Part shown: one piece after another, positions 1 through 64,000 of the stretch
Layout: each line of letters begins with the position of its first letter
Position numbering within the stretch: position 1 is the first letter of the stretch
Assembly: GCF_028294535.1 (NCBI RefSeq)
Contig: NZ_JAQBIE010000016.1
Coordinates: forward strand, 1 to 64,000
Length of the DNA: 64,000 nucleotides
Source of the DNA: Paracoccus onchidii
GTDB lineage: Bacteria > Pseudomonadota > Alphaproteobacteria > Rhodobacterales > Rhodobacteraceae
Direction: 5' to 3'
Program-made: the position numbers and the translations under genes
The notes under the pieces: model-generated
Told to the model about the DNA's origin: nothing
The model's database searches: none
The model's input: the letters and a program-made list of their open reading frames with translations, nothing else

Positions 1-58
1 CGGTGATCTGCGCGACCGCGTCACGCTTGAACTCGGCGCTGAAATTGCCTTTGCCCAT
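1..58 (-). CDS. IS3-family transposase OrfA, partial (cut by window edge)
   Basis: The minus strand from 58 reads MGKGNFSAEFKRDAVAQIT, the typical N-terminus of the HTH-containing OrfA of IS3-family elements. A GAGGCCGAG ribosome-site-like stretch lies just upstream. The rest of the gene lies outside the window, so neither intactness nor the IS name can be judged. It is a different IS3 subtype from the element at 766-2039, whose OrfA begins MTKRKRYSAEF. Confidence 0.7.
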   Translation of the reverse strand, partial: MGKGNFSAEFKRDAVAQIT

Positions 59-687
59 CTCGGCCTCCTTGCCTCAAAATTAGGGAAGAAGGCGTCTACG
101 AATCTAGGGGCTATTCAAAAGCAAGCGCGAGAGCGACAATTGCCAGAACCATACCCACAGACTCTCCTCATGAGCGAGGGATCGGCGGGCGGGGGGCAGG
201 GCAGAACGTATGAGCCAGACGCGTATTTCGAAGCCACCCGCGCAAGGCGCGCCGGTTCCGATATCTGCTGCCAGGTCGGGATCAGTCAGGAGACTTTTCC
301 AGTGGAACGGTCCGGCTGTCGCTTTCGCACCACAGCGATCGGGTAACGCTGAAGGCGCCAGTCAACGAAAGCCGCGAGACACGCATTCTTGTTTTTACTG
401 CTGATCAACGCGTAAATCACCACGCATGGGCAGAGTTATCCGACATACATGGGCGCTGAAATCGATCAGGGTCTTTGCAAGACAGGTGACATTCGCTTCG
501 AGTAGGCTGATGCTTGCTACGACTAAGGCGCGGATAGAAAAGGCGCGAAGCGCGTAGACACAAACCATAGCAGCACTTCGCCCACTTTTGCAGACCCAGC
601 GACAATACCGGCTTTCAAACACCCCAGAAATTTGATCCTCAGCAAAATTCTTATCGGGTCACCCTCAGGTCTCAGGAGGGGAAGCAA
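59..687. other. Intergenic stretch without a supported gene
   Basis: About 630 bp between the two IS remnants. The first ~60 bp are probably the upstream end of the left IS, but its inverted repeat cannot be fixed without the other end. Only short overlapping open frames occur, and none has a good start, a ribosome site and recognisable protein sequence together. It may be a scar of former insertions. Confidence 0.4.
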
Positions 688-765
688 ATGCCGAAGCCGA
701 CACCATCGGATGACCAACCAGACGGCCAACCAGGCAACCTGATGGAGCGCATCGCGTCAGTGAGC
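688..765 (+). pseudogene. Start of a small gene interrupted by the IS3-type element
   Basis: An ATG at 688 follows a strong AGGAGGGG ribosome-binding site (674-681, 6-nt spacing). The frame encodes MPKPTPSDDQPDGQPGNLME and six more residues before the inferred left end of the insertion sequence at 766. Beyond the right end of the IS (2040 on) the same frame closes after 13 codons at a TAG. The gene product is not recognised. The strong ribosome site is what suggests a real gene once began here; the IS insertion explains its loss. Alternatively it is a chance start. Confidence 0.3.
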
Positions 766-788
766 TGGTCCGGGTTTTTTAACCAGTT
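766..788 (+). repeat. Left terminal inverted repeat of the IS3-type element
   Basis: The 23 bases read TGGTCCGGG-N7-ACCAGTT. The complementary strand of the right end (2039 to 2016) reads TGGTCGCGGG-N7-ACCAGTT. The two share TGGTC, GGG and ACCAGTT, with the same 7-nt gap between GGG and ACCAGTT and one extra base before GGG. This agreement places the ends of the element. Confidence 0.6.
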
Positions 789-822
789 TTCCGCCGGGCT
801 AAACTATAGCTTTGGTTTCACG

Positions 823-1980
823 TCAGGCGGCGATCTTCAGGTTCGGGGTCCGGCGACCATAGGCCTCGTCGGGCGTCAGCAACCCATGCGATGAGTGTGG
901 GCGTTTTTCGTTGTCGTAGCTGATCCAGGTGCCGATGCCGTTCCGGGCCTCAGCGCCGGTCTTGAGGGCGTACAGGTCGACGCATTCGTATTTGAGGGAT
1001 CGCCAGAAGCGCTCGATCATCCGGCTGTCGATCCTGCGACCGCGGCCGTCCATCGAGATCTTCACCCTGGCGTCGCGCAGGACGTCAGTGAAATCGGTGC
1101 TGGTGAATTGCGGCCCTGGTCGGAGTTGAATATGTCCGGCGGGCCGTATTTCGCCAGCGCCTCCTTCAGTGCCTCGGCGCAAAATCCCGCGTCCATCGCG
1201 TTCGACAGCCGCCGGCTCAGCACCTTCCGGCCGTGCCAGTCCATGGCGGCCACAAGGTACAGAAATCCGCCGCGCATCGGGATGTAGTTGATGCGCCTGC
1301 ACCAGATCTGATTGGGTCGGTTGATGAGCAAGTCTTTCAAAAGATATGGGAATATCTTGTGCGCCGGAGGCTTCTTGCTGGTTTTCGGCTCCTGGTAAAT
1401 CGGCCCCAGCCGCATGAACCTCATCAGCCGCCGCACCCGATGCCGCCCCATCGGCGCCCCTCTCGCTGCATGTGCCGCGAGCCGTATCAGGGCGTTTTTA
1501 GAAACTGCCGGTCGATGATTTCCATGAAGGCCAGGGTCTCTGCGCGTTCCCCGCGCGGGTGGCAGGAGAGGCTGGATCGCGCCGGCGACAGCAGGCTGCA
1601 CTGTTGCCGGACACTGGGATCGGAATGGTCCCGCCTTACGGCTTGCTGCCTCCAGTGCCGAGGATGAGACTGGAGGCTTGCGACAAAAAACGCGTTCCAC
1701 GACCAACTGGCCGATACTGGAGTGCAGCTTCTCGACATCCTTCTCGGAAATCGCCGGCTCGGCCGAGGCGGAACCGCCAAGCGCCGATGCGATGTTCTCG
1801 ATCACGGTGTTCGGCATGGCACTCGGACCGGTGGCGCGCCCATGCCTCATTCCAGCCGCTGATCATTGTCGGATGGACGCCGTATTTCTTGGCCAACCCG
1901 GCCGTCGTCAGCTCATCGCGAATGGCTTCAAGCGCAACCCTGGCCGTGAACTCTGCCGAATAGCGTTTCCGCTTCGTCAT
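823..1980 (-). pseudogene. IS3-family OrfA/OrfB transposase, multiply frameshifted
   Basis: OrfA starts at 1980 (MTKRKRYSAEFTARVALEAI) with an HTH segment ending in GVHPTMISGW. The sequence then jumps frame near 1840 (IENIASALGGSASAEPAISE) and again near 1690 (RFLSQAS). OrfB follows: GRHRVRRLMRFMRLGPIYQE, the integrase core, then another shift after the NSDQG motif into the frame ending RTPNLKIAA at 823. The first catalytic Asp, normally in WCADITYIP, is altered: this copy reads WCRRINYIP. The Asp of NSDQG and the final Glu (SRMIERFWRSLK) remain. In intact relatives OrfAB is made by programmed -1 frameshifting, but the number and positions of shifts here, plus the lost Asp, indicate a dead copy. 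Confidence 0.85.
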
Positions 1981-2015
1981 CCGGGGCATTCCGTCGTCAG
2001 GCGATAAAGCTTGGC

Positions 2016-2039
2016 AACTGGTCCGAAATCCCGCGACCA
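2016..2039 (-). repeat. Right terminal inverted repeat of the IS3-type element
   Basis: Partner of the repeat at 766-788, lying about 36 bp upstream of the OrfA start codon (1980, minus strand). It is imperfect, as expected for an old, inactive copy. Confidence 0.6.
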
Positions 2040-2040
2040 A

Positions 2041-2377
2041 CCTCTCCGATAATGGGTTGTGTGGTTTCGTCAGGGCGATAGACTGGCCCGGTTGGTATGG
2101 ATCTTTTGCATGGCCGCTCTATGATCAGAACACGCTTTACGTGCCATAACACAGCCTGTTTCCGGTTGGACCTTTGTACCGGATTTCGGATACGTGCCGG
2201 GAACCGCCCGATCCATGCCCTCGATATTCACGACCTTGATGGAATTAGAAGATGTGCGCAATCGAACAGGTTGGCACGCGACCTTTTTCGGGGTGTTCGC
2301 GCCGCTTAACCTCGACATGACATTCTTAGTTCGATGCGGCGGGCCTTGCCGCATGTGACCGCAAGGAAGGTGGCAGG
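2041..2377. other. Intergenic region upstream of the large exported protein
   Basis: About 337 bp with no supported gene. It should hold the promoter of the gene starting at 2378, but no clear -35/-10 pair or operator was picked out. Its base composition is more AT-rich than the coding regions around it. Confidence 0.4.
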
Positions 2378-5300
2378 ATGATAAAACCGGGACGTTTGAT
2401 CGCAGGTTTGTTCTTGTTGTTCTGGGCGAGTATGGCGGGGGCGCAGATCCGCGGCGAGGATGACATCGTCAAGACATTGTTTCTGGAAGCATTGCGCGCC
2501 AATCCTTCAAAACTCTCCGGGCAAGATGCTGAAAGCAGTCTGTATTTTACGCTGAATAGATTTGTTGATCCCGGAATATCAAAAACCTATGGCGAACTGA
2601 CCGAACAGCAGCAGCGCGAACGGCTGGATGAGGCCAGGACCTGGATTGCGACGCAGCTGCAAGATTCTTCAGTACTGCCGGTGGATATCGTGGTCAGCTT
2701 TCCCGCATCTTTGCAGCTCGCCAAGGACGGAACGGTTGGCCTTCGGATCTCTGCGCCGAAACGTTCCGCCATTTCTGGCACGCTAGAGGAACTGACCATC
2801 CGTGCGCCACTGCAAACGCCCCCGGTTCTGGTGCGTCCCGTGCAGCCGTTCGATCTTGGATCCCTGCAACCTGACGGGTCCGTAAGGGCGCAGCTTGAAG
2901 AGCTTGCGCAATCGCGTCGCGGTGTCATGGTGGTTGCGCGAATTACGATTCGGGAAATGGGCACGGTTCCGCAAAATGGCACTGCAACGGCCGGGGGCGT
3001 CGTGGCGGAGGTCGCACTGCACGAGACGACAGCGGTGGACAGGCAGCTTGTCGCGGGCGATCTGATCTGGCGTCTGCCCGATCCACCCACCGAGAACGCA
3101 GAGATCGAATTGACCGATATTGAACGGGTGCTGCGATTGCAAAAGCAGGATGGTGCCTATCAGGACCGAATGCAAAATGGCAATCGGCCGCTGATCAATC
3201 TGCTGCAATGGCGCGCCTTGGCCGATGTCCCGCTGGATGAAGTGATATCGCGACGGCTGAGCCCGGACCTTTTCTGGCAACTATATGGTGAATTCACGCC
3301 GCGCAGTTTGCAGGATGCGCTTATCCCTCCTGACCGGCTGGGCAGGGATCGGCGCGCGTTTGCGCCGACATTGAACGATATTGACATCCGGCAGGCCGAA
3401 GATGACGTTCTTCGTGCGCTTTGGCCTCAATTGCGGGGGGCCTTGCCAAATGGGCCGGTGCCGGTGGCCTCGACAGCTTCCTTTTCGTTGTCGGAATATG
3501 ACTTCACGCGTGGCGGGTTTTCGCTGAGTCTGCGCACCAATGGCTGGCTGGTCAGTGGACAATATCCAATTCTGACTGGTTTGCCCGATTTTCTCACTGC
3601 GCCGCAGGAACAGGCCACGACCTTGATGGATCGTATGACAGCGATCGATGGGGCCGGGCGTCGAAATGTGACATTGTACGCCCGGTTTGATCTAACGTCA
3701 CGCCAGGTCGATTTTCCGTTGGAAGGGCCGCTGCAACTTCCACAGATCGTGCCGGGCTTTGGTCTGCAAATGGCATCGTTGCACGCGGCAACGCAACATC
3801 CTGACATAGATTCCCTGATGCGAAACAAGCTGATGGATCTTGACCCGACAAAATATCGCGGACCCGAACGGCCGATTGCCGACCAGGACGAATTGGCGCA
3901 ATGGGCCGCGATCGCCGAAGATCCCGGCGCCCGGGGCGAGGATCTGATCGCGGCGGCGATGGCTGTGGCCGACGATCCGATGATTTTGTCGCAGGGCATG
4001 AATCGGCGGGGCCAGGTTGCGGACCCGCTGGCCAAGGCGCAAGAGATCGCGATGCCAGCTCGGCTGGTGCTGACAGGGCAAATGGATTTGTCCAAGGGGG
4101 CGTCCGGCTGGAGCGCAACGGATTTCAGATGGACCTATTCCAGCAATGAAAGCGGGTTGCTGGCACCGGATGTCGAACTGGCCGATACATCAATCCTGAC
4201 CGGTATCCAGCTGACATCCGAACAGGATCAGGCTTTGGCGGATATTGGTGGACGGGTGCAGTATCGCGCCACTTTTCAGCCCGTGACCGCGGCGATGAAG
4301 CGCCAGAATCCGGTGGTCTATCTGCAGCTGACCGAAGTGGCGTTGTTTTCATCGCGCAAGGATCAGACAGGTTTGCCACTGGTCCGGATCATGTTGAAAT
4401 CTGGGGACACGCCCGCCGAACAAGAGGCAGCAACTTCTCCTGTGCAGGCTCCGCAGCGGGTCGTTCTGGATCACGACTACCTGGACCTGCTTCTTGTGGC
4501 AGAATTGGGGGACGAGCTGGATGACGCCACGATGGATCGGATGCTGTTGGATCGATTGCACCGCGAGCTGCGCACGCAATTCGATACGGACCTGCCTTGG
4601 GGGCGTTTTTTTGACCCAATGCCACAGCGGCTGAACCGGGTCGAGCGCGCTGCGCTTGTCCCGCGTTTCCGCATTTGGCAAGAGGCCCGCGCCGCTGCTT
4701 TGCCCAAGGATGTCGTGATTGCTGTCGCCAACAGCTATTTGCAGGCGTCTTGCGGTGTGCAGGTCTATGCCGCGCCGTCACAAGTGAACAATTTTGGTCC
4801 GAATTCCCGCGCCCTGTTGGAAACGTTGAATTATGCCGAGGTGGCGCAATCGGTCGGCGCAACCTTGGCCGCCCTGGACCGGGTGGCGCGCAATGTGACC
4901 AATCGCCAACCGGTATTGGCAGACCGGCGGCTGGTCGAAATCGGTGGGCGACCGATATATGGGCTGCTGCGCACCGACCGCCATCCGGCGGCCTCGGCCT
5001 GTATCGGCAATGAACGGCTTGATGCCGTGACGGATGGGTTCGATGCCGCGCAAAGCGGCACCGCGGATGCGGTTGCGATATTGCATTCGCCGGTTCTGTT
5101 GCCCAACGAAAGCCGCCTTGCGGCGCAGACGCGCCATTACGCAAGACTACGTGAGGTGACGCTGCAACCGCCCGTCGATCGGGCACCGGCGGCAAGATCC
5201 CTTGGGGTCTTGCAGATCGATCTTGATGTGAGTGACAGCGTTTTTTACGGGCAGGATGCGCTGCCGCAACGCCATATCCCAAATCCTACCGGCAAACCTG

Positions 5301-6085
5301 TTCGCGTGCCGGTTGCCCAGGTGGCCGCTCAATCAGTCGCGCCGGCGCAGGCCCTCGACATCAAAGGGGTAACGCTGGCGTCGCCGCCAGACGTGATCGA
5401 AGGCGTGCTTGTGGCCCATGGGGCGATGCAGAGACGTTACTCTCAGGGTTTTACGCCCGAACTTGCGCCCGGTTCGATTCAGGGTCATGGCACATTGCCT
5501 GCGACCCAATTGGTTACTCAGGCCGATATGCTGATCGACAATGCCGCTGGCGAAGTGCTTTTGTCGCTGACGGATGCGCGGCTAGAGGAAGGAGCGCTGG
5601 GGTTTGGGCGATTGGCCGAATATAATTCCGCAGAGGTGTCTGCCGAAGGCGTGCTGGGTGCTGTCCTGAAGAAATACGGAGATCCCGCGTTTTCCGAGGA
5701 AACCCGGCGCGGGGGGCGGCCACTGGCCCGCTATGTCTGGGGGTTCAATCCGGCGATCTCGATGCCGCAATGCATGCCCGATTTGACCAATAGCGTAGGG
5801 CGGCAGATGCGCGAGGTATTGACCATAAACAGCAATGAGGATCGCGCGTTTCTGACCCTGGCCGAGGCATTGCCCTGGCCCGGTTTTGGTCCGGTCGCGC
5901 AGGGCGCGCCCGATTTTTCAAGCTGCCAGCCCATGATGGTCGTCGAGTTGGGCGCCTATGCGGACAAATTGCGGTTGGTGACATGGTTGCTTGACCCGTC
6001 CAGAATCCAGACACTTTCCTGGCAAGAAAAGGCAGCGCCAGACAAGACCGAGTTGATCGAGGGCGCTGCCGATATCGACCTATAG
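2378..6085 (+). CDS. Very large exported protein of unknown function (1,235 aa)
   Basis: The ATG at 2378 is preceded by AAGGAAGG. The protein opens with a clear Sec signal peptide (MIKPGRLIAGLFLLFWASMA, cleavage likely after GAQ), and no further convincing membrane segment was seen, so it is probably periplasmic or outer-membrane associated. The mature part is rich in Gln, Asp and Leu and has few cysteines (for example in ASCGVQ, MPQCMP and SSCQP), which could form disulfides. I see no catalytic signature and do not recognise the family. The frame is long and uninterrupted with normal codon use, so it is certainly coding. It stands alone between IS debris and a convergent MFS gene, so context gives no clue. 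Functions such as envelope structure or a secreted enzyme with an unfamiliar fold are open. Confidence 0.85.
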   Translation: MIKPGRLIAGLFLLFWASMAGAQIRGEDDIVKTLFLEALRANPSKLSGQDAESSLYFTLNRFVDPGISKTYGELTEQQQRERLDEARTWIATQLQDSSVLPVDIVVSFPASLQLAKDGTVGLRISAPKRSAISGTLEELTIRAPLQTPPVLVRPVQPFDLGSLQPDGSVRAQLEELAQSRRGVMVVARITIREMGTVPQNGTATAGGVVAEVALHETTAVDRQLVAGDLIWRLPDPPTENAEIELTDIERVLRLQKQDGAYQDRMQNGNRPLINLLQWRALADVPLDEVISRRLSPDLFWQLYGEFTPRSLQDALIPPDRLGRDRRAFAPTLNDIDIRQAEDDVLRALWPQLRGALPNGPVPVASTASFSLSEYDFTRGGFSLSLRTNGWLVSGQYPILTGLPDFLTAPQEQATTLMDRMTAIDGAGRRNVTLYARFDLTSRQVDFPLEGPLQLPQIVPGFGLQMASLHAATQHPDIDSLMRNKLMDLDPTKYRGPERPIADQDELAQWAAIAEDPGARGEDLIAAAMAVADDPMILSQGMNRRGQVADPLAKAQEIAMPARLVLTGQMDLSKGASGWSATDFRWTYSSNESGLLAPDVELADTSILTGIQLTSEQDQALADIGGRVQYRATFQPVTAAMKRQNPVVYLQLTEVALFSSRKDQTGLPLVRIMLKSGDTPAEQEAATSPVQAPQRVVLDHDYLDLLLVAELGDELDDATMDRMLLDRLHRELRTQFDTDLPWGRFFDPMPQRLNRVERAALVPRFRIWQEARAAALPKDVVIAVANSYLQASCGVQVYAAPSQVNNFGPNSRALLETLNYAEVAQSVGATLAALDRVARNVTNRQPVLADRRLVEIGGRPIYGLLRTDRHPAASACIGNERLDAVTDGFDAAQSGTADAVAILHSPVLLPNESRLAAQTRHYARLREVTLQPPVDRAPAARSLGVLQIDLDVSDSVFYGQDALPQRHIPNPTGKPVRVPVAQVAAQSVAPAQALDIKGVTLASPPDVIEGVLVAHGAMQRRYSQGFTPELAPGSIQGHGTLPATQLVTQADMLIDNAAGEVLLSLTDARLEEGALGFGRLAEYNSAEVSAEGVLGAVLKKYGDPAFSEETRRGGRPLARYVWGFNPAISMPQCMPDLTNSVGRQMREVLTINSNEDRAFLTLAEALPWPGFGPVAQGAPDFSSCQPMMVVELGAYADKLRLVTWLLDPSRIQTLSWQEKAAPDKTELIEGAADIDL

Positions 6086-6153
6086 TTCCGGTGACCTGCC
6101 CACCTGTCACGTATCGGTTTGGCATCACGGGGCGCAGTTGGGCAGGCCGGTCT

Positions 6154-7647
6154 TCATGACGTGGCATCAAGGTTCTGGCGAAGTTCGTTCGCCTTGCGCC
6201 AAATCACGAGGGCCGCCGCCATGACCAGCATAGCGGCAAGGGTTATGACGCCGACAAACGCGCGGTCAAATGCCGACATCGCAAGATCGATGACCTGAGC
6301 CCCCGTCGCGCCGCTGACCGCCCCGGCCGCAACAATCGCTTCGTCCAGACTGTCCGCCGCCGTGGCAGCCACGCCTGCCGGAACGATCATGGTGCGCGTG
6401 TAAATTGCGGTCATGACGCTGCCAAGAACTGCAATGCCAAGCGCACCGCCCAGTTCAAAGGACACCTCTTCTATGGATGCGGCCATACCGGCGCGGTTTT
6501 CGGGTGCCGACAGCATGAGCACGCTGGACGCGGCTGTCATGGCCGCGCCCACCCCAAAGCCCATGACCGCCAGCAAAGGCAGCCATATCCAGATCGCCGC
6601 GTTTCGCGTCAGCAAATACAACAAAAGCGCGATACCCGTCAGCGCCAGCGACCAGGTCAAGACGCGCGTCGATCCCAATCGGGGCAGGGCCAGACCTGTC
6701 AACGGGCCGGCCAGAAATGACGCGGCCGGTATCGGCAGGATCATCAGCCCCGCCTGAAGCGGCGAAAGCCCCATAACCAATTGCAGGCGTTGACTAAAGG
6801 CGAACTCGACCCCGATAAGTGCGGCGGACGCCACCAGTGCCGTAACAACCCCCGAGGTGAAGCGGATGTTGCGAAACAGGGCAAAGTCTATCAGCGGGCT
6901 GGCGCTTGCATATTGGCGGCGCAGGAATGCGCGCATGGAAATGGCCGAAATGGCAAGAACCAGTGCGGCGGCCAGCCATGACGGATCGCGTTTGCTGACC
7001 TCTTTGATGGCGTAAACCAGGCCGACCAGGCCCAGCATGATCTGGACCGAGCCGATCAGGTCGAACGGATGGGCATGTGACGGCCGCCTGTTCACCAGGA
7101 CGACGGCCCCAGCCAAAAATGCCAGAAGGACAATGGGCACGTTGATCAGAAAGACCGATCCCCACCAGAACCATTCCAACAGGAAACCACCCGCTACCGG
7201 CCCCAGGGCAGCCCCGCCCGAGGCGACGGCCGCCCAGATGCCGATCGCAAGGGCGCGTTCATTTTCGTCCGTGAATGTCAGGCGTATCAGTGAAAGGGTT
7301 GCGGGCATCATCATCGCCGCCCCGACGGCCAGAAAGACACGAGCTGCGATCAGAGCCGCGGGCGCAGGCGCAAACGCAGCCGCCAACGACGCAACGCCAA
7401 AGACCGCCAACCCTGACAGGAACATGCGCTTGTGACCGATCCTGTCGCCAAGTCCGCCAAGGCCGGGCAGCAACCCCGCGACGACCAGCGGATAGGCATT
7501 GACGATCCATAATTTCTGGTTTGCCGTCGCCCCCAGATCATGGGTCAGGCGCGGCAACGCGGTGTATAGAACCGTCATGTCGATCACGATCAGGAAAAGT
7601 GCGCTGGACACGATGGTCAGGACGAGCCAGCGGTTGCGGGCAGGCAT
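6154..7647 (-). CDS. DHA2-family MFS multidrug efflux pump (QacA/SmvA-like)
   Basis: A 497-residue inner-membrane protein with about 14 hydrophobic helices, the layout of the DHA2 (14-TM) drug:H+ antiporters. Helix 1 carries the family motif VIDMTVLYTALPRL; the MFS loop motif appears as GLGDRIGHKRMF, and motif C as GPVAGGFLLEWFWWG. The best overall resemblance is to QacA/SmvA pumps, which export quaternary ammonium compounds and other lipophilic cations. The ATG at 7647 has an AAGGA site. A TetR-type gene is divergent with an 85-bp gap, the usual arrangement for a locally repressed pump. The actual drug is unknown. Confidence 0.88.
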   Translation of the reverse strand: MPARNRWLVLTIVSSALFLIVIDMTVLYTALPRLTHDLGATANQKLWIVNAYPLVVAGLLPGLGGLGDRIGHKRMFLSGLAVFGVASLAAAFAPAPAALIAARVFLAVGAAMMMPATLSLIRLTFTDENERALAIGIWAAVASGGAALGPVAGGFLLEWFWWGSVFLINVPIVLLAFLAGAVVLVNRRPSHAHPFDLIGSVQIMLGLVGLVYAIKEVSKRDPSWLAAALVLAISAISMRAFLRRQYASASPLIDFALFRNIRFTSGVVTALVASAALIGVEFAFSQRLQLVMGLSPLQAGLMILPIPAASFLAGPLTGLALPRLGSTRVLTWSLALTGIALLLYLLTRNAAIWIWLPLLAVMGFGVGAAMTAASSVLMLSAPENRAGMAASIEEVSFELGGALGIAVLGSVMTAIYTRTMIVPAGVAATAADSLDEAIVAAGAVSGATGAQVIDLAMSAFDRAFVGVITLAAMLVMAAALVIWRKANELRQNLDATS

Positions 7648-7702
7648 GATTAGATCCTTGCGGGTGCGGTATGGGAAAATGCGAAATCAGCTGCTAATAT
7701 AA

Positions 7703-7714
7703 ATACAGTCGTAT
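7703..7714. promoter_or_regulatory. Candidate TetR operator between the MFS pump and tetR-type gene
   Basis: ATAC-N4-GTAT (ATACAGTCGTAT) is a short dyad in the 85-bp divergent promoter region, about 20 bp upstream of the regulator start. TetR-family repressors bind such dyads, but this one is short. It is offered as the best candidate only. Confidence 0.3.
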
Positions 7715-7732
7715 CGTAATGAAAGGGGAGAA

Positions 7733-8281
7733 ATGGCCGGGCGACCACGCAGTATTGACCGAGACAAGGTTCTGGATGCCGCCGAGCAGTTGGTGGTGAC
7801 AACCGGTGCATCAGCCCTCAGCTTTGATGCTGTGGCCAAGGCTGCCGGCATCACAAAAGGGGGGGTGCAATATGCGTTTGGCACGCGTGATCGGCTGATT
7901 CAGGCCATGATCACCCGTTGGGGCGACGCATTTGATGCCGATGTTGCCGCGCGCACCGGACCCGATCCCGAACCGCGCGCCTTGATCCGGGGCCATCTGG
8001 AGGCGACGCGCGATGCCGACGATGCCGAGAATTCGCGTTCGGCTGCGATGATGACGGCGTTGTTGCAGCATCCGGGCCAGCTTTCGGACACACGCGCATG
8101 GTACAATGCGCGCCTTGACCGCCTTGACCTGACCGACCCTGATGACCGGCGAATGGCTTTGGCGTTCCTGGCGGGCGAAGGCGCGTTTCTGCTGGCGGCT
8201 TTCGGATTGATCGATCTGACGGAAACGCAGTGGAAGGCGCTATTTGACGATATGATATCGGGGTTGACTACCCGCCCTTGA
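7733..8281 (+). CDS. TetR/AcrR-family transcriptional repressor
   Basis: A 182-residue protein with the TetR N-terminal helix-turn-helix: RDKVLDAAEQLVV, then SFDAVAKAAGITKGGVQYAF, and TRDRLIQAMI leading into the ligand-binding half. The ATG at 7733 follows a GGGGAG site. It is transcribed away from the DHA2 efflux gene and most likely represses it and itself until an efflux substrate binds the C-terminal domain. The effector cannot be read from sequence. Its 3' end faces the GntR gene at 8453 with a 171-bp gap. Confidence 0.9.
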   Translation: MAGRPRSIDRDKVLDAAEQLVVTTGASALSFDAVAKAAGITKGGVQYAFGTRDRLIQAMITRWGDAFDADVAARTGPDPEPRALIRGHLEATRDADDAENSRSAAMMTALLQHPGQLSDTRAWYNARLDRLDLTDPDDRRMALAFLAGEGAFLLAAFGLIDLTETQWKALFDDMISGLTTRP

Positions 8282-8452
8282 CGCGGCGCGGGCAAACAAG
8301 GCGATTGCGTGTCCCGGTGAGCACTGGGCAGGTAGGTCTGTCACCTATTCCAGCACGTTCGTATGGCTCGTCTGGCGGCCGGATTGCCCCGGCGGCCGCG
8401 ATCTTTGGCTGAATGAACTCGCATGTCAGGACGGGATGTGACCCCTTGCGGC

Positions 8453-9160
8453 TCAGTCCTGCTCAGGCTCGACGCCCTTGGTCAGCGCGGGATATTCCCT
8501 GAGGACATCAACGATAAGTTTGTGGGCCTGCATCATCATGGCTTCGGTATCCGACCGCGCGCCTTCGACGTCCCGGTCGCGCATGCGGTCGAGGATGCGG
8601 CTGAGATTTGCCGTCGAGCTTTGCTGCATTTCCTTGCTGTAGCGATGTGCGAAATAGCGATAGCGCATCGCCTGTTTCTCGATCGCGCGCAATATGTTTT
8701 GCAGCGTCGCATTGCCGGTGATGCTGTGAAGGCGTTCGAAATAGGCGATATTGGCATCAAAGAAGCCCGCAGCATCATCCGTCGCAAGCGCGTCTTTTAG
8801 TTGTTTGACGGTATCGGCGAGATAGTCCAGATCGTCTTCTGTCGCGTTCTCGGTCGCCAGGGTGGCGGCGATGCTTTCCAGAGGAATTCGCACAGCATAG
8901 ATTTCATCGACATGCCGGTAGGACATCGGGGTCACCCGGACGCCGCGGCGCTTGTGACGCACGACCAGACCAGTTGCCTCAAGTTGGCGAAACGCCTCGC
9001 GCACGGGGGATCGGCTGACATCAAATTCAGCGCAGATTTGCTGTTCCGTCAGATGCGTGTCAGGTTCGAATTCCAGCCGGATGATGCGGCTTTCGATAAT
9101 ATCGGCCAGTTCCAGGCCCAGCACGTCCGGCAGCTTTGGCCGCCCAGTCTGGCTGTTCAT
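8453..9160 (-). CDS. GntR-family regulator, FCD (FadR-type) subgroup
   Basis: 235 residues. An N-terminal winged helix (LTEQQICAEFDVSRSPVREA, then FRQLEATGLV) is followed by an all-helical FCD effector domain with the usual metal-binding His/Asp pattern (DANIAYFERLH, HRYSKEMQQS). FCD regulators typically sense organic acids and repress uptake and catabolic genes. It lies 42 bp downstream of tctA on the same strand, so it is probably the last gene of the TTT operon. It is the obvious candidate to bind the three TGTATACA palindromes at 13527, 15769 and 23529, since this half-site type is common in the subgroup. The ATG at 9160 has an AAGGAAGGG site. Confidence 0.9.
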   Translation of the reverse strand: MNSQTGRPKLPDVLGLELADIIESRIIRLEFEPDTHLTEQQICAEFDVSRSPVREAFRQLEATGLVVRHKRRGVRVTPMSYRHVDEIYAVRIPLESIAATLATENATEDDLDYLADTVKQLKDALATDDAAGFFDANIAYFERLHSITGNATLQNILRAIEKQAMRYRYFAHRYSKEMQQSSTANLSRILDRMRDRDVEGARSDTEAMMMQAHKLIVDVLREYPALTKGVEPEQD

Positions 9161-9201
9161 TATCCCTTCCTTCCTATTCGTTCAAATCCCGAAGGAAAAA
9201 T

Positions 9202-10695
9202 CTACGCGTTCAAATCGGCAGCATCCTGCGCGGAATGACCTGTGGCCTTCAACATATCGACGATACCATAAATGATCGTCGCGACGATGAGTAGCAGGAT
9301 AATCAGACCGATCGGGCGCGACAGCAGTTGCGAGATCGTGTTTTCCGAGAAGATGATCGCGGATTTCCGCAGGTTCTCGTCGGCGATCTTTCCCAGGATC
9401 AGCGCAAAGACCATCGGCGCCAGTGGGAAATCATAATGCACCAAGAGATAGCCGAAGATGCCGAAGGCCACCGCCACCCACATGTCGAAAACAGAAAGCT
9501 GGACGGAATAGGCACCGATCATGCAGAGCATCGTGACCATGGGCATCAGCAGTGCGGGCGGCATCGCCAGCAAACGGATGATGGGCTTCAGCAGGGCAAA
9601 GCCCAGCACATACATGGCAAGGTTGGCGACGATCAACGTGCCAAAGAGAAAGACAAGGAAGCCCGGCTGACTTTGTTCGAGCGAGGGGCCGATCACCACG
9701 CCATGATAGGCCAGCGCGGCCATGACAACCGCAATGGCGGCCGAACTGGGAATGCCAAGCGCAAGCGCGGGCAACAAAGAGCCACCAATCGCGGCGTTGT
9801 CAGAGGTGCCGGTGCAGATCACGCCTTCCATGCTGCCCTTGTGAAACTGCTTGCCCGAAGCACGCTGCCCCATTTCGTATGAAAGAAAATTCGCCATCGG
9901 CGCCCCGCCCCCCGGGATCACACCGACCACTGTACCAATCGCACTGGAACGCAGGGCGGATTTGTAATAGCGCCGCAGAAGATCAAATCGGGGCCAGATC
10001 CGGCCGGTGGGCCGGGCTTCCGTGTTCTGGCTGTTTTGGCCCGCGATGCGCATTACCTCGGCGATACCGAAGAGGCCGATCAGAACCGGTATGAAGGCGA
10101 CACCACCGCGCAGTTCGGGGACATCAAAGACCAGACGGGGATAACCCAGAATCGGTTCCAGACCGACCATTGCGATGGCCAGGCCGATCCAGCCCGAGAT
10201 CCAGCCCTTGACCATGGAAGAGGACTCGCCCGATATGCTGCCCGCCAAAAGGATGCCCCAGAGCGCAAGAAGAAACTGTTCCCATGCGCCGAAGTTCAAC
10301 GCAAAGACGATGAGCAGAGGGGCAATCAGCGCGAGCGCAAGAATGCCGGCCCAGTTGCCGATAAATGAGGCAAAGATCGCGGTGGCGATCGCTTCGCCGC
10401 CGCGTCCCTGCTTTGTCAGAGGATAACCGCAAAGCTGGATCGGCACGGAATCCGGTGTGCCGGGGATGTTGATGAGAACGGCACTGATTGCGCCCCCGAA
10501 GGTGGCGCCGGTGTATATGCCCATCAGGAATGCTGCGGCACTTTGGATATCCATCCCATAGGAAAAGGTGGCCAGAAGCGCCATGCCCATGGTCATCGAC
10601 AGACCTGGCATGGCGCCCCAGATGATGCCCGCGCTTGCGCCCAGAACCGAGAACAGGATCGGCGATGCGCTGAAGGCGTCGAAAAAACTGAACAT
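9202..10695 (-). CDS. tctA: TTT-family transporter large membrane subunit TctA
   Basis: A 497-residue, 10-12-helix inner-membrane protein of the tripartite tricarboxylate transporter family. The diagnostic glycine-rich N-terminal segment is IIWGAMPGLSMTMGMALLAT, and a second family stretch is GVIPGGGAPMANFLSYEMGQ. TctA forms the translocation path and works with TctB and the periplasmic TctC, here all encoded upstream in the order tctC-tctB-tctA. The 24-bp gap to tctB and AAAGG before the ATG fit an operon. TTT systems take up carboxylates or other small organic anions; the substrate here is unknown but should belong to the pathway of the surrounding block. Confidence 0.92.
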   Translation of the reverse strand: MFSFFDAFSASPILFSVLGASAGIIWGAMPGLSMTMGMALLATFSYGMDIQSAAAFLMGIYTGATFGGAISAVLINIPGTPDSVPIQLCGYPLTKQGRGGEAIATAIFASFIGNWAGILALALIAPLLIVFALNFGAWEQFLLALWGILLAGSISGESSSMVKGWISGWIGLAIAMVGLEPILGYPRLVFDVPELRGGVAFIPVLIGLFGIAEVMRIAGQNSQNTEARPTGRIWPRFDLLRRYYKSALRSSAIGTVVGVIPGGGAPMANFLSYEMGQRASGKQFHKGSMEGVICTGTSDNAAIGGSLLPALALGIPSSAAIAVVMAALAYHGVVIGPSLEQSQPGFLVFLFGTLIVANLAMYVLGFALLKPIIRLLAMPPALLMPMVTMLCMIGAYSVQLSVFDMWVAVAFGIFGYLLVHYDFPLAPMVFALILGKIADENLRKSAIIFSENTISQLLSRPIGLIILLLIVATIIYGIVDMLKATGHSAQDAADLNA

Positions 10696-10719
10696 GTTAG
10701 ACCTTTCGGGCCATGGGTT

Positions 10720-11205
10720 TCACCAGGAGATCAGCTCTAGCAGGCTGTAGCTGCCGGGAACCAAGGTTCCCAAAACCCGAGTGAACAACAAGGAGATGAT
10801 GACCGTGAAGCCAAGGGCTGCCGCCAGAATGGCGCCGGGTGATCTGCTGCCGAAGGCCGCCATGGCCAAGGCGAGGTAAATGAATGTCGGCGGCTCGTAG
10901 GGCAGATAATTGAGCGCGAATATATAAACTGCCAACGATCCGCAGACAGCCCCCATGATCTTGACGTTTATCGCGGCCTGCGCGACTGGCTTCCGGTCTG
11001 TCGAGCGGCTGTGGAACTTGTGGCGTTCTATCAGCAGCAGCAGGGCCAGAAGCACCAAGACCGCGCCAATGATGATCGGGAACAACCCGGGGGAAGAGGT
11101 CCACCCCCGGGGGTGGGGCATCGACAGCCCCTTCCAGACCAGAAAGCCGCCCAGCCCCGCCGTCAGAATGCTCGGCACCAAATGGGTGTCTCGTTGTGCG
11201 TTCAT
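10720..11205 (-). CDS. tctB: TTT-family transporter small membrane subunit TctB
   Basis: 161 residues with about four hydrophobic helices and the TctB pattern (FLVWKGLSMPHPRG, SSPGLFPIIIGAVL), ending LLELISW. The reading frame is open further upstream, but the start at 11205 is chosen because GAGAGG lies 4-5 nt before its ATG and the upstream residues do not look like protein. It partners with TctA in the inner membrane. Confidence 0.88.
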   Translation of the reverse strand: MNAQRDTHLVPSILTAGLGGFLVWKGLSMPHPRGWTSSPGLFPIIIGAVLVLLALLLLIERHKFHSRSTDRKPVAQAAINVKIMGAVCGSLAVYIFALNYLPYEPPTFIYLALAMAAFGSRSPGAILAAALGFTVIISLLFTRVLGTLVPGSYSLLELISW

Positions 11206-11256
11206 GCTGCCTCTCTCGGTTTGGCCAACGCTTGTCAGGCATGATCCGGCTGCCTG

Positions 11257-11287
11257 ATATTCCCGCCCAGACCACGGGCAGGAATAT
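11257..11287 (-). terminator. Stem-loop between tctC and tctB
   Basis: Arms 11257-11268 and 11276-11287 pair over 11 of 12 positions (ATATTCC-C-GCCC with GGGC-A-GGAATAT, one C/A mismatch) around a 7-nt loop. It starts 8 bp after the tctC stop on the transcribed strand. There is no T-run, so it is more likely a 3'-end protecting or partially terminating hairpin that raises the amount of binding protein over membrane subunits. Confidence 0.6.
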
Positions 11288-11294
11288 GCGGTTC

Positions 11295-12380
11295 CTAAAA
11301 GATCGCCCGATACTCGGCTGGCGGCCATGCGGCGGCAAAGTCAGCCGGTCTTGGAATGCCGATCTCTTCCGGGGTTTTCTGCAAACCTTCCAGCCCGTTG
11401 TCGTAATACAGCCACGACGTCACGGATTCAAAGAGTGCGGCTTCGCGGTCGGCGTCTTCACCGGTCAGGAACTCGGGGAACATGACACGGTTGGCCAGCA
11501 CTTTGGCAAAGCCTTCGTCCGCCACGGCTTGTGCAACGGCGACACGCAGGGCTTCGTGCACGTCTTGCGGAGAATCGCGGCGAACCGCCAATGCATAGAC
11601 GCCTTGGATCAGCCCCAGATCACCAGAGCCGGGAACAGACGCCGTTACAGGCTGTAACGGGGTGTCGATCCCGTCGATTTCAAGCGGTTCATCCAGAAAC
11701 ACGCCAATGTTGCGCAGTTTCCCACTGCGCAGATATTCAACCTGTTCCTGAATGCCGGTGGCCACGACATCTGCCTCGCCCTGAAGCGCGGCAAGGGCGG
11801 CCGGGGCTCCACCTTGATATGGAATATGGCTAAAGCTTGCGCCGGTCGGATATTCCAGCGCGACCAAGGTTGCCTCATGCCAGACGGTGCCGATACCAGA
11901 ATTCGAAATGCGCACGCCGCCGGGATTGGCCTTGGCGGCCTTCACAACATCGCCAAGCGTTTGATAGGGCGAGTCGATGGGCACGGCCCAGGCCGGCAGG
12001 GACCGGCCGATCTTGTAAAATTGCCAGGTCTGCCAAGGCGCTTCGTCGGCATAGCCCAGTACCCGGAAAATCTTGTTGTAATCGGCATTGCCCAGCAGCC
12101 AGTATCCGTCCGGTCGCTTGCCCGCCACATGATCTGTGGCCAGTGCTCCGGCGGCGCCTGGCTGGTTGACGGCACGGATGTCCACGTCAAAGGATTTTCC
12201 AAGCGCCTTCGCCAGCGCACGGATGATCGTGTCTGTGCCGCCTCCGGCACCATATTGGATCACGATGGTCACGGGCCGTGCAGGCCATTCACGGGCCAGT
12301 GCCGCCTTGGGCGCAAGGGTCATGGCAAGTGCCCCGGTTCCGACAGCGGCCAGGAACTGGCGTCGGTTATGATCTGTCAT
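11295..12380 (-). CDS. tctC: TTT-family periplasmic solute-binding protein TctC (Bug)
   Basis: 361 residues starting MTDHNRRQFLAAVGTGALAM, a twin-arginine (Tat) type signal peptide. The mature protein has the Bug-family core: WPARPVTIVIQYGAGGGTDT near the N-terminus, the hinge segment AGALATDHVAGKRPDGYWLL and GEADVVATGIQEQVEYLRSG. It captures the substrate in the periplasm for TctAB. Here it is the first gene of the transporter set, followed by a strong stem-loop. The M29-like gene ends 69 bp upstream on the same strand, so they may be cotranscribed. Confidence 0.92.
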   Translation of the reverse strand: MTDHNRRQFLAAVGTGALAMTLAPKAALAREWPARPVTIVIQYGAGGGTDTIIRALAKALGKSFDVDIRAVNQPGAAGALATDHVAGKRPDGYWLLGNADYNKIFRVLGYADEAPWQTWQFYKIGRSLPAWAVPIDSPYQTLGDVVKAAKANPGGVRISNSGIGTVWHEATLVALEYPTGASFSHIPYQGGAPAALAALQGEADVVATGIQEQVEYLRSGKLRNIGVFLDEPLEIDGIDTPLQPVTASVPGSGDLGLIQGVYALAVRRDSPQDVHEALRVAVAQAVADEGFAKVLANRVMFPEFLTGEDADREAALFESVTSWLYYDNGLEGLQKTPEEIGIPRPADFAAAWPPAEYRAIF

Positions 12381-12417
12381 CTCATAGAACTCCCTGTTCT
12401 GATGGTTGGGGTGGCAC

Positions 12418-12436
12418 AGCCCGTCTTGTGCGGGCT
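12418..12436 (-). terminator. Weak stem-loop between the first M29-like gene and tctC
   Basis: AGCCCG and CGGGCT pair around a 7-nt loop; an alternative GCACA/TGTGC pairing uses overlapping bases. It lies 14 bp after the upstream stop codon and about 38 bp before the tctC start. There is no T-run. It might partly terminate transcription or separate the two mRNAs. Confidence 0.35.
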
Positions 12437-12449
12437 TGCGCCGGATGGA

Positions 12450-13427
12450 TTAGAAGGACAGTTTGCGATCCTTCAGGACGACCTTGCCGTCCACGGTGAC
12501 GATGGGATGACGCACCACCAGATCGATATGCCCTGACGCGCGGATTGTGCTGCCGAAGGTGATGCCATTGCCGATGCCAAGATGGATCGTGCCGAACTCT
12601 CCTTCATCTTCCAGCTCGACGCCGCGGCCTATTTTCGCCTTGGGGTTGAGACCGAAGCCAAGTTCGACATGGCTGTAGATTTCCTTGTCGTCATAGCTGG
12701 CAAGAAGATCCTCCAGCATACGACCATCTTTTGTCGAGGTATCGACCGAGACGATGCGACCGTTCTCGAAGGTTAGCATGAAAGGTTCAAGCACTTCGCC
12801 CCCGGGCACCACGGCCCCGTCAATGCAGACCACGCCTTGGGTGGTGTATTCGACCGGGGCCACCGCAGTTTCAATGCAGGGTGGGGGTGAAATCGTGCCC
12901 GGTGCATGACAGATGCCGTTCTGGGGCACCGCGTGTCGGTCGGTGATGTTGATGGTCAGATCGGTCCGGCCGTCATTGCTGGTCAGGTGTATTTCCCGGC
13001 CATGTTCGAGAACTTCGGAGAGGTCGGCGATCACCTGCGACTGAGCGATGAAGTCGATGTCGAGACAGCCATCGAGGAACATTTCCTCCTTGCATCCCGG
13101 AAAGAAAATAAGCCTTGCGCCTGCATCGCTGGCCGCCTTGCGGGCAGAGGTGTGGTTTACCGAAAAAGCGGTGGGGGCGACGATCGCATCTGCCGCTTTC
13201 ATCGCCTCGGCAATGATGCCTGGCAGGTCTTCTCCGTGGCGGCTGCGCGGCTTGTATGTCAGGAATATCGTCTCGGCGCCGCGCATTTGGCCGGCAAGAG
13301 CAAACATCTGACCAATGCGCAGGTTGTCTGTATCGGCAAGAACCAGAAGCTGTTCGCCCGGTTGCAGGTTGAGGCATTGATCAAGGATCACACCTACGGG
13401 CTTCATCATTTCCATACGTTCGAGCAT
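12450..13427 (-). CDS. M29-superfamily metalloprotein, NicX/aminopeptidase-like (copy 1)
   Basis: 325 residues related to the thermophilic M29 aminopeptidases and to 2,5-dihydroxypyridine 5,6-dioxygenase (NicX). The C-terminal metal segment is intact: FGTIHLGIGNG places a His at about 282, and SGHIDLV gives His300 and Asp302, matching the His...His-x-Asp iron site described for NicX. The Glu-containing IETAVAPVEYTTQG is also conserved. The start at 13427 is chosen because GAAGGA lies 7 nt before the ATG; an upstream extension of 36 codons is unlikely protein. Whether it cleaves a peptide or amide bond or opens a ring cannot be decided. A paralogue lies just upstream, and a TGTATACA operator sits 100 bp before the start. 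Confidence 0.75.
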   Translation of the reverse strand: MLERMEMMKPVGVILDQCLNLQPGEQLLVLADTDNLRIGQMFALAGQMRGAETIFLTYKPRSRHGEDLPGIIAEAMKAADAIVAPTAFSVNHTSARKAASDAGARLIFFPGCKEEMFLDGCLDIDFIAQSQVIADLSEVLEHGREIHLTSNDGRTDLTINITDRHAVPQNGICHAPGTISPPPCIETAVAPVEYTTQGVVCIDGAVVPGGEVLEPFMLTFENGRIVSVDTSTKDGRMLEDLLASYDDKEIYSHVELGFGLNPKAKIGRGVELEDEGEFGTIHLGIGNGITFGSTIRASGHIDLVVRHPIVTVDGKVVLKDRKLSF

Positions 13428-13526
13428 CTTGGTTCCTTCGTGGTTTTCGTTCCAGGCACGCCTCGTGATCCTCTTTGTCTGTCCGAGCTTAGCGAGGCGA
13501 GGCGATGGGTCAATAAATTTGTGGAC

Positions 13527-13534
13527 TGTATACA
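13527..13534. promoter_or_regulatory. TGTATACA operator, site 1 (upstream of M29-like copy 1)
   Basis: A perfect 8-bp palindrome in the context ACTGTATACAATT, in the 165-bp gap upstream of the 13427 start. The same octamer recurs at 15769 and 23529, each time in a promoter region of this block. Half-sites of this type are typical of FCD-subgroup GntR proteins; the GntR gene at 8453-9160 is the likely partner. Confidence 0.6.
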
Positions 13535-13592
13535 ATTATAGCGGACTCAGTAACGCGCAAGGCCGCGTCGCCGAGAAGGGGTGAGGGGCGGG

Positions 13593-14564
13593 TTACAGCA
13601 ACAATCTGCGGTCTTCGAAAACGGTCTGGCCGTCGAGCTCCAGTTTTGCGCCGGTCAATACGGTGTCGTAATGTGCGGCAGCCTGGCAGTTTCCCCCCGG
13701 GGCGGAAGTGCCGAGCGCCAACTGAAACCCGCCCCAAACGCTTTCGTCACTTAGCATCGTGCCATCGAGCCGGCATTCAGGATTCATGCCGATACCCAGC
13801 TCGCCAAGGTTGTAGACATTGGGGTCAGCAAAGCTTTCCAGCAATGCGCGAAACCCATCTGCCTGTGGGCCGCCTTCGATCGAGATGGCCATGCCGTCCC
13901 GGTAATGGATGATAACGGGGTCCGGGCCGATCAGGCCAAAGCCGGGGATCGAGGCATCGACGACGATGATCCCGTTTGCAGTGCCTTCCACCGGAGCAAC
14001 AGAGGCTTCCAGACAATAGCCCGCAGAAATATCGATACTGTTGGCAAAGCCGTTCAGCGCCCGGCCCCGGCGGCCCTTGATCGACATGGTGATGTCGGTG
14101 CCATGACGGGATGTGACGCGGGCCGTTTCAGCCCGATCCAATGCGGCGCCAAGCGCGTCGATCTGAGGGCGCAGTGCCACGAAATCCGCATTCCAGCCGG
14201 GAGCAAGGAAAAAGTCATCCGCTGTGGCCTCGGGAAGGCAGATGACATGGGTTCCTGCCTCTTCCTGTGCGGCACGGCGGGCGTTTGTGTGCGCTGCGTT
14301 GGTTTGCATTGGCGCAACGACAAGGTCGGCCTGCTTCATTGCCGCAGCGGCGATTTCGGACAACTGTCCGCCGTGATGCGTCGTGGGCATTTCCTGCAAC
14401 ATGCTGAACTGCGCGCCCAGTTCTGATGCAGCCACGGCAAGCGCCTCGGCGTTGGCCGCTGTTGTGGGATCATGCAGGATCAGCAGCTTGGTCTGTGGGG
14501 TGACGGCACCCAAAAGGTGCAGCACTTTCCGGGCATTGGGCAGTTTGAGGATAAGCGGTATCAA
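13593..14564 (-). CDS. M29-superfamily protein, NicX/aminopeptidase-like (copy 2, altered metal site)
   Basis: 323 residues, clearly paralogous to the gene at 12450-13427 along its length (ALKQADLVVAP-type segment, EASVAPVEGTANG, GELGIGMNPE, AHYDTV). The His-x-Asp pair is kept (about His298, Asp300), but the other expected metal His is Gln281 in GGFQLALG. This copy may therefore bind metal differently or act as a partner or regulatory subunit of copy 1. The start is uncertain: TTG at 14564 has AAAGG at good spacing and gives an N-terminus that aligns with copy 1; an ATG at 14633 is possible. It follows the TRAP binding-protein gene on the same strand. Confidence 0.7.
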   Translation of the reverse strand: MIPLILKLPNARKVLHLLGAVTPQTKLLILHDPTTAANAEALAVAASELGAQFSMLQEMPTTHHGGQLSEIAAAAMKQADLVVAPMQTNAAHTNARRAAQEEAGTHVICLPEATADDFFLAPGWNADFVALRPQIDALGAALDRAETARVTSRHGTDITMSIKGRRGRALNGFANSIDISAGYCLEASVAPVEGTANGIIVVDASIPGFGLIGPDPVIIHYRDGMAISIEGGPQADGFRALLESFADPNVYNLGELGIGMNPECRLDGTMLSDESVWGGFQLALGTSAPGGNCQAAAHYDTVLTGAKLELDGQTVFEDRRLLL

Positions 14565-14583
14565 CGGTGAGCCTTTCGCATAT

Positions 14584-14634
14584 GGGCGGTCGCATGCCGC
14601 CGCCCTGAGCCGATGGGACTTTGGGGACGGCATG
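14584..14634 (-). terminator. Alternative stem-loops after the TRAP binding-protein gene
   Basis: Two mutually exclusive pairings: GGGCGG (14584-14589) with CCGCCC (14600-14605), and CATGCCG (14593-14599) with CGGCATG (14628-14634). They lie within 65 bp after the dctP stop codon at 14647 and overlap the leader of the next gene. They may limit read-through from dctP into the M29-like gene. Confidence 0.45.
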
Positions 14635-14646
14635 TGGAAGGATGTG

Positions 14647-15654
14647 CTACTGTCCGGCCTCGACGATCTGCTGATACAGCCCGTCTTTCCATTTGCCCGC
14701 AAATCGCTGGGGCAGATCGGCCACGCCGGCGCTGAAGCTAGCCCGTTGCTCTGGCGTCAGTTCAATGATGGTCAACCCTTCGGCCCGCGCCGTTTCGACG
14801 AGATCGGCATCTGCCTGATAAACACGCGTCTGACCCCAGTTCATCGCCTGGTCTGCCGCCTCTTGCACAAGTGCGCGATCAGCATCGCCGAGCGATTGCC
14901 ACCAAAGGTCTGAAACCACCAGATACTGTACTTCGCGCACATGACCGGTGAGTGTGATCGTTTCCTGCACTTCATGCAGGCTGGTGCCCATAATGATGTC
15001 GAGAGGATTTTCTTGCGCATCGAGAACGCCGGTCTGAAGGGCGGTATAGACCTCGCCAAACGCCATCGGAACCGGGCTTGCGCCCAACTCGCGGAAAGCC
15101 TCGATCTGGGCCGGAATTTCGCGCATCCTGATCTTGAGCCCGCTCAGATCGGAAGGGGTGCGCACTTCCTTGCCGCCGGTGGAAAGATGCCGGGGGGCGC
15201 GGTCCATGCGGCCGATGATGCGAATACCCTTGCGCTCGATCAGGGTCTGTTTCAGGTCGTCGCCAATCGGCCCGTCCATGACCCTGGCCAGATGCTCGGG
15301 TGAATTGAACAGGTAGGGCGCGTCCAGCACGCCGTATTCCGGCGCCACAGCTGAGACGATCACCGAACCTGTGACCCCCATTTCGATTGCGCCCACCTGC
15401 ATCAGATCGAACATGTCGCGTTCACCGCCCATTTCGCCGCGGGAATGCACCTTGATGTCGATACGCCCTTCGCTCTGATCGCCAAGATCCGCTGCCATGC
15501 GCTGAACAGCCTCGTCGATCACGGTGCCGGTCATTTGGTGGTTCAGATTCGCCGTCACGTTCTGGGCCGAACCGGTAGCAGGCACCAGGGCCGCGCAGCC
15601 CGCGAACATGGCAACGGCCAGTCCGCGCATCCGCCAATTGGAAAAGTTGATCAT
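14647..15654 (-). CDS. dctP: TRAP transporter periplasmic substrate-binding protein DctP
   Basis: 335 residues with a Sec signal peptide (GLAVAMFAGCAALVPATGSA, cleavage near SAQ). Family segments include GGERDMFDLMQVGAIEMG, the substrate-arginine region LSGLKIRMREIPAQIEAFRE, and GEVYTALQTGVLDAQENPLD. The start at 15654 is preceded by GGGAGC. It should deliver an organic acid to the DctQ/DctM pair encoded divergently at 16334-18104; the binding protein is thus split from its membrane genes by a shared promoter region containing a TGTATACA operator. Confidence 0.92.
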   Translation of the reverse strand: MINFSNWRMRGLAVAMFAGCAALVPATGSAQNVTANLNHQMTGTVIDEAVQRMAADLGDQSEGRIDIKVHSRGEMGGERDMFDLMQVGAIEMGVTGSVIVSAVAPEYGVLDAPYLFNSPEHLARVMDGPIGDDLKQTLIERKGIRIIGRMDRAPRHLSTGGKEVRTPSDLSGLKIRMREIPAQIEAFRELGASPVPMAFGEVYTALQTGVLDAQENPLDIIMGTSLHEVQETITLTGHVREVQYLVVSDLWWQSLGDADRALVQEAADQAMNWGQTRVYQADADLVETARAEGLTIIELTPEQRASFSAGVADLPQRFAGKWKDGLYQQIVEAGQ

Positions 15655-15768
15655 GTCTTTGCTCCCTGTGGTTCCGCGTTGCTGCCGATCCCGGCACAAG
15701 AGCGGATTTTTAGACGTGCACCAGGCGCCGTCAGAAACAGGATAGCAAATTCAATGTCTTTAGTCTAC

Positions 15769-15776
15769 TGTATACA
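15769..15776. promoter_or_regulatory. TGTATACA operator, site 2 (between dctP and the thioesterase/dctQM operon)
   Basis: A perfect palindrome in the context TACTGTATACAAAAG, 115 bp from the dctP start and 62 bp from the divergent thioesterase start. Binding here could control both directions, coupling the TRAP binding protein to its membrane subunits. Confidence 0.6.
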
Positions 15777-15837
15777 AAAGATAATGAAGCGCCGGCCAGA
15801 ACGGGCGCGAAGAACGATATAAAACATGGAGGGTTGC

Positions 15838-16341
15838 ATGAATCATGATGTCGACAAGGCAAGACAGGTTCCAGCCATTGAACCCGTCACGCGGCGAATC
15901 ATTCCGGACTGGACGGATTACAACGATCATCTGAATGTCACCTGGATTACCTATCTGTTCGATCAGGGCACGGACAACCTGCTTGATGCCCTGCAGATTG
16001 GCGCGGCCTATGCGGCCCGAACCGGGTTCAGCACGTTTGCACTTGGGGCGCATGTCTCTTATCTCAGCGAGGCGCGGCTTGGTGAAGATGTCGAAGTGCA
16101 TTCCACCCTCGTTGGCGTTGATGCCAAGCGGATCAAATATCGGCACAAGCTGATCGCGGCAGATGACAGCCGGGTGATCGCGCTGCTTGAACAGGTCTCG
16201 ATGCATGTCGATCTGGGGGCGCGCCGATCAGCACATTGGCCTTTGGACGTGCGGGCGAGGCTGGCCAACCGCGTTGATCCGAACGTCTCGGCACCTCTCT
16301 GTGATGGTCTGCCGCTCAAGAGCGAGGTTGGCCATGATTGA
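15838..16341 (+). CDS. Hotdog-fold acyl-CoA thioesterase
   Basis: 167 residues of the 4HBT/hotdog type. The motif IIPDWTDYNDHLNVTWITYL corresponds to the D-Y-x-x-H-M/L-N active-site segment of 4-hydroxybenzoyl-CoA-like and betainyl-CoA-type thioesterases. The start at 15838 is used because GGAGGG (15828-15833) precedes it; an ATG at 15826 would lie on top of that site. Its 3' end overlaps dctQ by 8 bp, so the two are translationally coupled. It probably releases a free acid from a CoA ester in the pathway that the CoA-transferase and enoyl-CoA hydratase genes of the same putative regulon serve. The acyl group is unknown. Confidence 0.8.
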   Translation: MNHDVDKARQVPAIEPVTRRIIPDWTDYNDHLNVTWITYLFDQGTDNLLDALQIGAAYAARTGFSTFALGAHVSYLSEARLGEDVEVHSTLVGVDAKRIKYRHKLIAADDSRVIALLEQVSMHVDLGARRSAHWPLDVRARLANRVDPNVSAPLCDGLPLKSEVGHD

Positions 16342-16837
16342 CGGACGCAACACAAGAACTGCCCGTGCGGCGGTGTGGGTGTTGAACGGCCTGATGGCAA
16401 CGACGCTTGTTGTGCTGGCGCTGGCGGTGTTTATCCAGGTGGTGATGCGCTACATGCTGTCGGCCCCCCCGTTCTGGACCGAGGAACTGGCGCGTTTCAT
16501 GCTGATCTGGCTGACATTCATCGGCATTGCTTCGGTTCAACTCAAGAACGAGCAGATCGGCGTGGATTGGATCGCGCCGCTTCTGCCGCCTGGCGGACAG
16601 TTGATATTGCGGCTTGTGAACAATTTGGTCGTGCTGGTGATCCTTGGGGCGATTGTCTGGGCCGGTTTTGCCATCGCGGCGCTTGGAAGCCAGACATCAC
16701 CGGCGCTGGGGATCCACATGTACTTTATTTATGGCGCGCTGCCCGTCGGTGCGATTGCGACCATGCTCGTCGTGATTGCCCAGATGGCGCAAGACCTCTT
16801 CATGCTGCTGCGGGGGGTAAAATCCGATGGCCGTTGA
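16334..16837 (+). CDS. dctQ: TRAP transporter small membrane subunit DctQ
   Basis: 167 residues with four hydrophobic helices. The family motif FWTEELARFMLIWLTFIG is clear, followed by QIGVDWIAPLLPPGG. The start at 16334 overlaps the thioesterase stop (ATGATTGA). The end overlaps dctM by 11 bp. It acts with DctM in the inner membrane as a Na+-coupled organic-acid importer. The matching DctP is encoded on the opposite strand at 14647-15654. Confidence 0.9.
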   Translation: MIDGRNTRTARAAVWVLNGLMATTLVVLALAVFIQVVMRYMLSAPPFWTEELARFMLIWLTFIGIASVQLKNEQIGVDWIAPLLPPGGQLILRLVNNLVVLVILGAIVWAGFAIAALGSQTSPALGIHMYFIYGALPVGAIATMLVVIAQMAQDLFMLLRGVKSDGR

Positions 16838-18104
16838 GGTTCTTGTCTTTCTGTTCTTCGGACTGGCCCTTGTGGGGGTGCCGATTGCCTATGCCATTGC
16901 AGGTGCATCCATCGCCTATGTCGTGATGACAGGGACGCCTTGGCCCGTCGTGGGTCAGCGCATGATCGCAGGTGCGGACTCGTTTCCCCTATTGGCGGCG
17001 CCGCTCTTCATGCTGGCAGGTGCGATCATGAATGCCGGCGGCATCATGGCGCGGCTGTTGCGCCTGGCGGATGCGATGATCGGCCATGTCCGGGGCGGAT
17101 TGGCACAGGTCAACGTGCTGTCCAGCCTGTTGATGGCGGGTATGTCGGGTTCGGCCACAGCAGATGCCGCGGGGCAGGGCGCGACGATGATCCCGGCGAT
17201 GAAGAAATCCGGCTATCCCGCGCCGATGAGTGCCGTGGTTACATCGGCTTCTTCCGTCATCGGGCCGATCTTTCCCCCCAGTGTGCCCTTTGTGATTTAC
17301 GGATCGGTTGCACAGGTCTCGATCGGGCAACTGTTCATTGCCGGGATCGTGCCGGGGTTGATCATGACCGGTTTTCTGATCGGGACCGTCTATATCATGT
17401 CGCGTCGCGGGAACTATCGGACACGTGAACGGTTCGAAGCGGACGAGTTCTTTGTTGCTTTGCGTCATGCGGCTTTGGATCTGTTGCTGCCGGTGATTAT
17501 CGTTGGGGGGATCGTCGGGGGCATCTTTACGCCCGTCGAAGCGGCGGCCATCGCGGTGTTCTATGCCCTGCTGCTAGAGGTGGTGATCTTTCGCCAGTTG
17601 GCACCCCGCGCCTTGCTGCCCATCATCCTGGGTGCCGCGCGGCTGACGGCGATGATCATGTTCGTGATTGCGGTGTCAAACCTGTTTGGATGGATTCTGG
17701 TGCGCGAGGGCTTTGGGCGGGCGCTGGCCGATGCGTTGCTGTCGATTTCCTCGGATCCGGTGGTGCTGCGGTGTCTGGTGGTCGTGTTGCTGCTGGTCCT
17801 TGGGTTGTTGATCGAAACGGTGGTGCTGATCGTACTGGTCGTACCCATTCTTCTGACTCTTGCGCCGCAACTGATGATGGACCCGGTGCATCTGGGCGTG
17901 ACGGTGGTGTTCAGCACGATGTTGGGGCTGATCACGCCCCCGGTTGGCCTTTGCATGTTTCTGGTCAATGCCATCGCCGGGATCTCGGTGACGACTTATG
18001 CACGGGCTATTCTGCCGTATTTTCTTGCGCTTATCTGCTGTGCTTTCGTCATCGCGTTGGTTCCGCCTCTGACGACCTGGCTGCCGCAACTGTTGATGCG
18101 CTAA
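16827..18104 (+). CDS. dctM: TRAP transporter large membrane subunit DctM
   Basis: 425 residues, about 12 helices. It shows the DctM repeats: GMSGSATADAAGQGATMIPA, IGPIFPPSVPFVIYGSVAQV, and the second half FTPVEAAAIAVFYALLLEV and STMLGLITPPVGLCMFLVNA. It is the ion-coupled translocator of the TRAP system. It begins inside dctQ and is followed 24 bp later by the LhgO-like oxidase, so transport and oxidation are probably in one operon with the thioesterase. Confidence 0.93.
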   Translation: MAVEVLVFLFFGLALVGVPIAYAIAGASIAYVVMTGTPWPVVGQRMIAGADSFPLLAAPLFMLAGAIMNAGGIMARLLRLADAMIGHVRGGLAQVNVLSSLLMAGMSGSATADAAGQGATMIPAMKKSGYPAPMSAVVTSASSVIGPIFPPSVPFVIYGSVAQVSIGQLFIAGIVPGLIMTGFLIGTVYIMSRRGNYRTRERFEADEFFVALRHAALDLLLPVIIVGGIVGGIFTPVEAAAIAVFYALLLEVVIFRQLAPRALLPIILGAARLTAMIMFVIAVSNLFGWILVREGFGRALADALLSISSDPVVLRCLVVVLLLVLGLLIETVVLIVLVVPILLTLAPQLMMDPVHLGVTVVFSTMLGLITPPVGLCMFLVNAIAGISVTTYARAILPYFLALICCAFVIALVPPLTTWLPQLLMR

Positions 18105-18128
18105 CCGAAAACTGCAAAGGATGACTTG

Positions 18129-19319
18129 ATGAAGACCTATGACTATCTGATTGTCGGGGGTGGCATCGTTGGGCTTGCCGCAGGCCGCAGCTTGCAGCAG
18201 GCGCATCCCCGATCGCGCATCTTGCTGTTGGAAAAGGAAGAGGCCGTCGCCCGGCATCAGTCGGGGCGCAATTCGGGCGTGATCCACGCGGGGGTGTATT
18301 ATGCACCCGGCAGCCTCAAGGCACAGTTCTGCCGCGAAGGAAAACAGGAAATGCGGCGCTATTGTGAAGAACACGGCGTGCGCGTGGAAGCCTGCGGGAA
18401 GCTGATTGTCGCGGTTGACGAAGCCGAAACTGTCCGGCTGCAAGCCCTGGAAGATCGCGCGCGGGCCAACGGGATCGAGATCGAGCGGCTGACCCGGGCA
18501 GAGGCACGCCAGGCAGAACCGAATATCAAGGCGGAAGCGGCGCTTCTGTCGCCGTCGACCTGCATCGTTGATTTCGCCGAGGTCGCCCGCCTCATGGCCA
18601 GAGAATTTGAGGCTGCGGGTGGCACGATCGCTTTCGATCACGAAGTGATCGGGGGCAGCGAACAGGCCAACGGCGTCACGGTTCTTACAACCCGGGACCA
18701 ATTCGTCGCGGGCAAGGCGATCTTTTGCGCGGGTCTGCAGGCGGATCGGATGGCGAAGACATTCGGGGCCGAAATTGATTTTCGGATTGTTCCGTTCCGT
18801 GGGGAATATTTTCGCGTGAATAACCAGCCCGATGATTTCGTGCGTCACCTGATCTATCCCGTGCCTGATCCGGCGCGCCCCTTCTTGGGCGTGCATCTTA
18901 CCCGGAAGATGGATGGCGGTTTTACCGTCGGTCCGAATGCCGTGCTGGCCATGGCCCGTGAGGGGTATGGAAAGATGGATATTCGCCTGCGCGATCTTGC
19001 TGACTCGATGAGTTATCGTGGCTTTTGGCGGCTTGTGGCGGCGAATGCCGGTTCCGCGATGTCCGAGCTGTCGGCCTCGGCGCTGAAACGGCTTTATCTG
19101 CGGCGCGTGCAGCGCTACTGCGACCATATTCGTCTGCAGGACCTGTCGCGTTATCGGCCTGGTATCCGGGCACAGGCCGTGCGCCCCGACGGAACGCTGG
19201 TCGATGATTTTCTTTTTGCCCGCACCCGCCATACCCTCCATGTCTGCAATGCGCCATCGCCGGCGGCGACGTCATCATTGCCGATCGGCCGCCACATCGC
19301 GCAGAGCCTTTTGAACTGA
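18129..19319 (+). CDS. FAD-dependent L-2-hydroxyglutarate oxidase-like enzyme (LhgO family)
   Basis: 396 residues. The N-terminal Rossmann motif is YLIVGGGIVGLAAGRSLQ, followed by the LhgO hallmark RNSGVIHAGVYYAPGSLKA and the substrate-side segment FRIVPFRGEYFRV; the C-terminal FAD contact includes YRPGIRAQAVRPDG. Known LhgO enzymes oxidise L-2-hydroxyglutarate to 2-oxoglutarate and pass electrons to the quinone pool. ATG 18129 is chosen over TTG 18126 because AAAGGA ends 8 nt upstream. It is the last gene of the thioesterase-dctQM operon and ends before a strong stem-loop. A related 2-hydroxyacid as the true substrate is possible. Confidence 0.85.
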   Translation: MKTYDYLIVGGGIVGLAAGRSLQQAHPRSRILLLEKEEAVARHQSGRNSGVIHAGVYYAPGSLKAQFCREGKQEMRRYCEEHGVRVEACGKLIVAVDEAETVRLQALEDRARANGIEIERLTRAEARQAEPNIKAEAALLSPSTCIVDFAEVARLMAREFEAAGGTIAFDHEVIGGSEQANGVTVLTTRDQFVAGKAIFCAGLQADRMAKTFGAEIDFRIVPFRGEYFRVNNQPDDFVRHLIYPVPDPARPFLGVHLTRKMDGGFTVGPNAVLAMAREGYGKMDIRLRDLADSMSYRGFWRLVAANAGSAMSELSASALKRLYLRRVQRYCDHIRLQDLSRYRPGIRAQAVRPDGTLVDDFLFARTRHTLHVCNAPSPAATSSLPIGRHIAQSLLN

Positions 19320-19337
19320 GGTCAGGCTGGGGCAAAT

Positions 19338-19375
19338 GAGAAGGCGCCGATGGCTTGTGCCATCGGCGCCTTCTC
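19338..19375. terminator. Bidirectional terminator-like hairpin between convergent genes
   Basis: A perfect 17-bp stem (19338-19354 with 19359-19375) and a 4-nt loop TTGT, placed between the LhgO-like gene (plus) and the aminotransferase gene (minus). T-runs are poor on both sides, but a stem this long between converging stop codons is best read as a shared transcription end. Confidence 0.8.
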
Positions 19376-19413
19376 CGTTCTCGGTACTCATGCAGCGCTG
19401 CCGAAAAGGCAGG

Positions 19414-20823
19414 TCAGCCCTGCAACTTTTCCAGATCTGGTCCCGCTGCTTCCAGCGCATGGGCAAAGCGGGCGACCCCTTCATCCATTTCTTCCCGAGA
19501 GATGTTTAACGGAGGTGAGAAGGAGTTGACGGGAAGGAAGGGCAAAGCGCGCGGCAGGACACCGTGATCGAAGGCATGCTTGGAAACAACCTTGTGCGGT
19601 GCCGTGCCCTCGGGGAACGGCGTATTTGTTGCCTTGTCGGCAACATATTCGATCCCGATCATCAACCCCATGCCCCGCACATCGCCAACAAAGGGGGTGT
19701 CAGCGGTGGCCTGGCGAAGCGCCCTGAGCAGATAGCTGCCTGCCTCGCTTGCTTGCTCGACAAGGTTTTCCCGCTCGATCACGTCGATATTTGCCAGGGC
19801 AATGGCGCTGCCGACCGGATGGCCGGAATAGGTGAATCCATGCATGAAAGCGCCGGTTTCGTCGGATTTCGCGGCCAGCACATCATAGACACGATCACTG
19901 ATCATCGATGCGGACATCGGAAAGTAGGCACTGGTCAGCCCTTTCGCCAGCGATACGATGTCCGGTTTTAGATCAAAGGCCCCGGTGCCAAACCAATGGC
20001 CAAGCCGGCCAAAGCCCGTGATGACCTCGTCTGCAATCAGCAGGATGTCATGCTTGTCCAGCAGGGCCTGCACCTTTGCAAAGTAGCCGGGCGGTGGCAA
20101 GAAGACCCCGCCGGTGCCCATGACCGGTTCCGCGATGAACGCACCGATGGTTTCCGGTCCCTCGCGTTCGATCAGATTCTCAAGGTCGCGGACCATTCGG
20201 GCGCTGAACTGTGCTTCGCTTTCACCATTTTCAGCGTAGCGGTAAAAATGCGGGCACGAGGTGTGCAGCACATCTGGCAATGGCAGGTCGAACATCTTGT
20301 GGTATGCATCGATCCCGGTCAGGCTTGTCGCTGCCGCGGTCAGGCCGTGATAGGAACCGATGCGCGAGATGATCTTTTTCTTGGCCGGTTTGCCGCGCAG
20401 ATTGTTGTAATATCGCACAAGCTTGTAGGCCGTGTCATTCGCATCCGACCCGGAGGTGCCATAGAAGACGCGGTTCAGATGTCCCGCGCCGGCGTTCTCG
20501 GCGAAAAGCTGCACCAGACGTTCGGAAAGGCGCACGGTGTCCTTGGCGGCAGAATTGCCGAAATGGTGCTGATAGCTGAGATTGCGCAGCGCCTCGGCGC
20601 CTGCTTCGACCAGTTCGGGGCGACCATATCCAACGTTTACGCACCACAAGCCCGCGCCCATGTCGATATGTTCTTGTCCGGCGGCATCCTCAAGGATCGT
20701 TCCCTTCGCACGCGTGTAGAGCGTCGGGCCGGTGCGAGCCAGATCGGCAACCGAGCTGACGGGATGCAACATCGTCTTGCGCCCCATGGCGCCCAGATCG
20801 GCATTTGCTAGGGAGTCTTTCAT
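19414..20823 (-). CDS. Class III PLP-dependent omega-aminotransferase
   Basis: 469 residues of the omega-amino acid:pyruvate/putrescine:pyruvate aminotransferase group. Visible landmarks are the phosphate loop YGTSGSDANDTAYKL, RIGSYHGLTAA, the cofactor Asp265 in LLIADEVITGFGRLG, and the Schiff-base Lys294 in SLAKGLTSAYFPMSA. It moves the terminal amino group of an omega-amino acid or diamine to pyruvate or a similar acceptor, giving a semialdehyde. The dehydrogenase 24 bp upstream on the same strand would oxidise that product. The ATG has GGAG upstream. The exact amine (beta-alanine, GABA, 5-aminovalerate, taurine-type) cannot be told. Confidence 0.9.
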   Translation of the reverse strand: MKDSLANADLGAMGRKTMLHPVSSVADLARTGPTLYTRAKGTILEDAAGQEHIDMGAGLWCVNVGYGRPELVEAGAEALRNLSYQHHFGNSAAKDTVRLSERLVQLFAENAGAGHLNRVFYGTSGSDANDTAYKLVRYYNNLRGKPAKKKIISRIGSYHGLTAAATSLTGIDAYHKMFDLPLPDVLHTSCPHFYRYAENGESEAQFSARMVRDLENLIEREGPETIGAFIAEPVMGTGGVFLPPPGYFAKVQALLDKHDILLIADEVITGFGRLGHWFGTGAFDLKPDIVSLAKGLTSAYFPMSASMISDRVYDVLAAKSDETGAFMHGFTYSGHPVGSAIALANIDVIERENLVEQASEAGSYLLRALRQATADTPFVGDVRGMGLMIGIEYVADKATNTPFPEGTAPHKVVSKHAFDHGVLPRALPFLPVNSFSPPLNISREEMDEGVARFAHALEAAGPDLEKLQG

Positions 20824-20847
20824 GGTTTTCTCCAGGGCTTTGAGAAA

Positions 20848-22287
20848 TTAGGATTTTATTGTCGCGAAATGGGTGTCTAGATAGGCGTTGATCGCCTCTG
20901 ATCCGCCCTCGGTGCCATAGCCGCTGTCGCGAATCCCGCCAAAAGGAAGTTCGGGCAAGGCAAGGCCCACGTGGTTCACGCTCATCATGCCGACCTGAAC
21001 CTCGTCGACAAATCGGTGAATCGTGGCGTGATCGCGCGCGTAGGCATAGGATGCGAGGCCATAGTCGAGCCTGTTGGCCTCTTCGATCATGGAATCGATG
21101 TCCTGATAGCGGTTGATGATGGCCACGGGGCCAAAGGGTTCTTCGTTCATGATTCTGGCGCTGACGGGGGCATCGGTGATCACGGTGGGCGCAAAGAACC
21201 ACCCGGTATTGCCGATGCGCTTGCCCCCGGTCACGATGCGCGCACCCTGGGCGGTGGCATCCTGCAGTAAGGCTTCGATCGCGGGAATGCGGCGGCTGTT
21301 GGCCAGGGGGCCGATATTGCTATCGGGGTTGAACCCATCTGCGACAGTAAGGGCGTTTGTCGCGACTACAAAACGTTCGACAAAGGATTCAAAAATTGGT
21401 TCTTCCACCAGAAATCGCGTCGGCGAGATGCAGACCTGCCCTGCATTTCGGAACTTGTGGCCGACCATTTGCCCGATAGCCTTGTCGAGGTCGGCATCCG
21501 CAGCGACCAGCACCGGTGCGTGCCCGCCCAGTTCCATCGTTGCCGGTTTCATTTGCTGCCCGGCCAGACCGGCCAGCAGTTTCCCCACTGGAGTCGAGCC
21601 GGTGAAACTGATCTTGCGGATGGCACGATGCGCGATGAGATGTTCGGAAATCTGCGCCGGAACACCGAAGACCAGACCAATCACCCCCGCAGGCACCCCC
21701 GCATCGGCAAAGGCGCGTATCAGTTCCGCGGGCGCAGCGGGCGTTTCTTCCGGCGCTTTCACGATGACAGAGCAACCCGCGGCCAAGGCAACTGCAATCT
21801 TGCGCACAGCTTGATTTATCGGGAAATTCCACGGCGTGAATGCGGCGACCGGCCCGATGGGATGTTTCACCGCAATCTGCATCACGCCGGCCTGTCGTGC
21901 GGGGATCAACTGGCCATAGGTGCGTCTGCCTTCTTCGGCGAACCAGTCAATAATATCGGCCGCCGCCCGGATTTCGATCCGCGATTCCTCTAGCGGCTTG
22001 CCTTGCTCCTGCGTCATCAGAGCTGCGATCGGCTCGACCCGTGCGCGCAGCAACTCGGCGGCTGCGCGCATCAATGCCGATCGCTCCAGTGGGGACATCT
22101 TGCGCCAGATGTCGAAACCATGCGCTGCCGCGTCTGCCGCGTGGTCAAGATCGGCAGGTGTCGCGCAGGCGACCGTGCCAATGACGGTTGCAGTTGCGGG
22201 GTTGATCACATCAATCGTGGCACCTGTTTCCCCAGCGCGCCAGGTGCCGTTGATGAACAAGAACGTATCAGGATAGTTTGGCTTCAT
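20848..22287 (-). CDS. NAD(P)-dependent semialdehyde dehydrogenase (GabD-like)
   Basis: 479 residues with all aldehyde-dehydrogenase landmarks: TPWNFPINQAVRKIAVALAA, ISFTGSTPVGK, catalytic Glu252 in MELGGHAPV and the nucleophile Cys286 in NAGQVCISPTRF. The family neighbourhood is succinate/glutarate-semialdehyde dehydrogenase. With the adjacent aminotransferase it makes a two-step route from an omega-amino acid to a dicarboxylate, which the family III CoA-transferase upstream could activate. The gaps (24 and 42 bp) fit a single operon controlled from site 3 of the TGTATACA set. Confidence 0.9.
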   Translation of the reverse strand: MKPNYPDTFLFINGTWRAGETGATIDVINPATATVIGTVACATPADLDHAADAAAHGFDIWRKMSPLERSALMRAAAELLRARVEPIAALMTQEQGKPLEESRIEIRAAADIIDWFAEEGRRTYGQLIPARQAGVMQIAVKHPIGPVAAFTPWNFPINQAVRKIAVALAAGCSVIVKAPEETPAAPAELIRAFADAGVPAGVIGLVFGVPAQISEHLIAHRAIRKISFTGSTPVGKLLAGLAGQQMKPATMELGGHAPVLVAADADLDKAIGQMVGHKFRNAGQVCISPTRFLVEEPIFESFVERFVVATNALTVADGFNPDSNIGPLANSRRIPAIEALLQDATAQGARIVTGGKRIGNTGWFFAPTVITDAPVSARIMNEEPFGPVAIINRYQDIDSMIEEANRLDYGLASYAYARDHATIHRFVDEVQVGMMSVNHVGLALPELPFGGIRDSGYGTEGGSEAINAYLDTHFATIKS

Positions 22288-22329
22288 GTCGGGCCTTTGG
22301 CTGAATCACAAGAAGGGCGGCCGGGGGCG

Positions 22330-23502
22330 CTATCCGGGAATGTCGGCATCTGCCAATTCGCAGGTTTCGCGCCAGAGCCTGTCGATTTCATCGTTATGCT
22401 CACCCAGCAACGGTGCGTGATGGCGCACTGATCCGGGCGTCATGGACAGCTTGATCGGCACGCCCAATGTCTGATGTTCGCCTGCCACCGGATGGGTGAT
22501 GGGCACGACCATCTGCCGTTCCTTGGCAAGCGGATGCGCCAGCGCACGGTCGGTTGTCTGGATCACGCCGCATGGCACACCTTCGGCTTCCAGCGCAGCA
22601 AGCCAGTGTTCCGCCGAGTGCTTGATCAGTTCGGCCTCAAGATGGGGAACCAGCGCGCGGATATTGGCCACACGCTCGGCGTTGTTGGAAAATCGCGGGT
22701 CGTCGTTGAGATCTTCGCGTTTCAGCAACCGCAAGAGCTTCAGCCAAAAATTCTGTTGCGCGACACCGATGGTGATGTGATCGGAACCCGTGGCAAAGAT
22801 CTGATAGGGTGCCACGCCGCGGTGCCGTTGTCCAAGCCGCTCGGGCGCCTGACCGGTCGCGAAAACCCCCGCAGTTTCGTAAAGCTGCAATGACAGGCCC
22901 GCTTCGAAAAGGGACGCCTCGACCCATTGTCCCTTGCCCGTTTTATGGCGTGACTCGAGAGCGGTGAGCACCCCGATTGCCAGTTGCATGCCGGCGGTGA
23001 TGTCGCAGACCGGAATTGGCATGCGATGGGGGCCGGAATCTTCGGGTCCCGTCAGGGCCATCAGTCCGGTAAAACCCTGCAGCACCAGATCAAAACCACC
23101 CTTGGTGGCAAATTCTCCGTCGCGGCCATAACCTGAGATGGACGCATAGATCAGGCGGGGGTTGCGCTTGGACAGATCCGCATAACCAAGGCCCAGCCTG
23201 TCCATCGCACCGGTGCGATAGTTTTCGATCAGGACATCCGCCTGATCGACAAGTTCCAGGAAGCGCGCCTTTTGAACGGGGTCTTTCAGATTCATGGTGA
23301 CCGACTTCTTGTTGCGGTTCCACAGCATGAAAGGCGCACTCTCACCATTCACGAATGGTGGTTCGGTCCGGTTTTCATCGCCGACGCCGGGGCGTTCGAT
23401 CTTGATGACGTCTGCACCCTGATCCGCAAGTGTCATCGCGCAATAGGGGCCCGCGATAAAGCTTGCCAATTCCAGAACTTTCAAACCTTCAAGCGCCTGC
23501 AT
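22330..23502 (-). CDS. Family III (CaiB/BaiF) CoA-transferase
   Basis: 390 residues. The N-terminus LEGLKVLELASFIAGPYCAM, IKIERPGVGDENR, and the nucleophile Asp167 in PVCDITAGMQLAIG are those of the CaiB/BaiF family, which moves CoA between carboxylates through an aspartyl-CoA thioester. Members include succinyl-CoA:glutarate CoA-transferase. The start at 23502 has a GGAGG site; 14 upstream codons in frame were left off. It heads the operon with the semialdehyde dehydrogenase and aminotransferase and is divergent from an enoyl-CoA hydratase gene, so its role is probably activation of the dicarboxylate product. The acyl substrate is inferred, not shown. Confidence 0.9.
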   Translation of the reverse strand: MQALEGLKVLELASFIAGPYCAMTLADQGADVIKIERPGVGDENRTEPPFVNGESAPFMLWNRNKKSVTMNLKDPVQKARFLELVDQADVLIENYRTGAMDRLGLGYADLSKRNPRLIYASISGYGRDGEFATKGGFDLVLQGFTGLMALTGPEDSGPHRMPIPVCDITAGMQLAIGVLTALESRHKTGKGQWVEASLFEAGLSLQLYETAGVFATGQAPERLGQRHRGVAPYQIFATGSDHITIGVAQQNFWLKLLRLLKREDLNDDPRFSNNAERVANIRALVPHLEAELIKHSAEHWLAALEAEGVPCGVIQTTDRALAHPLAKERQMVVPITHPVAGEHQTLGVPIKLSMTPGSVRHHAPLLGEHNDEIDRLWRETCELADADIPG

Positions 23503-23528
23503 CTTGCAACCTCCAATCAAGCATATAT

Positions 23529-23536
23529 TGTATACA
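23529..23536. promoter_or_regulatory. TGTATACA operator, site 3 (CoA-transferase / enoyl-CoA hydratase divergent promoter)
   Basis: A perfect palindrome in the context ATATTGTATACACTCG, 27 bp before the CoA-transferase start and 63 bp before the GTG start of the hydratase. Same octamer as at 13527 and 15769. The position so near the start codon suits repression. Confidence 0.6.
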
Positions 23537-23598
23537 CTCGACAAGATTTAGCATGATCGATAATGTCGCACAAGAACTCAAATCGAAGGGAGAGAGGC

Positions 23599-24387
23599 GT
23601 GGAAACGTCGCAGGACATCGTTACCGAGGTGGATGACAAAGGAATCATGACCGTCACGCTGAACCGACCCGGCAAGAAAAACGCGATGCGTCTTGCCATG
23701 TGGCAGAGGCTGGGCGAGATTTTCCGAGAGGCGTCGGCAAAGGCCGGTATCACTGGCGTGATCCTGACGGGCGCGGGGGGGAATTTCTGTACCGGCGCCG
23801 ATATTTCCGAGTTTGATGACGTTCGCGCCACCCCGGAACAGGGGATGGAATACGACCGGATCAATGATGAGACCGTGCGGGCGATCCGAGATTGCGGCAA
23901 GCCTGTCTGTGCCGCGATTTCTGGCTATTGCGTCGGCGGAGGCATGAGCCTGGCGCTTGCTTGCGACTTTCGCGTCGCATCCTCTGGGGCGCGAATTGGA
24001 ATCACGGCAGGACGTTTGGGGCTTGTCTACAGCCTGATGGACTGTCAGCTCCTGATGGAGCAGGTCGGCTTGAAAAGTGCCAAGCGAATCCTGCTTGGCG
24101 CTGATATCTTCGATCTCGAACTGGCCCGGTCTCTGGGTTTGATCGACCTGCTCGCAGGCGCGGATGCGGATGCGCGTGCCAGAAAGCTCCTTCATCAGAT
24201 GGCGTGCAATGCCCCGCTTTCACAGGCCGGCAACAAGGCGATCTTGAATGCCATTGCCGATGGCAGCATTGCCGAACGACGGCAAGAGCTTGAACGCATG
24301 ATCAGCGCGAGTTTCGGCAGTGAAGATTATGCCGAAGGTCGCAAGGCATTCGCCGAACGCAGACCTGCGCATTTCAAGGGCAGGTAG
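23599..24387 (+). CDS. Enoyl-CoA hydratase/isomerase (crotonase family)
   Basis: 262 residues. Oxyanion-hole and CoA-site segments are GNFCTGADISEF and SGYCVGGGMSLALACDFRVA; GLVYSLMDCQLLMEQVG covers the helix where catalytic Glu/Asp residues vary between family members. The start is taken at GTG 23599, preceded by GGGAG; an ATG at 23563 would add 12 residues with no good ribosome site. It probably hydrates or isomerises the acyl-CoA formed through the divergent CoA-transferase. Dehydrogenase and thiolase genes to complete beta-oxidation are not in the window, and the thioesterase at 15838 may end the CoA stage instead. Confidence 0.88.
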   Translation: METSQDIVTEVDDKGIMTVTLNRPGKKNAMRLAMWQRLGEIFREASAKAGITGVILTGAGGNFCTGADISEFDDVRATPEQGMEYDRINDETVRAIRDCGKPVCAAISGYCVGGGMSLALACDFRVASSGARIGITAGRLGLVYSLMDCQLLMEQVGLKSAKRILLGADIFDLELARSLGLIDLLAGADADARARKLLHQMACNAPLSQAGNKAILNAIADGSIAERRQELERMISASFGSEDYAEGRKAFAERRPAHFKGR

Positions 24388-24653
24388 GGCGGGGCCTCTG
24401 CCAATCCTGCATCGGGCGGATGTGCAACAATTCCGCTGGCTGGCGTTGAATCCCGTCTTTCTGAGGTGATTTTCCGGTCTGCTTGAAAAATGCACCTATT
24501 CGCACGACTGCTTCTGACTGGGCCGGCGAGCGGGCATCGGCGGATAGCCTTGGGTGATGTCCGAATGGCACGCATCGTGGCGCTTTGCCGGACCTGACGA
24601 AGATCGTGGAACAGGCATTCATGCGGCTGGTCCGGCCGCACCAACGCCAGCCA

Positions 24654-26714
24654 TCAGACGTTGGCAACCGTCCAGGCCGGACTTTCGCAGGGATGCCCCA
24701 GCAGCGATTTCAGCTCTGCATCCAACTGCATCAGCGTGATCGAAACCCCCGCCATATCCAGCGAGGTGTAACAATGCCCCAGCAAGGTCATGTGAACCGT
24801 GACGCCGCGGGCGCGCAGCCGCTGTCGCAATCGCCGGTTCAGGATATAGAGTTCCAGCTGCGGTGTGCTGCCAAGCGAATTCACCAGCAAAGCGACCTCG
24901 GCGCCGTCGCTCGGGTTCATTTCGTTGAGGATGCGATCGACGATCAGATCGGCGGTTTCATCGGCACTTTTGACCGAGGATCGCATGATGCCGGGCTCAC
25001 CATGCACGCCGACACCGATTTCCATCTCGTCCGGTCCCATGCGAAAGCTTGGCACCCCCGTATCGACCGAAACGCCGGGCTCTAATGCGACGCCCATGGT
25101 AAAGCAGCGTTCTGCCGCACGCAGGGTCAGTTCTGCGCATTGATCAAGGGGAAGCATCCGGTCACTGGCGGCCCCCGCGACCTTGAAAACGAACACATTG
25201 CCAGCAACCCCGCGGCGCGCAGAGCGCGTGTCAACCGGGGCAGAGGCGATGTCGTCGGTTGTGACCACGGTGCGAACGGCAACCCCCCGGTCCTTTGCCA
25301 TCTCTGCCGCCATCTCGAAGTTCATCAGATCGCCCGAGAAATTTCCGAAGATGTGCAAGACCCCAGCGCCGCCATCCGCGGCCAGCGTGGCCGCAAGGAT
25401 GGGATCCGGTGGGGGCGAGGCAAAGATATTCCCTACGGCGACTGCGTCTGCCAGACCGCGGCCGACATAGCCAAGAAAGCCCGGTTCGTGCCCCGATCCA
25501 CCGCCGATCACGACGCCGACCTTGCCCTTGCGTGGTCCATGCAGGGCGCGAATGGCGCGCGGGGCACCCTCGATCGGTGCCAGAAGATTTTCATGCGCAA
25601 GCAACGCGCCGGCGATTGCCTCGTCAACCGCATCCCGTGGGCGGTTCAGAAACTTCTTCACACGGGTTCGTTCCGGCAGTGTGGCGGGGGTGGCATCGGA
25701 TCTGCGGCGGGGGCGATCCTCATAGCCTTCGGATGTCAGGACGGCGCGGGCGGTATCCGCGTCGGTCACCAGCGCCGTGACATAACCGCCGCGCAGCGCC
25801 GCAAGGATCGCCTGCACCTTGTCCATGCCACCGGCAACCGCCATACGCTCGGGCACATTGCGGATCATGTCGAGGTCCATGCCGATCGTGCGTCGCTCTA
25901 ACGGCCCATCGACCCGGGCACCATTTGCCGCGATCATCCGGCCCGCGATGCTGCCGACCGCCGAGTGGTAGTGGTCGCGGATCGAAATGCCATCAAAAAA
26001 GCCGCTGGTGTGGATCGTGCTTTCCGGGCGCAGCGATGAAATGCCAAGCACGATGCGATCCGCCTCGGACAGTGCTTCCATCTGCTCGGCAAGCACGGGT
26101 TCCCGCAACAGCAGGTCGCGCATCTCGGGGGCCGAGACAATGGCGGGGGCCGATAGCGGGATGCAGCGAGCGCCAAGGTTTTCTGCAAGGCGAGAGGTGC
26201 AGGCCTCGGGTGTCCAGGGAATCTTGGCTGTCGTGCCGCCTGTGGCTTGAATTACGCGCACATCCGTAAGTGCGCCGGCTTCGACGCTGTTCGCCATCGC
26301 CAACATGGTCCGCCCCCAGGTCACGGCAATGGTGTCACCAGATTTGGTCATCCGCGCCAACACCTGTGCCGCAGCCGCGCCGAGGCGATCGATCAGCGGG
26401 CGGTCATGGCCATCAGAGGGGATCACGAAACAATCGCTCAGCCCGAAATGGTCTTGCATTGCCTGGGTCAAGGTAAGTGCGCGAAACCTGTCGGGCTCGA
26501 TCTCGATCGACACGATGCCGCGGGTTCTGGCGTCAGCCAGATAGGCATTGATCGATGGTCGGGAAACGCCCATGCGCTCGGCGATCTCGGCCTGTGTCAG
26601 CCCCTCTTCGTAATAAAGCCACGCCGCCCATAACAGGTTGTCTTCGCCAAAGCGTGTCGGAGGCGTGCGCTCGGGGGACGCGGGCGATTTCTGGGATGCA
26701 CCACGCGTCGCCAT
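24654..26714 (-). CDS. SorC-type sugar-binding regulator fused to dihydroxyacetone kinase subunit DhaK
   Basis: 686 residues in two parts. Residues 1-330 are a SorC/DeoR-like regulator: an HTH near 38-62 (GLTQAEIAERMGVSRPSINA) and a sugar-binding domain with AVTWGRTM, the usual nucleotide/sugar-phosphate loop. Residues about 350-686 are a full DhaK domain with GGGSGHEPGF (His409) and the substrate-binding His571 in GVGVHGEPGI, which in DhaK proteins holds dihydroxyacetone as a hemiaminal. The start at 26714 overlaps the stop of the DhaL gene, so both are translated together and probably make a working kinase. The regulator half likely senses the sugar or its phosphate and controls this operon. 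The fusion is known as an architecture in databases, but rarely studied. Confidence 0.9.
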   Translation of the reverse strand: MATRGASQKSPASPERTPPTRFGEDNLLWAAWLYYEEGLTQAEIAERMGVSRPSINAYLADARTRGIVSIEIEPDRFRALTLTQAMQDHFGLSDCFVIPSDGHDRPLIDRLGAAAAQVLARMTKSGDTIAVTWGRTMLAMANSVEAGALTDVRVIQATGGTTAKIPWTPEACTSRLAENLGARCIPLSAPAIVSAPEMRDLLLREPVLAEQMEALSEADRIVLGISSLRPESTIHTSGFFDGISIRDHYHSAVGSIAGRMIAANGARVDGPLERRTIGMDLDMIRNVPERMAVAGGMDKVQAILAALRGGYVTALVTDADTARAVLTSEGYEDRPRRRSDATPATLPERTRVKKFLNRPRDAVDEAIAGALLAHENLLAPIEGAPRAIRALHGPRKGKVGVVIGGGSGHEPGFLGYVGRGLADAVAVGNIFASPPPDPILAATLAADGGAGVLHIFGNFSGDLMNFEMAAEMAKDRGVAVRTVVTTDDIASAPVDTRSARRGVAGNVFVFKVAGAASDRMLPLDQCAELTLRAAERCFTMGVALEPGVSVDTGVPSFRMGPDEMEIGVGVHGEPGIMRSSVKSADETADLIVDRILNEMNPSDGAEVALLVNSLGSTPQLELYILNRRLRQRLRARGVTVHMTLLGHCYTSLDMAGVSITLMQLDAELKSLLGHPCESPAWTVANV

Positions 26715-27370
26715 CAGGCGATCTCCTCGTGGTGCCTGGCCCATTCGGCCAGCACGTCCATCAATGCCGCAGCGGATACCGCGCCCGGATCGAGATGTCC
26801 AATGCTTCGCGGCCCAAGCCTTGCGGCGCGACCACGTGCCGCCATCATGGCACGGGTGTCCTCTGCCCCTTTCGCGGCTGCCTGCGCCGCCTCGCGCAGC
26901 AGGACAACGGGACCGACAGACGCATTCAGGCCGCGCGCCGCCACATGCGCCGCCGGGCCCCATGCGTCCAGCATCGTCTTGTCCCCGGGTTTTCCTTGGC
27001 CGCGCCGTTCAACGCCTTCGCAAATGGCGATGACAAGTTCCGGCAGCCGTGCCAGCGGCACTGATGCAACCTCTCCGAACACTTCTCCTGCCCGTGTCAA
27101 TGCGCTGGCATATAGTGGACCCGTGGTGGCGCCGACAGCATTCAGAAGTTCTTGCGCAGCAAGGTTGAATCCACCGGCCAGCCCCTGTCCGGACCCTTCG
27201 GCGCGAAGCAGCGCCTGTGCCGCGGCATCGAACCCGTTGGCCATGGCAACGCCATGGTCGGCATCACCGATTTCACCATCCAGTTCCCCAAGGAATGTGC
27301 GCTCGTCCGCCATGCGGGCCGCGAAAGCATGAAACAGCGTGGTCAGATCTGACCGGGTAAAGCAAGGCAT
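26714..27370 (-). CDS. dhaL: Dihydroxyacetone kinase subunit DhaL
   Basis: 218 residues of the ATP-binding DhaL domain. The Mg-ATP aspartates are in GELDGEIGDADHGVAMANGF, and GATTGPLYASAL and KPGDKTMLDAWGPA are also conserved. ATG 27370 is chosen because the protein homology begins there; 62 upstream in-frame codons look non-coding and overlap the preceding gene. It lacks its own DhaK but is coupled (TGATG overlap) to the SorC-DhaK fusion. No DhaM phosphotransfer protein is present, so phosphate should come from ATP. Confidence 0.85.
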   Translation of the reverse strand: MPCFTRSDLTTLFHAFAARMADERTFLGELDGEIGDADHGVAMANGFDAAAQALLRAEGSGQGLAGGFNLAAQELLNAVGATTGPLYASALTRAGEVFGEVASVPLARLPELVIAICEGVERRGQGKPGDKTMLDAWGPAAHVAARGLNASVGPVVLLREAAQAAAKGAEDTRAMMAARGRAARLGPRSIGHLDPGAVSAAALMDVLAEWARHHEEIA

Positions 27371-27495
27371 GTCGCAGATTCCGGACCGGGATATTGCAGC
27401 GATAGAAAGGCTTGGATCGCCAAGCCTTGCACAATCGTTTGCCGGAACGCAAGCTGCGCGGCCCGCGCCGCCGGGGATGCGGACCGCCAGCCGGA

Positions 27496-29280
27496 TCAAT
27501 CGACGGACAACCGGCGCTTCACGGCCGAGGCAAGCTCGGTCAGGATCAGACAGCACGAGGTCGCACCCGCGTCCGGCACGCCGCGCGACCGTTCCCCAAG
27601 CCGGGCGGCCCGACCCAGCTTGGCCACCATGTCGACGGTGCTGTCGCGCCCGGCGGCGGCGGCGGCGGTCATGGCGTCAAGCGCGGCGGCGAAACCAGAC
27701 GCCTTGTGCGCGTCAAAAGCTTCTATCGCGGGCACATAGCAATCGATCAAGGTCTTGTCCCCGACTTGTGCGGCACCGGTCGTGCGCACCCCCGCCAAAC
27801 CGGCGTGCAGCATGGCGGAAAAACCCGCTGCATCAATGGCTTCGCGCTCGGTGATGGACAGGGACATGTTGTGGAACATGAACCCATAAAGCGGCCCCAT
27901 GGACCCGCCGATCTCCGACATCAGAACGTCCGACAGCTGTTCCAGTGCGGGGGCGAGCGGCATGGCTTGCGCGCCGATGCGTTCCGCAGCCCGACCAAAG
28001 CCTTTGGCCATGTTGATGCCGTGGTCGCCATCCCCGATCAGGCCGTCTATTTCGGACAGATGCGCCTTGTGGTCGACGACAACCGCCGCGATTTCCTGCA
28101 CGATCCCCGACGCTGCGTTCAGGGCCAATGTTGGTGTGTCTTTTGGCGCGGGCGCGCGCGGGATGCCGTTTCCGGCATTGGCGATAGTCGCCGCCCGTTT
28201 GCGGCGTGCAATCTGGCCGACGGGCGTTGTTGCCGGGCCGGTGACCACAATGCCGGGCGATGTGCATTCCACGTCTAGCAGCGTCTTCAATTCATCATCC
28301 AGCGCCAGCACCGACAGCGTTGCGCCGATCATCTCCAGAGAGGTGAAATAATTTCCAACGAAGGCTCGATGCAACTTGAGGCCGGCCGCCTCAAGGCCGA
28401 TCTCGATCCGGTCATACAGCACATACAGCTCGTTCACCGGCGTCGCCCCCAGGCCAGACACCAGCACGGCAACCTCGGTGCCCTGGGGCAGGTCGTGATC
28501 CTCCAGCACGATCCTCAGCATGTCGTCGGCCACCTCGTCGGCGGTCTTCAATGCCTCGACACGGGTGCCCGGCTCACCATGATGGCCGATCCCGACTTCC
28601 ATCTTGCCCGGCTCGATCTGGAAATTCGGGTGACCGACCGCCGGCAGCGTGCAGGGCCCAAGCCCGACTCCGACCGAACGGGTCGAGTCGATGGCTTTCT
28701 GTGAAACCGCGATCACCTCTTCAAGCGAGCCGCCAAGTGCGGCACGGGCGCCGCCGATCTTCCACATGAAAATCTCGCCGGCCACGCCGCGCCGCTTTTC
28801 CCGCTCGGTCGCGGCGGCGGAGCACACATCGTCGGTTGCGACAACGGTCGCGACCTTGATGCCCTCCGGTGTCACCATTTCGGATGCCATCCGGACATTC
28901 ATGTTGTCGCCGGCGTAATTGCCGTAAAGCACTGCCACGCCCGCGCCGCCATCGGCAGCGCGGATCGCATCGGCAAAGCTCTTGGCGGTCGGTGATGAAA
29001 ACAGCTCACCCACCGCGACCGCATCGACCATGTTGCGTCCCGTATAGCCGATGAAGGCCGGTTCGTGACCCGATCCGCCACCGGTCACAATGCCGACCTT
29101 GCCTTCCTGCGGCGCAAAGCGCGACAGGATCACGCGCGGGTTCATCGGGTCCTTCTGCACCAGGTCGCGATGTGCCTTGACGAAGCCTGAAACGGTTTCA
29201 TCGACCAGATCGTCCGGGTCATTGATGAAGCGTTGCATTTCTTTGCCGGGGCCGGTTCTTTTTGCTTGGTCCTGCATCAT
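27496..29280 (-). CDS. Single-chain DhaK-DhaL ketose kinase (dihydroxyacetone/erythrulose kinase-like)
   Basis: 594 residues. The DhaK half (about 15-345) has GGGSGHEPAF (His72) and the substrate His233/234 in IGHHGEPGTR; a linker around 350-385 leads to a DhaL half with the Mg-ATP motif LIGDGDHGINMAKG (Asp417, Asp419). This is the ATP-dependent, single-chain form used for dihydroxyacetone and, in some bacteria, D- or L-erythrulose. ATG 29280 overlaps the SDR stop (ATGA). With the SDR dehydrogenase it makes a logical polyol to ketose to ketose-phosphate route. No TpiA/RpiB-type isomerase genes follow, so the end product is uncertain. Confidence 0.9.
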   Translation of the reverse strand: MMQDQAKRTGPGKEMQRFINDPDDLVDETVSGFVKAHRDLVQKDPMNPRVILSRFAPQEGKVGIVTGGGSGHEPAFIGYTGRNMVDAVAVGELFSSPTAKSFADAIRAADGGAGVAVLYGNYAGDNMNVRMASEMVTPEGIKVATVVATDDVCSAAATEREKRRGVAGEIFMWKIGGARAALGGSLEEVIAVSQKAIDSTRSVGVGLGPCTLPAVGHPNFQIEPGKMEVGIGHHGEPGTRVEALKTADEVADDMLRIVLEDHDLPQGTEVAVLVSGLGATPVNELYVLYDRIEIGLEAAGLKLHRAFVGNYFTSLEMIGATLSVLALDDELKTLLDVECTSPGIVVTGPATTPVGQIARRKRAATIANAGNGIPRAPAPKDTPTLALNAASGIVQEIAAVVVDHKAHLSEIDGLIGDGDHGINMAKGFGRAAERIGAQAMPLAPALEQLSDVLMSEIGGSMGPLYGFMFHNMSLSITEREAIDAAGFSAMLHAGLAGVRTTGAAQVGDKTLIDCYVPAIEAFDAHKASGFAAALDAMTAAAAAGRDSTVDMVAKLGRAARLGERSRGVPDAGATSCCLILTELASAVKRRLSVD

Positions 29281-30035
29281 TTCACCGTGTATCCACCGTC
29301 GACCACAAGGTCGGCCCCGTTGATCATTGCCGCTGCATCAGATGCAAGAAACATCGCTGCTGCCGCAATTTCCTGCGGCTCGGCGAAACGCCCGGCCGGG
29401 ATCTGCGCCTTCATGGCCTCGCCCTTGGGGCCGTCCCATGCCTTGCGACCCAGGTCGGTCAGCACGACAGTCGGAGAGATCGTGTTCACCGTGATGCCAC
29501 GGCCGCCCCACTCCAATGCCAGGGTCTTTGTCATTCCGATGACCCCGAACTTGGATGCGCAATAGGCGACGTGATCCTCGATGGCGACAGAGCCGGCCTG
29601 CGATGCGAGGTTGATGATCCGCCCGCCCCTGCCAGCGGCGATCATTTCTTTGCCGACGGCTTGCGCCATCAGGAAGCTGCCGGTCAGGTTGACATCGATC
29701 GTCCGGGTCCAGGCCGCGGCCGAAAGATCTTTGGCTGGCGCGAGGTCCACGATCCCGGCAGAGTTCACCAGGATGTCAATGCTGCCAAAGGTCTTGACCA
29801 CCTCGGCCACGGCGGCGGCAATGCTTTCGCTATCGGTCACGTTGCAGGCAAAGGCCCGGGCATCGCCCCCAACTGCCCTGGCCCTTGCGCTCGCGGCATC
29901 AAGGTTCATGTCCAGAAGCGCGACCCGTGCTCCGGCGGTGGCGAACGCGTCGGCAATGGCAGCCCCGATGCCCGAGGCGGCGCCCGTGACGATGGCGGTC
30001 TTGCCAGCAAGTGAAAAATCAATGGGTGCGGCCAT
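29277..30035 (-). CDS. SDR-family polyol dehydrogenase
   Basis: 252 residues of the classical short-chain dehydrogenase fold: TGAASGIG (17-24), Asp42 in ALLDMN pointing to NAD rather than NADP, NSAG (91-94), Ser145, and the catalytic Tyr158 and Lys162 of AYCASKFG. The start at 30035 has AAAGGA before it. Similar enzymes oxidise small polyols such as glycerol (GolD type) or D-threitol to ketoses; the kinase genes directly downstream make this the likely role. The substrate is inferred. Confidence 0.88.
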   Translation of the reverse strand: MAAPIDFSLAGKTAIVTGAASGIGAAIADAFATAGARVALLDMNLDAASARARAVGGDARAFACNVTDSESIAAAVAEVVKTFGSIDILVNSAGIVDLAPAKDLSAAAWTRTIDVNLTGSFLMAQAVGKEMIAAGRGGRIINLASQAGSVAIEDHVAYCASKFGVIGMTKTLALEWGGRGITVNTISPTVVLTDLGRKAWDGPKGEAMKAQIPAGRFAEPQEIAAAAMFLASDAAAMINGADLVVDGGYTVK

Positions 30036-30060
30036 AAGGTATCCTTTCAGGGGGATGTTC

Positions 30061-30095
30061 GCAGCAACCCTGCAAGTCGAGGTCGGGGTTGCTGC
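30061..30095 (-). terminator. Stem-loop between the sugar-binding-protein gene and the SDR gene
   Basis: A perfect 10-bp stem, GCAGCAACCC (30061-30070) with GGGTTGCTGC (30086-30095), and a 15-nt loop. It lies 18 bp after the binding-protein stop codon on the transcribed strand, where such hairpins stabilise the upstream mRNA segment or partly end transcription. Confidence 0.6.
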
Positions 30096-30112
30096 GGCGG
30101 GTTTGCACGGGG

Positions 30113-31111
30113 TTATTGGCGATCGGCCAGCAATGCGTCGACATTCTCGGCGGTCACCGGGGTCCATGGCACGTTGTAGGCGGTCGCGCTGCCGTCTTCC
30201 CAGCCCATGTCCGGATATTGTTTCCAGATTTCCGACATCGGTTCGTAGTCCGGCTTCACTGCCTTGATCGCCACATCGATGGCACCCTGTGCCTGCGCCG
30301 CGCCGTCCTGCAGGATCGAGGCCATGCTGCCATCCTTGACCGCCATCAATGCGTCGGTGACGCCATCGACACCAGCGATTGCAAAGTCGTCGACATTCAA
30401 GCCGGCGGCACGGATCGCCTCGATCGCGCCAAGTGCCATCTCGTCATTTTGCGCGATCACGCCCTTGATTTCCGCGCCATGCGAGGTGAGCCAGTTTTCC
30501 ATCAGACTCTGGGCTTCGGCGCGCGACCAGTTGGCGGTTTGCTGTTCGAGAACCTCGACGCCCTCGCATTCCGCAAGCGCCTGGTTGTTGCCTTCGCCCC
30601 GCTGAATCTGGGCCGACTGGCCGATGGGACCTTCGATGATCACGACCGCACCCTCGCAGTTCATCGCATCAAGGACTGTCTTTGCTTCCATGTAACCGGC
30701 CTGCACGTCGTCCGATCCGACATAAGCTGTCAGCAGGTCGCTGTTGACCATGGTGTTCGAACCGACGACGGGAATGTTTTCATCGGCGGCAAGTTGCACG
30801 GCGGTCGCGCCCGCCTCGATGTCGATTGGCACAAAAACAATGGCATCATAACCTTGGGTGATCATCGTCTCGAACTGATCTTGTTGAACCAGCGCGTCAT
30901 AGCGCCCGTCAAACACCGTCAGGTCGACAAGGCCAGAGGTCACGGCCGGATGGTTTTCGGCGGCATTGGCCCAAAGCTGCATGAACTCGGCATTCAGGCC
31001 ATAGACGGCGGCGCCGATCTTGATCTGCCCGTCCTGGGCGCTTGCGGCAGATGCAAGCGACAGGCTCAGTGCCAGGGCACTTGCGGTGAAGGTGATGGTC
31101 TTTGACGTCAT
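30113..31111 (-). CDS. Sugar ABC transporter periplasmic binding protein (RbsB-like)
   Basis: 332 residues with a Sec signal peptide (ALALSLSLASAASAQ). The core has the type I sugar-binding features: KIGAAVYGLNAEFMQLWANA, QGYDAIVFVPIDIEAGATAV, NEMALGAIEAIRAA-type hinge (NDEMALGAIEAIRAAGLNVD) and FAIAGVDGVTDAL. It fits the ribose/galactitol/polyol binding-protein cluster. GGGAGG precedes the ATG. It supplies the permease and ATPase encoded just upstream in the same operon; the downstream enzymes point to a polyol or short ketose. Confidence 0.92.
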   Translation of the reverse strand: MTSKTITFTASALALSLSLASAASAQDGQIKIGAAVYGLNAEFMQLWANAAENHPAVTSGLVDLTVFDGRYDALVQQDQFETMITQGYDAIVFVPIDIEAGATAVQLAADENIPVVGSNTMVNSDLLTAYVGSDDVQAGYMEAKTVLDAMNCEGAVVIIEGPIGQSAQIQRGEGNNQALAECEGVEVLEQQTANWSRAEAQSLMENWLTSHGAEIKGVIAQNDEMALGAIEAIRAAGLNVDDFAIAGVDGVTDALMAVKDGSMASILQDGAAQAQGAIDVAIKAVKPDYEPMSEIWKQYPDMGWEDGSATAYNVPWTPVTAENVDALLADRQ

Positions 31112-31148
31112 TGTGGTTTCCTCCCTTTAGACGATCCTTGGTGAAACG

Positions 31149-31192
31149 CGGGCAGGCGGGGGCCGTGCGAAGGCCCGGTTACCGCATGCCCG
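31149..31192 (-). terminator. Nested stem-loop between the permease and binding-protein genes
   Basis: Outer arms CGGGCA/TGCCCG (31149-31154 with 31187-31192) enclose GGGCC/GGCCC (31160-31164 with 31172-31176) in the 96-bp gap. It may be a processing site that separates the binding-protein message from the upstream ABC genes. No T-run is present. Confidence 0.4.
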
Positions 31193-31207
31193 GAAAATCT
31201 GGCTGGC

Positions 31208-32233
31208 TCAGACCTCGGCCTTGCGGGATCGGTCAAGCATCACTGCCGCGACGATCAGCGCCCCCTTGATGACTTGCTGGTAGTAGGATTCAACGCCAAG
31301 CAGATCGAGCCCGTTGTTCAGGACGCCGATCAACAGGGCACCGATGACCGTTCCCGAGACCCGGCCGACGCCGCCTGCAAGGCTGGTGCCGCCGATGACA
31401 ACCGCTGCGATGGCGTCAAGCTCGTAGGCCACGCCGGCCTGCGGCAGTGCCGATCCGGTGCGGGCCGCAAGGATCATCCCTGCGATGCCGGCCAATGCCC
31501 CCGAAATGACATAGACTGCAAAGCGAATGCGGTTGACCGAAATGCCGGACACTTTCGTCGCGTGGGGGTTGCCGCCGACCGCATAGACATGGCGTCCGAA
31601 CCGGGTGCGGGTCAACACGAAATGCGAGACTGCGAAGACAAGCCCGAACAGGATGATGGGCAGCGGGATGCCCGCGATATCACCGGTGCCGATCCAGCGA
31701 AAGCCATCGGACAGCGCGGGAATGGGTCTGCCGTCGGTGTAAATCAACGTCATGCCGCGCGCCGCCGACAGCATCCCAAGTGTCGCGACGAAAGCCGGCA
31801 CGGCAAAGCGTGCCACGGCCGCCCCCGAAACGGCACCGGCAGCCATGCCGGTCAACACACCGATCACCAGCGGCACGACCGCGATGTAGGGCGCGCCGGG
31901 GATGAAGCCCGCGGAAGAGGTGGTTGCGAAACTGGCCGCCACCACCCCTGACAATGCCACGACCGAACCGACCGACAGGTCGATGCCGCGTGTCAGGATG
32001 ACGAAGGTCATGCCGATGGCAAGGATGCCATTGATCGAGGTTTGACGCAGAACGTTTATGATGTTGCGCGAGCTGAGAAAGTTATCGCTCACGATCGCAA
32101 GCACCAGGCAAAGCACCACCAGCGCGATCAGGATGCCGTATCGTTGGGCGATCGGTCCCGCTCTTGCCGTCAATGTTGGCTTTTGCTGGGTGCCGGCCCC
32201 CGCGGGCGTACCGGCCTTCATCTGTTGTTCCAC
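31208..32233 (-). CDS. Sugar ABC transporter permease (RbsC-like)
   Basis: 341 residues, 8-10 helices. Family signatures are NGILAIGMTFVILTRGIDLS and the EAA-like loop GRHVYAVGGNPHATKVSGIS, then AVVIGGTSLAGGVGRVSGTV. GTG 32233 is taken as start because GGGAGG lies exactly 6 nt before it; the ATG at 32221 has no such site. It forms the membrane channel with the ATPase at 32292-33773, whose end lies 58 bp upstream. Confidence 0.88.
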   Translation of the reverse strand: MEQQMKAGTPAGAGTQQKPTLTARAGPIAQRYGILIALVVLCLVLAIVSDNFLSSRNIINVLRQTSINGILAIGMTFVILTRGIDLSVGSVVALSGVVAASFATTSSAGFIPGAPYIAVVPLVIGVLTGMAAGAVSGAAVARFAVPAFVATLGMLSAARGMTLIYTDGRPIPALSDGFRWIGTGDIAGIPLPIILFGLVFAVSHFVLTRTRFGRHVYAVGGNPHATKVSGISVNRIRFAVYVISGALAGIAGMILAARTGSALPQAGVAYELDAIAAVVIGGTSLAGGVGRVSGTVIGALLIGVLNNGLDLLGVESYYQQVIKGALIVAAVMLDRSRKAEV

Positions 32234-32291
32234 GTCAATCCTCCCTTGGGATTTACGCCCCCTCCGGCGGGCCAGGGGTGCGGTATCTGGA

Positions 32292-33773
32292 TCAGGCCGC
32301 AAGATGCAGCAAGCTTTCGGCTGACAGTTCGGCCTTGTTCAATTCACCTGCGACGCGACCGTCGCGCATGACGACGGCGCGATCCGCCATGCCCAAGACC
32401 TCGTCGGTTTCCGACGACACCATGATGATCGACCCGCCCTTTGCGGCGAATTCCGACATCACCCGATAGATCTCGCGCTTGGCACCGACATCGACACCGC
32501 GCGTGGGCTCATCAAGCAGCAGGATATCTGGCTGGGTCAGGAACCATTTGCCCAGAACAACCTTCTGCTGATTGCCCCCGGACAGGTTCGACACCCCAAG
32601 CCGATCCGTTGCGGTCTTGATGTTCAGTGTCGAAATCATGTCTTGGGCGGCTTTGGCCTCGGCCCGGCGGTTCATCACGAAGGCGGGCGACATTTGTTCA
32701 AGGGTCGCAAGGCACAGGTTGTCGCGGACATCGCTCGACAGAACCAGTCCCGATCCCTTGCGGTCCTCGGTCACATAGGCAAGTCCGGCGTTGATCGCGT
32801 CTTTCGGTGTCGAGATTTGGGCCGGTTTACCCGCCAGCAGGATCTGGCCCTGCGTCTCTTTCGACAGCCCAAAAAGACGGTCGAAAATCTCGGATCGGCC
32901 GGACCCCAGCAGGCCGTAAAGCGCCAGGATCTCTCCTCGTTTGACCGAAAAGTTCACATCGATCACGCCACGATCCGCCGATAGGTTCCGGACGGTAAGC
33001 ACCTCGTCCCGGTCGGGGATGTTGTCCTTGACGAATTCCTCGGCCAGCGGGCGCCCGACAATAAGGTTGATCAGTCTGGTCTTGTCTATATCGGCAAGGT
33101 TGCCGTTCTCCACGAAGGCGCCATCGCGAAAGACGGTATAGCTGTCGCAGATCGAAAATATCTCGGACAACCGGTGGCTGACATAGATCACGCCTTTGCC
33201 GCGCGCCTTGAGGGTGCGGACGGCCTCGAAAAGTTGGTCTGCTTCAGCCTCGCCCAAAGCCGATGTAGGCTCGTCCATGATGATGATTTCGGCGTCATAG
33301 CTCAGCGCCTTGGCGATCTCGACCAGTTGGGTCTGCGCGACCGTCAGGTCCATCATGATGGAATCCGCACGAATGCCAAAGCGGAATCGGTCCAGCAGAT
33401 CCTGCGCATCGGCGTTCATCTTGCGGAAATCCACCCGCCCCAGAAAACCGACCGGTTCACGCCCGAGATAAATGTTCTCGGCGACCGACATTGCGGGAAC
33501 CGGGCTCAGTTCCTGCTCGATGATGGATATGCCATTGGCCAGCGCCTCGGATGGATCTTGAAAGGCGACATCCACGCCATTGCGCTGCAGGGTTCCGGCG
33601 TCGCGATGGTGAATGCCCATGAGGATCTTGAGGAATGTCGATTTCCCGGCCCCGTTGCCGCCACACAGGGCATGAACCGAGCCGGCTTGCAGCGTGAAGC
33701 GACCATCCTTCAAGGCGGGCACGCCGTTGAAGGCTTTCTTGAAGCCTTCGGCAGTCAATAGCGGCTGCTTCAT
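32292..33773 (-). CDS. Sugar ABC transporter ATPase, duplicated (RbsA-like)
   Basis: 493 residues with two nucleotide-binding domains. Domain 1 has Walker A GGNGAGKST, a diverged signature region MDLTVAQTQLVEIAKALSY and Walker B IIIMDEPTSALG. Domain 2 has the degenerate Walker A GLLGSGRS, the signature LSGGNQQKVVLGKW and LLLDEPTRGVDVG. This asymmetric pattern is normal for the RbsA/MglA type. It is the first gene of the polyol operon, with a very G-rich ribosome site before ATG 33773 and a cluster of inverted repeats upstream. Confidence 0.93.
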   Translation of the reverse strand: MKQPLLTAEGFKKAFNGVPALKDGRFTLQAGSVHALCGGNGAGKSTFLKILMGIHHRDAGTLQRNGVDVAFQDPSEALANGISIIEQELSPVPAMSVAENIYLGREPVGFLGRVDFRKMNADAQDLLDRFRFGIRADSIMMDLTVAQTQLVEIAKALSYDAEIIIMDEPTSALGEAEADQLFEAVRTLKARGKGVIYVSHRLSEIFSICDSYTVFRDGAFVENGNLADIDKTRLINLIVGRPLAEEFVKDNIPDRDEVLTVRNLSADRGVIDVNFSVKRGEILALYGLLGSGRSEIFDRLFGLSKETQGQILLAGKPAQISTPKDAINAGLAYVTEDRKGSGLVLSSDVRDNLCLATLEQMSPAFVMNRRAEAKAAQDMISTLNIKTATDRLGVSNLSGGNQQKVVLGKWFLTQPDILLLDEPTRGVDVGAKREIYRVMSEFAAKGGSIIMVSSETDEVLGMADRAVVMRDGRVAGELNKAELSAESLLHLAA

Positions 33774-33822
33774 TGCGAATCTCCCCCCCCTTCAGTCCGG
33801 CTTTGCCAAGGCGTGATAAACA

Positions 33823-33845
33823 TTAGTCAGGTGCCGACTGACAAA
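33823..33845. promoter_or_regulatory. Inverted repeat upstream of the polyol ABC operon (candidate SorC operator)
   Basis: TTAGTCAG (33823-33830) and CTGACAAA (33838-33845) form arms matching at 7 of 8 positions with a 7-bp spacer, 50 bp before the first start codon of the operon. A second TGAC/GTCA dyad follows at 33864-33875. The operon encodes its own SorC-type regulator, which is the likely ligand. Confidence 0.45.
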
Positions 33846-33863
33846 CGTAACTACACAGGAGGC

Positions 33864-33875
33864 TGACTTTTGTCA
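33864..33875. promoter_or_regulatory. Second dyad of the same promoter region
   Basis: TGAC-TTTT-GTCA, a perfect dyad sharing the TTTGTCA half-site with the repeat at 33823-33845. Two neighbouring sites would suit cooperative binding of a tetrameric SorC-type protein. Confidence 0.4.
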
Positions 33876-34543
33876 AAGAAAATACTTCAAAGTTCAACTT
33901 CGACGCATCGATCAATCCGCAACGGAAGAAACGGGGGGTGATGTCGATGAAACCCGTGCCCGAAACCCGGCTTGGTGCTCTTGGTTATGGTCGGTTTTGC
34001 ATCGAGCTTTTTTCATTGATATCGCGGTTGCGATACGGCCAGCCATTTCAGCCTGGACAGGATGAATTCCCTTGTGATCTCTGCGCAGTCTTTTGCCCGC
34101 CGATCCGCGTCGGGGTGACCCGCAGGGGCGGGCGTGGGATCGCGCCATTTGACGTGGCGGATCGGCCATGCGTTGTGAATGCAGAGGTTCCAGGGGCGAG
34201 CTTTCTTGCCCTGGAACGTGCTTGACCAGAAATGTGTGATGTCAGGGGAAATCCCGCCGCGCCGTCGGCACAACGGCTTGGCCGGACGCCTGTTGATCAG
34301 CTCAGCGCGATGTCATGCATATGCGGTATGGCGAAACGAAGGGACGGCATCGCGCCCGGTTGGAAACAGCGGGTCCGTGGGGGCGGAATATGCGCGGGTT
34401 GTCAGCAGATCGCGTCTTGCGGTGATATCCGCTGTCGGGATGAATGGTTTGAATCGCCGGGCCGAAGGCCAAGCAACCCGTCATTCAAGGGAATGGCGCC
34501 AGTCGGCGAGGGCCGCTGGCGCCGTCCCGGGGTTAGTGGCGTT
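33876..34543. other. Long intergenic region with no firm gene
   Basis: About 670 bp between the polyol promoter and the fmdB-like gene. A minus-strand frame from a TTG at 34273 to 34013 gives an 86-residue sequence rich in Trp (FWSSTFQGKKARPWNLC), which looks more protein-like than its neighbours but has no good start or ribosome site; it could be a remnant. A stem-loop lies inside that frame at 34187-34217. Nothing else is supported. Confidence 0.35.
34187..34217. repeat. Isolated inverted repeat in the long intergenic region
   Basis: GTTCCAGGGGC (34187-34197) pairs with GCCCTGGAAC (34208-34217), a 10-bp stem with one bulged G and a 10-nt loop. No gene ends immediately before it on either strand. 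It may be a former terminator or a mobile-element end. Confidence 0.4.
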
Positions 34544-34840
34544 TCAGCATTGTCCCAACATCCAACGCCGCGAGGTGGGGGGCGCCGCTTTCTTGCAGAG
34601 ATTGCAGCCGCAGCTGGGCAGATGGCGCCGTTTCATCACTTTTGGTGCCGCCGAGGTCGCGTCGGCGCGGGTCTCGGCGCGCCGCAGGGCGCTGGACAGG
34701 CGACTGACCTGGGGAATGGATGGCAGCACGGCGCTGATCTTGCCGCAATCCGGGCAAGGCAGGCCATCGCGACTGGTTTCATAGCTGGCCCAGTCGCTGA
34801 AAATGCCGTGGTCATGACAGGCAAAATCATAGATTGGCAT
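34544..34840 (-). CDS. fmdB: FmdB-family zinc-ribbon protein
   Basis: 98 residues beginning MPIYDFACHDHGIFSDWASY, the FmdB N-terminus, with the zinc-ribbon pair PCPDCG and a second pair SCGCNLC near the C-terminus. FmdB was described as a putative regulator in the formamidase operon of Methylophilus; similar small zinc ribbons are found beside amidase genes in many bacteria. It lies 12 bp after the AmiS/UreI gene, with AAAGGA before the ATG, and is the last gene of the formamidase operon. Its molecular role is not settled. Confidence 0.85.
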   Translation of the reverse strand: MPIYDFACHDHGIFSDWASYETSRDGLPCPDCGKISAVLPSIPQVSRLSSALRRAETRADATSAAPKVMKRRHLPSCGCNLCKKAAPPTSRRWMLGQC

Positions 34841-34852
34841 GGGTATTCCTTT

Positions 34853-35365
34853 CTACATCATTCCATCCAGCAACAGGATCCCGGGAACCCAACCGGTGAA
34901 GATGCCGGCAAAGACCGTGGCCCAGGCCGTCTGCTTCAGGATTGGCCGCCCAAGGGCCAGCAGCAGGAAATACATGAACCACAGCACCGCCCAGATCAGC
35001 CAGTTGGTTGCCAGCCAGATCTCGCCGCCGCTGGAGGCCGCGGCATAGGCCCGCAGGATCACCGGAACCAAGGTCAGCGCCACGAAGAAACTGAACCAGC
35101 CAAGGCCCCGGCCATCGACCTGGGTCAGCCGGTTATAGGCGACCCATAGATAGGTGGTTGCAAACAACAGGGTCAGCGCGGCTGCGCGGATGCTGCCGGC
35201 ATCGGCCCCCGGCCCGAAGGCCGACTGCACTGCAACCGCGGTCGCCACCAGCCCCGAGACGATATTGATGACCACGATCTCGCGGTCCTCGATCTTGCCC
35301 ATCAGCCATAGGCCGTTCAGAAACAGGACCGCGCCGACCCAAAGCAGCAGAAATCCAAGTATCAT
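34853..35365 (-). CDS. AmiS/UreI-family amide/urea channel
   Basis: 170 residues with six hydrophobic helices, starting MILGFLLLWVGAVLFLNGLW with the AmiS/UreI pattern LFLNGLWLMG and VAYNRLTQVDGRGLGWFSFF. These small inner-membrane proteins allow short amides or urea to enter. The start at 35365 has AGGAGC upstream; 56 in-frame codons before it are not protein-like. Between fmdA and fmdB it should bring in formamide or a similar amide. Confidence 0.9.
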   Translation of the reverse strand: MILGFLLLWVGAVLFLNGLWLMGKIEDREIVVINIVSGLVATAVAVQSAFGPGADAGSIRAAALTLLFATTYLWVAYNRLTQVDGRGLGWFSFFVALTLVPVILRAYAAASSGGEIWLATNWLIWAVLWFMYFLLLALGRPILKQTAWATVFAGIFTGWVPGILLLDGMM

Positions 35366-35420
35366 CGAATTGCTCCTGTAATCCGCCCCCGGAACCGGTC
35401 CGAGGGCGGCGCTGAAGGGG

Positions 35421-36647
35421 TCAGGTGGATGTCGCCCATGCGACCTCGGGGACCGAGCGTTTCGGCCCGTCGCCATTTGGCCTGATGTCGAAATCGAAGA
35501 TCCCGGTCGGAATGGCCACGGTGGCGCAGACATTGGGAATGTCGACGATACCCGCGATGCGTCCCTCGACCGGTGCGGTGCCCAGGATCATATAGGCCTG
35601 TTCGCCGGAATAGCCGAACTTCTTCAGATACTCGATCGCATTCAGGCAGGCGCGGCGATAGGCGACATGGGCGTCCAGATAGTACTGCTCGCCCGTATGC
35701 TCATCGACCGAAATGCCTTCGAAGATCAGGTAGTCGTCGAAATGGGGGTCGATGGGCGAGGGACGGAAGATCGGGTTCACGACACCGTATTTGTCCATGC
35801 CGCCCTTGATGATCTCGACCTTGATCTCGATCCAGCCTGCCATCTCGATGGCGCCGCAGAAGGTGATTTCGCCGTCGCCCTGGCTGAAATGAATGTCACC
35901 CATCGAAAGGCCGCCCCCGTCGACATAGACAGGGAAGTAGACTTTCGAACCGCGCGACAGGTTCTTGATGTCGCAGTTGCCGCCATGTTCGCGCGGCGGC
36001 ACGGTGCGCCAGGCCTCTTTCGCGGCGGATTCCCTGGCGTTCCCTGTCAGCGCGCCCATCAGCGCCGTTCCGGCATGGGGCGGATTGGCAAGGGGTGGCA
36101 CGCGGTTTGGATCGGTGGCGATCAGTTCCGCCTCGCGACGGTTGGCTTCGGCCAAAAGCTTGTGATCGGGCAGACAACCGATCAGGCCGGGATGGATCAG
36201 GCCGGGATAGCGCACCCCCGGAATATGGCGCGAAGTGGTATAAATGCCTTCGAAATCCCAGATGGACTTGGTGGCCTTTGGGTAATGTTCGGTCAGGAAT
36301 CCACCGCCATTCTCCTTGGCAAACAATCCGTTAAAGCCCCAGCGCGATTCCGGTAGCGCCCCGATGTCGAGAATGTCGACCACCAGCAGATCGCCCGGTT
36401 CGGCCCCATGAAAGCCGAACGGACCCGACAGGTAATGCACCCGCGTCAGATCGGCGTCGCGAATGTCGTTGGCACTGTCATTGTTGCCGACCTGTCCGCC
36501 GGTCCAGTCATAGCATTCGATCCGCAGGACTTCACCGGGCTTGAACATGTCCACCATGGGAATGTCGGGGTGCCAGCGGTTATGCCCTTTCTGGGCGTTG
36601 TCCTCGGGTGCCTTGCCGAGATCGATCTCGAAAACGGTTTTGGACAT
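35421..36647 (-). CDS. fmdA: Formamidase FmdA (acetamidase/formamidase family)
   Basis: 408 residues, the normal FmdA length. Recognisable segments are VLRIECYDWTGGQVGNNDSA, FHGAEPGDLLVVDILDIG, PGLIHPGLIGCLPDHKLL, REHGGNCDIKNLSRGSKVYF, GGLSMGDIHFSQGDGEITF and the C-terminal AYMILGTAPVEGRIAGIVDI. It hydrolyses formamide to formate and ammonia in the cytoplasm, so it supplies nitrogen. ATG 36647 follows GGGAGG; the frame is open for 86 more codons upstream but those run through the promoter repeats. The repeats at 36710-36782 lie directly upstream and probably bind the OmpR-type regulator encoded at 40565-41365. Confidence 0.95.
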   Translation of the reverse strand: MSKTVFEIDLGKAPEDNAQKGHNRWHPDIPMVDMFKPGEVLRIECYDWTGGQVGNNDSANDIRDADLTRVHYLSGPFGFHGAEPGDLLVVDILDIGALPESRWGFNGLFAKENGGGFLTEHYPKATKSIWDFEGIYTTSRHIPGVRYPGLIHPGLIGCLPDHKLLAEANRREAELIATDPNRVPPLANPPHAGTALMGALTGNARESAAKEAWRTVPPREHGGNCDIKNLSRGSKVYFPVYVDGGGLSMGDIHFSQGDGEITFCGAIEMAGWIEIKVEIIKGGMDKYGVVNPIFRPSPIDPHFDDYLIFEGISVDEHTGEQYYLDAHVAYRRACLNAIEYLKKFGYSGEQAYMILGTAPVEGRIAGIVDIPNVCATVAIPTGIFDFDIRPNGDGPKRSVPEVAWATST

Positions 36648-36709
36648 TGTTTCCTCCCTATCTTGCATGGGAACCGACATGCGGCCCTGACCGATCATGG
36701 TGAGGTGGC

Positions 36710-36782
36710 TTTGTAACCCGCGTTCCACGTGCAAGCCGGCGTTTTGTAAATTTATGTAACCAGTTTGTAAGCAGGCTGTAAT
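36710..36782. promoter_or_regulatory. Helically phased TTTGTAA direct repeats (candidate OmpR-type operator)
   Basis: GTAA occurs at 36713, 36746, 36756, 36767 and 36778. The last four are spaced 10, 11 and 11 bp, and the first is 33 bp (3 x 11) away. Most copies extend to TTTGTAA. Tandem repeats with a period of about 11 bp are the classic site type for OmpR/PhoB-family regulators, which bind head to tail. The array sits between fmdA (63 bp from its start) and the divergent permease-kinase gene. Confidence 0.7.
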
Positions 36783-36897
36783 CATCCGCACTTTTCCGGG
36801 GGTTGCGGCGCAACGGCAATTCACAGGACCGGAAATCGTCTTTAGGGTGGCAGGGTCGCGTTGCCCTTTGTGCAATGTCGATCCCTGGGGAGGGGCC

Positions 36898-39552
36898 ATG
36901 ACCATTCGGACCGAAGCGTCGCGGACGCCGTTGCCTGCGGGCGACGCGACCGATGCACCATCATTGGCGATGCCGGGCGCGGCGACGCCCCTTCCGGGTT
37001 TCGAGCCCGTGCGCCGCAGCTATCAATCCTGGGTCGCCGATGAGACGGTCGAGGATTACGCGCTGCGTTACGCCCCGGTAAATCACCGTCGCTGGAGCCC
37101 GTTCGTCATTGCCAACACCGCTTTGGGCGGGATCTCGTTCCTTGCGCTCGAGGCGATCGGTGCGGCGCTGACCCTGTCCTGGGGCGTGCTGGCGACGATG
37201 ATCGCGGTGTTGCTGGCGTCGATCTTCATCTTCATCACCAGCCTGCCCATCGCCTATCACGCGGCGCGCAGCAATGTGGACATGGATTTGCTGACCCGCG
37301 GGGCTGGGTTTGGCTATATCGGGTCGTCGATCACGTCGCTGGTCTATACCTCTTACACGATCATCTTCTTTGCGTTGGAAGGCGTCATCATCGCGCAGGC
37401 GCTGCTGGTCAGCATCAACCTGCCGTTGCATTACGGCTATCTGGTTTCGACCCTGTTCATCCTGCCATTTGCGGTGCGCGGTATGACGGCGATTTCGCGG
37501 TTTCAGATGGTGACGCAAATTCCGTGGATCGTTCTGGGATTGCTGCCCTTCGTCGTCATCGCACTGTCCGATCCGCAGGCCGTGGTTCGCTGGCAGGCGT
37601 CAAGCGGGCCGGAACTGGGCTGGCTGTCGCTTGGCGCGGCGATCAGCGTGCTATGCGCGCTGTCCCTGCAGATCGGGGAACAGGTCGACTATCTGCGCTT
37701 TCTGCCGCCACGTGAAAGCATGACGGGCCTGCGCTGGTGGGGGGCGATGATCCTTGCCGGGCCGGGCTGGATCCTGATTGGTGGTGCCAAGGTCTTGATG
37801 GGCAGCTTTCTGGTCACCCTGGCCATCAACGACGGCATGAGCCCCGAATTCGCGGTCGAGCCGATCGGCATGTTCTGGCAGGCGTTCCAACATGCGTTCG
37901 GCCCCGGTCTCGCGTTGGCGTTGGCGACGATCTATATCCTTCTGGCACAGGTGAAGATCAATGTGACCAACGCCTATGCAGGTTCACTTGCCCAGTCGAA
38001 CCTGTTCCTGCGACTGACGCGCTATCATCCCGGAAGGTTGGTCTGGCTGCTGTTTCATGTCACGATCAGTTGCGCGTTGATGCTGCTGGGGGTGTTTTCG
38101 ACGCTAGAGGCCGTGTTGGCGATCTATTCCAACCTTGCGCTGGCCTGGCTTGGGGCGCTTTTTGCCGATCTGGCGATCCTGAAGCCCCTCGGCCGAAGTC
38201 CGCGTCATATCGAGTTCAAGCGCGCCTATCTGCCGGCCTTCAATCCGGTGGGCTGTGGGGGCATGGCGCTGGGGGGACTGGTCGGGGTGTCGCTGTATCT
38301 GGGCATCGCGGGGCCGTTCCTGCAGGCGTGGTCGCCGCCCATCGCTTTCCTGATCGCCATGCTAAGCGCCGTGGTGATCGGCAGCCTGCGCGGGCCTGCC
38401 GGATATTTCGCACGCACGCCATATGATTTCGGGCACGCGGCTGATTGTCTCTGCGCGATATGCACGCACGGGTATGAAAACCGCGACATGGTCTATTGCA
38501 CCTTCTACGAACGCCCGATCTGTTCGCTATGTTGCAGCCTGGAACCACATTGCCGTGACTATTGCAAACGACCTCCTCCGGTGGCTATGCAGCCAAGCGG
38601 CTTGGAAAGTTTGCGCCTGCACCGGGTCTCGCCTCAGATCTGGCAGCGGATCTGGCAGATTGCCGCCGTGTTCGTCGCGCTTCTGGTCGGACTTGGCTGT
38701 CTGTACTTGATTGCGCGCTATCTTGCGTCGGGGTTGCATGATCCGGCATTGGTGCGGCATTTCTTTTTGGGTTCGGCGCCGCTGCTGGCGCTGATCGCGA
38801 TCTGGATCGTGATGGCAAATGAACGCAGGCGGCTGACCGAAGATGACCTGCTGCGCGCGCTGACCCGGCTGAGCATCACCCAGCGCGAGCTTGCGTTGAA
38901 CCAGCGCCTCGCCGCTGTCGGCGAGGTCGCGGCCACGATCAGCCACGAACTGCGCAACCCGTTGGGCACCATCACCAGCTCGGTCGAGGTTCTCTCTCGC
39001 GACCCCGGTCTCGGCCCCGATTCCGAAGAGGATGTCGCCCGCATCCGTCGCAATATCCGCCGGTGCAGCCGGATTATCGACATCCTGCTGGATTTCGCGC
39101 GACAGGGCGAGAACGAGATTGTCTCGGTCGATCTGCGGGAATGGCTGTTGGCCAGCCTGTCGGACCATTCGGCACGCCATCATGTGCGGTTGGATGTGCC
39201 CATGGGAATGCGTCTGGCCTGCGATCCGTCACGTTTACAGTTCGCGATCCTCAACCTGATCGACAACGCTGCCCACGCCGCCGAATCCGCCAGACGCAGC
39301 CCAAGTATCGCCCTGAGCGTCATCCGCCGCCCCGATGTGACCGTGATCGAGGTTGCCGATAACGGTGCGGGTATGCCGCCCGATCTGCGTGCCCGTGCGT
39401 TTGACCCGTTGTTCACGACCAAGGGGGCAGGTGTCGGGCTGGGGCTTCCGCTGGTTCGGCGCGTGGCCCAGATGCATGGCGGCGAGGCATGGGTCGAACG
39501 TAGTGGCCCCGACGGCACCGCCATGCGCCTGTCGATTCCGGATGCGCCATGA
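36898..39552 (+). CDS. NCS1-type permease fused to a histidine kinase
   Basis: 884 residues. Residues about 15-500 form a 12-helix NCS1 (nucleobase-cation symport) permease-like domain (VNHRRWSPFVIANTALGGIS, QIGEQVDYLRFLPPRESMTG, QVKINVTNAYAGSLAQSNLF). Residues 517-556 hold nine cysteines (517, 519, 522, 534, 542, 545, 546, 552, 556), a CxxC-rich linker also seen in other transporter-kinases. Two more helices follow (about 585-640), then a HisKA with His683 in ATISHELRNPLG and an HATPase ending GAGVGLGLPLVRRV. The transport part probably acts as sensor, perhaps for an amide or nucleobase. ATG 36898 has GGGGAGGGG. Its stop overlaps the next gene by 4 bp. Confidence 0.9.
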   Translation: MTIRTEASRTPLPAGDATDAPSLAMPGAATPLPGFEPVRRSYQSWVADETVEDYALRYAPVNHRRWSPFVIANTALGGISFLALEAIGAALTLSWGVLATMIAVLLASIFIFITSLPIAYHAARSNVDMDLLTRGAGFGYIGSSITSLVYTSYTIIFFALEGVIIAQALLVSINLPLHYGYLVSTLFILPFAVRGMTAISRFQMVTQIPWIVLGLLPFVVIALSDPQAVVRWQASSGPELGWLSLGAAISVLCALSLQIGEQVDYLRFLPPRESMTGLRWWGAMILAGPGWILIGGAKVLMGSFLVTLAINDGMSPEFAVEPIGMFWQAFQHAFGPGLALALATIYILLAQVKINVTNAYAGSLAQSNLFLRLTRYHPGRLVWLLFHVTISCALMLLGVFSTLEAVLAIYSNLALAWLGALFADLAILKPLGRSPRHIEFKRAYLPAFNPVGCGGMALGGLVGVSLYLGIAGPFLQAWSPPIAFLIAMLSAVVIGSLRGPAGYFARTPYDFGHAADCLCAICTHGYENRDMVYCTFYERPICSLCCSLEPHCRDYCKRPPPVAMQPSGLESLRLHRVSPQIWQRIWQIAAVFVALLVGLGCLYLIARYLASGLHDPALVRHFFLGSAPLLALIAIWIVMANERRRLTEDDLLRALTRLSITQRELALNQRLAAVGEVAATISHELRNPLGTITSSVEVLSRDPGLGPDSEEDVARIRRNIRRCSRIIDILLDFARQGENEIVSVDLREWLLASLSDHSARHHVRLDVPMGMRLACDPSRLQFAILNLIDNAAHAAESARRSPSIALSVIRRPDVTVIEVADNGAGMPPDLRARAFDPLFTTKGAGVGLGLPLVRRVAQMHGGEAWVERSGPDGTAMRLSIPDAP

Positions 39553-40652
39553 CACAGCCCCGCCTGTTGATTGTCGATGACGAAGCCGATTTTGCCGTCT
39601 CGACCGCCCGCGCCCTTGCCCTCGAAGGGGTCCAGACGGTGCTGGCTCATGACGGGGCCGGTGCGGTTGCGGCCGTCGAGGCGGGCGATTGCCAAATGGC
39701 GCTGCTGGATATCCGGATCCGCAACGAGGACGGGACCGAACTGGCCGCAAGGCTGAAAACGATCCGCCCAGACCTGATCGTGATCATCATGACCGCCTAT
39801 GCGTCGGTCGACAGCGCGATTTCGGCGATGCAGGCAGGGGCGCATGATTATCTGCGCAAACCCTTCTTTCTGGATGAATTGATGCGCGCCCTTGGACGTG
39901 GCGGTGAAATCCTTGAACTTCGCCATGAAAAAGAGGCTGCCGAGCGTGAACTGGCCATGCTGCGCCAGCTAGAGGCCACCTCGCAACTGGCGGCCGGTCT
40001 GTCGCATGATTTCCTGAATATGCTGGCCGTGGTGCAGGGCAACCTGTCCGTTCTGAGCGATCGATTGGGCGACGCCCCCGCTTTGCTGCCCTATGCCCGC
40101 GACGCGAACAAGGCCGCCGCATCGGCAGCCAGTGTCGTGGCGCGGTTGGGTGGCTTTCTGCGTGACCGCAAGACCGACACCCAGCCGATTGATCTGCGCG
40201 ATCCGGTTCGCGCGGCGGTCGAGATGGTCCGCGGCACGATATGTGCCGGGATGACGCTGAGACTGAGCCTGCCGGCGGAACCGTTATTGGTGCTGGCCGA
40301 TGCCAGCCTTGTCGAGACCGCGATAGTCAATTTGCTGATCAATGCCCGTGATGCGACGCAGGGGCATGGCGGTGCAGTGATCTTTCTGTCCCGGATCGTG
40401 CAGGGCGGATCCTATGCCCGGCTGTCTGTGCAGGATGACGGGCCGGGTCTGGATGACGATGCGCAAGGTCGGGCGCTGACGCCGTTCTTTACCACCAAGA
40501 CGCATGGAACCGGGCTGGGCCTGCCGATGATTCAGCAATTCGCGCTGAATAATGGTGGACGGTTTCACTTGGCGAATTCGTCCGAAGGCGGCGCCATCGC
40601 GACATTGGATTTGCCAGCGCTTCCGGTCCATTCTGTCGGGGCGAACATATAG
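39549..40652 (+). CDS. Receiver-histidine kinase hybrid (REC at N-terminus)
   Basis: 367 residues. A receiver domain comes first (acidic DD10-11, phospho-acceptor Asp54 in MALLDIRI, Lys104 in YLRKPF), then a short coiled-coil, a HisKA with His153 in GLSHDFLNMLAV and an HATPase with NLLINARDATQ, DDGPGLDDDA and GTGLGLPM. It has no membrane or DNA-binding part. Coupled to the permease-kinase by an ATGA overlap, it probably forms the second step of a phosphorelay that ends at the OmpR-type regulator. Its last 88 bp overlap the convergent regulator gene. Confidence 0.88.
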   Translation: MTQPRLLIVDDEADFAVSTARALALEGVQTVLAHDGAGAVAAVEAGDCQMALLDIRIRNEDGTELAARLKTIRPDLIVIIMTAYASVDSAISAMQAGAHDYLRKPFFLDELMRALGRGGEILELRHEKEAAERELAMLRQLEATSQLAAGLSHDFLNMLAVVQGNLSVLSDRLGDAPALLPYARDANKAAASAASVVARLGGFLRDRKTDTQPIDLRDPVRAAVEMVRGTICAGMTLRLSLPAEPLLVLADASLVETAIVNLLINARDATQGHGGAVIFLSRIVQGGSYARLSVQDDGPGLDDDAQGRALTPFFTTKTHGTGLGLPMIQQFALNNGGRFHLANSSEGGAIATLDLPALPVHSVGANI

Positions 40653-41365
40653 CCTGCGCCGCGGATCGTGCGGATAATGCGATGTTGTGGGCCGGTGTCA
40701 CCGATCTTGCGGCGGATCTTTCCGATCATCACGTCAATCGAACGGTCATAGGGTGACCAGTCGCGATTGGCCGCGAAATCAAGAAGCTGATCGCGGCTCA
40801 GTACACGGCTGGGGCGCTGTGCAAGAATGCTGAACAGGTTGAATTCCTGCGCCGTCAATGGCCGGATCCGACCATTCGCATCGCGCAGCAACCGGGCATC
40901 CAGATCCATCGACCACTCCCCGAAGCGCAGTATGCGGGCGTGTTCGGGCCGGGCCGGCGTGGTGGCCTGAACGCGGCGAAGAATGGCGCGGATGCGGGCC
41001 AGCAATTCTCTTGGTTCAAAGGGTTTGACCATGAAGTCATCCGCTCCGATTTCCAGCCCGACGATACGGTCAATCGCTTCGCGCCGGGCAGACAGGAACA
41101 GGATGCCGGGGCCGTGTTCGCCCTTGACCTCGCGCGCCAGGGCATATCCGTCATCGCGACCCGGCAGGCCAATATCCAACACCACCATATCAAAACTGGC
41201 CCGGCGCAGAGCCTCGCGCATGGCAGGGCCGCTGGGGGCAACCTCGGCGTCGAAACCCTCTTCGGTGAAGTAGCGGATCAGGAAGGCGCCCAATGAGGGG
41301 TCGTCTTCGACGAACAGGACGCGCTGACGCGAATACGCCGGATCGGTATCAGTGATATTGGACAT
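40565..41365 (-). CDS. OmpR-family DNA-binding response regulator
   Basis: 266 residues: a receiver domain with Asp64 in MVVLDIGLPGRDD and Lys114 in FMVKPFEP, followed by a winged-helix output domain (LTAQEFNLFSILAQRPSRVL, RSIDVMIGKIRRKI, RTIRGAGYMF). The start at 41365 is chosen because the receiver fold begins there. The 3' end overlaps the convergent REC-kinase gene by 88 bp, both frames reading real protein up to their ends. It is the most likely protein to bind the GTAA repeats between fmdA and the permease-kinase. Confidence 0.9.
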   Translation of the reverse strand: MSNITDTDPAYSRQRVLFVEDDPSLGAFLIRYFTEEGFDAEVAPSGPAMREALRRASFDMVVLDIGLPGRDDGYALAREVKGEHGPGILFLSARREAIDRIVGLEIGADDFMVKPFEPRELLARIRAILRRVQATTPARPEHARILRFGEWSMDLDARLLRDANGRIRPLTAQEFNLFSILAQRPSRVLSRDQLLDFAANRDWSPYDRSIDVMIGKIRRKIGDTGPQHRIIRTIRGAGYMFAPTEWTGSAGKSNVAMAPPSDEFAK

Positions 41366-41576
41366 GTTCCCCCCCCTCCCTGATCTTACTGCAAGGATCG
41401 CCACTGCCAAGGGCTGTGGATGTTGGGCCGGCCCAGCACGCGGCAAAGTGATGCCGGCCCGGCAGCCCGGCCGGTGGCACGGACATAAAGGCGGCTAGGC
41501 AGAAGAATGTTTTTGAACGTTGCCCGAAACTTTGCGGATCGGTGGCCATTCTCCGCCGGACCGGAACATGCCGGGG

Positions 41577-42284
41577 TCAGATCGCTTCACGCGCCCTTTG
41601 GGACATTGCGACCTCGATATTGACGATCGCGTTCTTCAGATGCGCTATCAGGGCCTGGGATGCCACCTTTGCGTCACGTGCAAGCAAGGCATCGACGATT
41701 GCCTTGTGCTTGCGCGTTTGTCGTTCCCGGTTGGTTTGCAGTTGGGACGAGATGAACCGAGCCCGCCAGAGTCGTGTGTTGTACTGTCTGTGGGTTTCGC
41801 TGAGGGGCGGATTATGTGCCGCAGCGACGATCGAGCTGTGAAACGACATGTCGAGTTCAAAGCGCTTCATGGCGTCATCCGAATCCACACAACCGACCAT
41901 TTCGTCCTGCAGCTGAACAATCCGGGCCAGTTCGGCATCGGAGGCATGCTGACACGCCAGTTCCCCGGCCAACCCCTCCAGCGCGCCCTGGACGGACAGC
42001 CAATGCGAGAGTGTCTCAAGTGAGGGGTTTGCCACGCGCGGGCGACGGGTTTCGCTATAGTCAACCAAACCTTCCGTTTCGAGAAGGCGAATTGCGTCCC
42101 GCACCGGGGTGCGGCTGATACCAAGCAGGTCCGACAGGTCCCGCTCATTCAGCGCCAACCCGGGCGGAAGCTTTTCAAGCAAGATCAGCTGCCGTAACTT
42201 GTCCGCTGACTGTTCGGCCAGGCTCATTGGGCGCTCGGCCGAAATGTCATCGTCCAGAAGATCTTTTAGGGACATTGATTTCAT
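41577..42284 (-). CDS. GntR-family regulator, FCD subgroup (sugar-acid operon)
   Basis: 235 residues: a winged-helix N-terminus (ALNERDLSDLLGISRTPVRD, AIRLLETEGLV) and an FCD domain with metal-ligand-type residues (FELDMSFHSSIVAAA, HKAIVDALLARD). The start at 42284 has AAAGGG 8 nt before. It lies downstream of the dehydrogenase/DapA/enolase-type genes on the same strand and probably controls them and the divergent transporter operon through the dyads at 46034-46059. The effector is likely a sugar acid or keto-deoxy acid. Confidence 0.9.
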   Translation of the reverse strand: MKSMSLKDLLDDDISAERPMSLAEQSADKLRQLILLEKLPPGLALNERDLSDLLGISRTPVRDAIRLLETEGLVDYSETRRPRVANPSLETLSHWLSVQGALEGLAGELACQHASDAELARIVQLQDEMVGCVDSDDAMKRFELDMSFHSSIVAAAHNPPLSETHRQYNTRLWRARFISSQLQTNRERQTRKHKAIVDALLARDAKVASQALIAHLKNAIVNIEVAMSQRAREAI

Positions 42285-42395
42285 TCTCGTTACCCTTTCC
42301 AGAAAGGCGCGGCACGCCATTCACCGGTCAGGGAAGCCTACGTTGAAGCAACTGTAGCCTTCCCGCCGACCCGAGACAATGTGTCGGGCAGTGGT

Positions 42396-43916
42396 TCAGC
42401 CCGTCCGGTCGATCTGTTGCAGATCCGCAGGTAATAGCTGGGCCGGAATGTTCTGATAGCTGACCGGACGAAGCCAGCGCGTGATCGCCAGGGTGCCGAC
42501 CGAGGTGGCGCGCACATCCGTGCTGGCCGGGTAGGGGCCGCCATGCATCATGGCAGAACAGACCTCGACCCCGGTAGGAAAACCATTTGCAAGGATGCGC
42601 CCGGCTTTTTCCTCGAGGATCGGGAACAGCGCCTGAGCAAGTTCGATGTCTTTGTCATCCATTTGCAGGGTCGCGGTCAACTGCCCTTCCAGGCCTTCAG
42701 CCAGTTCAAGCATTTCCGCGGTATCGGTGCATTCCACGATCACGCCTGCGGCCCCAAAAACCTCGTCACGCAGTTGCGGCGTTTGCAGCCAGTCGCGCGC
42801 CGCGACCTTGAACAAGGCCGGCAAGGCGCGCCGCGCACCGACGTCTGACTGTTGGTTTTGCAACAGATCTTGCGACAAGTCGCGCAGGGTTTCGACACCG
42901 TTGCGATAGGCTGCGCAGATGCCGTCCGTCAGCATGGTTTGCGCGCCCACGGTCTTTAGTCCGTCCACCGTGGCTGCCTCGATGGTATCGCTGCCGGGTC
43001 CCTTTATGGTTATGGTCACGCCGGGATTGGTGCAGAACTGACCTGCGCCCATCGACAGGGCGGCCGCCAGTCCGGCCCCGATCTCAGCACCCCTTGCTGA
43101 AACCGCATGAGGAAGGCAGAAAACCGGATTGATCGACCCCAGCTCGCCATAAAAGGGGATCGGGTCGGGCCGAGAGGTGCAGAGATCGAAAAGTGCGCGC
43201 CCCCCCGCCAGTGAACCGGTAAAGCCGACAGCGCGGATCTGGGGGTGTTTCACCAAAGCCGTGCCGACCTCGCGACCCGAGCCTTGAACCATCTGGAACG
43301 TTGCTTTCGGCATGGCGCAGTGCGTGATGGCGCGCAGAATCGCCTGAGCGACCAGTTCAGCAGTGCCAGCATGGGCGCCATGTCCTTTCACGATCACCGG
43401 ACATCCGGCAGCCAGCGCCGAAGCCGTGTCACCGCCAGCGGTCGAAAAAGCCAGCGGGAAATTCGAAGCACCGAAGACGACGACCGGACCGATCGCACGA
43501 TGACCAAGCCTCAGATCGGGGCGGGGCAGTGGTTGGCGGTCCGGCAGCGCGGGTTCGTGACGCTGGTCCAGATAGGTGGTGTCCTCGATCAGATCGGCGA
43601 ACATGCGCAGCTGTCCGGTGGTGCGGCCGCGCTCGCCGACAAGCCGCGCTTCGGGAAGGCCGGTTTCGGCCTTCGCGGTTTTGGTTATCATGTCGCCCAG
43701 CACATCGATTTCCTGTGCGATCTGGCGCAGGAATGCGGCCCGCTTCGGGCGTGGAACGCCGGAATAGGCGCGAAAGTCGCGGCGCGCAGCCAGAGCCGCC
43801 TCGTCAATTTGGGCGGGTGTTGCCTGTGCGAATGTCTGTCCGTCGAGGTCGGCAGATGGAAGAAGATGGTCTGATCCGACCCAGCAGCCGTCGATCAGGT
43901 TTTTTCCGTTCAGCAT
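42396..43916 (-). CDS. Alpha-ketoglutarate semialdehyde dehydrogenase (2,5-dioxovalerate dehydrogenase)
   Basis: 506 residues of the KGSADH type, longer than GabD-like enzymes. Features are VFGASNFPLAFSTAGGDTAS, GFTGSLAGGRALFDL, the general-base Glu258 in FYGELGSINP and the nucleophile Cys295 in SMGAGQFCTNPG. These motifs are characteristic of the enzymes ending the oxidative pentose and hexarate pathways: they oxidise 2,5-dioxopentanoate to 2-oxoglutarate with NAD(P). The DapA-like gene 10 bp upstream would make that aldehyde. Confidence 0.92.
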   Translation of the reverse strand: MLNGKNLIDGCWVGSDHLLPSADLDGQTFAQATPAQIDEAALAARRDFRAYSGVPRPKRAAFLRQIAQEIDVLGDMITKTAKAETGLPEARLVGERGRTTGQLRMFADLIEDTTYLDQRHEPALPDRQPLPRPDLRLGHRAIGPVVVFGASNFPLAFSTAGGDTASALAAGCPVIVKGHGAHAGTAELVAQAILRAITHCAMPKATFQMVQGSGREVGTALVKHPQIRAVGFTGSLAGGRALFDLCTSRPDPIPFYGELGSINPVFCLPHAVSARGAEIGAGLAAALSMGAGQFCTNPGVTITIKGPGSDTIEAATVDGLKTVGAQTMLTDGICAAYRNGVETLRDLSQDLLQNQQSDVGARRALPALFKVAARDWLQTPQLRDEVFGAAGVIVECTDTAEMLELAEGLEGQLTATLQMDDKDIELAQALFPILEEKAGRILANGFPTGVEVCSAMMHGGPYPASTDVRATSVGTLAITRWLRPVSYQNIPAQLLPADLQQIDRTG

Positions 43917-43926
43917 TGTATTTCCT

Positions 43927-44838
43927 TTACTTTCCCCAACGCAGGACCAAAGGGTCGAGCGGTTTCAGAAGGTCGAGAAGCCGTGTCTTGATCGCGGGAT
44001 GAAGCGGCGCAATGGGATGGCGACAAGCGTCCGATCCGATGACTCCGCCCGCCACCATGGCGGCCTTGCATGATTGCCAGCCGCATTGGCGGTTTTCATG
44101 GTTGATCGCCATCGCGACCCGGCCATAGGCCGCCGTGGCTTCAGCGTGGCGCCCTGCATGGAAATGGGTCAGCACCGGCTTGATCTGATCCACGATCATG
44201 CCCGAGGTCATCGAACCGGTCGCCCCGGCATCCAGATCGGCCAGCAACGTAATCGCCTCTTCTCCGTCGAATGGGCCTTCGATCGCATCGCCGCCGGCTT
44301 CGATCAGAGCGCGAATCTTGTTGGCGGCGCGTGGGCATTCGATCTTGAACAATCGCACCTCTTCGATTTCGCGTGCCATTTTCACCAGCAGCGGCACCGA
44401 CAGGTCGACGCCGGACATCGGGGCATCCTGCACCATGATCGGAATGCCCACCTCGCCCACGGCCGCGAATTGTTCGAAGGTCTGTTCGGGCGTGCCTTTC
44501 AGCGTCGCGCCGTGATAGGGGGGCATCATCATCACGCTATGCGCGCCCAGTTCCCTGGCAAGTCGGGCACGCTGGACCGCGATTTGCGTCGCGTAATGGC
44601 TGATGGTGACGATCACCGGAACCCGTCCGGCCACATGTTCAAGGCTGAGCCGGGTCAGGATCGTGCGTTCCTCGTCCGACAACAGGAACTGTTCGGAAAA
44701 ATTGGCAAGAATGCAGATCCCATCGGCGCCCTGATCGATGAGGCAGTCCAGAACACGCTTCATCCCTTCGAGGTCAAGCGTGCCATCATCATGAAAAGGT
44801 GTGGGGGCGACGGGCCAGATACCGGAATAACGGGTCAT
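43927..44838 (-). CDS. DapA-family 2-keto-3-deoxy-sugar-acid dehydratase
   Basis: 303 residues, a class I aldolase-like barrel. The Schiff-base Lys165 is in [10 protein letters not shown]. The Tyr usually found at the end of strand 5 (YN-P motif) is replaced by [10 protein letters not shown], a change also expected in members that dehydrate 2-keto-3-deoxypentonates rather than make dihydrodipicolinate. In such pathways the enzyme converts the keto-deoxy acid to 2,5-dioxopentanoate with loss of water (or of water and CO2 for hexarates). ATGA overlap with the upstream enolase-superfamily gene shows tight coupling. Confidence 0.85.
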
Positions 44839-46010
44839 TCGAAAATCTCGAAATTATGGAGATGCTTGTCAGAGATGCTGATGCCCAGACCAGGCAGATT
44901 GTCATCCAGTTGCAGGTAGCCATCGACCGCATCGGGATCGCCGTCGAAGATATAGTAGAACAGCTCATTGCCGACCTCGACGTCGAAGACGGGGAAATAT
45001 TCTGAAATCATGCAATTCGCATTGGCCATGGTCAGGTGATAGTTATGCATCTGGCCCGCATGCGGAATCACCGGCAACTGGAATGCTTCGGCAATGGCGT
45101 TGATCTTTTGCGCTGCGGTAATGCCGCCGACCCGGTTGGTGTCGTATTGCAAGACGCTTACGGCTTTTTTCTCGATCAGGTCCTTGCAGCCGATGACGGA
45201 AAATTCATGCTCACCGCCGGAAATCGGCACGATGTTCATGGCGTTCAGTTCGCGATAGCCCTCGACGTCATCTGCGATGACGGGTTCTTCCAGCCAGCGG
45301 GGATCGTATTTTGCCAGCTTGGGCAGCATCCTCTTGGTATAGTCGAGATTCCAGCCCATGTAGCATTCAAGCATGAGATCCGCGTCATAGCCGACCACTT
45401 CGCGAATGGCTTCGACCCGCTTGAGGTTTTCGCGCATTCCTTCGGGACCATGTTTGGGTCCCCAGCCAAAGCGCATCTTGTAGGCGTTGTGCCCGGCGGA
45501 TTTGGCCTCTTCGGCCTCGCGCTGCATCGCCTCGATCGGACCGGCGTAGAGTTTTGAGTAATAGACCGGGATTTTTTCCTTGGTGCGTCCCCCAAGAAGC
45601 TTGAAAACGGGCTTGCCGGTCAGTTTCCCCATCAGGTCCCAGATCGCGATGTCGATAGCGGAAATCGCGGTCATGCCGATCCCCTTGCGCCCCCAGGCAT
45701 GGGTGCGGCGATACATCTTTTCCCAGATATAGGCATGGTCGAAAGGGTCTTCGCCGATGACCAGGGGTGCGAACCAGTCGTCAATGGCCTTCTTGACGAC
45801 AGTGGGGGCAAGTGCGGCGTTGCCGATGCCAATGGTGCCGTCCTCGCATTCCACCTCGCAGGTCAGCCACTGGTGGAAGCGAAATGACGCCATCGCATCT
45901 CCCTTCATCCACAATGCGTCCGAGGCGTTGGTGCAGAAATTGCCGGTGGGCGGCACGGTGGGGCCGGTCCAATTCCACACCCGGGTGCGGATCGACTTGA
46001 TCTTGGTCAT
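44835..46010 (-). CDS. Enolase-superfamily sugar-acid dehydratase (L-rhamnonate/L-lyxonate dehydratase-like)
   Basis: 391 residues of the rhamnonate-dehydratase branch of the mandelate racemase subgroup. Shared landmarks are [44 protein letters not shown] and PHAGQMHN (catalytic His317). Metal ligands appear to be Glu215 (LMLECYMGW), Glu241 or 242 and Glu267; Escherichia coli RhmD has Asp at the first of these positions. It should dehydrate an acid sugar to a 2-keto-3-deoxy acid for the DapA-like enzyme. A pentonate such as L-lyxonate fits the downstream KGSADH. Start is uncertain among 46010, 46013 and 46022; GGAG is best spaced for 46010. Confidence 0.85.
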
Positions 46011-46033
46011 CATGGTCTCCATTCTCTGCTTGA

Positions 46034-46047
46034 TTTGGAATACCAAA
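46034..46047. promoter_or_regulatory. TTTGG-N4-CCAAA dyad (candidate GntR operator)
   Basis: A perfect 5-bp dyad with centre AATA, 24 bp upstream of the enolase-superfamily start and 85 bp before the divergent tctC start. Close to the TTGGTATACCAA type of site bound by FCD-subgroup GntR proteins. Confidence 0.5.
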
Positions 46048-46049
46048 AA

Positions 46050-46059
46050 CCGTATACCG
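46050..46059. promoter_or_regulatory. Second GTATAC dyad in the same divergent promoter
   Basis: CCGTATACCG has a GTATAC core three bases after the TTTGG/CCAAA dyad. Two adjacent sites between the enzyme and transporter operons fit dual control by the GntR protein at 41577-42284. Confidence 0.4.
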
Positions 46060-46131
46060 AAATACATGTCAAGGACAAGCTGGTCGAGGCAGTGGCCTTC
46101 GTGACCAACATTCCCGAGGAGGAGAGGGTAA

Positions 46132-47091
46132 ATGTACAGATTGATGGACGGCATGAAGTTAGTGGCCGCCGTTGCGATCGTATCCTGTGGCGCCAGTCAG
46201 GTGGTGGCAGACGATTTTCCGTCAGGCCCGATCGAAGTGATCAACAATTCGAAGCCGGGTGGGGGGAGCGACATTTTCCTGAGATTCGCCACCGAGGCCG
46301 CAGCGGAAATTCTCGATACCAGCATCATTCACCTGTCCAAGACAGGCGGGGTCGCAACCAACACGCTGAAATATGTTCAGTCGAAGCCCGCCGATGGGCA
46401 TACCCTGTTCATCGTGAATGCCGGGACCGCTTTGACCATGATGAGCGGTTCCATCGATATGGATCAGGATGACATCATCCCCCTGGTGCGTGGCACAGTC
46501 GAACCGGAATTCATTGTCGTTCAGGCCGGACGCTTTGAGGGCGGTGCGGATTTCATCGAATACGCAAAGTCCAATCCGATCAAGCAGGCCGGCACCAAGG
46601 TTGGCGGCAATGCACATGTCAACGCCCTGATCATGAAAAACACCATCGGCATGGCGCAGCAAACCTATGTGCCGTTCGAAAAATCCGGCGAGATTGTCAT
46701 CAACGTCATCAACGGAAATGTTGATGTCGCCCTTTTGAATCACGAGGAATTCGCGTCACAGGCAGCCGCCGGACAAGTCGATGTCCTGGCCGTCCTGCTT
46801 CCGGAACGTCTCGAAAACATGCCGGAAGTCCCGACCGGCCACGAGATTGGCCTGCCGATGGATTCGCCGCAGATCCGTGGCCTGGGCGTTCGGGCGGGCA
46901 CACCGGAAGAGGTGGTAGACAAGCTGGAGGCGGCTTTGCTCGAGTCGATGAAGTCCGACACCTATGTCGAATATCTCAAAGGCTCGGGGCAGGATCTGAC
47001 CAGCGTCACGGGCCGCGATGCCTTCGGCGCGGAATTCAAGACGATGTATGACAATTATCAATCCATCAAGAAAGAGCTTCTGGGCGGCTAG
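46132..47091 (+). CDS. tctC: TTT-family periplasmic solute-binding protein (TctC/Bug), second system
   Basis: 319 residues with a Sec signal peptide ([20 protein letters not shown], cleavage near VVA-DD). The mature part resembles Bug receptors: [74 protein letters not shown]. The sequence differs clearly from the tctC at 11295. GAGGAGAGG precedes the ATG. It opens the operon tctC-tctB-tctA-pdxA-like-sulfatase-sulfatase-sulP, so its ligand is probably the sulfated organic acid inferred for the block. Confidence 0.9.
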
Positions 47092-47107
47092 TCCACCCTA
47101 GGTCCAC

Positions 47108-47130
47108 CCCGCCCCTGCATATGGGGCGGG
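47108..47130 (+). terminator. Stem-loop between the second tctC and tctB
   Basis: A perfect 8-bp GC stem, CCCGCCCC (47108-47115) with GGGGCGGG (47123-47130), and a 7-nt loop, starting 16 bp after the tctC stop. It has no T-run, so partial termination or mRNA 3'-end protection is more likely than full termination. Confidence 0.65.
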
Positions 47131-47159
47131 CCAATGATGCGACATGAAGGAGCCTTTGG

Positions 47160-47636
47160 ATGTCCACCCGCGAAGAAAGCCTGCGCAAGACGGATCGCAC
47201 GCTGTTTCTTGAATCGATTGCCGTCATGGCCTTTGCCGCCACGATGTATGGCGTGACCCATACGTTCCGGGAAGTGCCGCCAATACTGGCCCAGGGAATT
47301 CAGCCAACGGCCTTTCCCCGCGCCATTCTTATCATCATGTTCCTGCTGGCCGCGACCCAGGCCTTTCAGGCCCTGAAACGCCCTGCCACGGAAGCCAGCA
47401 GTTTTGGCAAGAAAAAGCCAGTGCCGCCGCTGGTTTTCCTGACGATTGTACTGCTGATCGCTTTTGCGATGCTGATGCCGATTGTCGGCACCTTCCCCGC
47501 GATGGCCGTTTTCCTGCCGGGCCTTGCCGTCCTGTGGGGTGAGCGCCGCTGGATCCTGATGGGGCTGAGCTTTGCCGGCTTTATCGGTTTTGCCTACGGG
47601 CTCTTCGTTCTCATCATGCAAGTTCCCTTGCCCTAA
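47160..47636 (+). CDS. tctB: TTT-family small membrane subunit TctB, second system
   Basis: 158 residues, four hydrophobic helices, TctB layout with AQGIQPTAFPRAILIIMFLL and the C-terminal helix SFAGFIGFAYGLFVLIMQVP. GAAGGAG precedes the ATG. It works with the TctA encoded 14 bp downstream. Confidence 0.88.
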   Translation: MSTREESLRKTDRTLFLESIAVMAFAATMYGVTHTFREVPPILAQGIQPTAFPRAILIIMFLLAATQAFQALKRPATEASSFGKKKPVPPLVFLTIVLLIAFAMLMPIVGTFPAMAVFLPGLAVLWGERRWILMGLSFAGFIGFAYGLFVLIMQVPLP

Positions 47637-47650
47637 CGAGGTCAGATCGA

Positions 47651-49162
47651 ATGGACTCCCTTGTTCTTGTGGCTCAGTTTCTGACTGACCCATCCAACCT
47701 CATGATCATTGCGGTCGGGACTCTGGTCGGATTGATCGTGGGTGCCCTGCCGGGCCTTGGCTCGGTTGTTCTGATTGCGCTGATGCTTCCATTTGTCGTG
47801 CGCATGGATCCCACAACCGGCATCGCACTTTGTGCCATCGTTTACTGCGCCACAACTTACGGCGGTTCACTGACGGCGATCCTGATCAATACGCCGGGAA
47901 CGCCGGCTGCGGCGATGACGACCTTTGATGGTTTTCCCCTTGCCCAGAAAGGTCAGGCTGGGCGTGCGCTGGGAATTGCAACTTTCTCCAGTGCGATCGG
48001 CGGCATCCTTGGCATTCTGGTGATGATCGTCGCGACGCCGCTGCTGGCAAAGCTGGCGTATCAGTTCGGTCCGGCCGAGTTCTTTGCCCTCGCGGTCTTT
48101 GGCATGTCGATGTTGGCCTCGATCAGTGGCGCTTCGATGATCAAGAACTTTATTGGTGGCGCGTTCGGGCTTTTGCTGGCGACCATCGGCACCGATCTGA
48201 CCACGGGTGTCGAGCGTTTCACCTTCGGTCAGCCCGATCTTTATGAGGGAATTGCCGTGGTGCAGATCATGATCGGCATCTTCGCAGGTGGCGAATTGCT
48301 GCGTCAGGCCACGCAAACCAAGGTCAAGCGCGAACTGATCGCCGAGGGCGTGACCCGTCTGCCATCCTGGCAGGATTTTCGCCGGATATGGAAAACCGTG
48401 CTGCGTTCGACCGGTATTGGAACCGTCATCGGGATCCTGCCAGCCGAAGGCGGGAAGGTTGCGGCCATGATCGCCTATAATGAGGAATACCGCTGGTCGA
48501 AGAACAAGGACGAGTTCGGAAAAGGTGCGATCGAAGGCATCGCCGCGCCGGAAGCTGCGAATAACGCTGCGACAGGCGGCACCATGGTCCCAACACTTGC
48601 CTTGGGCATTCCCGGAGGCGGATCGACGGCCATTATCCTGACCGCGATGCTGATTCTGGGGTTGCGCCCCGGACCGCAGCTTTTCGTAGAACAGCCAGAT
48701 CTGCTGGCCGGTATATTCGGGGCCATGCTGGGCGCGAATGTCTGCTTTCTGATCTATGGACTGCTTGGCGCGAAGCTGTTCAGCCGCATCACCCTGATCC
48801 CGACGACGATCCTGTGGCCCTGCGTTATCGCCCTGGCTTGCCTCGGGGCCTATAGCCTGCAGCAAAGCATGTTTGATATCGGCGTCATGATCTTCTTCGC
48901 GGTGCTTGGATTCTTCCTGAACCGTCATGGCTATGCGCCGGCTCCGATCATCATGGGGCTGATCCTTGGCGAATTGATCGAAACCTCGCTGAAGCAATCC
49001 TACCTGATCTATGACGGCAACCTGCTGGCCATTCTGGGGCAACCCATCGCCTTGGCGTTCCTGCTTTTGTCGCTGTTGGGTATCTGTGGCCCGCTGATCG
49101 CAAAGGCATTGGGGGCATTCCGTGACAAGCAGGCCAGCCTGCTGACCGGAAACGACGAATAG
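47651..49162 (+). CDS. tctA: TTT-family large membrane subunit TctA, second system
   Basis: 503 residues, 10-12 helices. Signature segments are VGLIVGALPGLGSVVLIALM, YGGSLTAILINTPGTPAAAM and GAIEGIAAPEAANNAATGGT. The glycine-rich GILPAEGGKVAAMIAY corresponds to the second family motif. It is the translocator of the second TTT system, followed 14 bp later by the PdxA-like gene. It is distantly related to the TctA at 9202, so the two systems probably serve different acids. Confidence 0.92.
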   Translation: MDSLVLVAQFLTDPSNLMIIAVGTLVGLIVGALPGLGSVVLIALMLPFVVRMDPTTGIALCAIVYCATTYGGSLTAILINTPGTPAAAMTTFDGFPLAQKGQAGRALGIATFSSAIGGILGILVMIVATPLLAKLAYQFGPAEFFALAVFGMSMLASISGASMIKNFIGGAFGLLLATIGTDLTTGVERFTFGQPDLYEGIAVVQIMIGIFAGGELLRQATQTKVKRELIAEGVTRLPSWQDFRRIWKTVLRSTGIGTVIGILPAEGGKVAAMIAYNEEYRWSKNKDEFGKGAIEGIAAPEAANNAATGGTMVPTLALGIPGGGSTAIILTAMLILGLRPGPQLFVEQPDLLAGIFGAMLGANVCFLIYGLLGAKLFSRITLIPTTILWPCVIALACLGAYSLQQSMFDIGVMIFFAVLGFFLNRHGYAPAPIIMGLILGELIETSLKQSYLIYDGNLLAILGQPIALAFLLLSLLGICGPLIAKALGAFRDKQASLLTGNDE

Positions 49163-49176
49163 AAACGAGATATATC

Positions 49177-50208
49177 ATGACCAACAAACCTGTCATCATG
49201 TCCACCCTGGGCGATGCCGGCGGCATTGGCCCCGAATTGGTGGCAAGAAGCCTGGATAAACCCGAAATTACCGAGGGCGCGAAGCGTGTCATCGTGGGGA
49301 ATTCCCGCGTGTTCGACATGGGCCGGGAAGTGGCTGGGACGACTTTGGACATCAAGCGCTTCACGGATTTCGATGAGGCTGTGGCCGCGCCCGACCCAGT
49401 GGTTTTCCACCACATCGACGGCGCAGAATTCGACAAGATCCCCTATGGCGTTTCCACCGCCGCGGCTGGTGAAGATGTGTATCGCGTGGGATGCTATGGG
49501 GCCGACCTTGCCCGGGCGGGCAAGATTGATGCCTTTGTCTGGTCCCCGATCAACAAGGCATCCATGCACAAGGCGGGGCATCACTTCGAAGGCTACAAGG
49601 CCGCCATCGCGGACTATATGGGGTTCCGGGGGCTCTCGACCGAGATCAACACCATCGGTCACATGTGGACCTGCCGGGTCACCTCGCATATTCCCATCAG
49701 CGCCGTGGCCGGAGAGATGGATCCGAAACGGATTGAAGATGTCCTGATCTATTTCGAACGTGAATTGCGGCGGTTTGGCTATGCCAGCCCCAGGATCGCG
49801 GTGTCGGGTCTGAACCCCCATAATGGCGACGAAGGGGCCTTTGGCCGCGAAGAGATCGACATCATCCGTCCGCTGGTTGAACGGGTGAAGGCCCGTGGCC
49901 TGAATGTGGAAGGTCCATTCCCGCCGGATACGATTTTCCTGACGGTGCAGGAACAGGGCTTTCTCGGCGTTCTGTCGATGTATCACGATCAATGCCAGAT
50001 CGCGACCAAGCTGCTGGGTTTCGATGATGGGGTGACCTATTTCGGCGGCTTGCCGCATATCCTTGCAACGCCTGCACACGGCACCGCCTATGACATTGCG
50101 GGGCAGGGCAAAGCACGCCCGAATGCCAGTCAGAAGGCGCATGAACTTGCTTGCCGAGCAGCGCGGATCGCCAAGGGGCTGCCGCACAAGAAGGACGTCA
50201 CCGCATGA
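49177..50208 (+). CDS. PdxA-family dehydrogenase (catabolic PdxA2-like)
   Basis: 343 residues of the 4-hydroxythreonine-4-phosphate dehydrogenase family. The three metal histidines are present (His171 in VTSHIP, His215 in GLNPHNGDEG, His270 in SMYHDQ). The substrate-phosphate segment, usually GHTE, reads AGHHFEGYKA, so the ligand may not be the standard phosphate. PdxA relatives in catabolic operons act on 4-phospho-threonate/erythronate or on dihydrodiols of aromatic acids. No DUF1537 kinase is nearby, which argues against the threonate route. It oxidises a 3-hydroxy acid, possibly with decarboxylation. The stop overlaps the next start (ATGA). Confidence 0.85.
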   Translation: MTNKPVIMSTLGDAGGIGPELVARSLDKPEITEGAKRVIVGNSRVFDMGREVAGTTLDIKRFTDFDEAVAAPDPVVFHHIDGAEFDKIPYGVSTAAAGEDVYRVGCYGADLARAGKIDAFVWSPINKASMHKAGHHFEGYKAAIADYMGFRGLSTEINTIGHMWTCRVTSHIPISAVAGEMDPKRIEDVLIYFERELRRFGYASPRIAVSGLNPHNGDEGAFGREEIDIIRPLVERVKARGLNVEGPFPPDTIFLTVQEQGFLGVLSMYHDQCQIATKLLGFDDGVTYFGGLPHILATPAHGTAYDIAGQGKARPNASQKAHELACRAARIAKGLPHKKDVTA

Positions 50209-51692
50209 GCAAGAAACCCAACATCCTTCTGATCGAAGCCGACCAGCTGGCTGCCTTTGTCCTGTCGATGTATCGCCCCGAGGCCCAGGCGATCACGCCC
50301 AATCTCGACCGGCTGGCAGCCGATGGTGTCGTCTTCGAGAATGCCTATTCCAATTCGCCACTATGCTGTCCGTCGCGTGCGTCGAAGTTCACCGGTCGAT
50401 TGCCTTCCAGTCATGAAGTATGGGGCAACGGGGCCGAGTTCCGGTCCGAACTGCCGACGATGATGCATTTCCTGCGCTCGGCGGGATATCGTTGTGTGGT
50501 GTCCGGGAAATGTCATTTCATCGGTGCGGACCAGCTGCACGGATTTGACAAGCGCTTGACAACCGACATGTATCCGTCGGGTTTCGACTGGACCATTGAC
50601 TGGAAGCTGGGGCCCGTTCACCGCGAGGGAACCTCGACCCGCAAACTGGGTGTCAGCGGGTTGTGCAAGACCAACAACCAGATTCTCTATGATGCCGAGG
50701 TTCAGTATCGGGCGGTCGAGTTCCTGCGCTATGAGGCGCTGAACAAGCCTGAAAGCCCGTTCTTTCTGCATGTGTCCTATACGCAGCCCCACGAGGCCTA
50801 TCAGTCGCTTCCCGAATATTGGGATCGCTATGACGGGATCGAGATCGAAATGCCCCGCATTCCCGAGGATGACGACCCGCATCCGACGACGGCCTGGCTG
50901 AAAATCCACCACGGGATCGATCAGTTCCCCCCTGACGCAGAGACCATCCGTCTGTCGCGACGCGCCTATTATGCGATGATCTCGCATCTGGACGACTATC
51001 TGGGCGAATTGATCGCCGAGCTGAAGCATCTTGGGCTATATGACGATACGGTCATTGTCTTTACCTCGGATCACGGCGACATGCTGGGTGAACGCGGCAT
51101 GTGGTTCAAGCGCAGCTTCTACCAGGGTTCGTTGCAGGTGCCGATGATCGTCCACGGGCCGGGTATCGCGGCTGGCCGCCGGTCCCAGAATGTAACGCTG
51201 GCGGATCTTTGCCCGACGCTTGCCGAACTGGGCGGCGCCAAGGCGGCCTGCGACACGCATGGCAGTTCGGACAGCCAGAGCTTTCTGGGTCTGCTGATGG
51301 CGGATAGCAACAGTGTCAAGGACGAGGCGATTGCGGAATATTACGGTCCGGGTGTCATCGAGCCCTGGCTTGCGATCCGGAAGGGCGACTGGAAATATGT
51401 CTGGACGCGCAATCATCCCGACCTTCTTTACAATATGAAGGACGACCCCGACGAACAGACCGATCTTTCCGATGATCCCGCCCTTGCAGAGATTCGGGAC
51501 GTGTTGAGACAGCGATTGTTGGCGCGCTATGACGTCGAGGCGGTGACCCAACGTGCCGCGGTCAGCAAGACCACGCGCGCCTTTCTTCAGGAAACCCTTT
51601 CTACCAATGAAAGCTATGCCTGGGATTACGAGCCTCGGTTTGACGCGACACGGCGTTATGTGCGCGGCGTGAACAGCCCTTCAACTGCCTGA
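50205..51692 (+). CDS. Cytoplasmic sulfatase, choline-sulfatase-like
   Basis: 495 residues of the type I, formylglycine-dependent sulfatases. Cys54 in SPLCCPSRAS is the residue converted to formylglycine; metal and active-site segments are NILLIEADQL, VSGKCHFIGADQLHGF and VFTSDHGDMLGERGMWFKRS. The pattern DQLHGFDKRLTTDMYPSGFD and the C-terminal WDYEPRFDATRRYVRG are close to BetC choline sulfatase. There is no signal peptide, so it acts inside the cell on an imported sulfate ester. No betaine pathway genes are nearby, so the substrate is more likely a sulfated acid brought in by the TTT system. It overlaps the PdxA-like stop. Confidence 0.9.
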   Translation: MSKKPNILLIEADQLAAFVLSMYRPEAQAITPNLDRLAADGVVFENAYSNSPLCCPSRASKFTGRLPSSHEVWGNGAEFRSELPTMMHFLRSAGYRCVVSGKCHFIGADQLHGFDKRLTTDMYPSGFDWTIDWKLGPVHREGTSTRKLGVSGLCKTNNQILYDAEVQYRAVEFLRYEALNKPESPFFLHVSYTQPHEAYQSLPEYWDRYDGIEIEMPRIPEDDDPHPTTAWLKIHHGIDQFPPDAETIRLSRRAYYAMISHLDDYLGELIAELKHLGLYDDTVIVFTSDHGDMLGERGMWFKRSFYQGSLQVPMIVHGPGIAAGRRSQNVTLADLCPTLAELGGAKAACDTHGSSDSQSFLGLLMADSNSVKDEAIAEYYGPGVIEPWLAIRKGDWKYVWTRNHPDLLYNMKDDPDEQTDLSDDPALAEIRDVLRQRLLARYDVEAVTQRAAVSKTTRAFLQETLSTNESYAWDYEPRFDATRRYVRGVNSPSTA

Positions 51693-51699
51693 GGATGTC

Positions 51700-53202
51700 A
51701 TGACCAAAAAACCGAACATTCTGATGATCTATGCCGATCAGATGCGGTATGACTGTGCCGGGTTCTCGGGGAATCCGGATGTCAAGACGCCGAACATGGA
51801 CCGGCTGGCAGCCGAAGGGGTGTGTTTCGACGAAGCCTTTACCTCTTACCCGTTGTGCACGCCGTTTCGCGGGTCATTGCTGACCGGGAAATACGCGCAC
51901 AAGGTCGGGTTGTATTCCAATCATTTCCCGATAAATACCGATCAACCGTCTTTGGCGACCAGCCTGAATGCCGTGGGATATGAATCCGGTTATATCGGCA
52001 AGTGGCATCTGTATGGCGGACCAAAACCCGGTTTCGTTCCGCCCGGGCCGGATCGGATGGGATTTGATCACTTTGTCGGATATAATCGCGGCCATTATTA
52101 CATGGATGCAATTTTCTACCGCGATACCGACCAGCCCTATACCTGCAAACGCTTCGAGCCGGACTTTCAGACCGATCACACCATCGAATTCATGGACCGG
52201 GTGCACAAGGCCGGCGACGGACCGTTCTTTGCCTATCTTTGCTTTGGGCCGCCGCATTTCCCGATGGATATGCCAGAGCATTGGCGCAGGATGTATGATC
52301 CCGAACGGATCACCCTGCCCAAAGGCACGCCGAACCCAGAATTGCAGAAGCGGCGCGCGCAAGAGCGCACGAAACTGGATTTTGACGGCGATGACCGCTT
52401 CGGTGAACGATCAAAGACCGACAAGCTGGCCGGGCAGGATCCCGAAGTTGAAAACGAAGCCCAGATACGCAAATTCGTCGCTGAATATTACGGCATGATA
52501 TCCAATGTGGATTTCAATGTCGGGCGGTTGTTGAACTGGCTTGATGCCGCTGGTCTGGCAGAGGATACGTTGGTCATTCTGTTCTCGGATCATGGTGACA
52601 TGCTGGGTCAGCACGGCAGCTATTGCGGTATCAAGCGGCAAGCCTATCGCGCCTCGGCGCAAGTTCCCCTGTTGGTCCGATACCCAAGGCGATTTGCGCA
52701 GGGCAGGCGTGTCGGGTCGCTGGTCGATGTTGCCGTAGATACCATGCCGACATTGCTGGAAGCCTGCGGCGTTGCCATACCCGATGGCGTACAGGGCAAC
52801 AGCTACCTTTCCCTTCTGGATGGCCCGTGCGATGCCCCGCCGGTCCGCGATCACGTGCAGTTCGAATTGATGAAGGCTGCATTCGGCGGACGCAGCGAAC
52901 GGCATGTCAAACCTGAACGAGGCATTCGCACACGGGAATGGCTGTATGTTCGCAAGAAGGATCGACCACTTTATCTTTTTGACCAGCTCAATGATCCTGA
53001 CGAACAGGTAAATCTTGTGAACGATCCGGCCTATGCAGACATCCAGAAGGCACTGGATGCGCGCGTATTGATGAATATGGCAGAAACCGGAGATGCCTGG
53101 GATCTGGAAATGAGCTTTCCTCCGCCCGGTTTCATGAACCACGAACAAGCACATGATTACCTTGTGAATGTCGTGAAACCTTCTGCCATCGAAGTGCCCT
53201 GA
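51700..53202 (+). CDS. Second cytoplasmic type I sulfatase
   Basis: 500 residues. The formylglycine site is Cys53 in PLCTPFRGSLLTGKYAHKVG (CxPxR kept, with Phe where Ser or Ala is common). Other landmarks are MIYADQMRYD, SGYIGKWHLYGG and ILFSDHGDMLGQHG. It starts 7 bp after the first sulfatase and also lacks a signal peptide. It belongs to another sulfatase subgroup, which suggests that either two sulfate groups of one substrate or two related substrates are handled. No formylglycine-generating enzyme gene is in the window; it must be encoded elsewhere. Confidence 0.9.
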   Translation: MTKKPNILMIYADQMRYDCAGFSGNPDVKTPNMDRLAAEGVCFDEAFTSYPLCTPFRGSLLTGKYAHKVGLYSNHFPINTDQPSLATSLNAVGYESGYIGKWHLYGGPKPGFVPPGPDRMGFDHFVGYNRGHYYMDAIFYRDTDQPYTCKRFEPDFQTDHTIEFMDRVHKAGDGPFFAYLCFGPPHFPMDMPEHWRRMYDPERITLPKGTPNPELQKRRAQERTKLDFDGDDRFGERSKTDKLAGQDPEVENEAQIRKFVAEYYGMISNVDFNVGRLLNWLDAAGLAEDTLVILFSDHGDMLGQHGSYCGIKRQAYRASAQVPLLVRYPRRFAQGRRVGSLVDVAVDTMPTLLEACGVAIPDGVQGNSYLSLLDGPCDAPPVRDHVQFELMKAAFGGRSERHVKPERGIRTREWLYVRKKDRPLYLFDQLNDPDEQVNLVNDPAYADIQKALDARVLMNMAETGDAWDLEMSFPPPGFMNHEQAHDYLVNVVKPSAIEVP

Positions 53203-53252
53203 AGGCGCACTTTTGTGCCCGGCGCCGACGCGTGCCGGGCTTGGGAATGCCG

Positions 53253-55001
53253 ATGAGACAACTTGCCAAGTATTTCGCCTTGCCCCGGCCCTGGTTTCGC
53301 AAGGTCAACGCGCATACGCTGCGTGCGGATGCCACTGCGGGGCTGACCAACGCGGCTGTGGTTCTGCCGCAAGGGGTGGCCTTTGCCGTGATCGCCGGGC
53401 TGCCGCCGCAATACGGTTTGTTCACCGCGATGATCCCGTCGCTGGTCGCGGCGTTGTTCGGGTCTTCGATGGTCATGGTGTCGGGGCCGACCACGGCGAT
53501 TTCCGCCGTGCTGTTTGCCTCGCTGTCGCAATTCGCGCCTGCTGGAACACCAGCCTATATCCAGATGGCGCTGGTGCTTACCGTGATGGTGGGGGCAATT
53601 CAGCTTGCGGCGGGCCTGGCGCGGCTTGGTGCGCTGATCGGGTTCGTATCGCATTCCGTGATCGTCGGTTTCACGGCGGCTGCGGCGGTTCTGATCGCGG
53701 TGTCCCAGCTGGCTCCTGCCCTTGGGGTAACGGTCGAGAAAGGTGGCGGGGTACTCGAGCGGTTCCTGCATCTGATCGATGGTATCGGCGGGGCGAACGG
53801 ATATGCGGTTCTGCTGGCGGGCGTGACCTTGGCAACGCTGATTGCCGTGCAGCGCTGGAACAGGCGGCTTCCATCCTATCTGATTGCGCTTGGCGTCGGA
53901 TCACTATGTGGCTGGTGGCTTGATGCTTCCGCGCAGGGGATAGCCATGTTTGCCGCCTTGCCCATTCTGCTGCCGACGATGCATCTTCCCTCGGTCGAGA
54001 TGTCGGCCATTGCCGAACTGACCCCTGCCGCCGTAGCGATCGCCTTTGTTGCGTTGCTAGAGGCCATGTCCATCGGACGCGACTTTGCACATCGGCGGGG
54101 CGAGCCCTACGATTCCAACCAAGAGATCATGGGGCAGGGATTGTCCAATCTGTTTGGCGGCATGTTCCAGTGCTATGCGGGGTCAGGCTCCTTCACGCGT
54201 TCGGCGCTGAACGCCGAAAGCGGTGCGCAAACGCCGATGTCGTCTATCTTTGCGGCCTGTTTCCTGTTCGTGATGATGCTTGGACTGGCGCCATTCGTGG
54301 CCTATGTGCCTGTGCCCGTCGTGGCGGGGATCATTCTTTTCGTGGCCTATCGCTTGGTCGATATGGCTGAAATCCGGCATATTCTGGGGGTGCGAACCAG
54401 TGATCGGCTGGTGTTGCTGGTGACTTTTCTTGCCGGCATATCGATCGAACTGGAATTTGCGATTGTCGCGGGTGTTCTGACGTCGCTGTTCGCGTTTCTG
54501 CGCAAAAGTGCAACGCCTCTGGTTGCGGTTCTCGCGCCTTCCGAAGAACAGGGACATCGCAGCCTGAGAGGGGCCATCCGCTATAACCTTTCGCAATGCC
54601 CACAGATCGCGATTCTTCGCATTGAAGGCCCGATCTATTTCGCGTCTCTGGAAGCCATCGAAGACAGGTTCCAGCAGATCGAACAGCGATTTGGCGCGCG
54701 CAGCAACCTTGTGCTTTACCTGCGTGGCGTGGGGCTGATCGATCTGGCGGGCGCGGATTATCTGATAAGCCTGATCAGACGGCATCGCGCACGCGGGGGG
54801 AATGTGCGTATCGTGGCAACCTATGAAGGCGTTGTTTCGACACTTCGTCGAACACATGTACTGGAGGTTCTGGGCGCAGAGAATTTGGTCATGAGCAAAA
54901 ACTCGGCCATCTCTGCCTGTGTCCGGGACGCTGACCCCGAGATTTGCCGCAACTGCACGAGCCGCGTTTTTCAGGAATGTCGACAGCCGACCGGCGTCTA
55001 G
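53253..55001 (+). CDS. SulP-family anion transporter with STAS domain
   Basis: 582 residues. About 10-12 helices with SulP segments DATAGLTNAAVVLPQGVAFA, GLPPQYGLFTAMIPSLVAAL and GSGSFTRSALNAESGAQTPM, then a C-terminal STAS domain (about 445-560, LRIEGPIYFASLEAIEDRFQ and IDLAGADYLISLIRRHRARG). ATG 53253 is chosen over upstream GTG/ATG because GGGA is best spaced. Next to two sulfatases it most likely moves sulfate across the inner membrane, either exporting the excess set free or balancing charge; uptake of another anion is possible. It probably ends the operon that begins at 46132. Confidence 0.88.
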   Translation: MRQLAKYFALPRPWFRKVNAHTLRADATAGLTNAAVVLPQGVAFAVIAGLPPQYGLFTAMIPSLVAALFGSSMVMVSGPTTAISAVLFASLSQFAPAGTPAYIQMALVLTVMVGAIQLAAGLARLGALIGFVSHSVIVGFTAAAAVLIAVSQLAPALGVTVEKGGGVLERFLHLIDGIGGANGYAVLLAGVTLATLIAVQRWNRRLPSYLIALGVGSLCGWWLDASAQGIAMFAALPILLPTMHLPSVEMSAIAELTPAAVAIAFVALLEAMSIGRDFAHRRGEPYDSNQEIMGQGLSNLFGGMFQCYAGSGSFTRSALNAESGAQTPMSSIFAACFLFVMMLGLAPFVAYVPVPVVAGIILFVAYRLVDMAEIRHILGVRTSDRLVLLVTFLAGISIELEFAIVAGVLTSLFAFLRKSATPLVAVLAPSEEQGHRSLRGAIRYNLSQCPQIAILRIEGPIYFASLEAIEDRFQQIEQRFGARSNLVLYLRGVGLIDLAGADYLISLIRRHRARGGNVRIVATYEGVVSTLRRTHVLEVLGAENLVMSKNSAISACVRDADPEICRNCTSRVFQECRQPTGV

Positions 55002-55073
55002 ATCTTTGAAGTGTCTTTCGGATGCATCCACGAAACTGCCCCCGGACATTGCGTTGCGGTGCCGGGCAGCATG

Positions 55074-55994
55074 TCACGATGGGCGCTTGTCTTCGGCGGT
55101 GTCTTTCGTCGTCTGGCGCTGGCGCAACCATTCCCGCAGGATAAAAGAGTGTCGATCCTGGCTCTTGCTTTCAGAGCTGACCATCCAGATCGCCTCGCCG
55201 GACCGAACAGGGGGACCAAACGGCATATAGAGTGATCCATTGCTCAATTCTGTTGTTACATAATGGCGTGGAACCACGGCAATGCCCATGCCTTCGACCG
55301 CGGCCTGAAGCAGAAGGGCGCTGTGCGAGAACCGGTTCCCCTGGATGGTTCCCGTGTAGGGAATGCCCGAGATCCGTAACCAGGTCAGCCACAGGCTGGG
55401 TCGGCTGGCATTTTGCAGCGATGGGATCTGCGAAAAATCGAGCGTTCCGGGTGCCGCGTCCGGCGCAAGCAGCTTGGGGCTGGCCACAACGGCCAGCTCT
55501 TCCTCGAACAGTTTGGTCGCGCGGCCGTGCCATTGACCCGAACCGCGCATGATCGCGATGTCGACGGCACTCGATTCGACATCGGTTGTTTCATCTATGG
55601 TGGTCAGCTCGAAAGGGATGTCGGGATAGCGCAGCCGGAAACTGCGCATGCGGGGAATAAGCCATGTGGACGCCAATGTGGGCGTGGAGCCGACGATCAC
55701 CCACCCTCCGCTGCGCCGCCCCCTGACAGCATCAATCGATGCTTCTTCCAGGCGGGCAAGGACCTGAACGACATCTTCGTAATATGCGGCGCCGATCTTG
55801 GTCAGAACAAGATGTGATCCCGCGCGTTCGAACAGTCGCAGGTTCAGGAATTGTTCGAGTCCGTGAACATGACGACTGACACCGCTTTGCGTCATACCCA
55901 GTTCATTTGCGGCTTTCGTAAAGTTCAAAAGGCGCGCGGCAGCTTCGAATGCCTGCAATGCCGAAAGCGAGGGAAGGAAGCGTCGAGTGGGCAT
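55074..55994 (-). CDS. LysR-family regulator (divergent to the amino-acid ABC operon)
   Basis: 306 residues with the LysR N-terminal HTH (SALQAFEAAARLLNFTKAAN, ELGMTQSGVSRHVHGLEQFL) and a GcvA-like effector domain (TPTLASTWLIPRMRSFRLRY). It faces the binding-protein gene at 56194 with a 199-bp gap holding the dyad at 56121-56134. It likely activates the ABC/enzyme operon in response to the transported compound. It converges with the SulP gene. Confidence 0.9.
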   Translation of the reverse strand: MPTRRFLPSLSALQAFEAAARLLNFTKAANELGMTQSGVSRHVHGLEQFLNLRLFERAGSHLVLTKIGAAYYEDVVQVLARLEEASIDAVRGRRSGGWVIVGSTPTLASTWLIPRMRSFRLRYPDIPFELTTIDETTDVESSAVDIAIMRGSGQWHGRATKLFEEELAVVASPKLLAPDAAPGTLDFSQIPSLQNASRPSLWLTWLRISGIPYTGTIQGNRFSHSALLLQAAVEGMGIAVVPRHYVTTELSNGSLYMPFGPPVRSGEAIWMVSSESKSQDRHSFILREWLRQRQTTKDTAEDKRPS

Positions 55995-56120
55995 GACTAA
56001 AACTCATCGTTAAGGCATCGTTCATGGGGTGGATCAGCGGCTGAAATCCAGCGAAGATAAGTTCAACAGGATCGCAGCTTGTGAATGGTATCCCGAATTT
56101 CGGCTCTATCATGAGCATGC

Positions 56121-56134
56121 TGCATCTTGATGCA
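56121..56134. promoter_or_regulatory. TGCATC-TT-GATGCA dyad (candidate LysR site)
   Basis: A perfect 6-bp dyad with 2-bp centre in the divergent promoter region, 60 bp before the binding-protein start. It is the strongest symmetry in this gap and so the best candidate for the adjacent LysR protein, though the classical T-N11-A spacing is not met exactly. Confidence 0.4.
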
Positions 56135-56193
56135 ACGACAAAAAATGAGCGGATCGGGCAAACCGGACCGTATATCGCCAACAGGAGATTGCC

Positions 56194-57018
56194 ATGATTT
56201 CACGTCGCAGCTTCACAGCCGTGCTGGCAGGCAGTGCTGCCCTTGCCGCGCTGCCTGCAATGTCACAGACCGCCAGTTCGCTTGAACGTATCAAGTCTTC
56301 TGGTGTGTTGCGCATCGGCGCGGTTGCCGATGGCGCCCCGTATTATCAGAAAAGCATCGCAGACGGGTCCTGGCGGGGCTTTTACATCGATATCTGCAAG
56401 AAGCTTGCCGATGATCTGGGTGTCGCGTTGGAGATCACCGAAACGACCTGGGGGAACTCGGTCCTCGGTCTGCAGGCCAACAAGCTGGACGTGTTTTTCG
56501 GGCTGAATCCCACGCCAGAGCGCCAGAAGGTGATCGATTTTTCGGGGCCGTGTTTCAAGAACGCCTTTTCGCTGGTCACGGATGCCGAGGACAACCGTCA
56601 GACTTGGGCCGACTTCAACGATCCGGACACGAGAATTGCGGTTGATGCGGGGTCGTCGCATGATACGGCCGTCAGCAAGCACTGCCCCGATGCCCAGGTC
56701 GTCCGCCTGAAATCGCAAAGCGACGCTACTGCATCCTTGCAGGCCAACAGGGCCGATACGCAATGCCTTGTGCTGATTCTGGCGCTGACACTGGTTGCCA
56801 AGAACCCCGGCATCGGCAAGGTCGTGATCCCGTCACCCAATGATGCAACGACGTCCAATGCGGGCTTCCGCCGCGAAGACGATACCGCGTGGAAAGATTA
56901 TGTCACCGCCTGGATCGAAGAGCAGCGAACGAATGGCTTCGTGCGTCAGGCTGTCATCGACAACATGGCGTTGGTCGGTGTGACCGAGGACGACTTTCCC
57001 GAAGGTTTTGACATCTGA
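56194..57018 (+). CDS. Amino-acid ABC transporter periplasmic binding protein
   Basis: 274 residues. Begins MISRRSFTAVLAGSAALAAL, a twin-arginine-like signal with cleavage near AMS-QTA. The mature protein is a family 3 (polar amino acid) receptor: SGVLRIGAVADGAPYYQKSI, FYIDICKKLADDLGVALEIT, GLNPTPERQKVIDFSGPCFK. It is the first gene of a set with permease, ATPase and three enzymes. The ligand is probably an amino acid or amino-acid derivative processed by the downstream enzymes. Confidence 0.92.
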   Translation: MISRRSFTAVLAGSAALAALPAMSQTASSLERIKSSGVLRIGAVADGAPYYQKSIADGSWRGFYIDICKKLADDLGVALEITETTWGNSVLGLQANKLDVFFGLNPTPERQKVIDFSGPCFKNAFSLVTDAEDNRQTWADFNDPDTRIAVDAGSSHDTAVSKHCPDAQVVRLKSQSDATASLQANRADTQCLVLILALTLVAKNPGIGKVVIPSPNDATTSNAGFRREDDTAWKDYVTAWIEEQRTNGFVRQAVIDNMALVGVTEDDFPEGFDI

Positions 57019-57025
57019 CACGAAA

Positions 57026-57043
57026 GGACCGGCACGCCGGTCC
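57026..57043 (+). terminator. Stem-loop between the amino-acid binding-protein and permease genes
   Basis: GGACCGG and CCGGTCC (57026-57032 with 57037-57043) form a perfect 7-bp stem with a 4-nt loop, 7 bp after the stop codon. As in the other uptake operons it separates the binding-protein gene from the membrane gene. Confidence 0.6.
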
Positions 57044-57063
57044 GTTCCAAGACGGAGACGTTC

Positions 57064-57726
57064 ATGTACGAATGGGATTTCAGTATCCTTTGGGCCTATC
57101 GATGGCTGTTTCTGGACGGCGTTATCATGACCGTGTCACTGACCGTTGCGGTGGTCCTTGGCGGGTTGGCGGTTGGTCTGGTTGCTGCAATGGGCATGCT
57201 GTCGGGCAGCCGGGTTCTGAAGGCCGGATCGCTGGCCTTCACCGAGCTGTTTCGTTGCACGCCGATCCTGGTCCAGTTGATCTGGTGCTATTATGCCTTG
57301 CCGATCTTGACGGGAATCGAACTGTCGCCGATCACGGCTTCGATCCTCGCATTGTCCTGTTACGGCGGATCGTTCTATTCCGAGATCATCCGGGGCGGTA
57401 TCGTTTCGATCGAGGACGGGCAGCGCGAGGCGGGGCTGGCCCTTGGTATGACGCCGGCTTTGGCCATGCGCCGGATCGTCTTGCCGCAGGCGCTGCGGCG
57501 CATGGTGCCCGCGCTGATGAACCAATCGATTCTTCAGTTCAAGAACACCTCGCTTGTTTCGGTGCTGGCAGTTCCGGACCTTGTCTATCAGGGCCAGATT
57601 GCGGCTCATGACAGTTTCCGTCCGCTTGAAACCTATACTGCGGTGGCTGTGGCATATCTTGCCATCCTTTTGCCGCTGACCTTGTTCGTGCGCCATCAGG
57701 ACGCCAAATTCGGAGGGGCCCGATGA
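57064..57726 (+). CDS. Amino-acid ABC transporter permease (HisM/GlnP type)
   Basis: 220 residues, about five helices. The family motifs are AGSLAFTELFRCTPILVQLI and the EAA loop EDGQREAGLALGMTPALAMR. Only one permease gene is present, so it probably acts as a homodimer. It overlaps the ATPase gene by 4 bp (ATGA). Confidence 0.92.
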   Translation: MYEWDFSILWAYRWLFLDGVIMTVSLTVAVVLGGLAVGLVAAMGMLSGSRVLKAGSLAFTELFRCTPILVQLIWCYYALPILTGIELSPITASILALSCYGGSFYSEIIRGGIVSIEDGQREAGLALGMTPALAMRRIVLPQALRRMVPALMNQSILQFKNTSLVSVLAVPDLVYQGQIAAHDSFRPLETYTAVAVAYLAILLPLTLFVRHQDAKFGGAR

Positions 57727-58490
57727 ACAGGGCAATGATTGAAATTCAGGGCCTTCGCAAAAGCTTTGGCACGTTGGAGGTTCTGCGAAACATCAATTTC
57801 AGCGTGGCACAGGGTGGCGTGGTTGCTTTGATCGGGCCCTCGGGCTCTGGCAAATCTACGTTGCTGCGATGCATGAACCTGTTGGTGACGCCGGATTCCG
57901 GGCGGATCAGTGTCGGCGATATGGAATTTGACTTCGGTTCGCGATCGCCACGACCCCGAACCAGAGCCCTGGCCGCGTTCCGCGCGCGCACCGGCATGGT
58001 GTTCCAAAGCTTCAACCTTTTCGGTCATTTGACGGTCCTTGGTAATGTCATGGAGGCGCCGTTGCGGGTGCGACGGATGCCGGCAGGCGCTGCGCGCGAT
58101 CTTGCGATGGCGCAGTTGTCCAAGGTCGGTCTGGCCGACCGCGCCGATCAGATGCCGCACACCTTGTCGGGTGGCCAGAAGCAGCGCGTCGCGATTGCAC
58201 GGGCACTGGCGATGGAACCGCAAGTGATGCTGTTTGACGAGGCGACATCGGCGCTGGATCCCGAACTGGTGGGCGAGGTGCTGGCAACGATGCGCGCGCT
58301 TGCCACTGCCGGCATGACAATGGTGATCGTCACGCATGAGATCGCCTTTGCCCGCGAGGTCGCAGACCGGATTGTATTTATGCGCGACGGTCTGGTTGTC
58401 GAGGATGGTCCTGCAAGGGACGTGATCGACAATCCTCAGCAGGAAGCGACGCGCAGCTTTCTGTCCCATTTCCACGCAACGCCGGCATGA
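57723..58490 (+). CDS. Amino-acid ABC transporter ATPase (GlnQ/HisP type)
   Basis: 255 residues with Walker A IGPSGSGKSTLLRCMN, the Q-loop MVFQSFNLFGHLTVLGNV, the signature LSGGQKQRVAIARAL, Walker B VMLFDEATSALDPE and the switch His in VIVTHEI. It energises the importer encoded just upstream. Confidence 0.95.
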   Translation: MNRAMIEIQGLRKSFGTLEVLRNINFSVAQGGVVALIGPSGSGKSTLLRCMNLLVTPDSGRISVGDMEFDFGSRSPRPRTRALAAFRARTGMVFQSFNLFGHLTVLGNVMEAPLRVRRMPAGAARDLAMAQLSKVGLADRADQMPHTLSGGQKQRVAIARALAMEPQVMLFDEATSALDPELVGEVLATMRALATAGMTMVIVTHEIAFAREVADRIVFMRDGLVVEDGPARDVIDNPQQEATRSFLSHFHATPA

Positions 58491-58499
58491 GGCCAGACG

Positions 58500-59639
58500 A
58501 TGACGACCGACACCACTTCCGACAGCATCGCCGCATTGCGCGTCTTCCTGATCGAAAGCCCGATCAAGATGGCCCGCCAGCAGGGCGTGGGCCACATAAA
58601 GGGCACCGTCAAGCGGGTGCTGCTTGAACTGACCAGCCGGGATGGCCTGACGGGTTGGGGCGAAGCCGCCCCATGGGAGGTTTTCACCGGCACCCCGGAG
58701 GCAGCCTTTGCCGCATTGGATGTCTATCTGCGGTCATTGGTGATCGGCTGGCCGCTTTCGAATATCCGCGGCCTGACGCTGGCAATGGATCGTGTGCTGG
58801 TTGGGCACGCAGAGGCGAAGCTGGCTGTCGAGATGGCCATGTACGACATTCTGGGCAAGCGCGCGGGCCTTTCGGTCGCCGAGCTTTTGGGCGGTCGGGT
58901 GCGTGATCGGATTCCGCTTTCGTTTTCAATCGCCGATCCCGATTTTGATGCCGATCTCGACCGGATGCGCGACATGGTTCCCAAAGGCAACCGCATCTTC
59001 AAGGTCAAAACCGGGGTCAAGCCGCATGCCGATGATCTTGCCCATCTCAAGGCGATCCGCGATGCCTTTGACATGACGGTCGATCTGCGTCTGGATTACA
59101 ATCAGGCATTGCGGCCCTTTGGGGCGCTGCGGGTGCTGCGGGATGCAGAAGCCTTCGCCCCGACATTCATCGAACAACCGGTCCCCCGCGACGCATTGGC
59201 CGCCATGGCCGAGTTTCGCCAAAAACTGGACACACCGATCCTGGCTGATGAAAGCTGTTTTGATCTCAATGATTTGCAAAAGATCGTCGAGATGGGGGCC
59301 GCTGATGCAATCTCGGTCAAGCTTATGAAGGTTGGCGGTCTGCAAAAGGCACAGGGTCTGATGGCCCTGGCCGACGCGGCCCGGATCCCCGGCTATGGGG
59401 GAACGCTTTGGGAAGGCGGCATCGCGTTGGCGGCGGGCACGCAATTCATTGCCGCGACCCCCGGAATTTCCTTGGGATGCGAGTTCTATATGCCCCATCA
59501 CGTCCTGACCGAAGATGTCCTGGAGGACAGGATTGAAAATTGCGATGGCCACGTGATCGTGCCGAAAGGGCCAGGGCTGGGGATCAGCATTACCGAACAT
59601 TCACTGAGCCAGGGCGCGCTGCGGCTCGCACAGGCCTGA
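58500..59639 (+). CDS. Enolase-superfamily enzyme of the muconate-lactonizing subgroup
   Basis: 379 residues. The catalytic pattern is complete: Lys168 and Lys170 (FKVKTG), metal ligands Asp199 (LDYNQ), Glu225 (IEQP) and Asp250 (ADES), and Lys274 (SVKLMK) on the other face. Two opposed lysines suit 1,1-proton transfer (racemase/epimerase) as well as cycloisomerase or dehydratase chemistry. In an operon with an amino-acid importer and a DadA-like oxidase, racemisation of an amino-acid derivative is the attractive reading, as in proline-betaine and hydroxyproline-betaine epimerases, but muconate cycloisomerase activity cannot be excluded. GAGG precedes the ATG. Confidence 0.85.
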   Translation: MTTDTTSDSIAALRVFLIESPIKMARQQGVGHIKGTVKRVLLELTSRDGLTGWGEAAPWEVFTGTPEAAFAALDVYLRSLVIGWPLSNIRGLTLAMDRVLVGHAEAKLAVEMAMYDILGKRAGLSVAELLGGRVRDRIPLSFSIADPDFDADLDRMRDMVPKGNRIFKVKTGVKPHADDLAHLKAIRDAFDMTVDLRLDYNQALRPFGALRVLRDAEAFAPTFIEQPVPRDALAAMAEFRQKLDTPILADESCFDLNDLQKIVEMGAADAISVKLMKVGGLQKAQGLMALADAARIPGYGGTLWEGGIALAAGTQFIAATPGISLGCEFYMPHHVLTEDVLEDRIENCDGHVIVPKGPGLGISITEHSLSQGALRLAQA

Positions 59640-59708
59640 ACTTGCCTGATCAACAGAAGGAATACGGCCACGGGTTTCGCCTGCGGCCGACGGGAAAGGA
59701 TTGACCTG

Positions 59709-61076
59709 ATGATTGCGCAATCGACACAACCGCGCCGTATCGCGGTGATCGGGGCGGGCATTATCGGGGCCTGTACGGCCCTGGCGCTGACCCGTGAAGG
59801 ATTTGACGTGACCGTGATCGATGCGGAGCGACCGGGTGGCGAACAGGCTGCAAGCTATGGCAACGGGGCGTTCATATCCCCGGCTTCGATCATTCCGATG
59901 TCGGTGCCGGGATTGTGGCGCAAGATTCCGGGTTATCTGTTGGATCGAACGGGGCCGCTGACCATCGGCTGGCGAAGCCTTCCGCGCCTGACCCCCTGGC
60001 TTTTGCGCTTTCTGGTTGCCGGCTGGACAGAGGATCGGTTGCGCAAGACCAGCACCGCCCTGACCAGCTTGCTGACGGACGGCCCCGATCGTCACCTGTC
60101 GCTGGCGGCCAGGATCGGGCGCGATGACCTGATACGCCGTGACGGGCTGCTATATGCCTATCCCAATCGCGATGCTTATCTGGCCGAGGCGCATCTGTGG
60201 GCGTTGCGTCGCGCCGCCGGGTTGTCCTGGAGGGAGCTTGACGCGGACGCATTGCGGCGGGAAGAGCCGGCCCTTTCCACGCGCTATGAATTTGGCGCTC
60301 TGGTTGAAAGCGGGGCGCATTGCGTGGATCCCGGCGAATATGTTCGGGCGATCCTTGCAGCTTCCGGGGCCGGTCTTGTGCAGGCGACTGTCACGGGGCT
60401 GATGCGGGGCGCCGGGGGCATTTCCGCAATCAGGACGGACCAGGGTCATCTGGACTGCGATGGCGCTGTTCTTGCGGCGGGGATGGGGGCGGCGCGCCTT
60501 GCCGCCGCGATCGGGGATCACATCCCGCTCGAAGCCGAGCGCGGATACCATGTCGAGCTGTGCAACCCGCCGATTCAGCTGCGCCGGCCGGTCATGCCAA
60601 GTGATGGCAAGATGGCCAATACCATGACCGCCGGCGGCTTGCGTGCGGCGGGGCAGGTCGAGCTGTCGCGCGCAGATGCCCGGCCAGACTGGCGGCGCGC
60701 CGACATCTTGCTAGCGCATCTGGCCAGCACCTATCCCGCGCTTGCCTCGGTCGACCGGAACGGGGTGCGGCGCTGGCAAGGTAACCGCCCCTCGACGCCA
60801 GATGGGCTGCCCGTGATCGGCGCCGCGTCGGTTCCCGGTCTCTGGTACGCGTTCGGCCATGGGCATCTGGGGCTGAATGCGGCCCCACATACCGCCTGCA
60901 TGGTTGCCGATATGATCTCGGGTCGCGGAAGTGACATCGATCTTGCCCCGTTTTCGCCCCATCGCTTTGCGCGAACTGGGCGGACAACCCCAACAAATTC
61001 CTCTGACCCGGTTGTCGAAGCATCGGCGATAGCGGCGGGGATCCACACGAAACCTCAAGGAAAGGCCAGAACATGA
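59709..61076 (+). CDS. DadA-like FAD-dependent D-amino-acid dehydrogenase
   Basis: 455 residues. The dinucleotide motif is RIAVIGAGIIGACTALALTR, with ERPGGEQAASYGNGAFISPA as in DadA, and the C-terminal FAD segment PSTPDGLPVIGAASVPGLWY followed by GHGHLGLNAAPHTACMVADM. Such membrane-associated enzymes oxidise D-amino acids or N-alkyl amino acids to keto acids and feed the respiratory chain. Placement after a possible racemase supports a two-step racemise-and-oxidise scheme. AAAGGA precedes the ATG, and the stop overlaps the next start. Confidence 0.88.
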   Translation: MIAQSTQPRRIAVIGAGIIGACTALALTREGFDVTVIDAERPGGEQAASYGNGAFISPASIIPMSVPGLWRKIPGYLLDRTGPLTIGWRSLPRLTPWLLRFLVAGWTEDRLRKTSTALTSLLTDGPDRHLSLAARIGRDDLIRRDGLLYAYPNRDAYLAEAHLWALRRAAGLSWRELDADALRREEPALSTRYEFGALVESGAHCVDPGEYVRAILAASGAGLVQATVTGLMRGAGGISAIRTDQGHLDCDGAVLAAGMGAARLAAAIGDHIPLEAERGYHVELCNPPIQLRRPVMPSDGKMANTMTAGGLRAAGQVELSRADARPDWRRADILLAHLASTYPALASVDRNGVRRWQGNRPSTPDGLPVIGAASVPGLWYAFGHGHLGLNAAPHTACMVADMISGRGSDIDLAPFSPHRFARTGRTTPTNSSDPVVEASAIAAGIHTKPQGKART

Positions 61077-62824
61077 AGGGTGCCGACATCCTCGTAGAAA
61101 TGCTGATCGGCTATGGCGTTGAAACGATCTTCGGCGTGCCGGGGGATACAAATGTTCCTTTGTACGAGGCGTTGCAGGAACGCGAAGAAAAGATCCGTCA
61201 TGTCATGGCGCGCGATGAACGCTCGGCCGGGTATATGGCGGATGCCTATGGGCGGTTCACGAACAAGCCAGGCGTGTTCGAATGTCCGTCGGGGGCAGGG
61301 GCGATGTATTCACTGCCACCGGTGGCCGAATCCAACGGGTCATCCGTGCCGGTCATTTTGCTGACAATTGACATTCCCTTGCCCGGCGAGGGGCGCGGGG
61401 TTTTGACTGAACTTGACTGCGCCAAGCTGTTCGAGCCGGTGACCAAGATGTCGGTTCAGGTAAAGTCGGCGCAGAAACTGCCGGAAATCATTCGCCGCGC
61501 ATTCCGCACGGCCTGTTCCGGCAAACCAGGCGCGGTGCATTTACAGATTCCTGAAGACCTGTTGATGGAAGATGTCGATCCGACCACGATTTCCTTGCAT
61601 GCCGAGGAAGAATGCAGAACCTTTCCCGCCTATCCGACCCGGCCCGAAACGCATAAGCTGGAAAGCCTGCTGGAGGCGATCCGTCAGTCTTCACGCCCGC
61701 TTCTGGTGGCCGGTGGCGGTGTCAGTCGCGCGGATGCGGGGGACGCCATCACCCGCTTTGCCGAGGCATGCAACATTCCGATCTGCACCACGATGACGGG
61801 TCAGGGGACCATTGATGACGATCACCGTCTGGCGATTGGTGTGATCGGGGACAACGGGTATCATCCCCATGCGAACTGGGCGCTGGAACATTCCGACCTG
61901 GCCATTTTCGTAGGCTCGCGGATTGGGTCGGTGGTGACCATCGGCTGGACCTTCCCCAAGATGACGCTGAACCGGCGGCTGGTCCAGATCGACATTTCAC
62001 CCGAAATCATGGGCAATAATTATCAGAACCTGCTGTCGATTCTGGGGGATGCGACGCTGACCTTCGAAGATTTGCTTCAGCTGGATTTGAAGATCGACGG
62101 CGCCCGGCACGAACCCTGGGTGCAAGAGCTGAACGAACATCGCCGGACGTTCTGGGAACATGCCAGGCCGAAACTTGATGCGGATACGGTTCCGATGCGC
62201 CCTGAACGTGCCGTGCGTGCATTCAATACCGCATTGGAAGCTTCGGGGGAGCCGGCGTTGATCTATTCGGATGCCGGCACGCCGACGCCCTATATGACCC
62301 GGTATCTGCGGATCAATGATCGGCGCACCCGCTTTTGCATTCCGCGCGCATTCGGCGGCCTGGGATCGGCGTTGCCGGCGGCGGTTGGCGCGTGGCGTGC
62401 CGATGAGGGCAAGCGGCCGATCGCGTTGTTTGGCGACGGTTCCTTCGGGATGACCGTCGGTGAACTGGAAACCCTGGTGAGATTGCAGGTGCCTGCCATT
62501 CTGATCCTGTTCAACAACGGCACCTTTGGCTGGATCAAGGGCCTGCATCGTTTGAAGGGACATAACCAATGCTTCGGCGTCGACTTCATGCCGCCCGAGG
62601 GGGCCGCCATCGCGGAAGCGTTCGGGGTGCGGGCATGGACGGCGAAATCACCAACCGAGCTGGATGAGGCGCTGGCAGCGGCCTTTGCCTTCAAATCGGG
62701 GCCATGCCTGATCGACGTCCATGTGGAATCCCTGGCTGATCGTGTGCCGCCGGTTTATTCGTGGCTGACAAAGCGCGGTCAGGATCCAATGGAACTGGAA
62801 GCCGCCGATCACAGCTATTTCTGA
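61073..62824 (+). CDS. Thiamine-diphosphate-dependent enzyme (acetolactate synthase/decarboxylase superfamily)
   Basis: 583 residues in the three-domain layout of this superfamily: PYR domain with the activating Glu49 (MARDERSAGYMADAYGR), middle domain, and PP domain with the ThDP motif from GDG (454-456, FGDGSFGMTVGELET) to FNNGTFGW. The substrate-defining residues do not match an acetolactate synthase I recognise, and no regulatory subunit gene is near. Behind a DadA-like oxidase, decarboxylation or carboligation of the keto acid produced is the likely role. ATGA overlap couples it to that gene. Confidence 0.87.
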   Translation: MKGADILVEMLIGYGVETIFGVPGDTNVPLYEALQEREEKIRHVMARDERSAGYMADAYGRFTNKPGVFECPSGAGAMYSLPPVAESNGSSVPVILLTIDIPLPGEGRGVLTELDCAKLFEPVTKMSVQVKSAQKLPEIIRRAFRTACSGKPGAVHLQIPEDLLMEDVDPTTISLHAEEECRTFPAYPTRPETHKLESLLEAIRQSSRPLLVAGGGVSRADAGDAITRFAEACNIPICTTMTGQGTIDDDHRLAIGVIGDNGYHPHANWALEHSDLAIFVGSRIGSVVTIGWTFPKMTLNRRLVQIDISPEIMGNNYQNLLSILGDATLTFEDLLQLDLKIDGARHEPWVQELNEHRRTFWEHARPKLDADTVPMRPERAVRAFNTALEASGEPALIYSDAGTPTPYMTRYLRINDRRTRFCIPRAFGGLGSALPAAVGAWRADEGKRPIALFGDGSFGMTVGELETLVRLQVPAILILFNNGTFGWIKGLHRLKGHNQCFGVDFMPPEGAAIAEAFGVRAWTAKSPTELDEALAAAFAFKSGPCLIDVHVESLADRVPPVYSWLTKRGQDPMELEAADHSYF

Positions 62825-62882
62825 TCCTGCGCGGGGCGCGTGCCTTCCGGGCGTGCCCCGTCGCAACGGTCGACCTTTGGCC

Positions 62883-63767
62883 TCAGGCGCGAACCTGGTC
62901 CCTGACCCATGACCGGAACGCCGTGAGCAAAGGATCCGACACCCGGTCATCCGGGGTGACCACGAAATAGGCCGTGTCGGTTTTCATCGGCGCGGATGGG
63001 ATCACCTGCAAGAACCCCTGTTGCACTTCCCGCTCGATCAGATAGCTGGGCAGAAGGGCGACCCCCATGCCCGCCGCTGCCGCCTCGATCAGCAATGAGA
63101 ACTGGTCGAACCGATGCCCCTGAAAGCCGCGCCCGATATCCCCCTGATTTGCGGACAGCCATTCCGGCCAAAGCATCGGGCGCGAAACAAGGTGCAGAAG
63201 GGGCGTGTGATCAGGGAAGGTATCCGGCCCCCGGATCAGCGATGGCGCAGCCACGGGCAGCACAGTTTCGCCGCAAAGATAGGTGCAACTCGCCCCCGGC
63301 CAGGCCGGCTTGCCATAATGGAAGGCGATATCGACCCCTGCTTCGATCAGGTCGAAATGGCCGGTATGTGACTGGACGGTGATCTGGACACCAGCATGCT
63401 GGGCCAGGAAATCAGGCAGGCGTGGCATCAACCAACGGCTGCCAAAAGTTGGCAGGGTCGCCACCGTCAATTGCCCGGTCACGTCACGGGTGCTGGCGGC
63501 GCGCAGGGCCAGATGTTCGATATCGGCGAGCAGGCGTTCGATTTCGGGCCGCAGACGCTGACCGGCGCCCGACAAGACGATGCGTTGCCGGATGCGTTCG
63601 AAAAGTGCGACCCCCAACTGGCTTTCAAGATCCTTGATCTGCCTGCTGACCGCGCTTTGCGTCAGGTTCAGTTCGACAGCGGCGCGGGTAAAGCTGCCAT
63701 GGCGGGCGGCGGCTTCGAAAGCTTGTAAACCGGCAAGGTCCGGCATTTGGCTGCGGCTCAACATCAT
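62883..63767 (-). CDS. LysR-family regulator (divergent to the hglS-like gene)
   Basis: 294 residues with the LysR HTH (DLAGLQAFEAAARHGSFTRA, AVELNLTQSAVSRQIKDLES) and a GcvA-like C-terminal domain. The start is uncertain: 63767 has a weak GAGAA site; 63794 would add nine residues with none. It converges with the thiamine-diphosphate enzyme gene and faces the gene at 63868, with an inverted repeat between them. It therefore more likely controls that gene than the ABC operon. Confidence 0.88.
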   Translation of the reverse strand: MMLSRSQMPDLAGLQAFEAAARHGSFTRAAVELNLTQSAVSRQIKDLESQLGVALFERIRQRIVLSGAGQRLRPEIERLLADIEHLALRAASTRDVTGQLTVATLPTFGSRWLMPRLPDFLAQHAGVQITVQSHTGHFDLIEAGVDIAFHYGKPAWPGASCTYLCGETVLPVAAPSLIRGPDTFPDHTPLLHLVSRPMLWPEWLSANQGDIGRGFQGHRFDQFSLLIEAAAAGMGVALLPSYLIEREVQQGFLQVIPSAPMKTDTAYFVVTPDDRVSDPLLTAFRSWVRDQVRA

Positions 63768-63818
63768 TCCGTTCTCGCATGAAGTCAGTTTCATTCAGCG
63801 CGTTTCAGCGCCGATTTA

Positions 63819-63841
63819 ATGCTTTATGAAGATCAAAGCAT
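63819..63841. promoter_or_regulatory. LysR-type inverted repeat ATGCTTT-N9-AAAGCAT
   Basis: A perfect 7-bp inverted repeat with 9-bp spacer, which also satisfies the T-N11-A rule of LysR binding sites. It lies in the 100-bp gap between the LysR gene and the divergent hglS-like gene, close to the latter's start. Confidence 0.65.
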
Positions 63842-63867
63842 ATTCAGGCAAGCGAGGAGTGTTGACC

Positions 63868-64000
63868 GTGAGCCAAGTTAAACATGTGACACCGGATGCA
63901 ATCCGGGCGCGTTTCTCGGCCGCGATGTCGGCCATGTATCGCGACGAGGTGCCTGCTTATGGCACGTTGATGTCGCTGGTTGCCGATGTGAACCGTCAGG
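63868..64000 (+). CDS. hglS: HglS-like (YdcJ/DUF1338) 2-oxoadipate dioxygenase/decarboxylase, partial
   Basis: Only the first 44 residues lie in the window: TPDAIRARFSAAMSAMYRDE followed by VPAYGTLMSLVADVN, which match the N-terminus of the YdcJ/HglS family. HglS converts 2-oxoadipate to D-2-hydroxyglutarate in lysine breakdown. GTG 63868 is taken as start because AGGAG (63855-63859) is 8 nt before it. The divergent LysR gene and inverted repeat suggest local regulation. The assignment rests on a short stretch. Confidence 0.65.
   Translation, partial: MSQVKHVTPDAIRARFSAAMSAMYRDEVPAYGTLMSLVADVNRQ

What the first reader, a model, noticed from the sequence alone, without database searches (positions are those of the whole stretch)
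44835..55001. Candidate pathway: import of a sulfated organic acid, cytoplasmic desulfation and conversion to 2-oxoglutarate
One divergent locus joins a TTT transporter, a PdxA-like dehydrogenase, two type I sulfatases without signal peptides and a SulP transporter with, on the other strand, a rhamnonate/lyxonate-type dehydratase, a DapA-like dehydratase and KGSADH. Because the sulfatases are cytoplasmic, their substrate must be imported intact. The TTT system gives a route, SulP can handle the freed sulfate, and the three minus-strand enzymes are the known end of acid-sugar pathways. The combination with two different sulfatases and a kinase-less PdxA relative is not a pathway I know.
Basis: partly seen in the sequence, partly recalled or inferred. 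Interest (0 to 1): 0.75.

Follow-up and report, generated by a model that had tools for sequence, protein, structure and literature searches.

The report
Sulfated-acid route into vitamin C breakdown
A bacterium, probably a Paracoccus, carries two back-to-back gene sets, apparently under one switch, that look built to import a sulfate-bearing acid, strip off the sulfate and feed the rest into the known route by which bacteria break down vitamin C; the starting compound is still unknown.

Summary
The genes are real and in the stated order; DapA and KGSADH lie just left of the given range. The minus operon matches the known L-lyxonate pathway: dehydratase (808 bits to PDB 3STP, recalled as characterised LyxD), keto-acid dehydratase, KGSADH, GntR. 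The plus operon recurs: TctCBA-PdxA-SulfA with GntR in 6 of 6 closest PdxA relatives. Each of those 6 genomes holds one LyxD, against 25 of 345 family genomes. One 21-base operator, unique in this genome, lies between the operons and before TctC in 7 of 7 module loci, so coregulation is predicted. The kinase-less PdxA has a likely role: PdxA lies beside LyxD in 22 of 25 LyxD genomes, as in the L-ascorbate pathway (recalled from Stack 2020), where it decarboxylates 2-carboxy-L-lyxonate to L-lyxonate. The window genome shows no YncE or b561 of that pathway, so ascorbate 2-sulfate is unlikely; a sulfated carboxy-pentonate-like acid fits better. SulfA lacks the choline clamp. Against: LyxD is adjacent and intact in only 2 of 7 loci, and 4 of 6 other genomes have a separate TTT-LyxD-PdxA cluster. 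Substrate and all activities are untested. New variant of a known kind.

The parts
41577..42320 (-). GntR/FCD transcriptional regulator, last gene of the minus operon
   Evidence: Pfam FCD and GntR; ortholog 57-71% identical in 6 of 6 closest module loci
42396..43916 (-). aldehyde dehydrogenase, probable 2-oxoglutarate semialdehyde dehydrogenase (KGSADH), by context
   Evidence: Aldedh, no NCBIfam cut-off reached; 572 bits to PDB 3V4C; relatives of 58-60% beside LyxD-DapA in L109, L110, L112
43927..44838 (-). DapA-family 2-keto-3-deoxy-pentonate dehydratase
   Evidence: 372 bits to L-2-keto-3-deoxyarabonate dehydratase 3FKK/7C0C
44835..46013 (-). enolase-superfamily dehydratase, probable L-lyxonate dehydratase (LyxD); true start about 46013/46010
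   Evidence: 833, 808 and 802 bits to PDB 3SSZ, 3STP, 3SQS; KxR motif kept; start codons
46038..46058 (.). predicted GntR operator GAATACCAAAAACCGTATACC in the divergent promoter region
   Evidence: conserved in 7 of 7 module loci with up to 2 mismatches; only match in this genome at up to 3 mismatches
46132..47091 (+). TctC, binding protein of a tripartite tricarboxylate transporter
   Evidence: Pfam TctC
47160..47636 (+). TctB, small membrane subunit
   Evidence: Pfam TctB
47651..49162 (+). TctA, large membrane subunit
   Evidence: Pfam TctA; 77-89% in the 6 closest module loci
49177..50208 (+). PdxA-family enzyme, probable NAD-dependent decarboxylase yielding L-lyxonate
   Evidence: Pfam PdxA; own clade with the sulfatase-linked loci; EGYK motif in 63 of 64 and loss of phosphate-type motifs
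50205..51692 (+). SulfA, formylglycine-type sulfatase (CCPSR), cytoplasmic, choline clamp missing
   Evidence: Sulfatase; NCBIfam choline-sulfatase 487 bits against a cut-off of 433; clamp analysis
51700..53202 (+). SulfB, formylglycine-type sulfatase (CTPFR), cytoplasmic
   Evidence: Sulfatase and SGSH_C; CTPFR in the 40 best homologs of 40 examined
53232..55001 (+). SulP-family anion transporter
   Evidence: TIGR00815 330 bits, below its cut-off of 380; present also in Phaeobacter J2-8, there apparently in two frames

Best explanation
The two divergent operons form one catabolic locus under one GntR regulator and one operator. TctCBA imports a sulfated organic acid intact. SulfA and SulfB, activated to formylglycine enzymes by the genome's one FGE, remove sulfate in the cytoplasm. 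The PdxA relative acts as in the L-ascorbate pathway: it oxidises the beta-hydroxyl, decarboxylates and re-reduces, turning 2-carboxy-L-lyxonate (2-carboxy-L-threo-pentonate) or a close relative into L-lyxonate. LyxD, the DapA-like dehydratase and KGSADH then give 2-oxoglutarate. SulP, or TauE in Phaeobacter J2-8, may export sulfate. Shown here: gene content, conservation, co-occurrence, shared operator, residue changes. Inferred: every activity, the order of desulfation and decarboxylation, and the substrate, for which a sulfate ester of the carboxy-pentonate that forms when vitamin C decays is my best guess.
For: LyxD-type dehydratase 808 bits to 3STP (recalled as the characterised Labrenzia LyxD). 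DapA 372 bits to L-2-keto-3-deoxyarabonate dehydratase. TctCBA-PdxA-SulfA plus GntR in 6 of 6 closest PdxA loci; SulfA seen in none of the other 74 of the 80 loci, some of which are cut short by contig ends. One LyxD in each of the 6 other module genomes against 25 of 345 family genomes. PdxA within about 5 kb of LyxD in 22 of 25 LyxD genomes. One operator between the operons, unique in this genome, in 7 of 7 module loci. Variovorax SRS16 has PdxA-LyxD-DapA with cytochrome b561, SMP-30 lactonase and YncE, matching the ascorbate pathway as I recall it. Phaeobacter J2-8 has b561, YncE and a lactonase near the module, b561 behind a second operator-like site. In the window genome and Phaeobacter J2-8 the only other PdxA relative at E 1e-20 has about 36% identity. 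FGE in 8 of 8 genomes. Choline clamp absent in 84 of 84 SulfA homologs with catalytic residues kept.
Against: No activity is measured. LyxD is adjacent and intact in only 2 of 7 module loci (window and L023; remnants in L022). Four of the 6 other genomes (G062, G064, G065, G066) have a separate TTT-LyxD-PdxA cluster without sulfatases, and G061 holds a second PdxA relative at 42% on another contig, so there the module's own PdxA need not feed LyxD. The clade next to the window-type PdxA also holds many PdxA not beside LyxD. In Phaeobacter J2-8, the only relative with the whole locus, TctC and SulP each match in two pieces, as TctC does in L025: decay or sequence error. The second operator-like site there has 2 mismatches, and the reversed control pattern also gave 2 sites in the 8 genomes, so it may be chance. 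No sulfated carboxy-pentonate is known to me as a natural product. The substrate loop of the window-type PdxA differs (EGYK against EDE/DEL). Stack 2020 and Ghasempur 2014 were not held; reaction details are recalled. The SulfA association in the 345-genome sample rests on 4 genomes, one (G267) with a 60% relative in another context; two others (G275, G080) are the same genomes as G062 and G065.
Confidence: 0.5

Rival explanations
1. The module degrades L-ascorbate 2-sulfate itself: TTT imports it, a sulfatase frees ascorbate, and the normal ascorbate route follows.
For: Phaeobacter J2-8 has the module plus b561, lactonase and YncE, with b561 behind an operator-like site. Ascorbic acid 2-sulfate is named as a vitamin C metabolite in an abstract listed (PMC11322087; listing only).
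Against: With the Variovorax YncE as query, no match at E 1e-5 in the window genome; of the 7 module genomes only G063 has a strong one, G065 and G066 weak partial ones. b561 is in 2 of 7 module genomes, not in the window genome. Without the rearrangement step ascorbate cannot reach L-lyxonate by the known route.
Confidence: 0.1
2. Two independent loci side by side: an L-lyxonate operon and a TTT/PdxA/sulfatase operon for an unrelated sulfated acid or for sulfur scavenging.
For: In 5 of 6 relatives the intact LyxD lies on another contig, in 4 of them with its own TTT and PdxA. TTT plus sulfatase clusters without PdxA exist.
Against: One operator between the two operons; LyxD in 6 of 6 other module genomes; full linkage in Phaeobacter J2-8 and LyxD/KGSADH remnants in L022.
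Confidence: 0.2
3. The substrate is another sulfated sugar acid, and PdxA performs an ordinary oxidative decarboxylation giving a ketose or keto acid rather than L-lyxonate.
For: Window-type PdxA is a separate clade with a conserved EGYK loop where LyxD-linked enzymes have EDE/DEL. The motifs it shares with them also occur in PdxA groups not beside LyxD.
Against: In the window genome and Phaeobacter J2-8 it is the only such PdxA and sits beside LyxD.
Confidence: 0.17
4. Ordinary choline-O-sulfate or aryl sulfate utilisation, as the NCBI name 'choline-sulfatase' for SulfA suggests.
For: SulfA passes the NCBIfam choline-sulfatase cut-off, 487 against 433 bits, and its best solved relatives are choline sulfatases.
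Against: The WYHN hairpin with His145 is missing in 84 of 84 homologs and a GTS-containing, mostly basic stretch stands there (clamp residues from PMC9063841); no bet genes among the neighbours examined; the transporter family is one for carboxylates (general knowledge).
Confidence: 0.03

Closest known systems
L-ascorbate catabolic pathway of Cupriavidus necator H16 (Stack et al. 2020, JACS; PMC7059403; recalled, not held)
   Same: PdxA-family decarboxylase, LyxD, DapA-like dehydratase and KGSADH as the lower route; such gene neighbourhoods seen here in Variovorax SRS16 and Ruegeria pomeroyi
   Different: No b561 or YncE match in the window genome; TTT and two sulfatases instead; PdxA from a different clade
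L-lyxonate degradation (Ghasempur et al. 2014, Biochemistry; PMC4038344; recalled, not held)
   Same: LyxD - 2-keto-3-deoxy-L-lyxonate dehydratase - KGSADH; 808 bits to 3STP
   Different: Here joined to a transporter, PdxA and sulfatases
Choline-O-sulfatase BetC (6FNY, 6G60; PMC9063841)
   Same: Same NCBIfam model by score, same catalytic residues
   Different: Choline clamp hairpin missing; no bet genes among the neighbours examined; carboxylate-type transporter
PdxA2/DUF1537 threonate and erythronate pathways (recalled)
   Same: PdxA fold and metal histidines
   Different: No kinase gene in the locus; GHT, NIT and IRTSxDHGT motifs of the phosphate-type references are replaced

Membership tests
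L-lyxonate degradation pathway | LyxD ortholog with KxR motif | tested here: met
   808 bits to 3STP, KMR in place of KSR; that 3STP is LyxD is recalled
L-lyxonate degradation pathway | DapA-family 2-keto-3-deoxy acid dehydratase and KGSADH in the same operon | tested here: met
   the KGSADH call rests on context, no NCBIfam cut-off reached
L-lyxonate degradation pathway | enzyme activity on L-lyxonate | not testable with these tools
   needs assay
L-ascorbate catabolic pathway | PdxA-family decarboxylase linked to LyxD | tested here: met
   linked in the window, and PdxA near LyxD in 22 of 25 LyxD genomes, window included; the window type is a separate clade; activity untested
L-ascorbate catabolic pathway | YncE/WD40-like rearrangement enzyme | tested here: not met
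   no match at E 1e-5 in G000 with the Variovorax protein as query
L-ascorbate catabolic pathway | cytochrome b561 of the ascorbate cluster type | tested here: not met
   no match at E 1e-5 in G000
L-ascorbate catabolic pathway | gluconolactonase-family and amidohydrolase-family lactonases | not tested
   not searched in G000
Type I formylglycine sulfatases | CxPxR motif and metal/substrate residues | tested here: met
Type I formylglycine sulfatases | formylglycine-generating enzyme in the genome | tested here: met
   PF03781, G000:C2:76931-77752
Choline-O-sulfatase | GW-X13-WYHN choline-binding hairpin (Trp129, His145) | tested here: not met
   Trp129 kept; His145 and the WYHN hairpin missing in 84 of 84
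Threonate-type PdxA2 pathway | DUF1537 kinase beside PdxA | tested here: not met
   none among the genes of the locus

The most novel reading that the evidence does not exclude
Some bacteria own a dedicated route for a sulfated branched acid derived from vitamin C (a sulfate ester of 2-carboxy-L-threo-pentonate), an unrecognised pool of organic sulfur; its PdxA carries a conserved lysine (EGYK) in the substrate loop that may hold the sulfate, so decarboxylation could even precede desulfation.
Probability: 0.2. Interest if true: 0.8.

Novelty: new variant of a known kind. Interest (0 to 1): 0.6.

Why it matters
It would put a sulfate-removing front end on the vitamin C breakdown route, give a testable function to a discrete sulfatase family now named 'choline-sulfatase' and to a discrete PdxA clade, and point to a sulfated acid in nature that, as far as I know, nobody has looked for. 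The locus also offers one operator and one binding protein with which to find the substrate.

Tried and rejected
Rejected: choline-O-sulfate (clamp missing); ascorbate 2-sulfate as the general substrate (no YncE or b561 match in the window genome); a threonate-like phosphate pathway (no kinase in the locus, phosphate motifs lost). I worked through hexaric acids as PdxA substrates in my head: only L-glucarate or L-mannarate would give L-lyxonate, which I judged unlikely in nature.

Led nowhere: no SulfB match at E 1e-80 in 72,556 plasmid records; SulfA matches in 175 plasmid records are all under 60% identity; no Rfam family and no tRNA in the window. Paper searches (several lists capped) showed no paper on a sulfatase-lyxonate pathway. 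One paper, PMC10444878 on SAR202 bacteria, holds both words; its passages report a nearly complete ascorbate pathway and 18 sulfatase-like proteins in one genome but do not join them. I read passages of PMC10444878, PMC11066805, PMC9063841 and PMC6225978, and of other papers only listings. Structure prediction was not run.

Limits: gene calls in relatives are mechanical (GC-frame scoring, which missed the PdxA of L111 on its own); MAG contigs may be misassembled; the 345-genome searches scored only the best 4 to 6 candidates per genome; the PdxA tree is a quick one with long stems; no genuine choline sulfatase other than that of Sinorhizobium was aligned. Contig-length matching is only a proxy for linkage: 19 of 63 window-type PdxA share a contig length with SulfA and 22 of 63 with SulfA or SulfB, against 2 of 56 of the next PdxA type.
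Full report
Place and organism. The window lies on contig C16 of a 4.08 Mb, 83-contig genome (G000). A same-genus genome (G008) has a contig of exactly the length of Paracoccus albus plasmid p1 with the same genes, so I take the source to be a Paracoccus.

Anatomy. Minus operon: dehydratase 44835-46013, DapA-like 43927-44838, aldehyde dehydrogenase 42396-43916, GntR/FCD 41577-42320. Plus operon: TctC, TctB, TctA, PdxA, SulfA, SulfB, SulP, 46132-55001, with PdxA and SulfA overlapping by 4 bp. The dehydratase scores 833, 808 and 802 bits to the solved proteins 3SSZ, 3STP and 3SQS. I recall 3STP as the Labrenzia aggregata L-lyxonate dehydratase of Ghasempur et al. 2014; that paper was not held, and its title was seen only in the reference list of PMC10444878. 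The DapA relative scores 372 bits to L-2-keto-3-deoxyarabonate dehydratase and the aldehyde dehydrogenase 572 bits to 3V4C. None of these, nor PdxA, reaches an NCBIfam equivalog cut-off.

Conservation. A scan of genome contigs with PdxA kept 80 loci. In the 6 closest (56-74% identity: Marinovum, a Rhodobacteraceae MAG, Phaeobacter J2-8, a Tepidamorphus MAG, an Albidovulum MAG, a Rhodobacter MAG) TctC-TctB-TctA-PdxA-SulfA with GntR is kept in 6 of 6. SulfB follows directly in 4, lies beyond GntR in 1 and is missing from the locus in 1. SulP is in 1, apparently in two frames. LyxD is adjacent and intact in 1 (Phaeobacter), with LyxD and KGSADH remnants in L022. TctC matches in two pieces in L023 and L025. 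SulfA was seen in none of the other 74 loci, some of them cut short; of the 47 loci L027-L073, 33 carry a LyxD relative near PdxA, mostly in Burkholderiales and mostly with DapA and a lone TctC. SulfA and window-type PdxA look like discrete families: 84 near-full-length SulfA proteins, the window's included, down to 57% identity, then 49%; 64 PdxA, the window's included, down to 50%, then 46%. Of the 63 other PdxA, 19 share an exact contig length with a SulfA homolog, among them an Opitutaceae pair.

Co-occurrence. Each of the 6 other module genomes has exactly one LyxD match at E 1e-60, of 74-87% identity. In 345 family genomes, about one per genus, LyxD occurs in 25 and SulfA in 4; all 4 have LyxD. 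Leaving out the window genome, 3 of 3 against 24 of 344 has a hypergeometric chance of about 3 in 10,000 (my arithmetic). Two of the three (G275, G080) are the same genomes as G062 and G065. The third, G267, carries a 60% SulfA relative (2 TGA in the aligned stretch; an open frame of 497 residues) beside an aldehyde dehydrogenase relative and, by eye, an alcohol dehydrogenase, without TTT or PdxA. So the strict module count is 2 of 2 (chance about 5 in 1,000). From the coordinates, PdxA lies within about 5 kb of LyxD in 22 of 25 LyxD genomes; exceptions are G290, G309 and G380. Among 36 congeners none has a window-type PdxA (best 41%).

What PdxA does. Variovorax SRS16 carries LysR-TctC-PdxA-LyxD-DapA, then cytochrome b561, an ABC transporter, an SMP-30 lactonase and a YncE protein. 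Ruegeria pomeroyi has TRAP, a 320-residue YncE homolog, PdxA, LyxD, DapA, aldehyde dehydrogenase and SMP-30. This is close to the gene set that I recall from the abstract of Stack et al. 2020: b561, gluconolactonase, a WD40-like benzilic acid rearrangement enzyme, an amidohydrolase, and a PdxA relative that decarboxylates 2-carboxy-L-lyxonate with catalytic NAD to L-lyxonate. The paper was not held, so that these proteins are its orthologs is inference. A PdxA without a kinase beside LyxD is then expected. The sulfatase-linked PdxA (7 distinct) are one clade (SH-aLRT 100) next to a clade that holds the LyxD-linked ones and many others (quick tree, long stems). In the motifs all of these lack the GHT, NIT and IRTSxDHGT motifs of the phosphate-type references and share TPAHGTA and W(T/N)xR(V/I)(T/S)SH. 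They differ in one loop: EGYK in 63 of 64 window-type against EDE or DEL/DEM in 50 of 56 of the next type, 1 of which has EGYK. That GHT, NIT and the R of IRTS touch the substrate in E. coli PdxA is recalled. In the window genome and in Phaeobacter J2-8 the only other PdxA relative at E 1e-20 has about 36% identity, presumably the vitamin B6 enzyme, so if any PdxA serves LyxD there it is the window type. In G062, G064, G065 and G066 a LyxD-type PdxA lies near LyxD, and G061 has one on another contig, which weakens the argument for those.

Regulation. The sequence GnATACCAAAAACCGTATACC, two half-sites, lies between the operons at 46038-46058 and before TctC in 7 of 7 module loci with up to two mismatches. 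Searched with up to 3 mismatches in 8 genomes it gives 8 sites in 7 genomes, none in G008, which has only a LyxD-type PdxA; the reversed control gives 2 sites. Seven sites are the module promoters. The eighth, with 2 mismatches, in Phaeobacter J2-8, lies about 75 bp before a b561 gene that is 51% identical to that of Variovorax (Pfam b561 model 22.3 bits, just under its cut-off of 23), followed by a TauE exporter; YncE and a PF10282 lactonase lie between it and the module. Given the control, one such site could be chance; its place makes me think not. It would tie the module to the ascorbate route in that genome.

Why not ascorbate sulfate. YncE (Variovorax query) gives no match in the window genome, a strong one only in G063 and weak partial ones in G065 and G066; b561 is found in G063 and G064 of the module genomes. 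The lactonases were not searched. The imported acid should therefore enter after the rearrangement. Carboxy-pentonates form chemically: PMC6225978 (passages) reports 2-carboxy-L-threo-pentonate among the products of diketogulonate with H2O2 and states that 2-carboxy-L-xylonate and 2-carboxy-L-lyxonate are synonyms; PMC11066805 (passage) says that such branched products slowly lose a carboxyl to give L-lyxonate and L-xylonate. A free environmental pool is thus plausible; a sulfated one is my inference.

Sulfatases. SulfA passes the choline-sulfatase model, and public sources name many of its homologs so. But PMC9063841 (passages) gives a GW-X13-WYHN hairpin with Trp129 and His145 as the choline clamp. 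In 84 of 84 homologs Trp129 and Tyr123 are kept, catalytic residues too apart from gaps in a few truncated rows, while WYHN is gone and a GTS stretch stands there; 71 of 84 carry the motif [HYF]RxG[TS]SxxK[LM], against 1 of 36 more distant ones, which lack WYHN as well. That is consistent with an anionic substrate. HMMER and MAFFT place the gap differently. SulfB has CTPFR in 40 of 40 homologs examined. One FGE is present. The genome has 18 sulfatase matches in all.

Conclusion. The locus is best read as a sulfate-bearing entry into the lower L-ascorbate/L-lyxonate route. The lower route is known; the TTT-PdxA-SulfA-SulfB front end with its own regulator was not found described in the held library by the searches. 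The substrate and all activities remain to be tested.

Noticed in passing
window 55074-62824: Separate neighbouring locus: GcvA-like LysR, amino-acid-type ABC transporter, muconate-cycloisomerase-like enolase (58500-59639), D-amino-acid dehydrogenase-like oxidase (59709-61076) and acetolactate-synthase-like TPP enzyme (61073-62824); possibly a second acid or amino acid pathway.
   Followed up: no
L129 8109-11999 (with L022 1-3886) and L141 728-7433: Further TTT transporters next to cytoplasmic-type sulfatases but without PdxA, beside the main module in two genomes: a recurrent TTT-sulfatase theme, perhaps for other sulfated acids.
   Followed up: partly
L110, L111, L113, L114, L117, L131: Second TTT cluster without sulfatases (TctA 50-53% to the window's) with LyxD and PdxA, mostly also DapA and at times GntR or KGSADH; may import free carboxy-pentonate or L-lyxonate-type acids.
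   Followed up: partly
SulfA homologs P0013-P0096: Many are named choline-sulfatase in public records although the choline clamp is missing in 84 of 84: probable systematic misannotation.
   Followed up: yes
L140 13038-14660: TauE-family exporter following cytochrome b561 behind an operator-like site in Phaeobacter J2-8; candidate sulfate or sulfite exporter.
   Followed up: partly
L023 6938-7886 and 14061-15841; L025 6997-7912: TctC (L023, L025) and SulP (L023) match in two pieces in different frames: decay or sequence error in these relatives.
   Followed up: no
L109/L116 (Paracoccus albus plasmid p1): TRAP-PdxA-LyxD-DapA-aldehyde dehydrogenase followed by a 4-hydroxyproline-type operon, whose known end product is also 2-oxoglutarate semialdehyde.
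   Followed up: no
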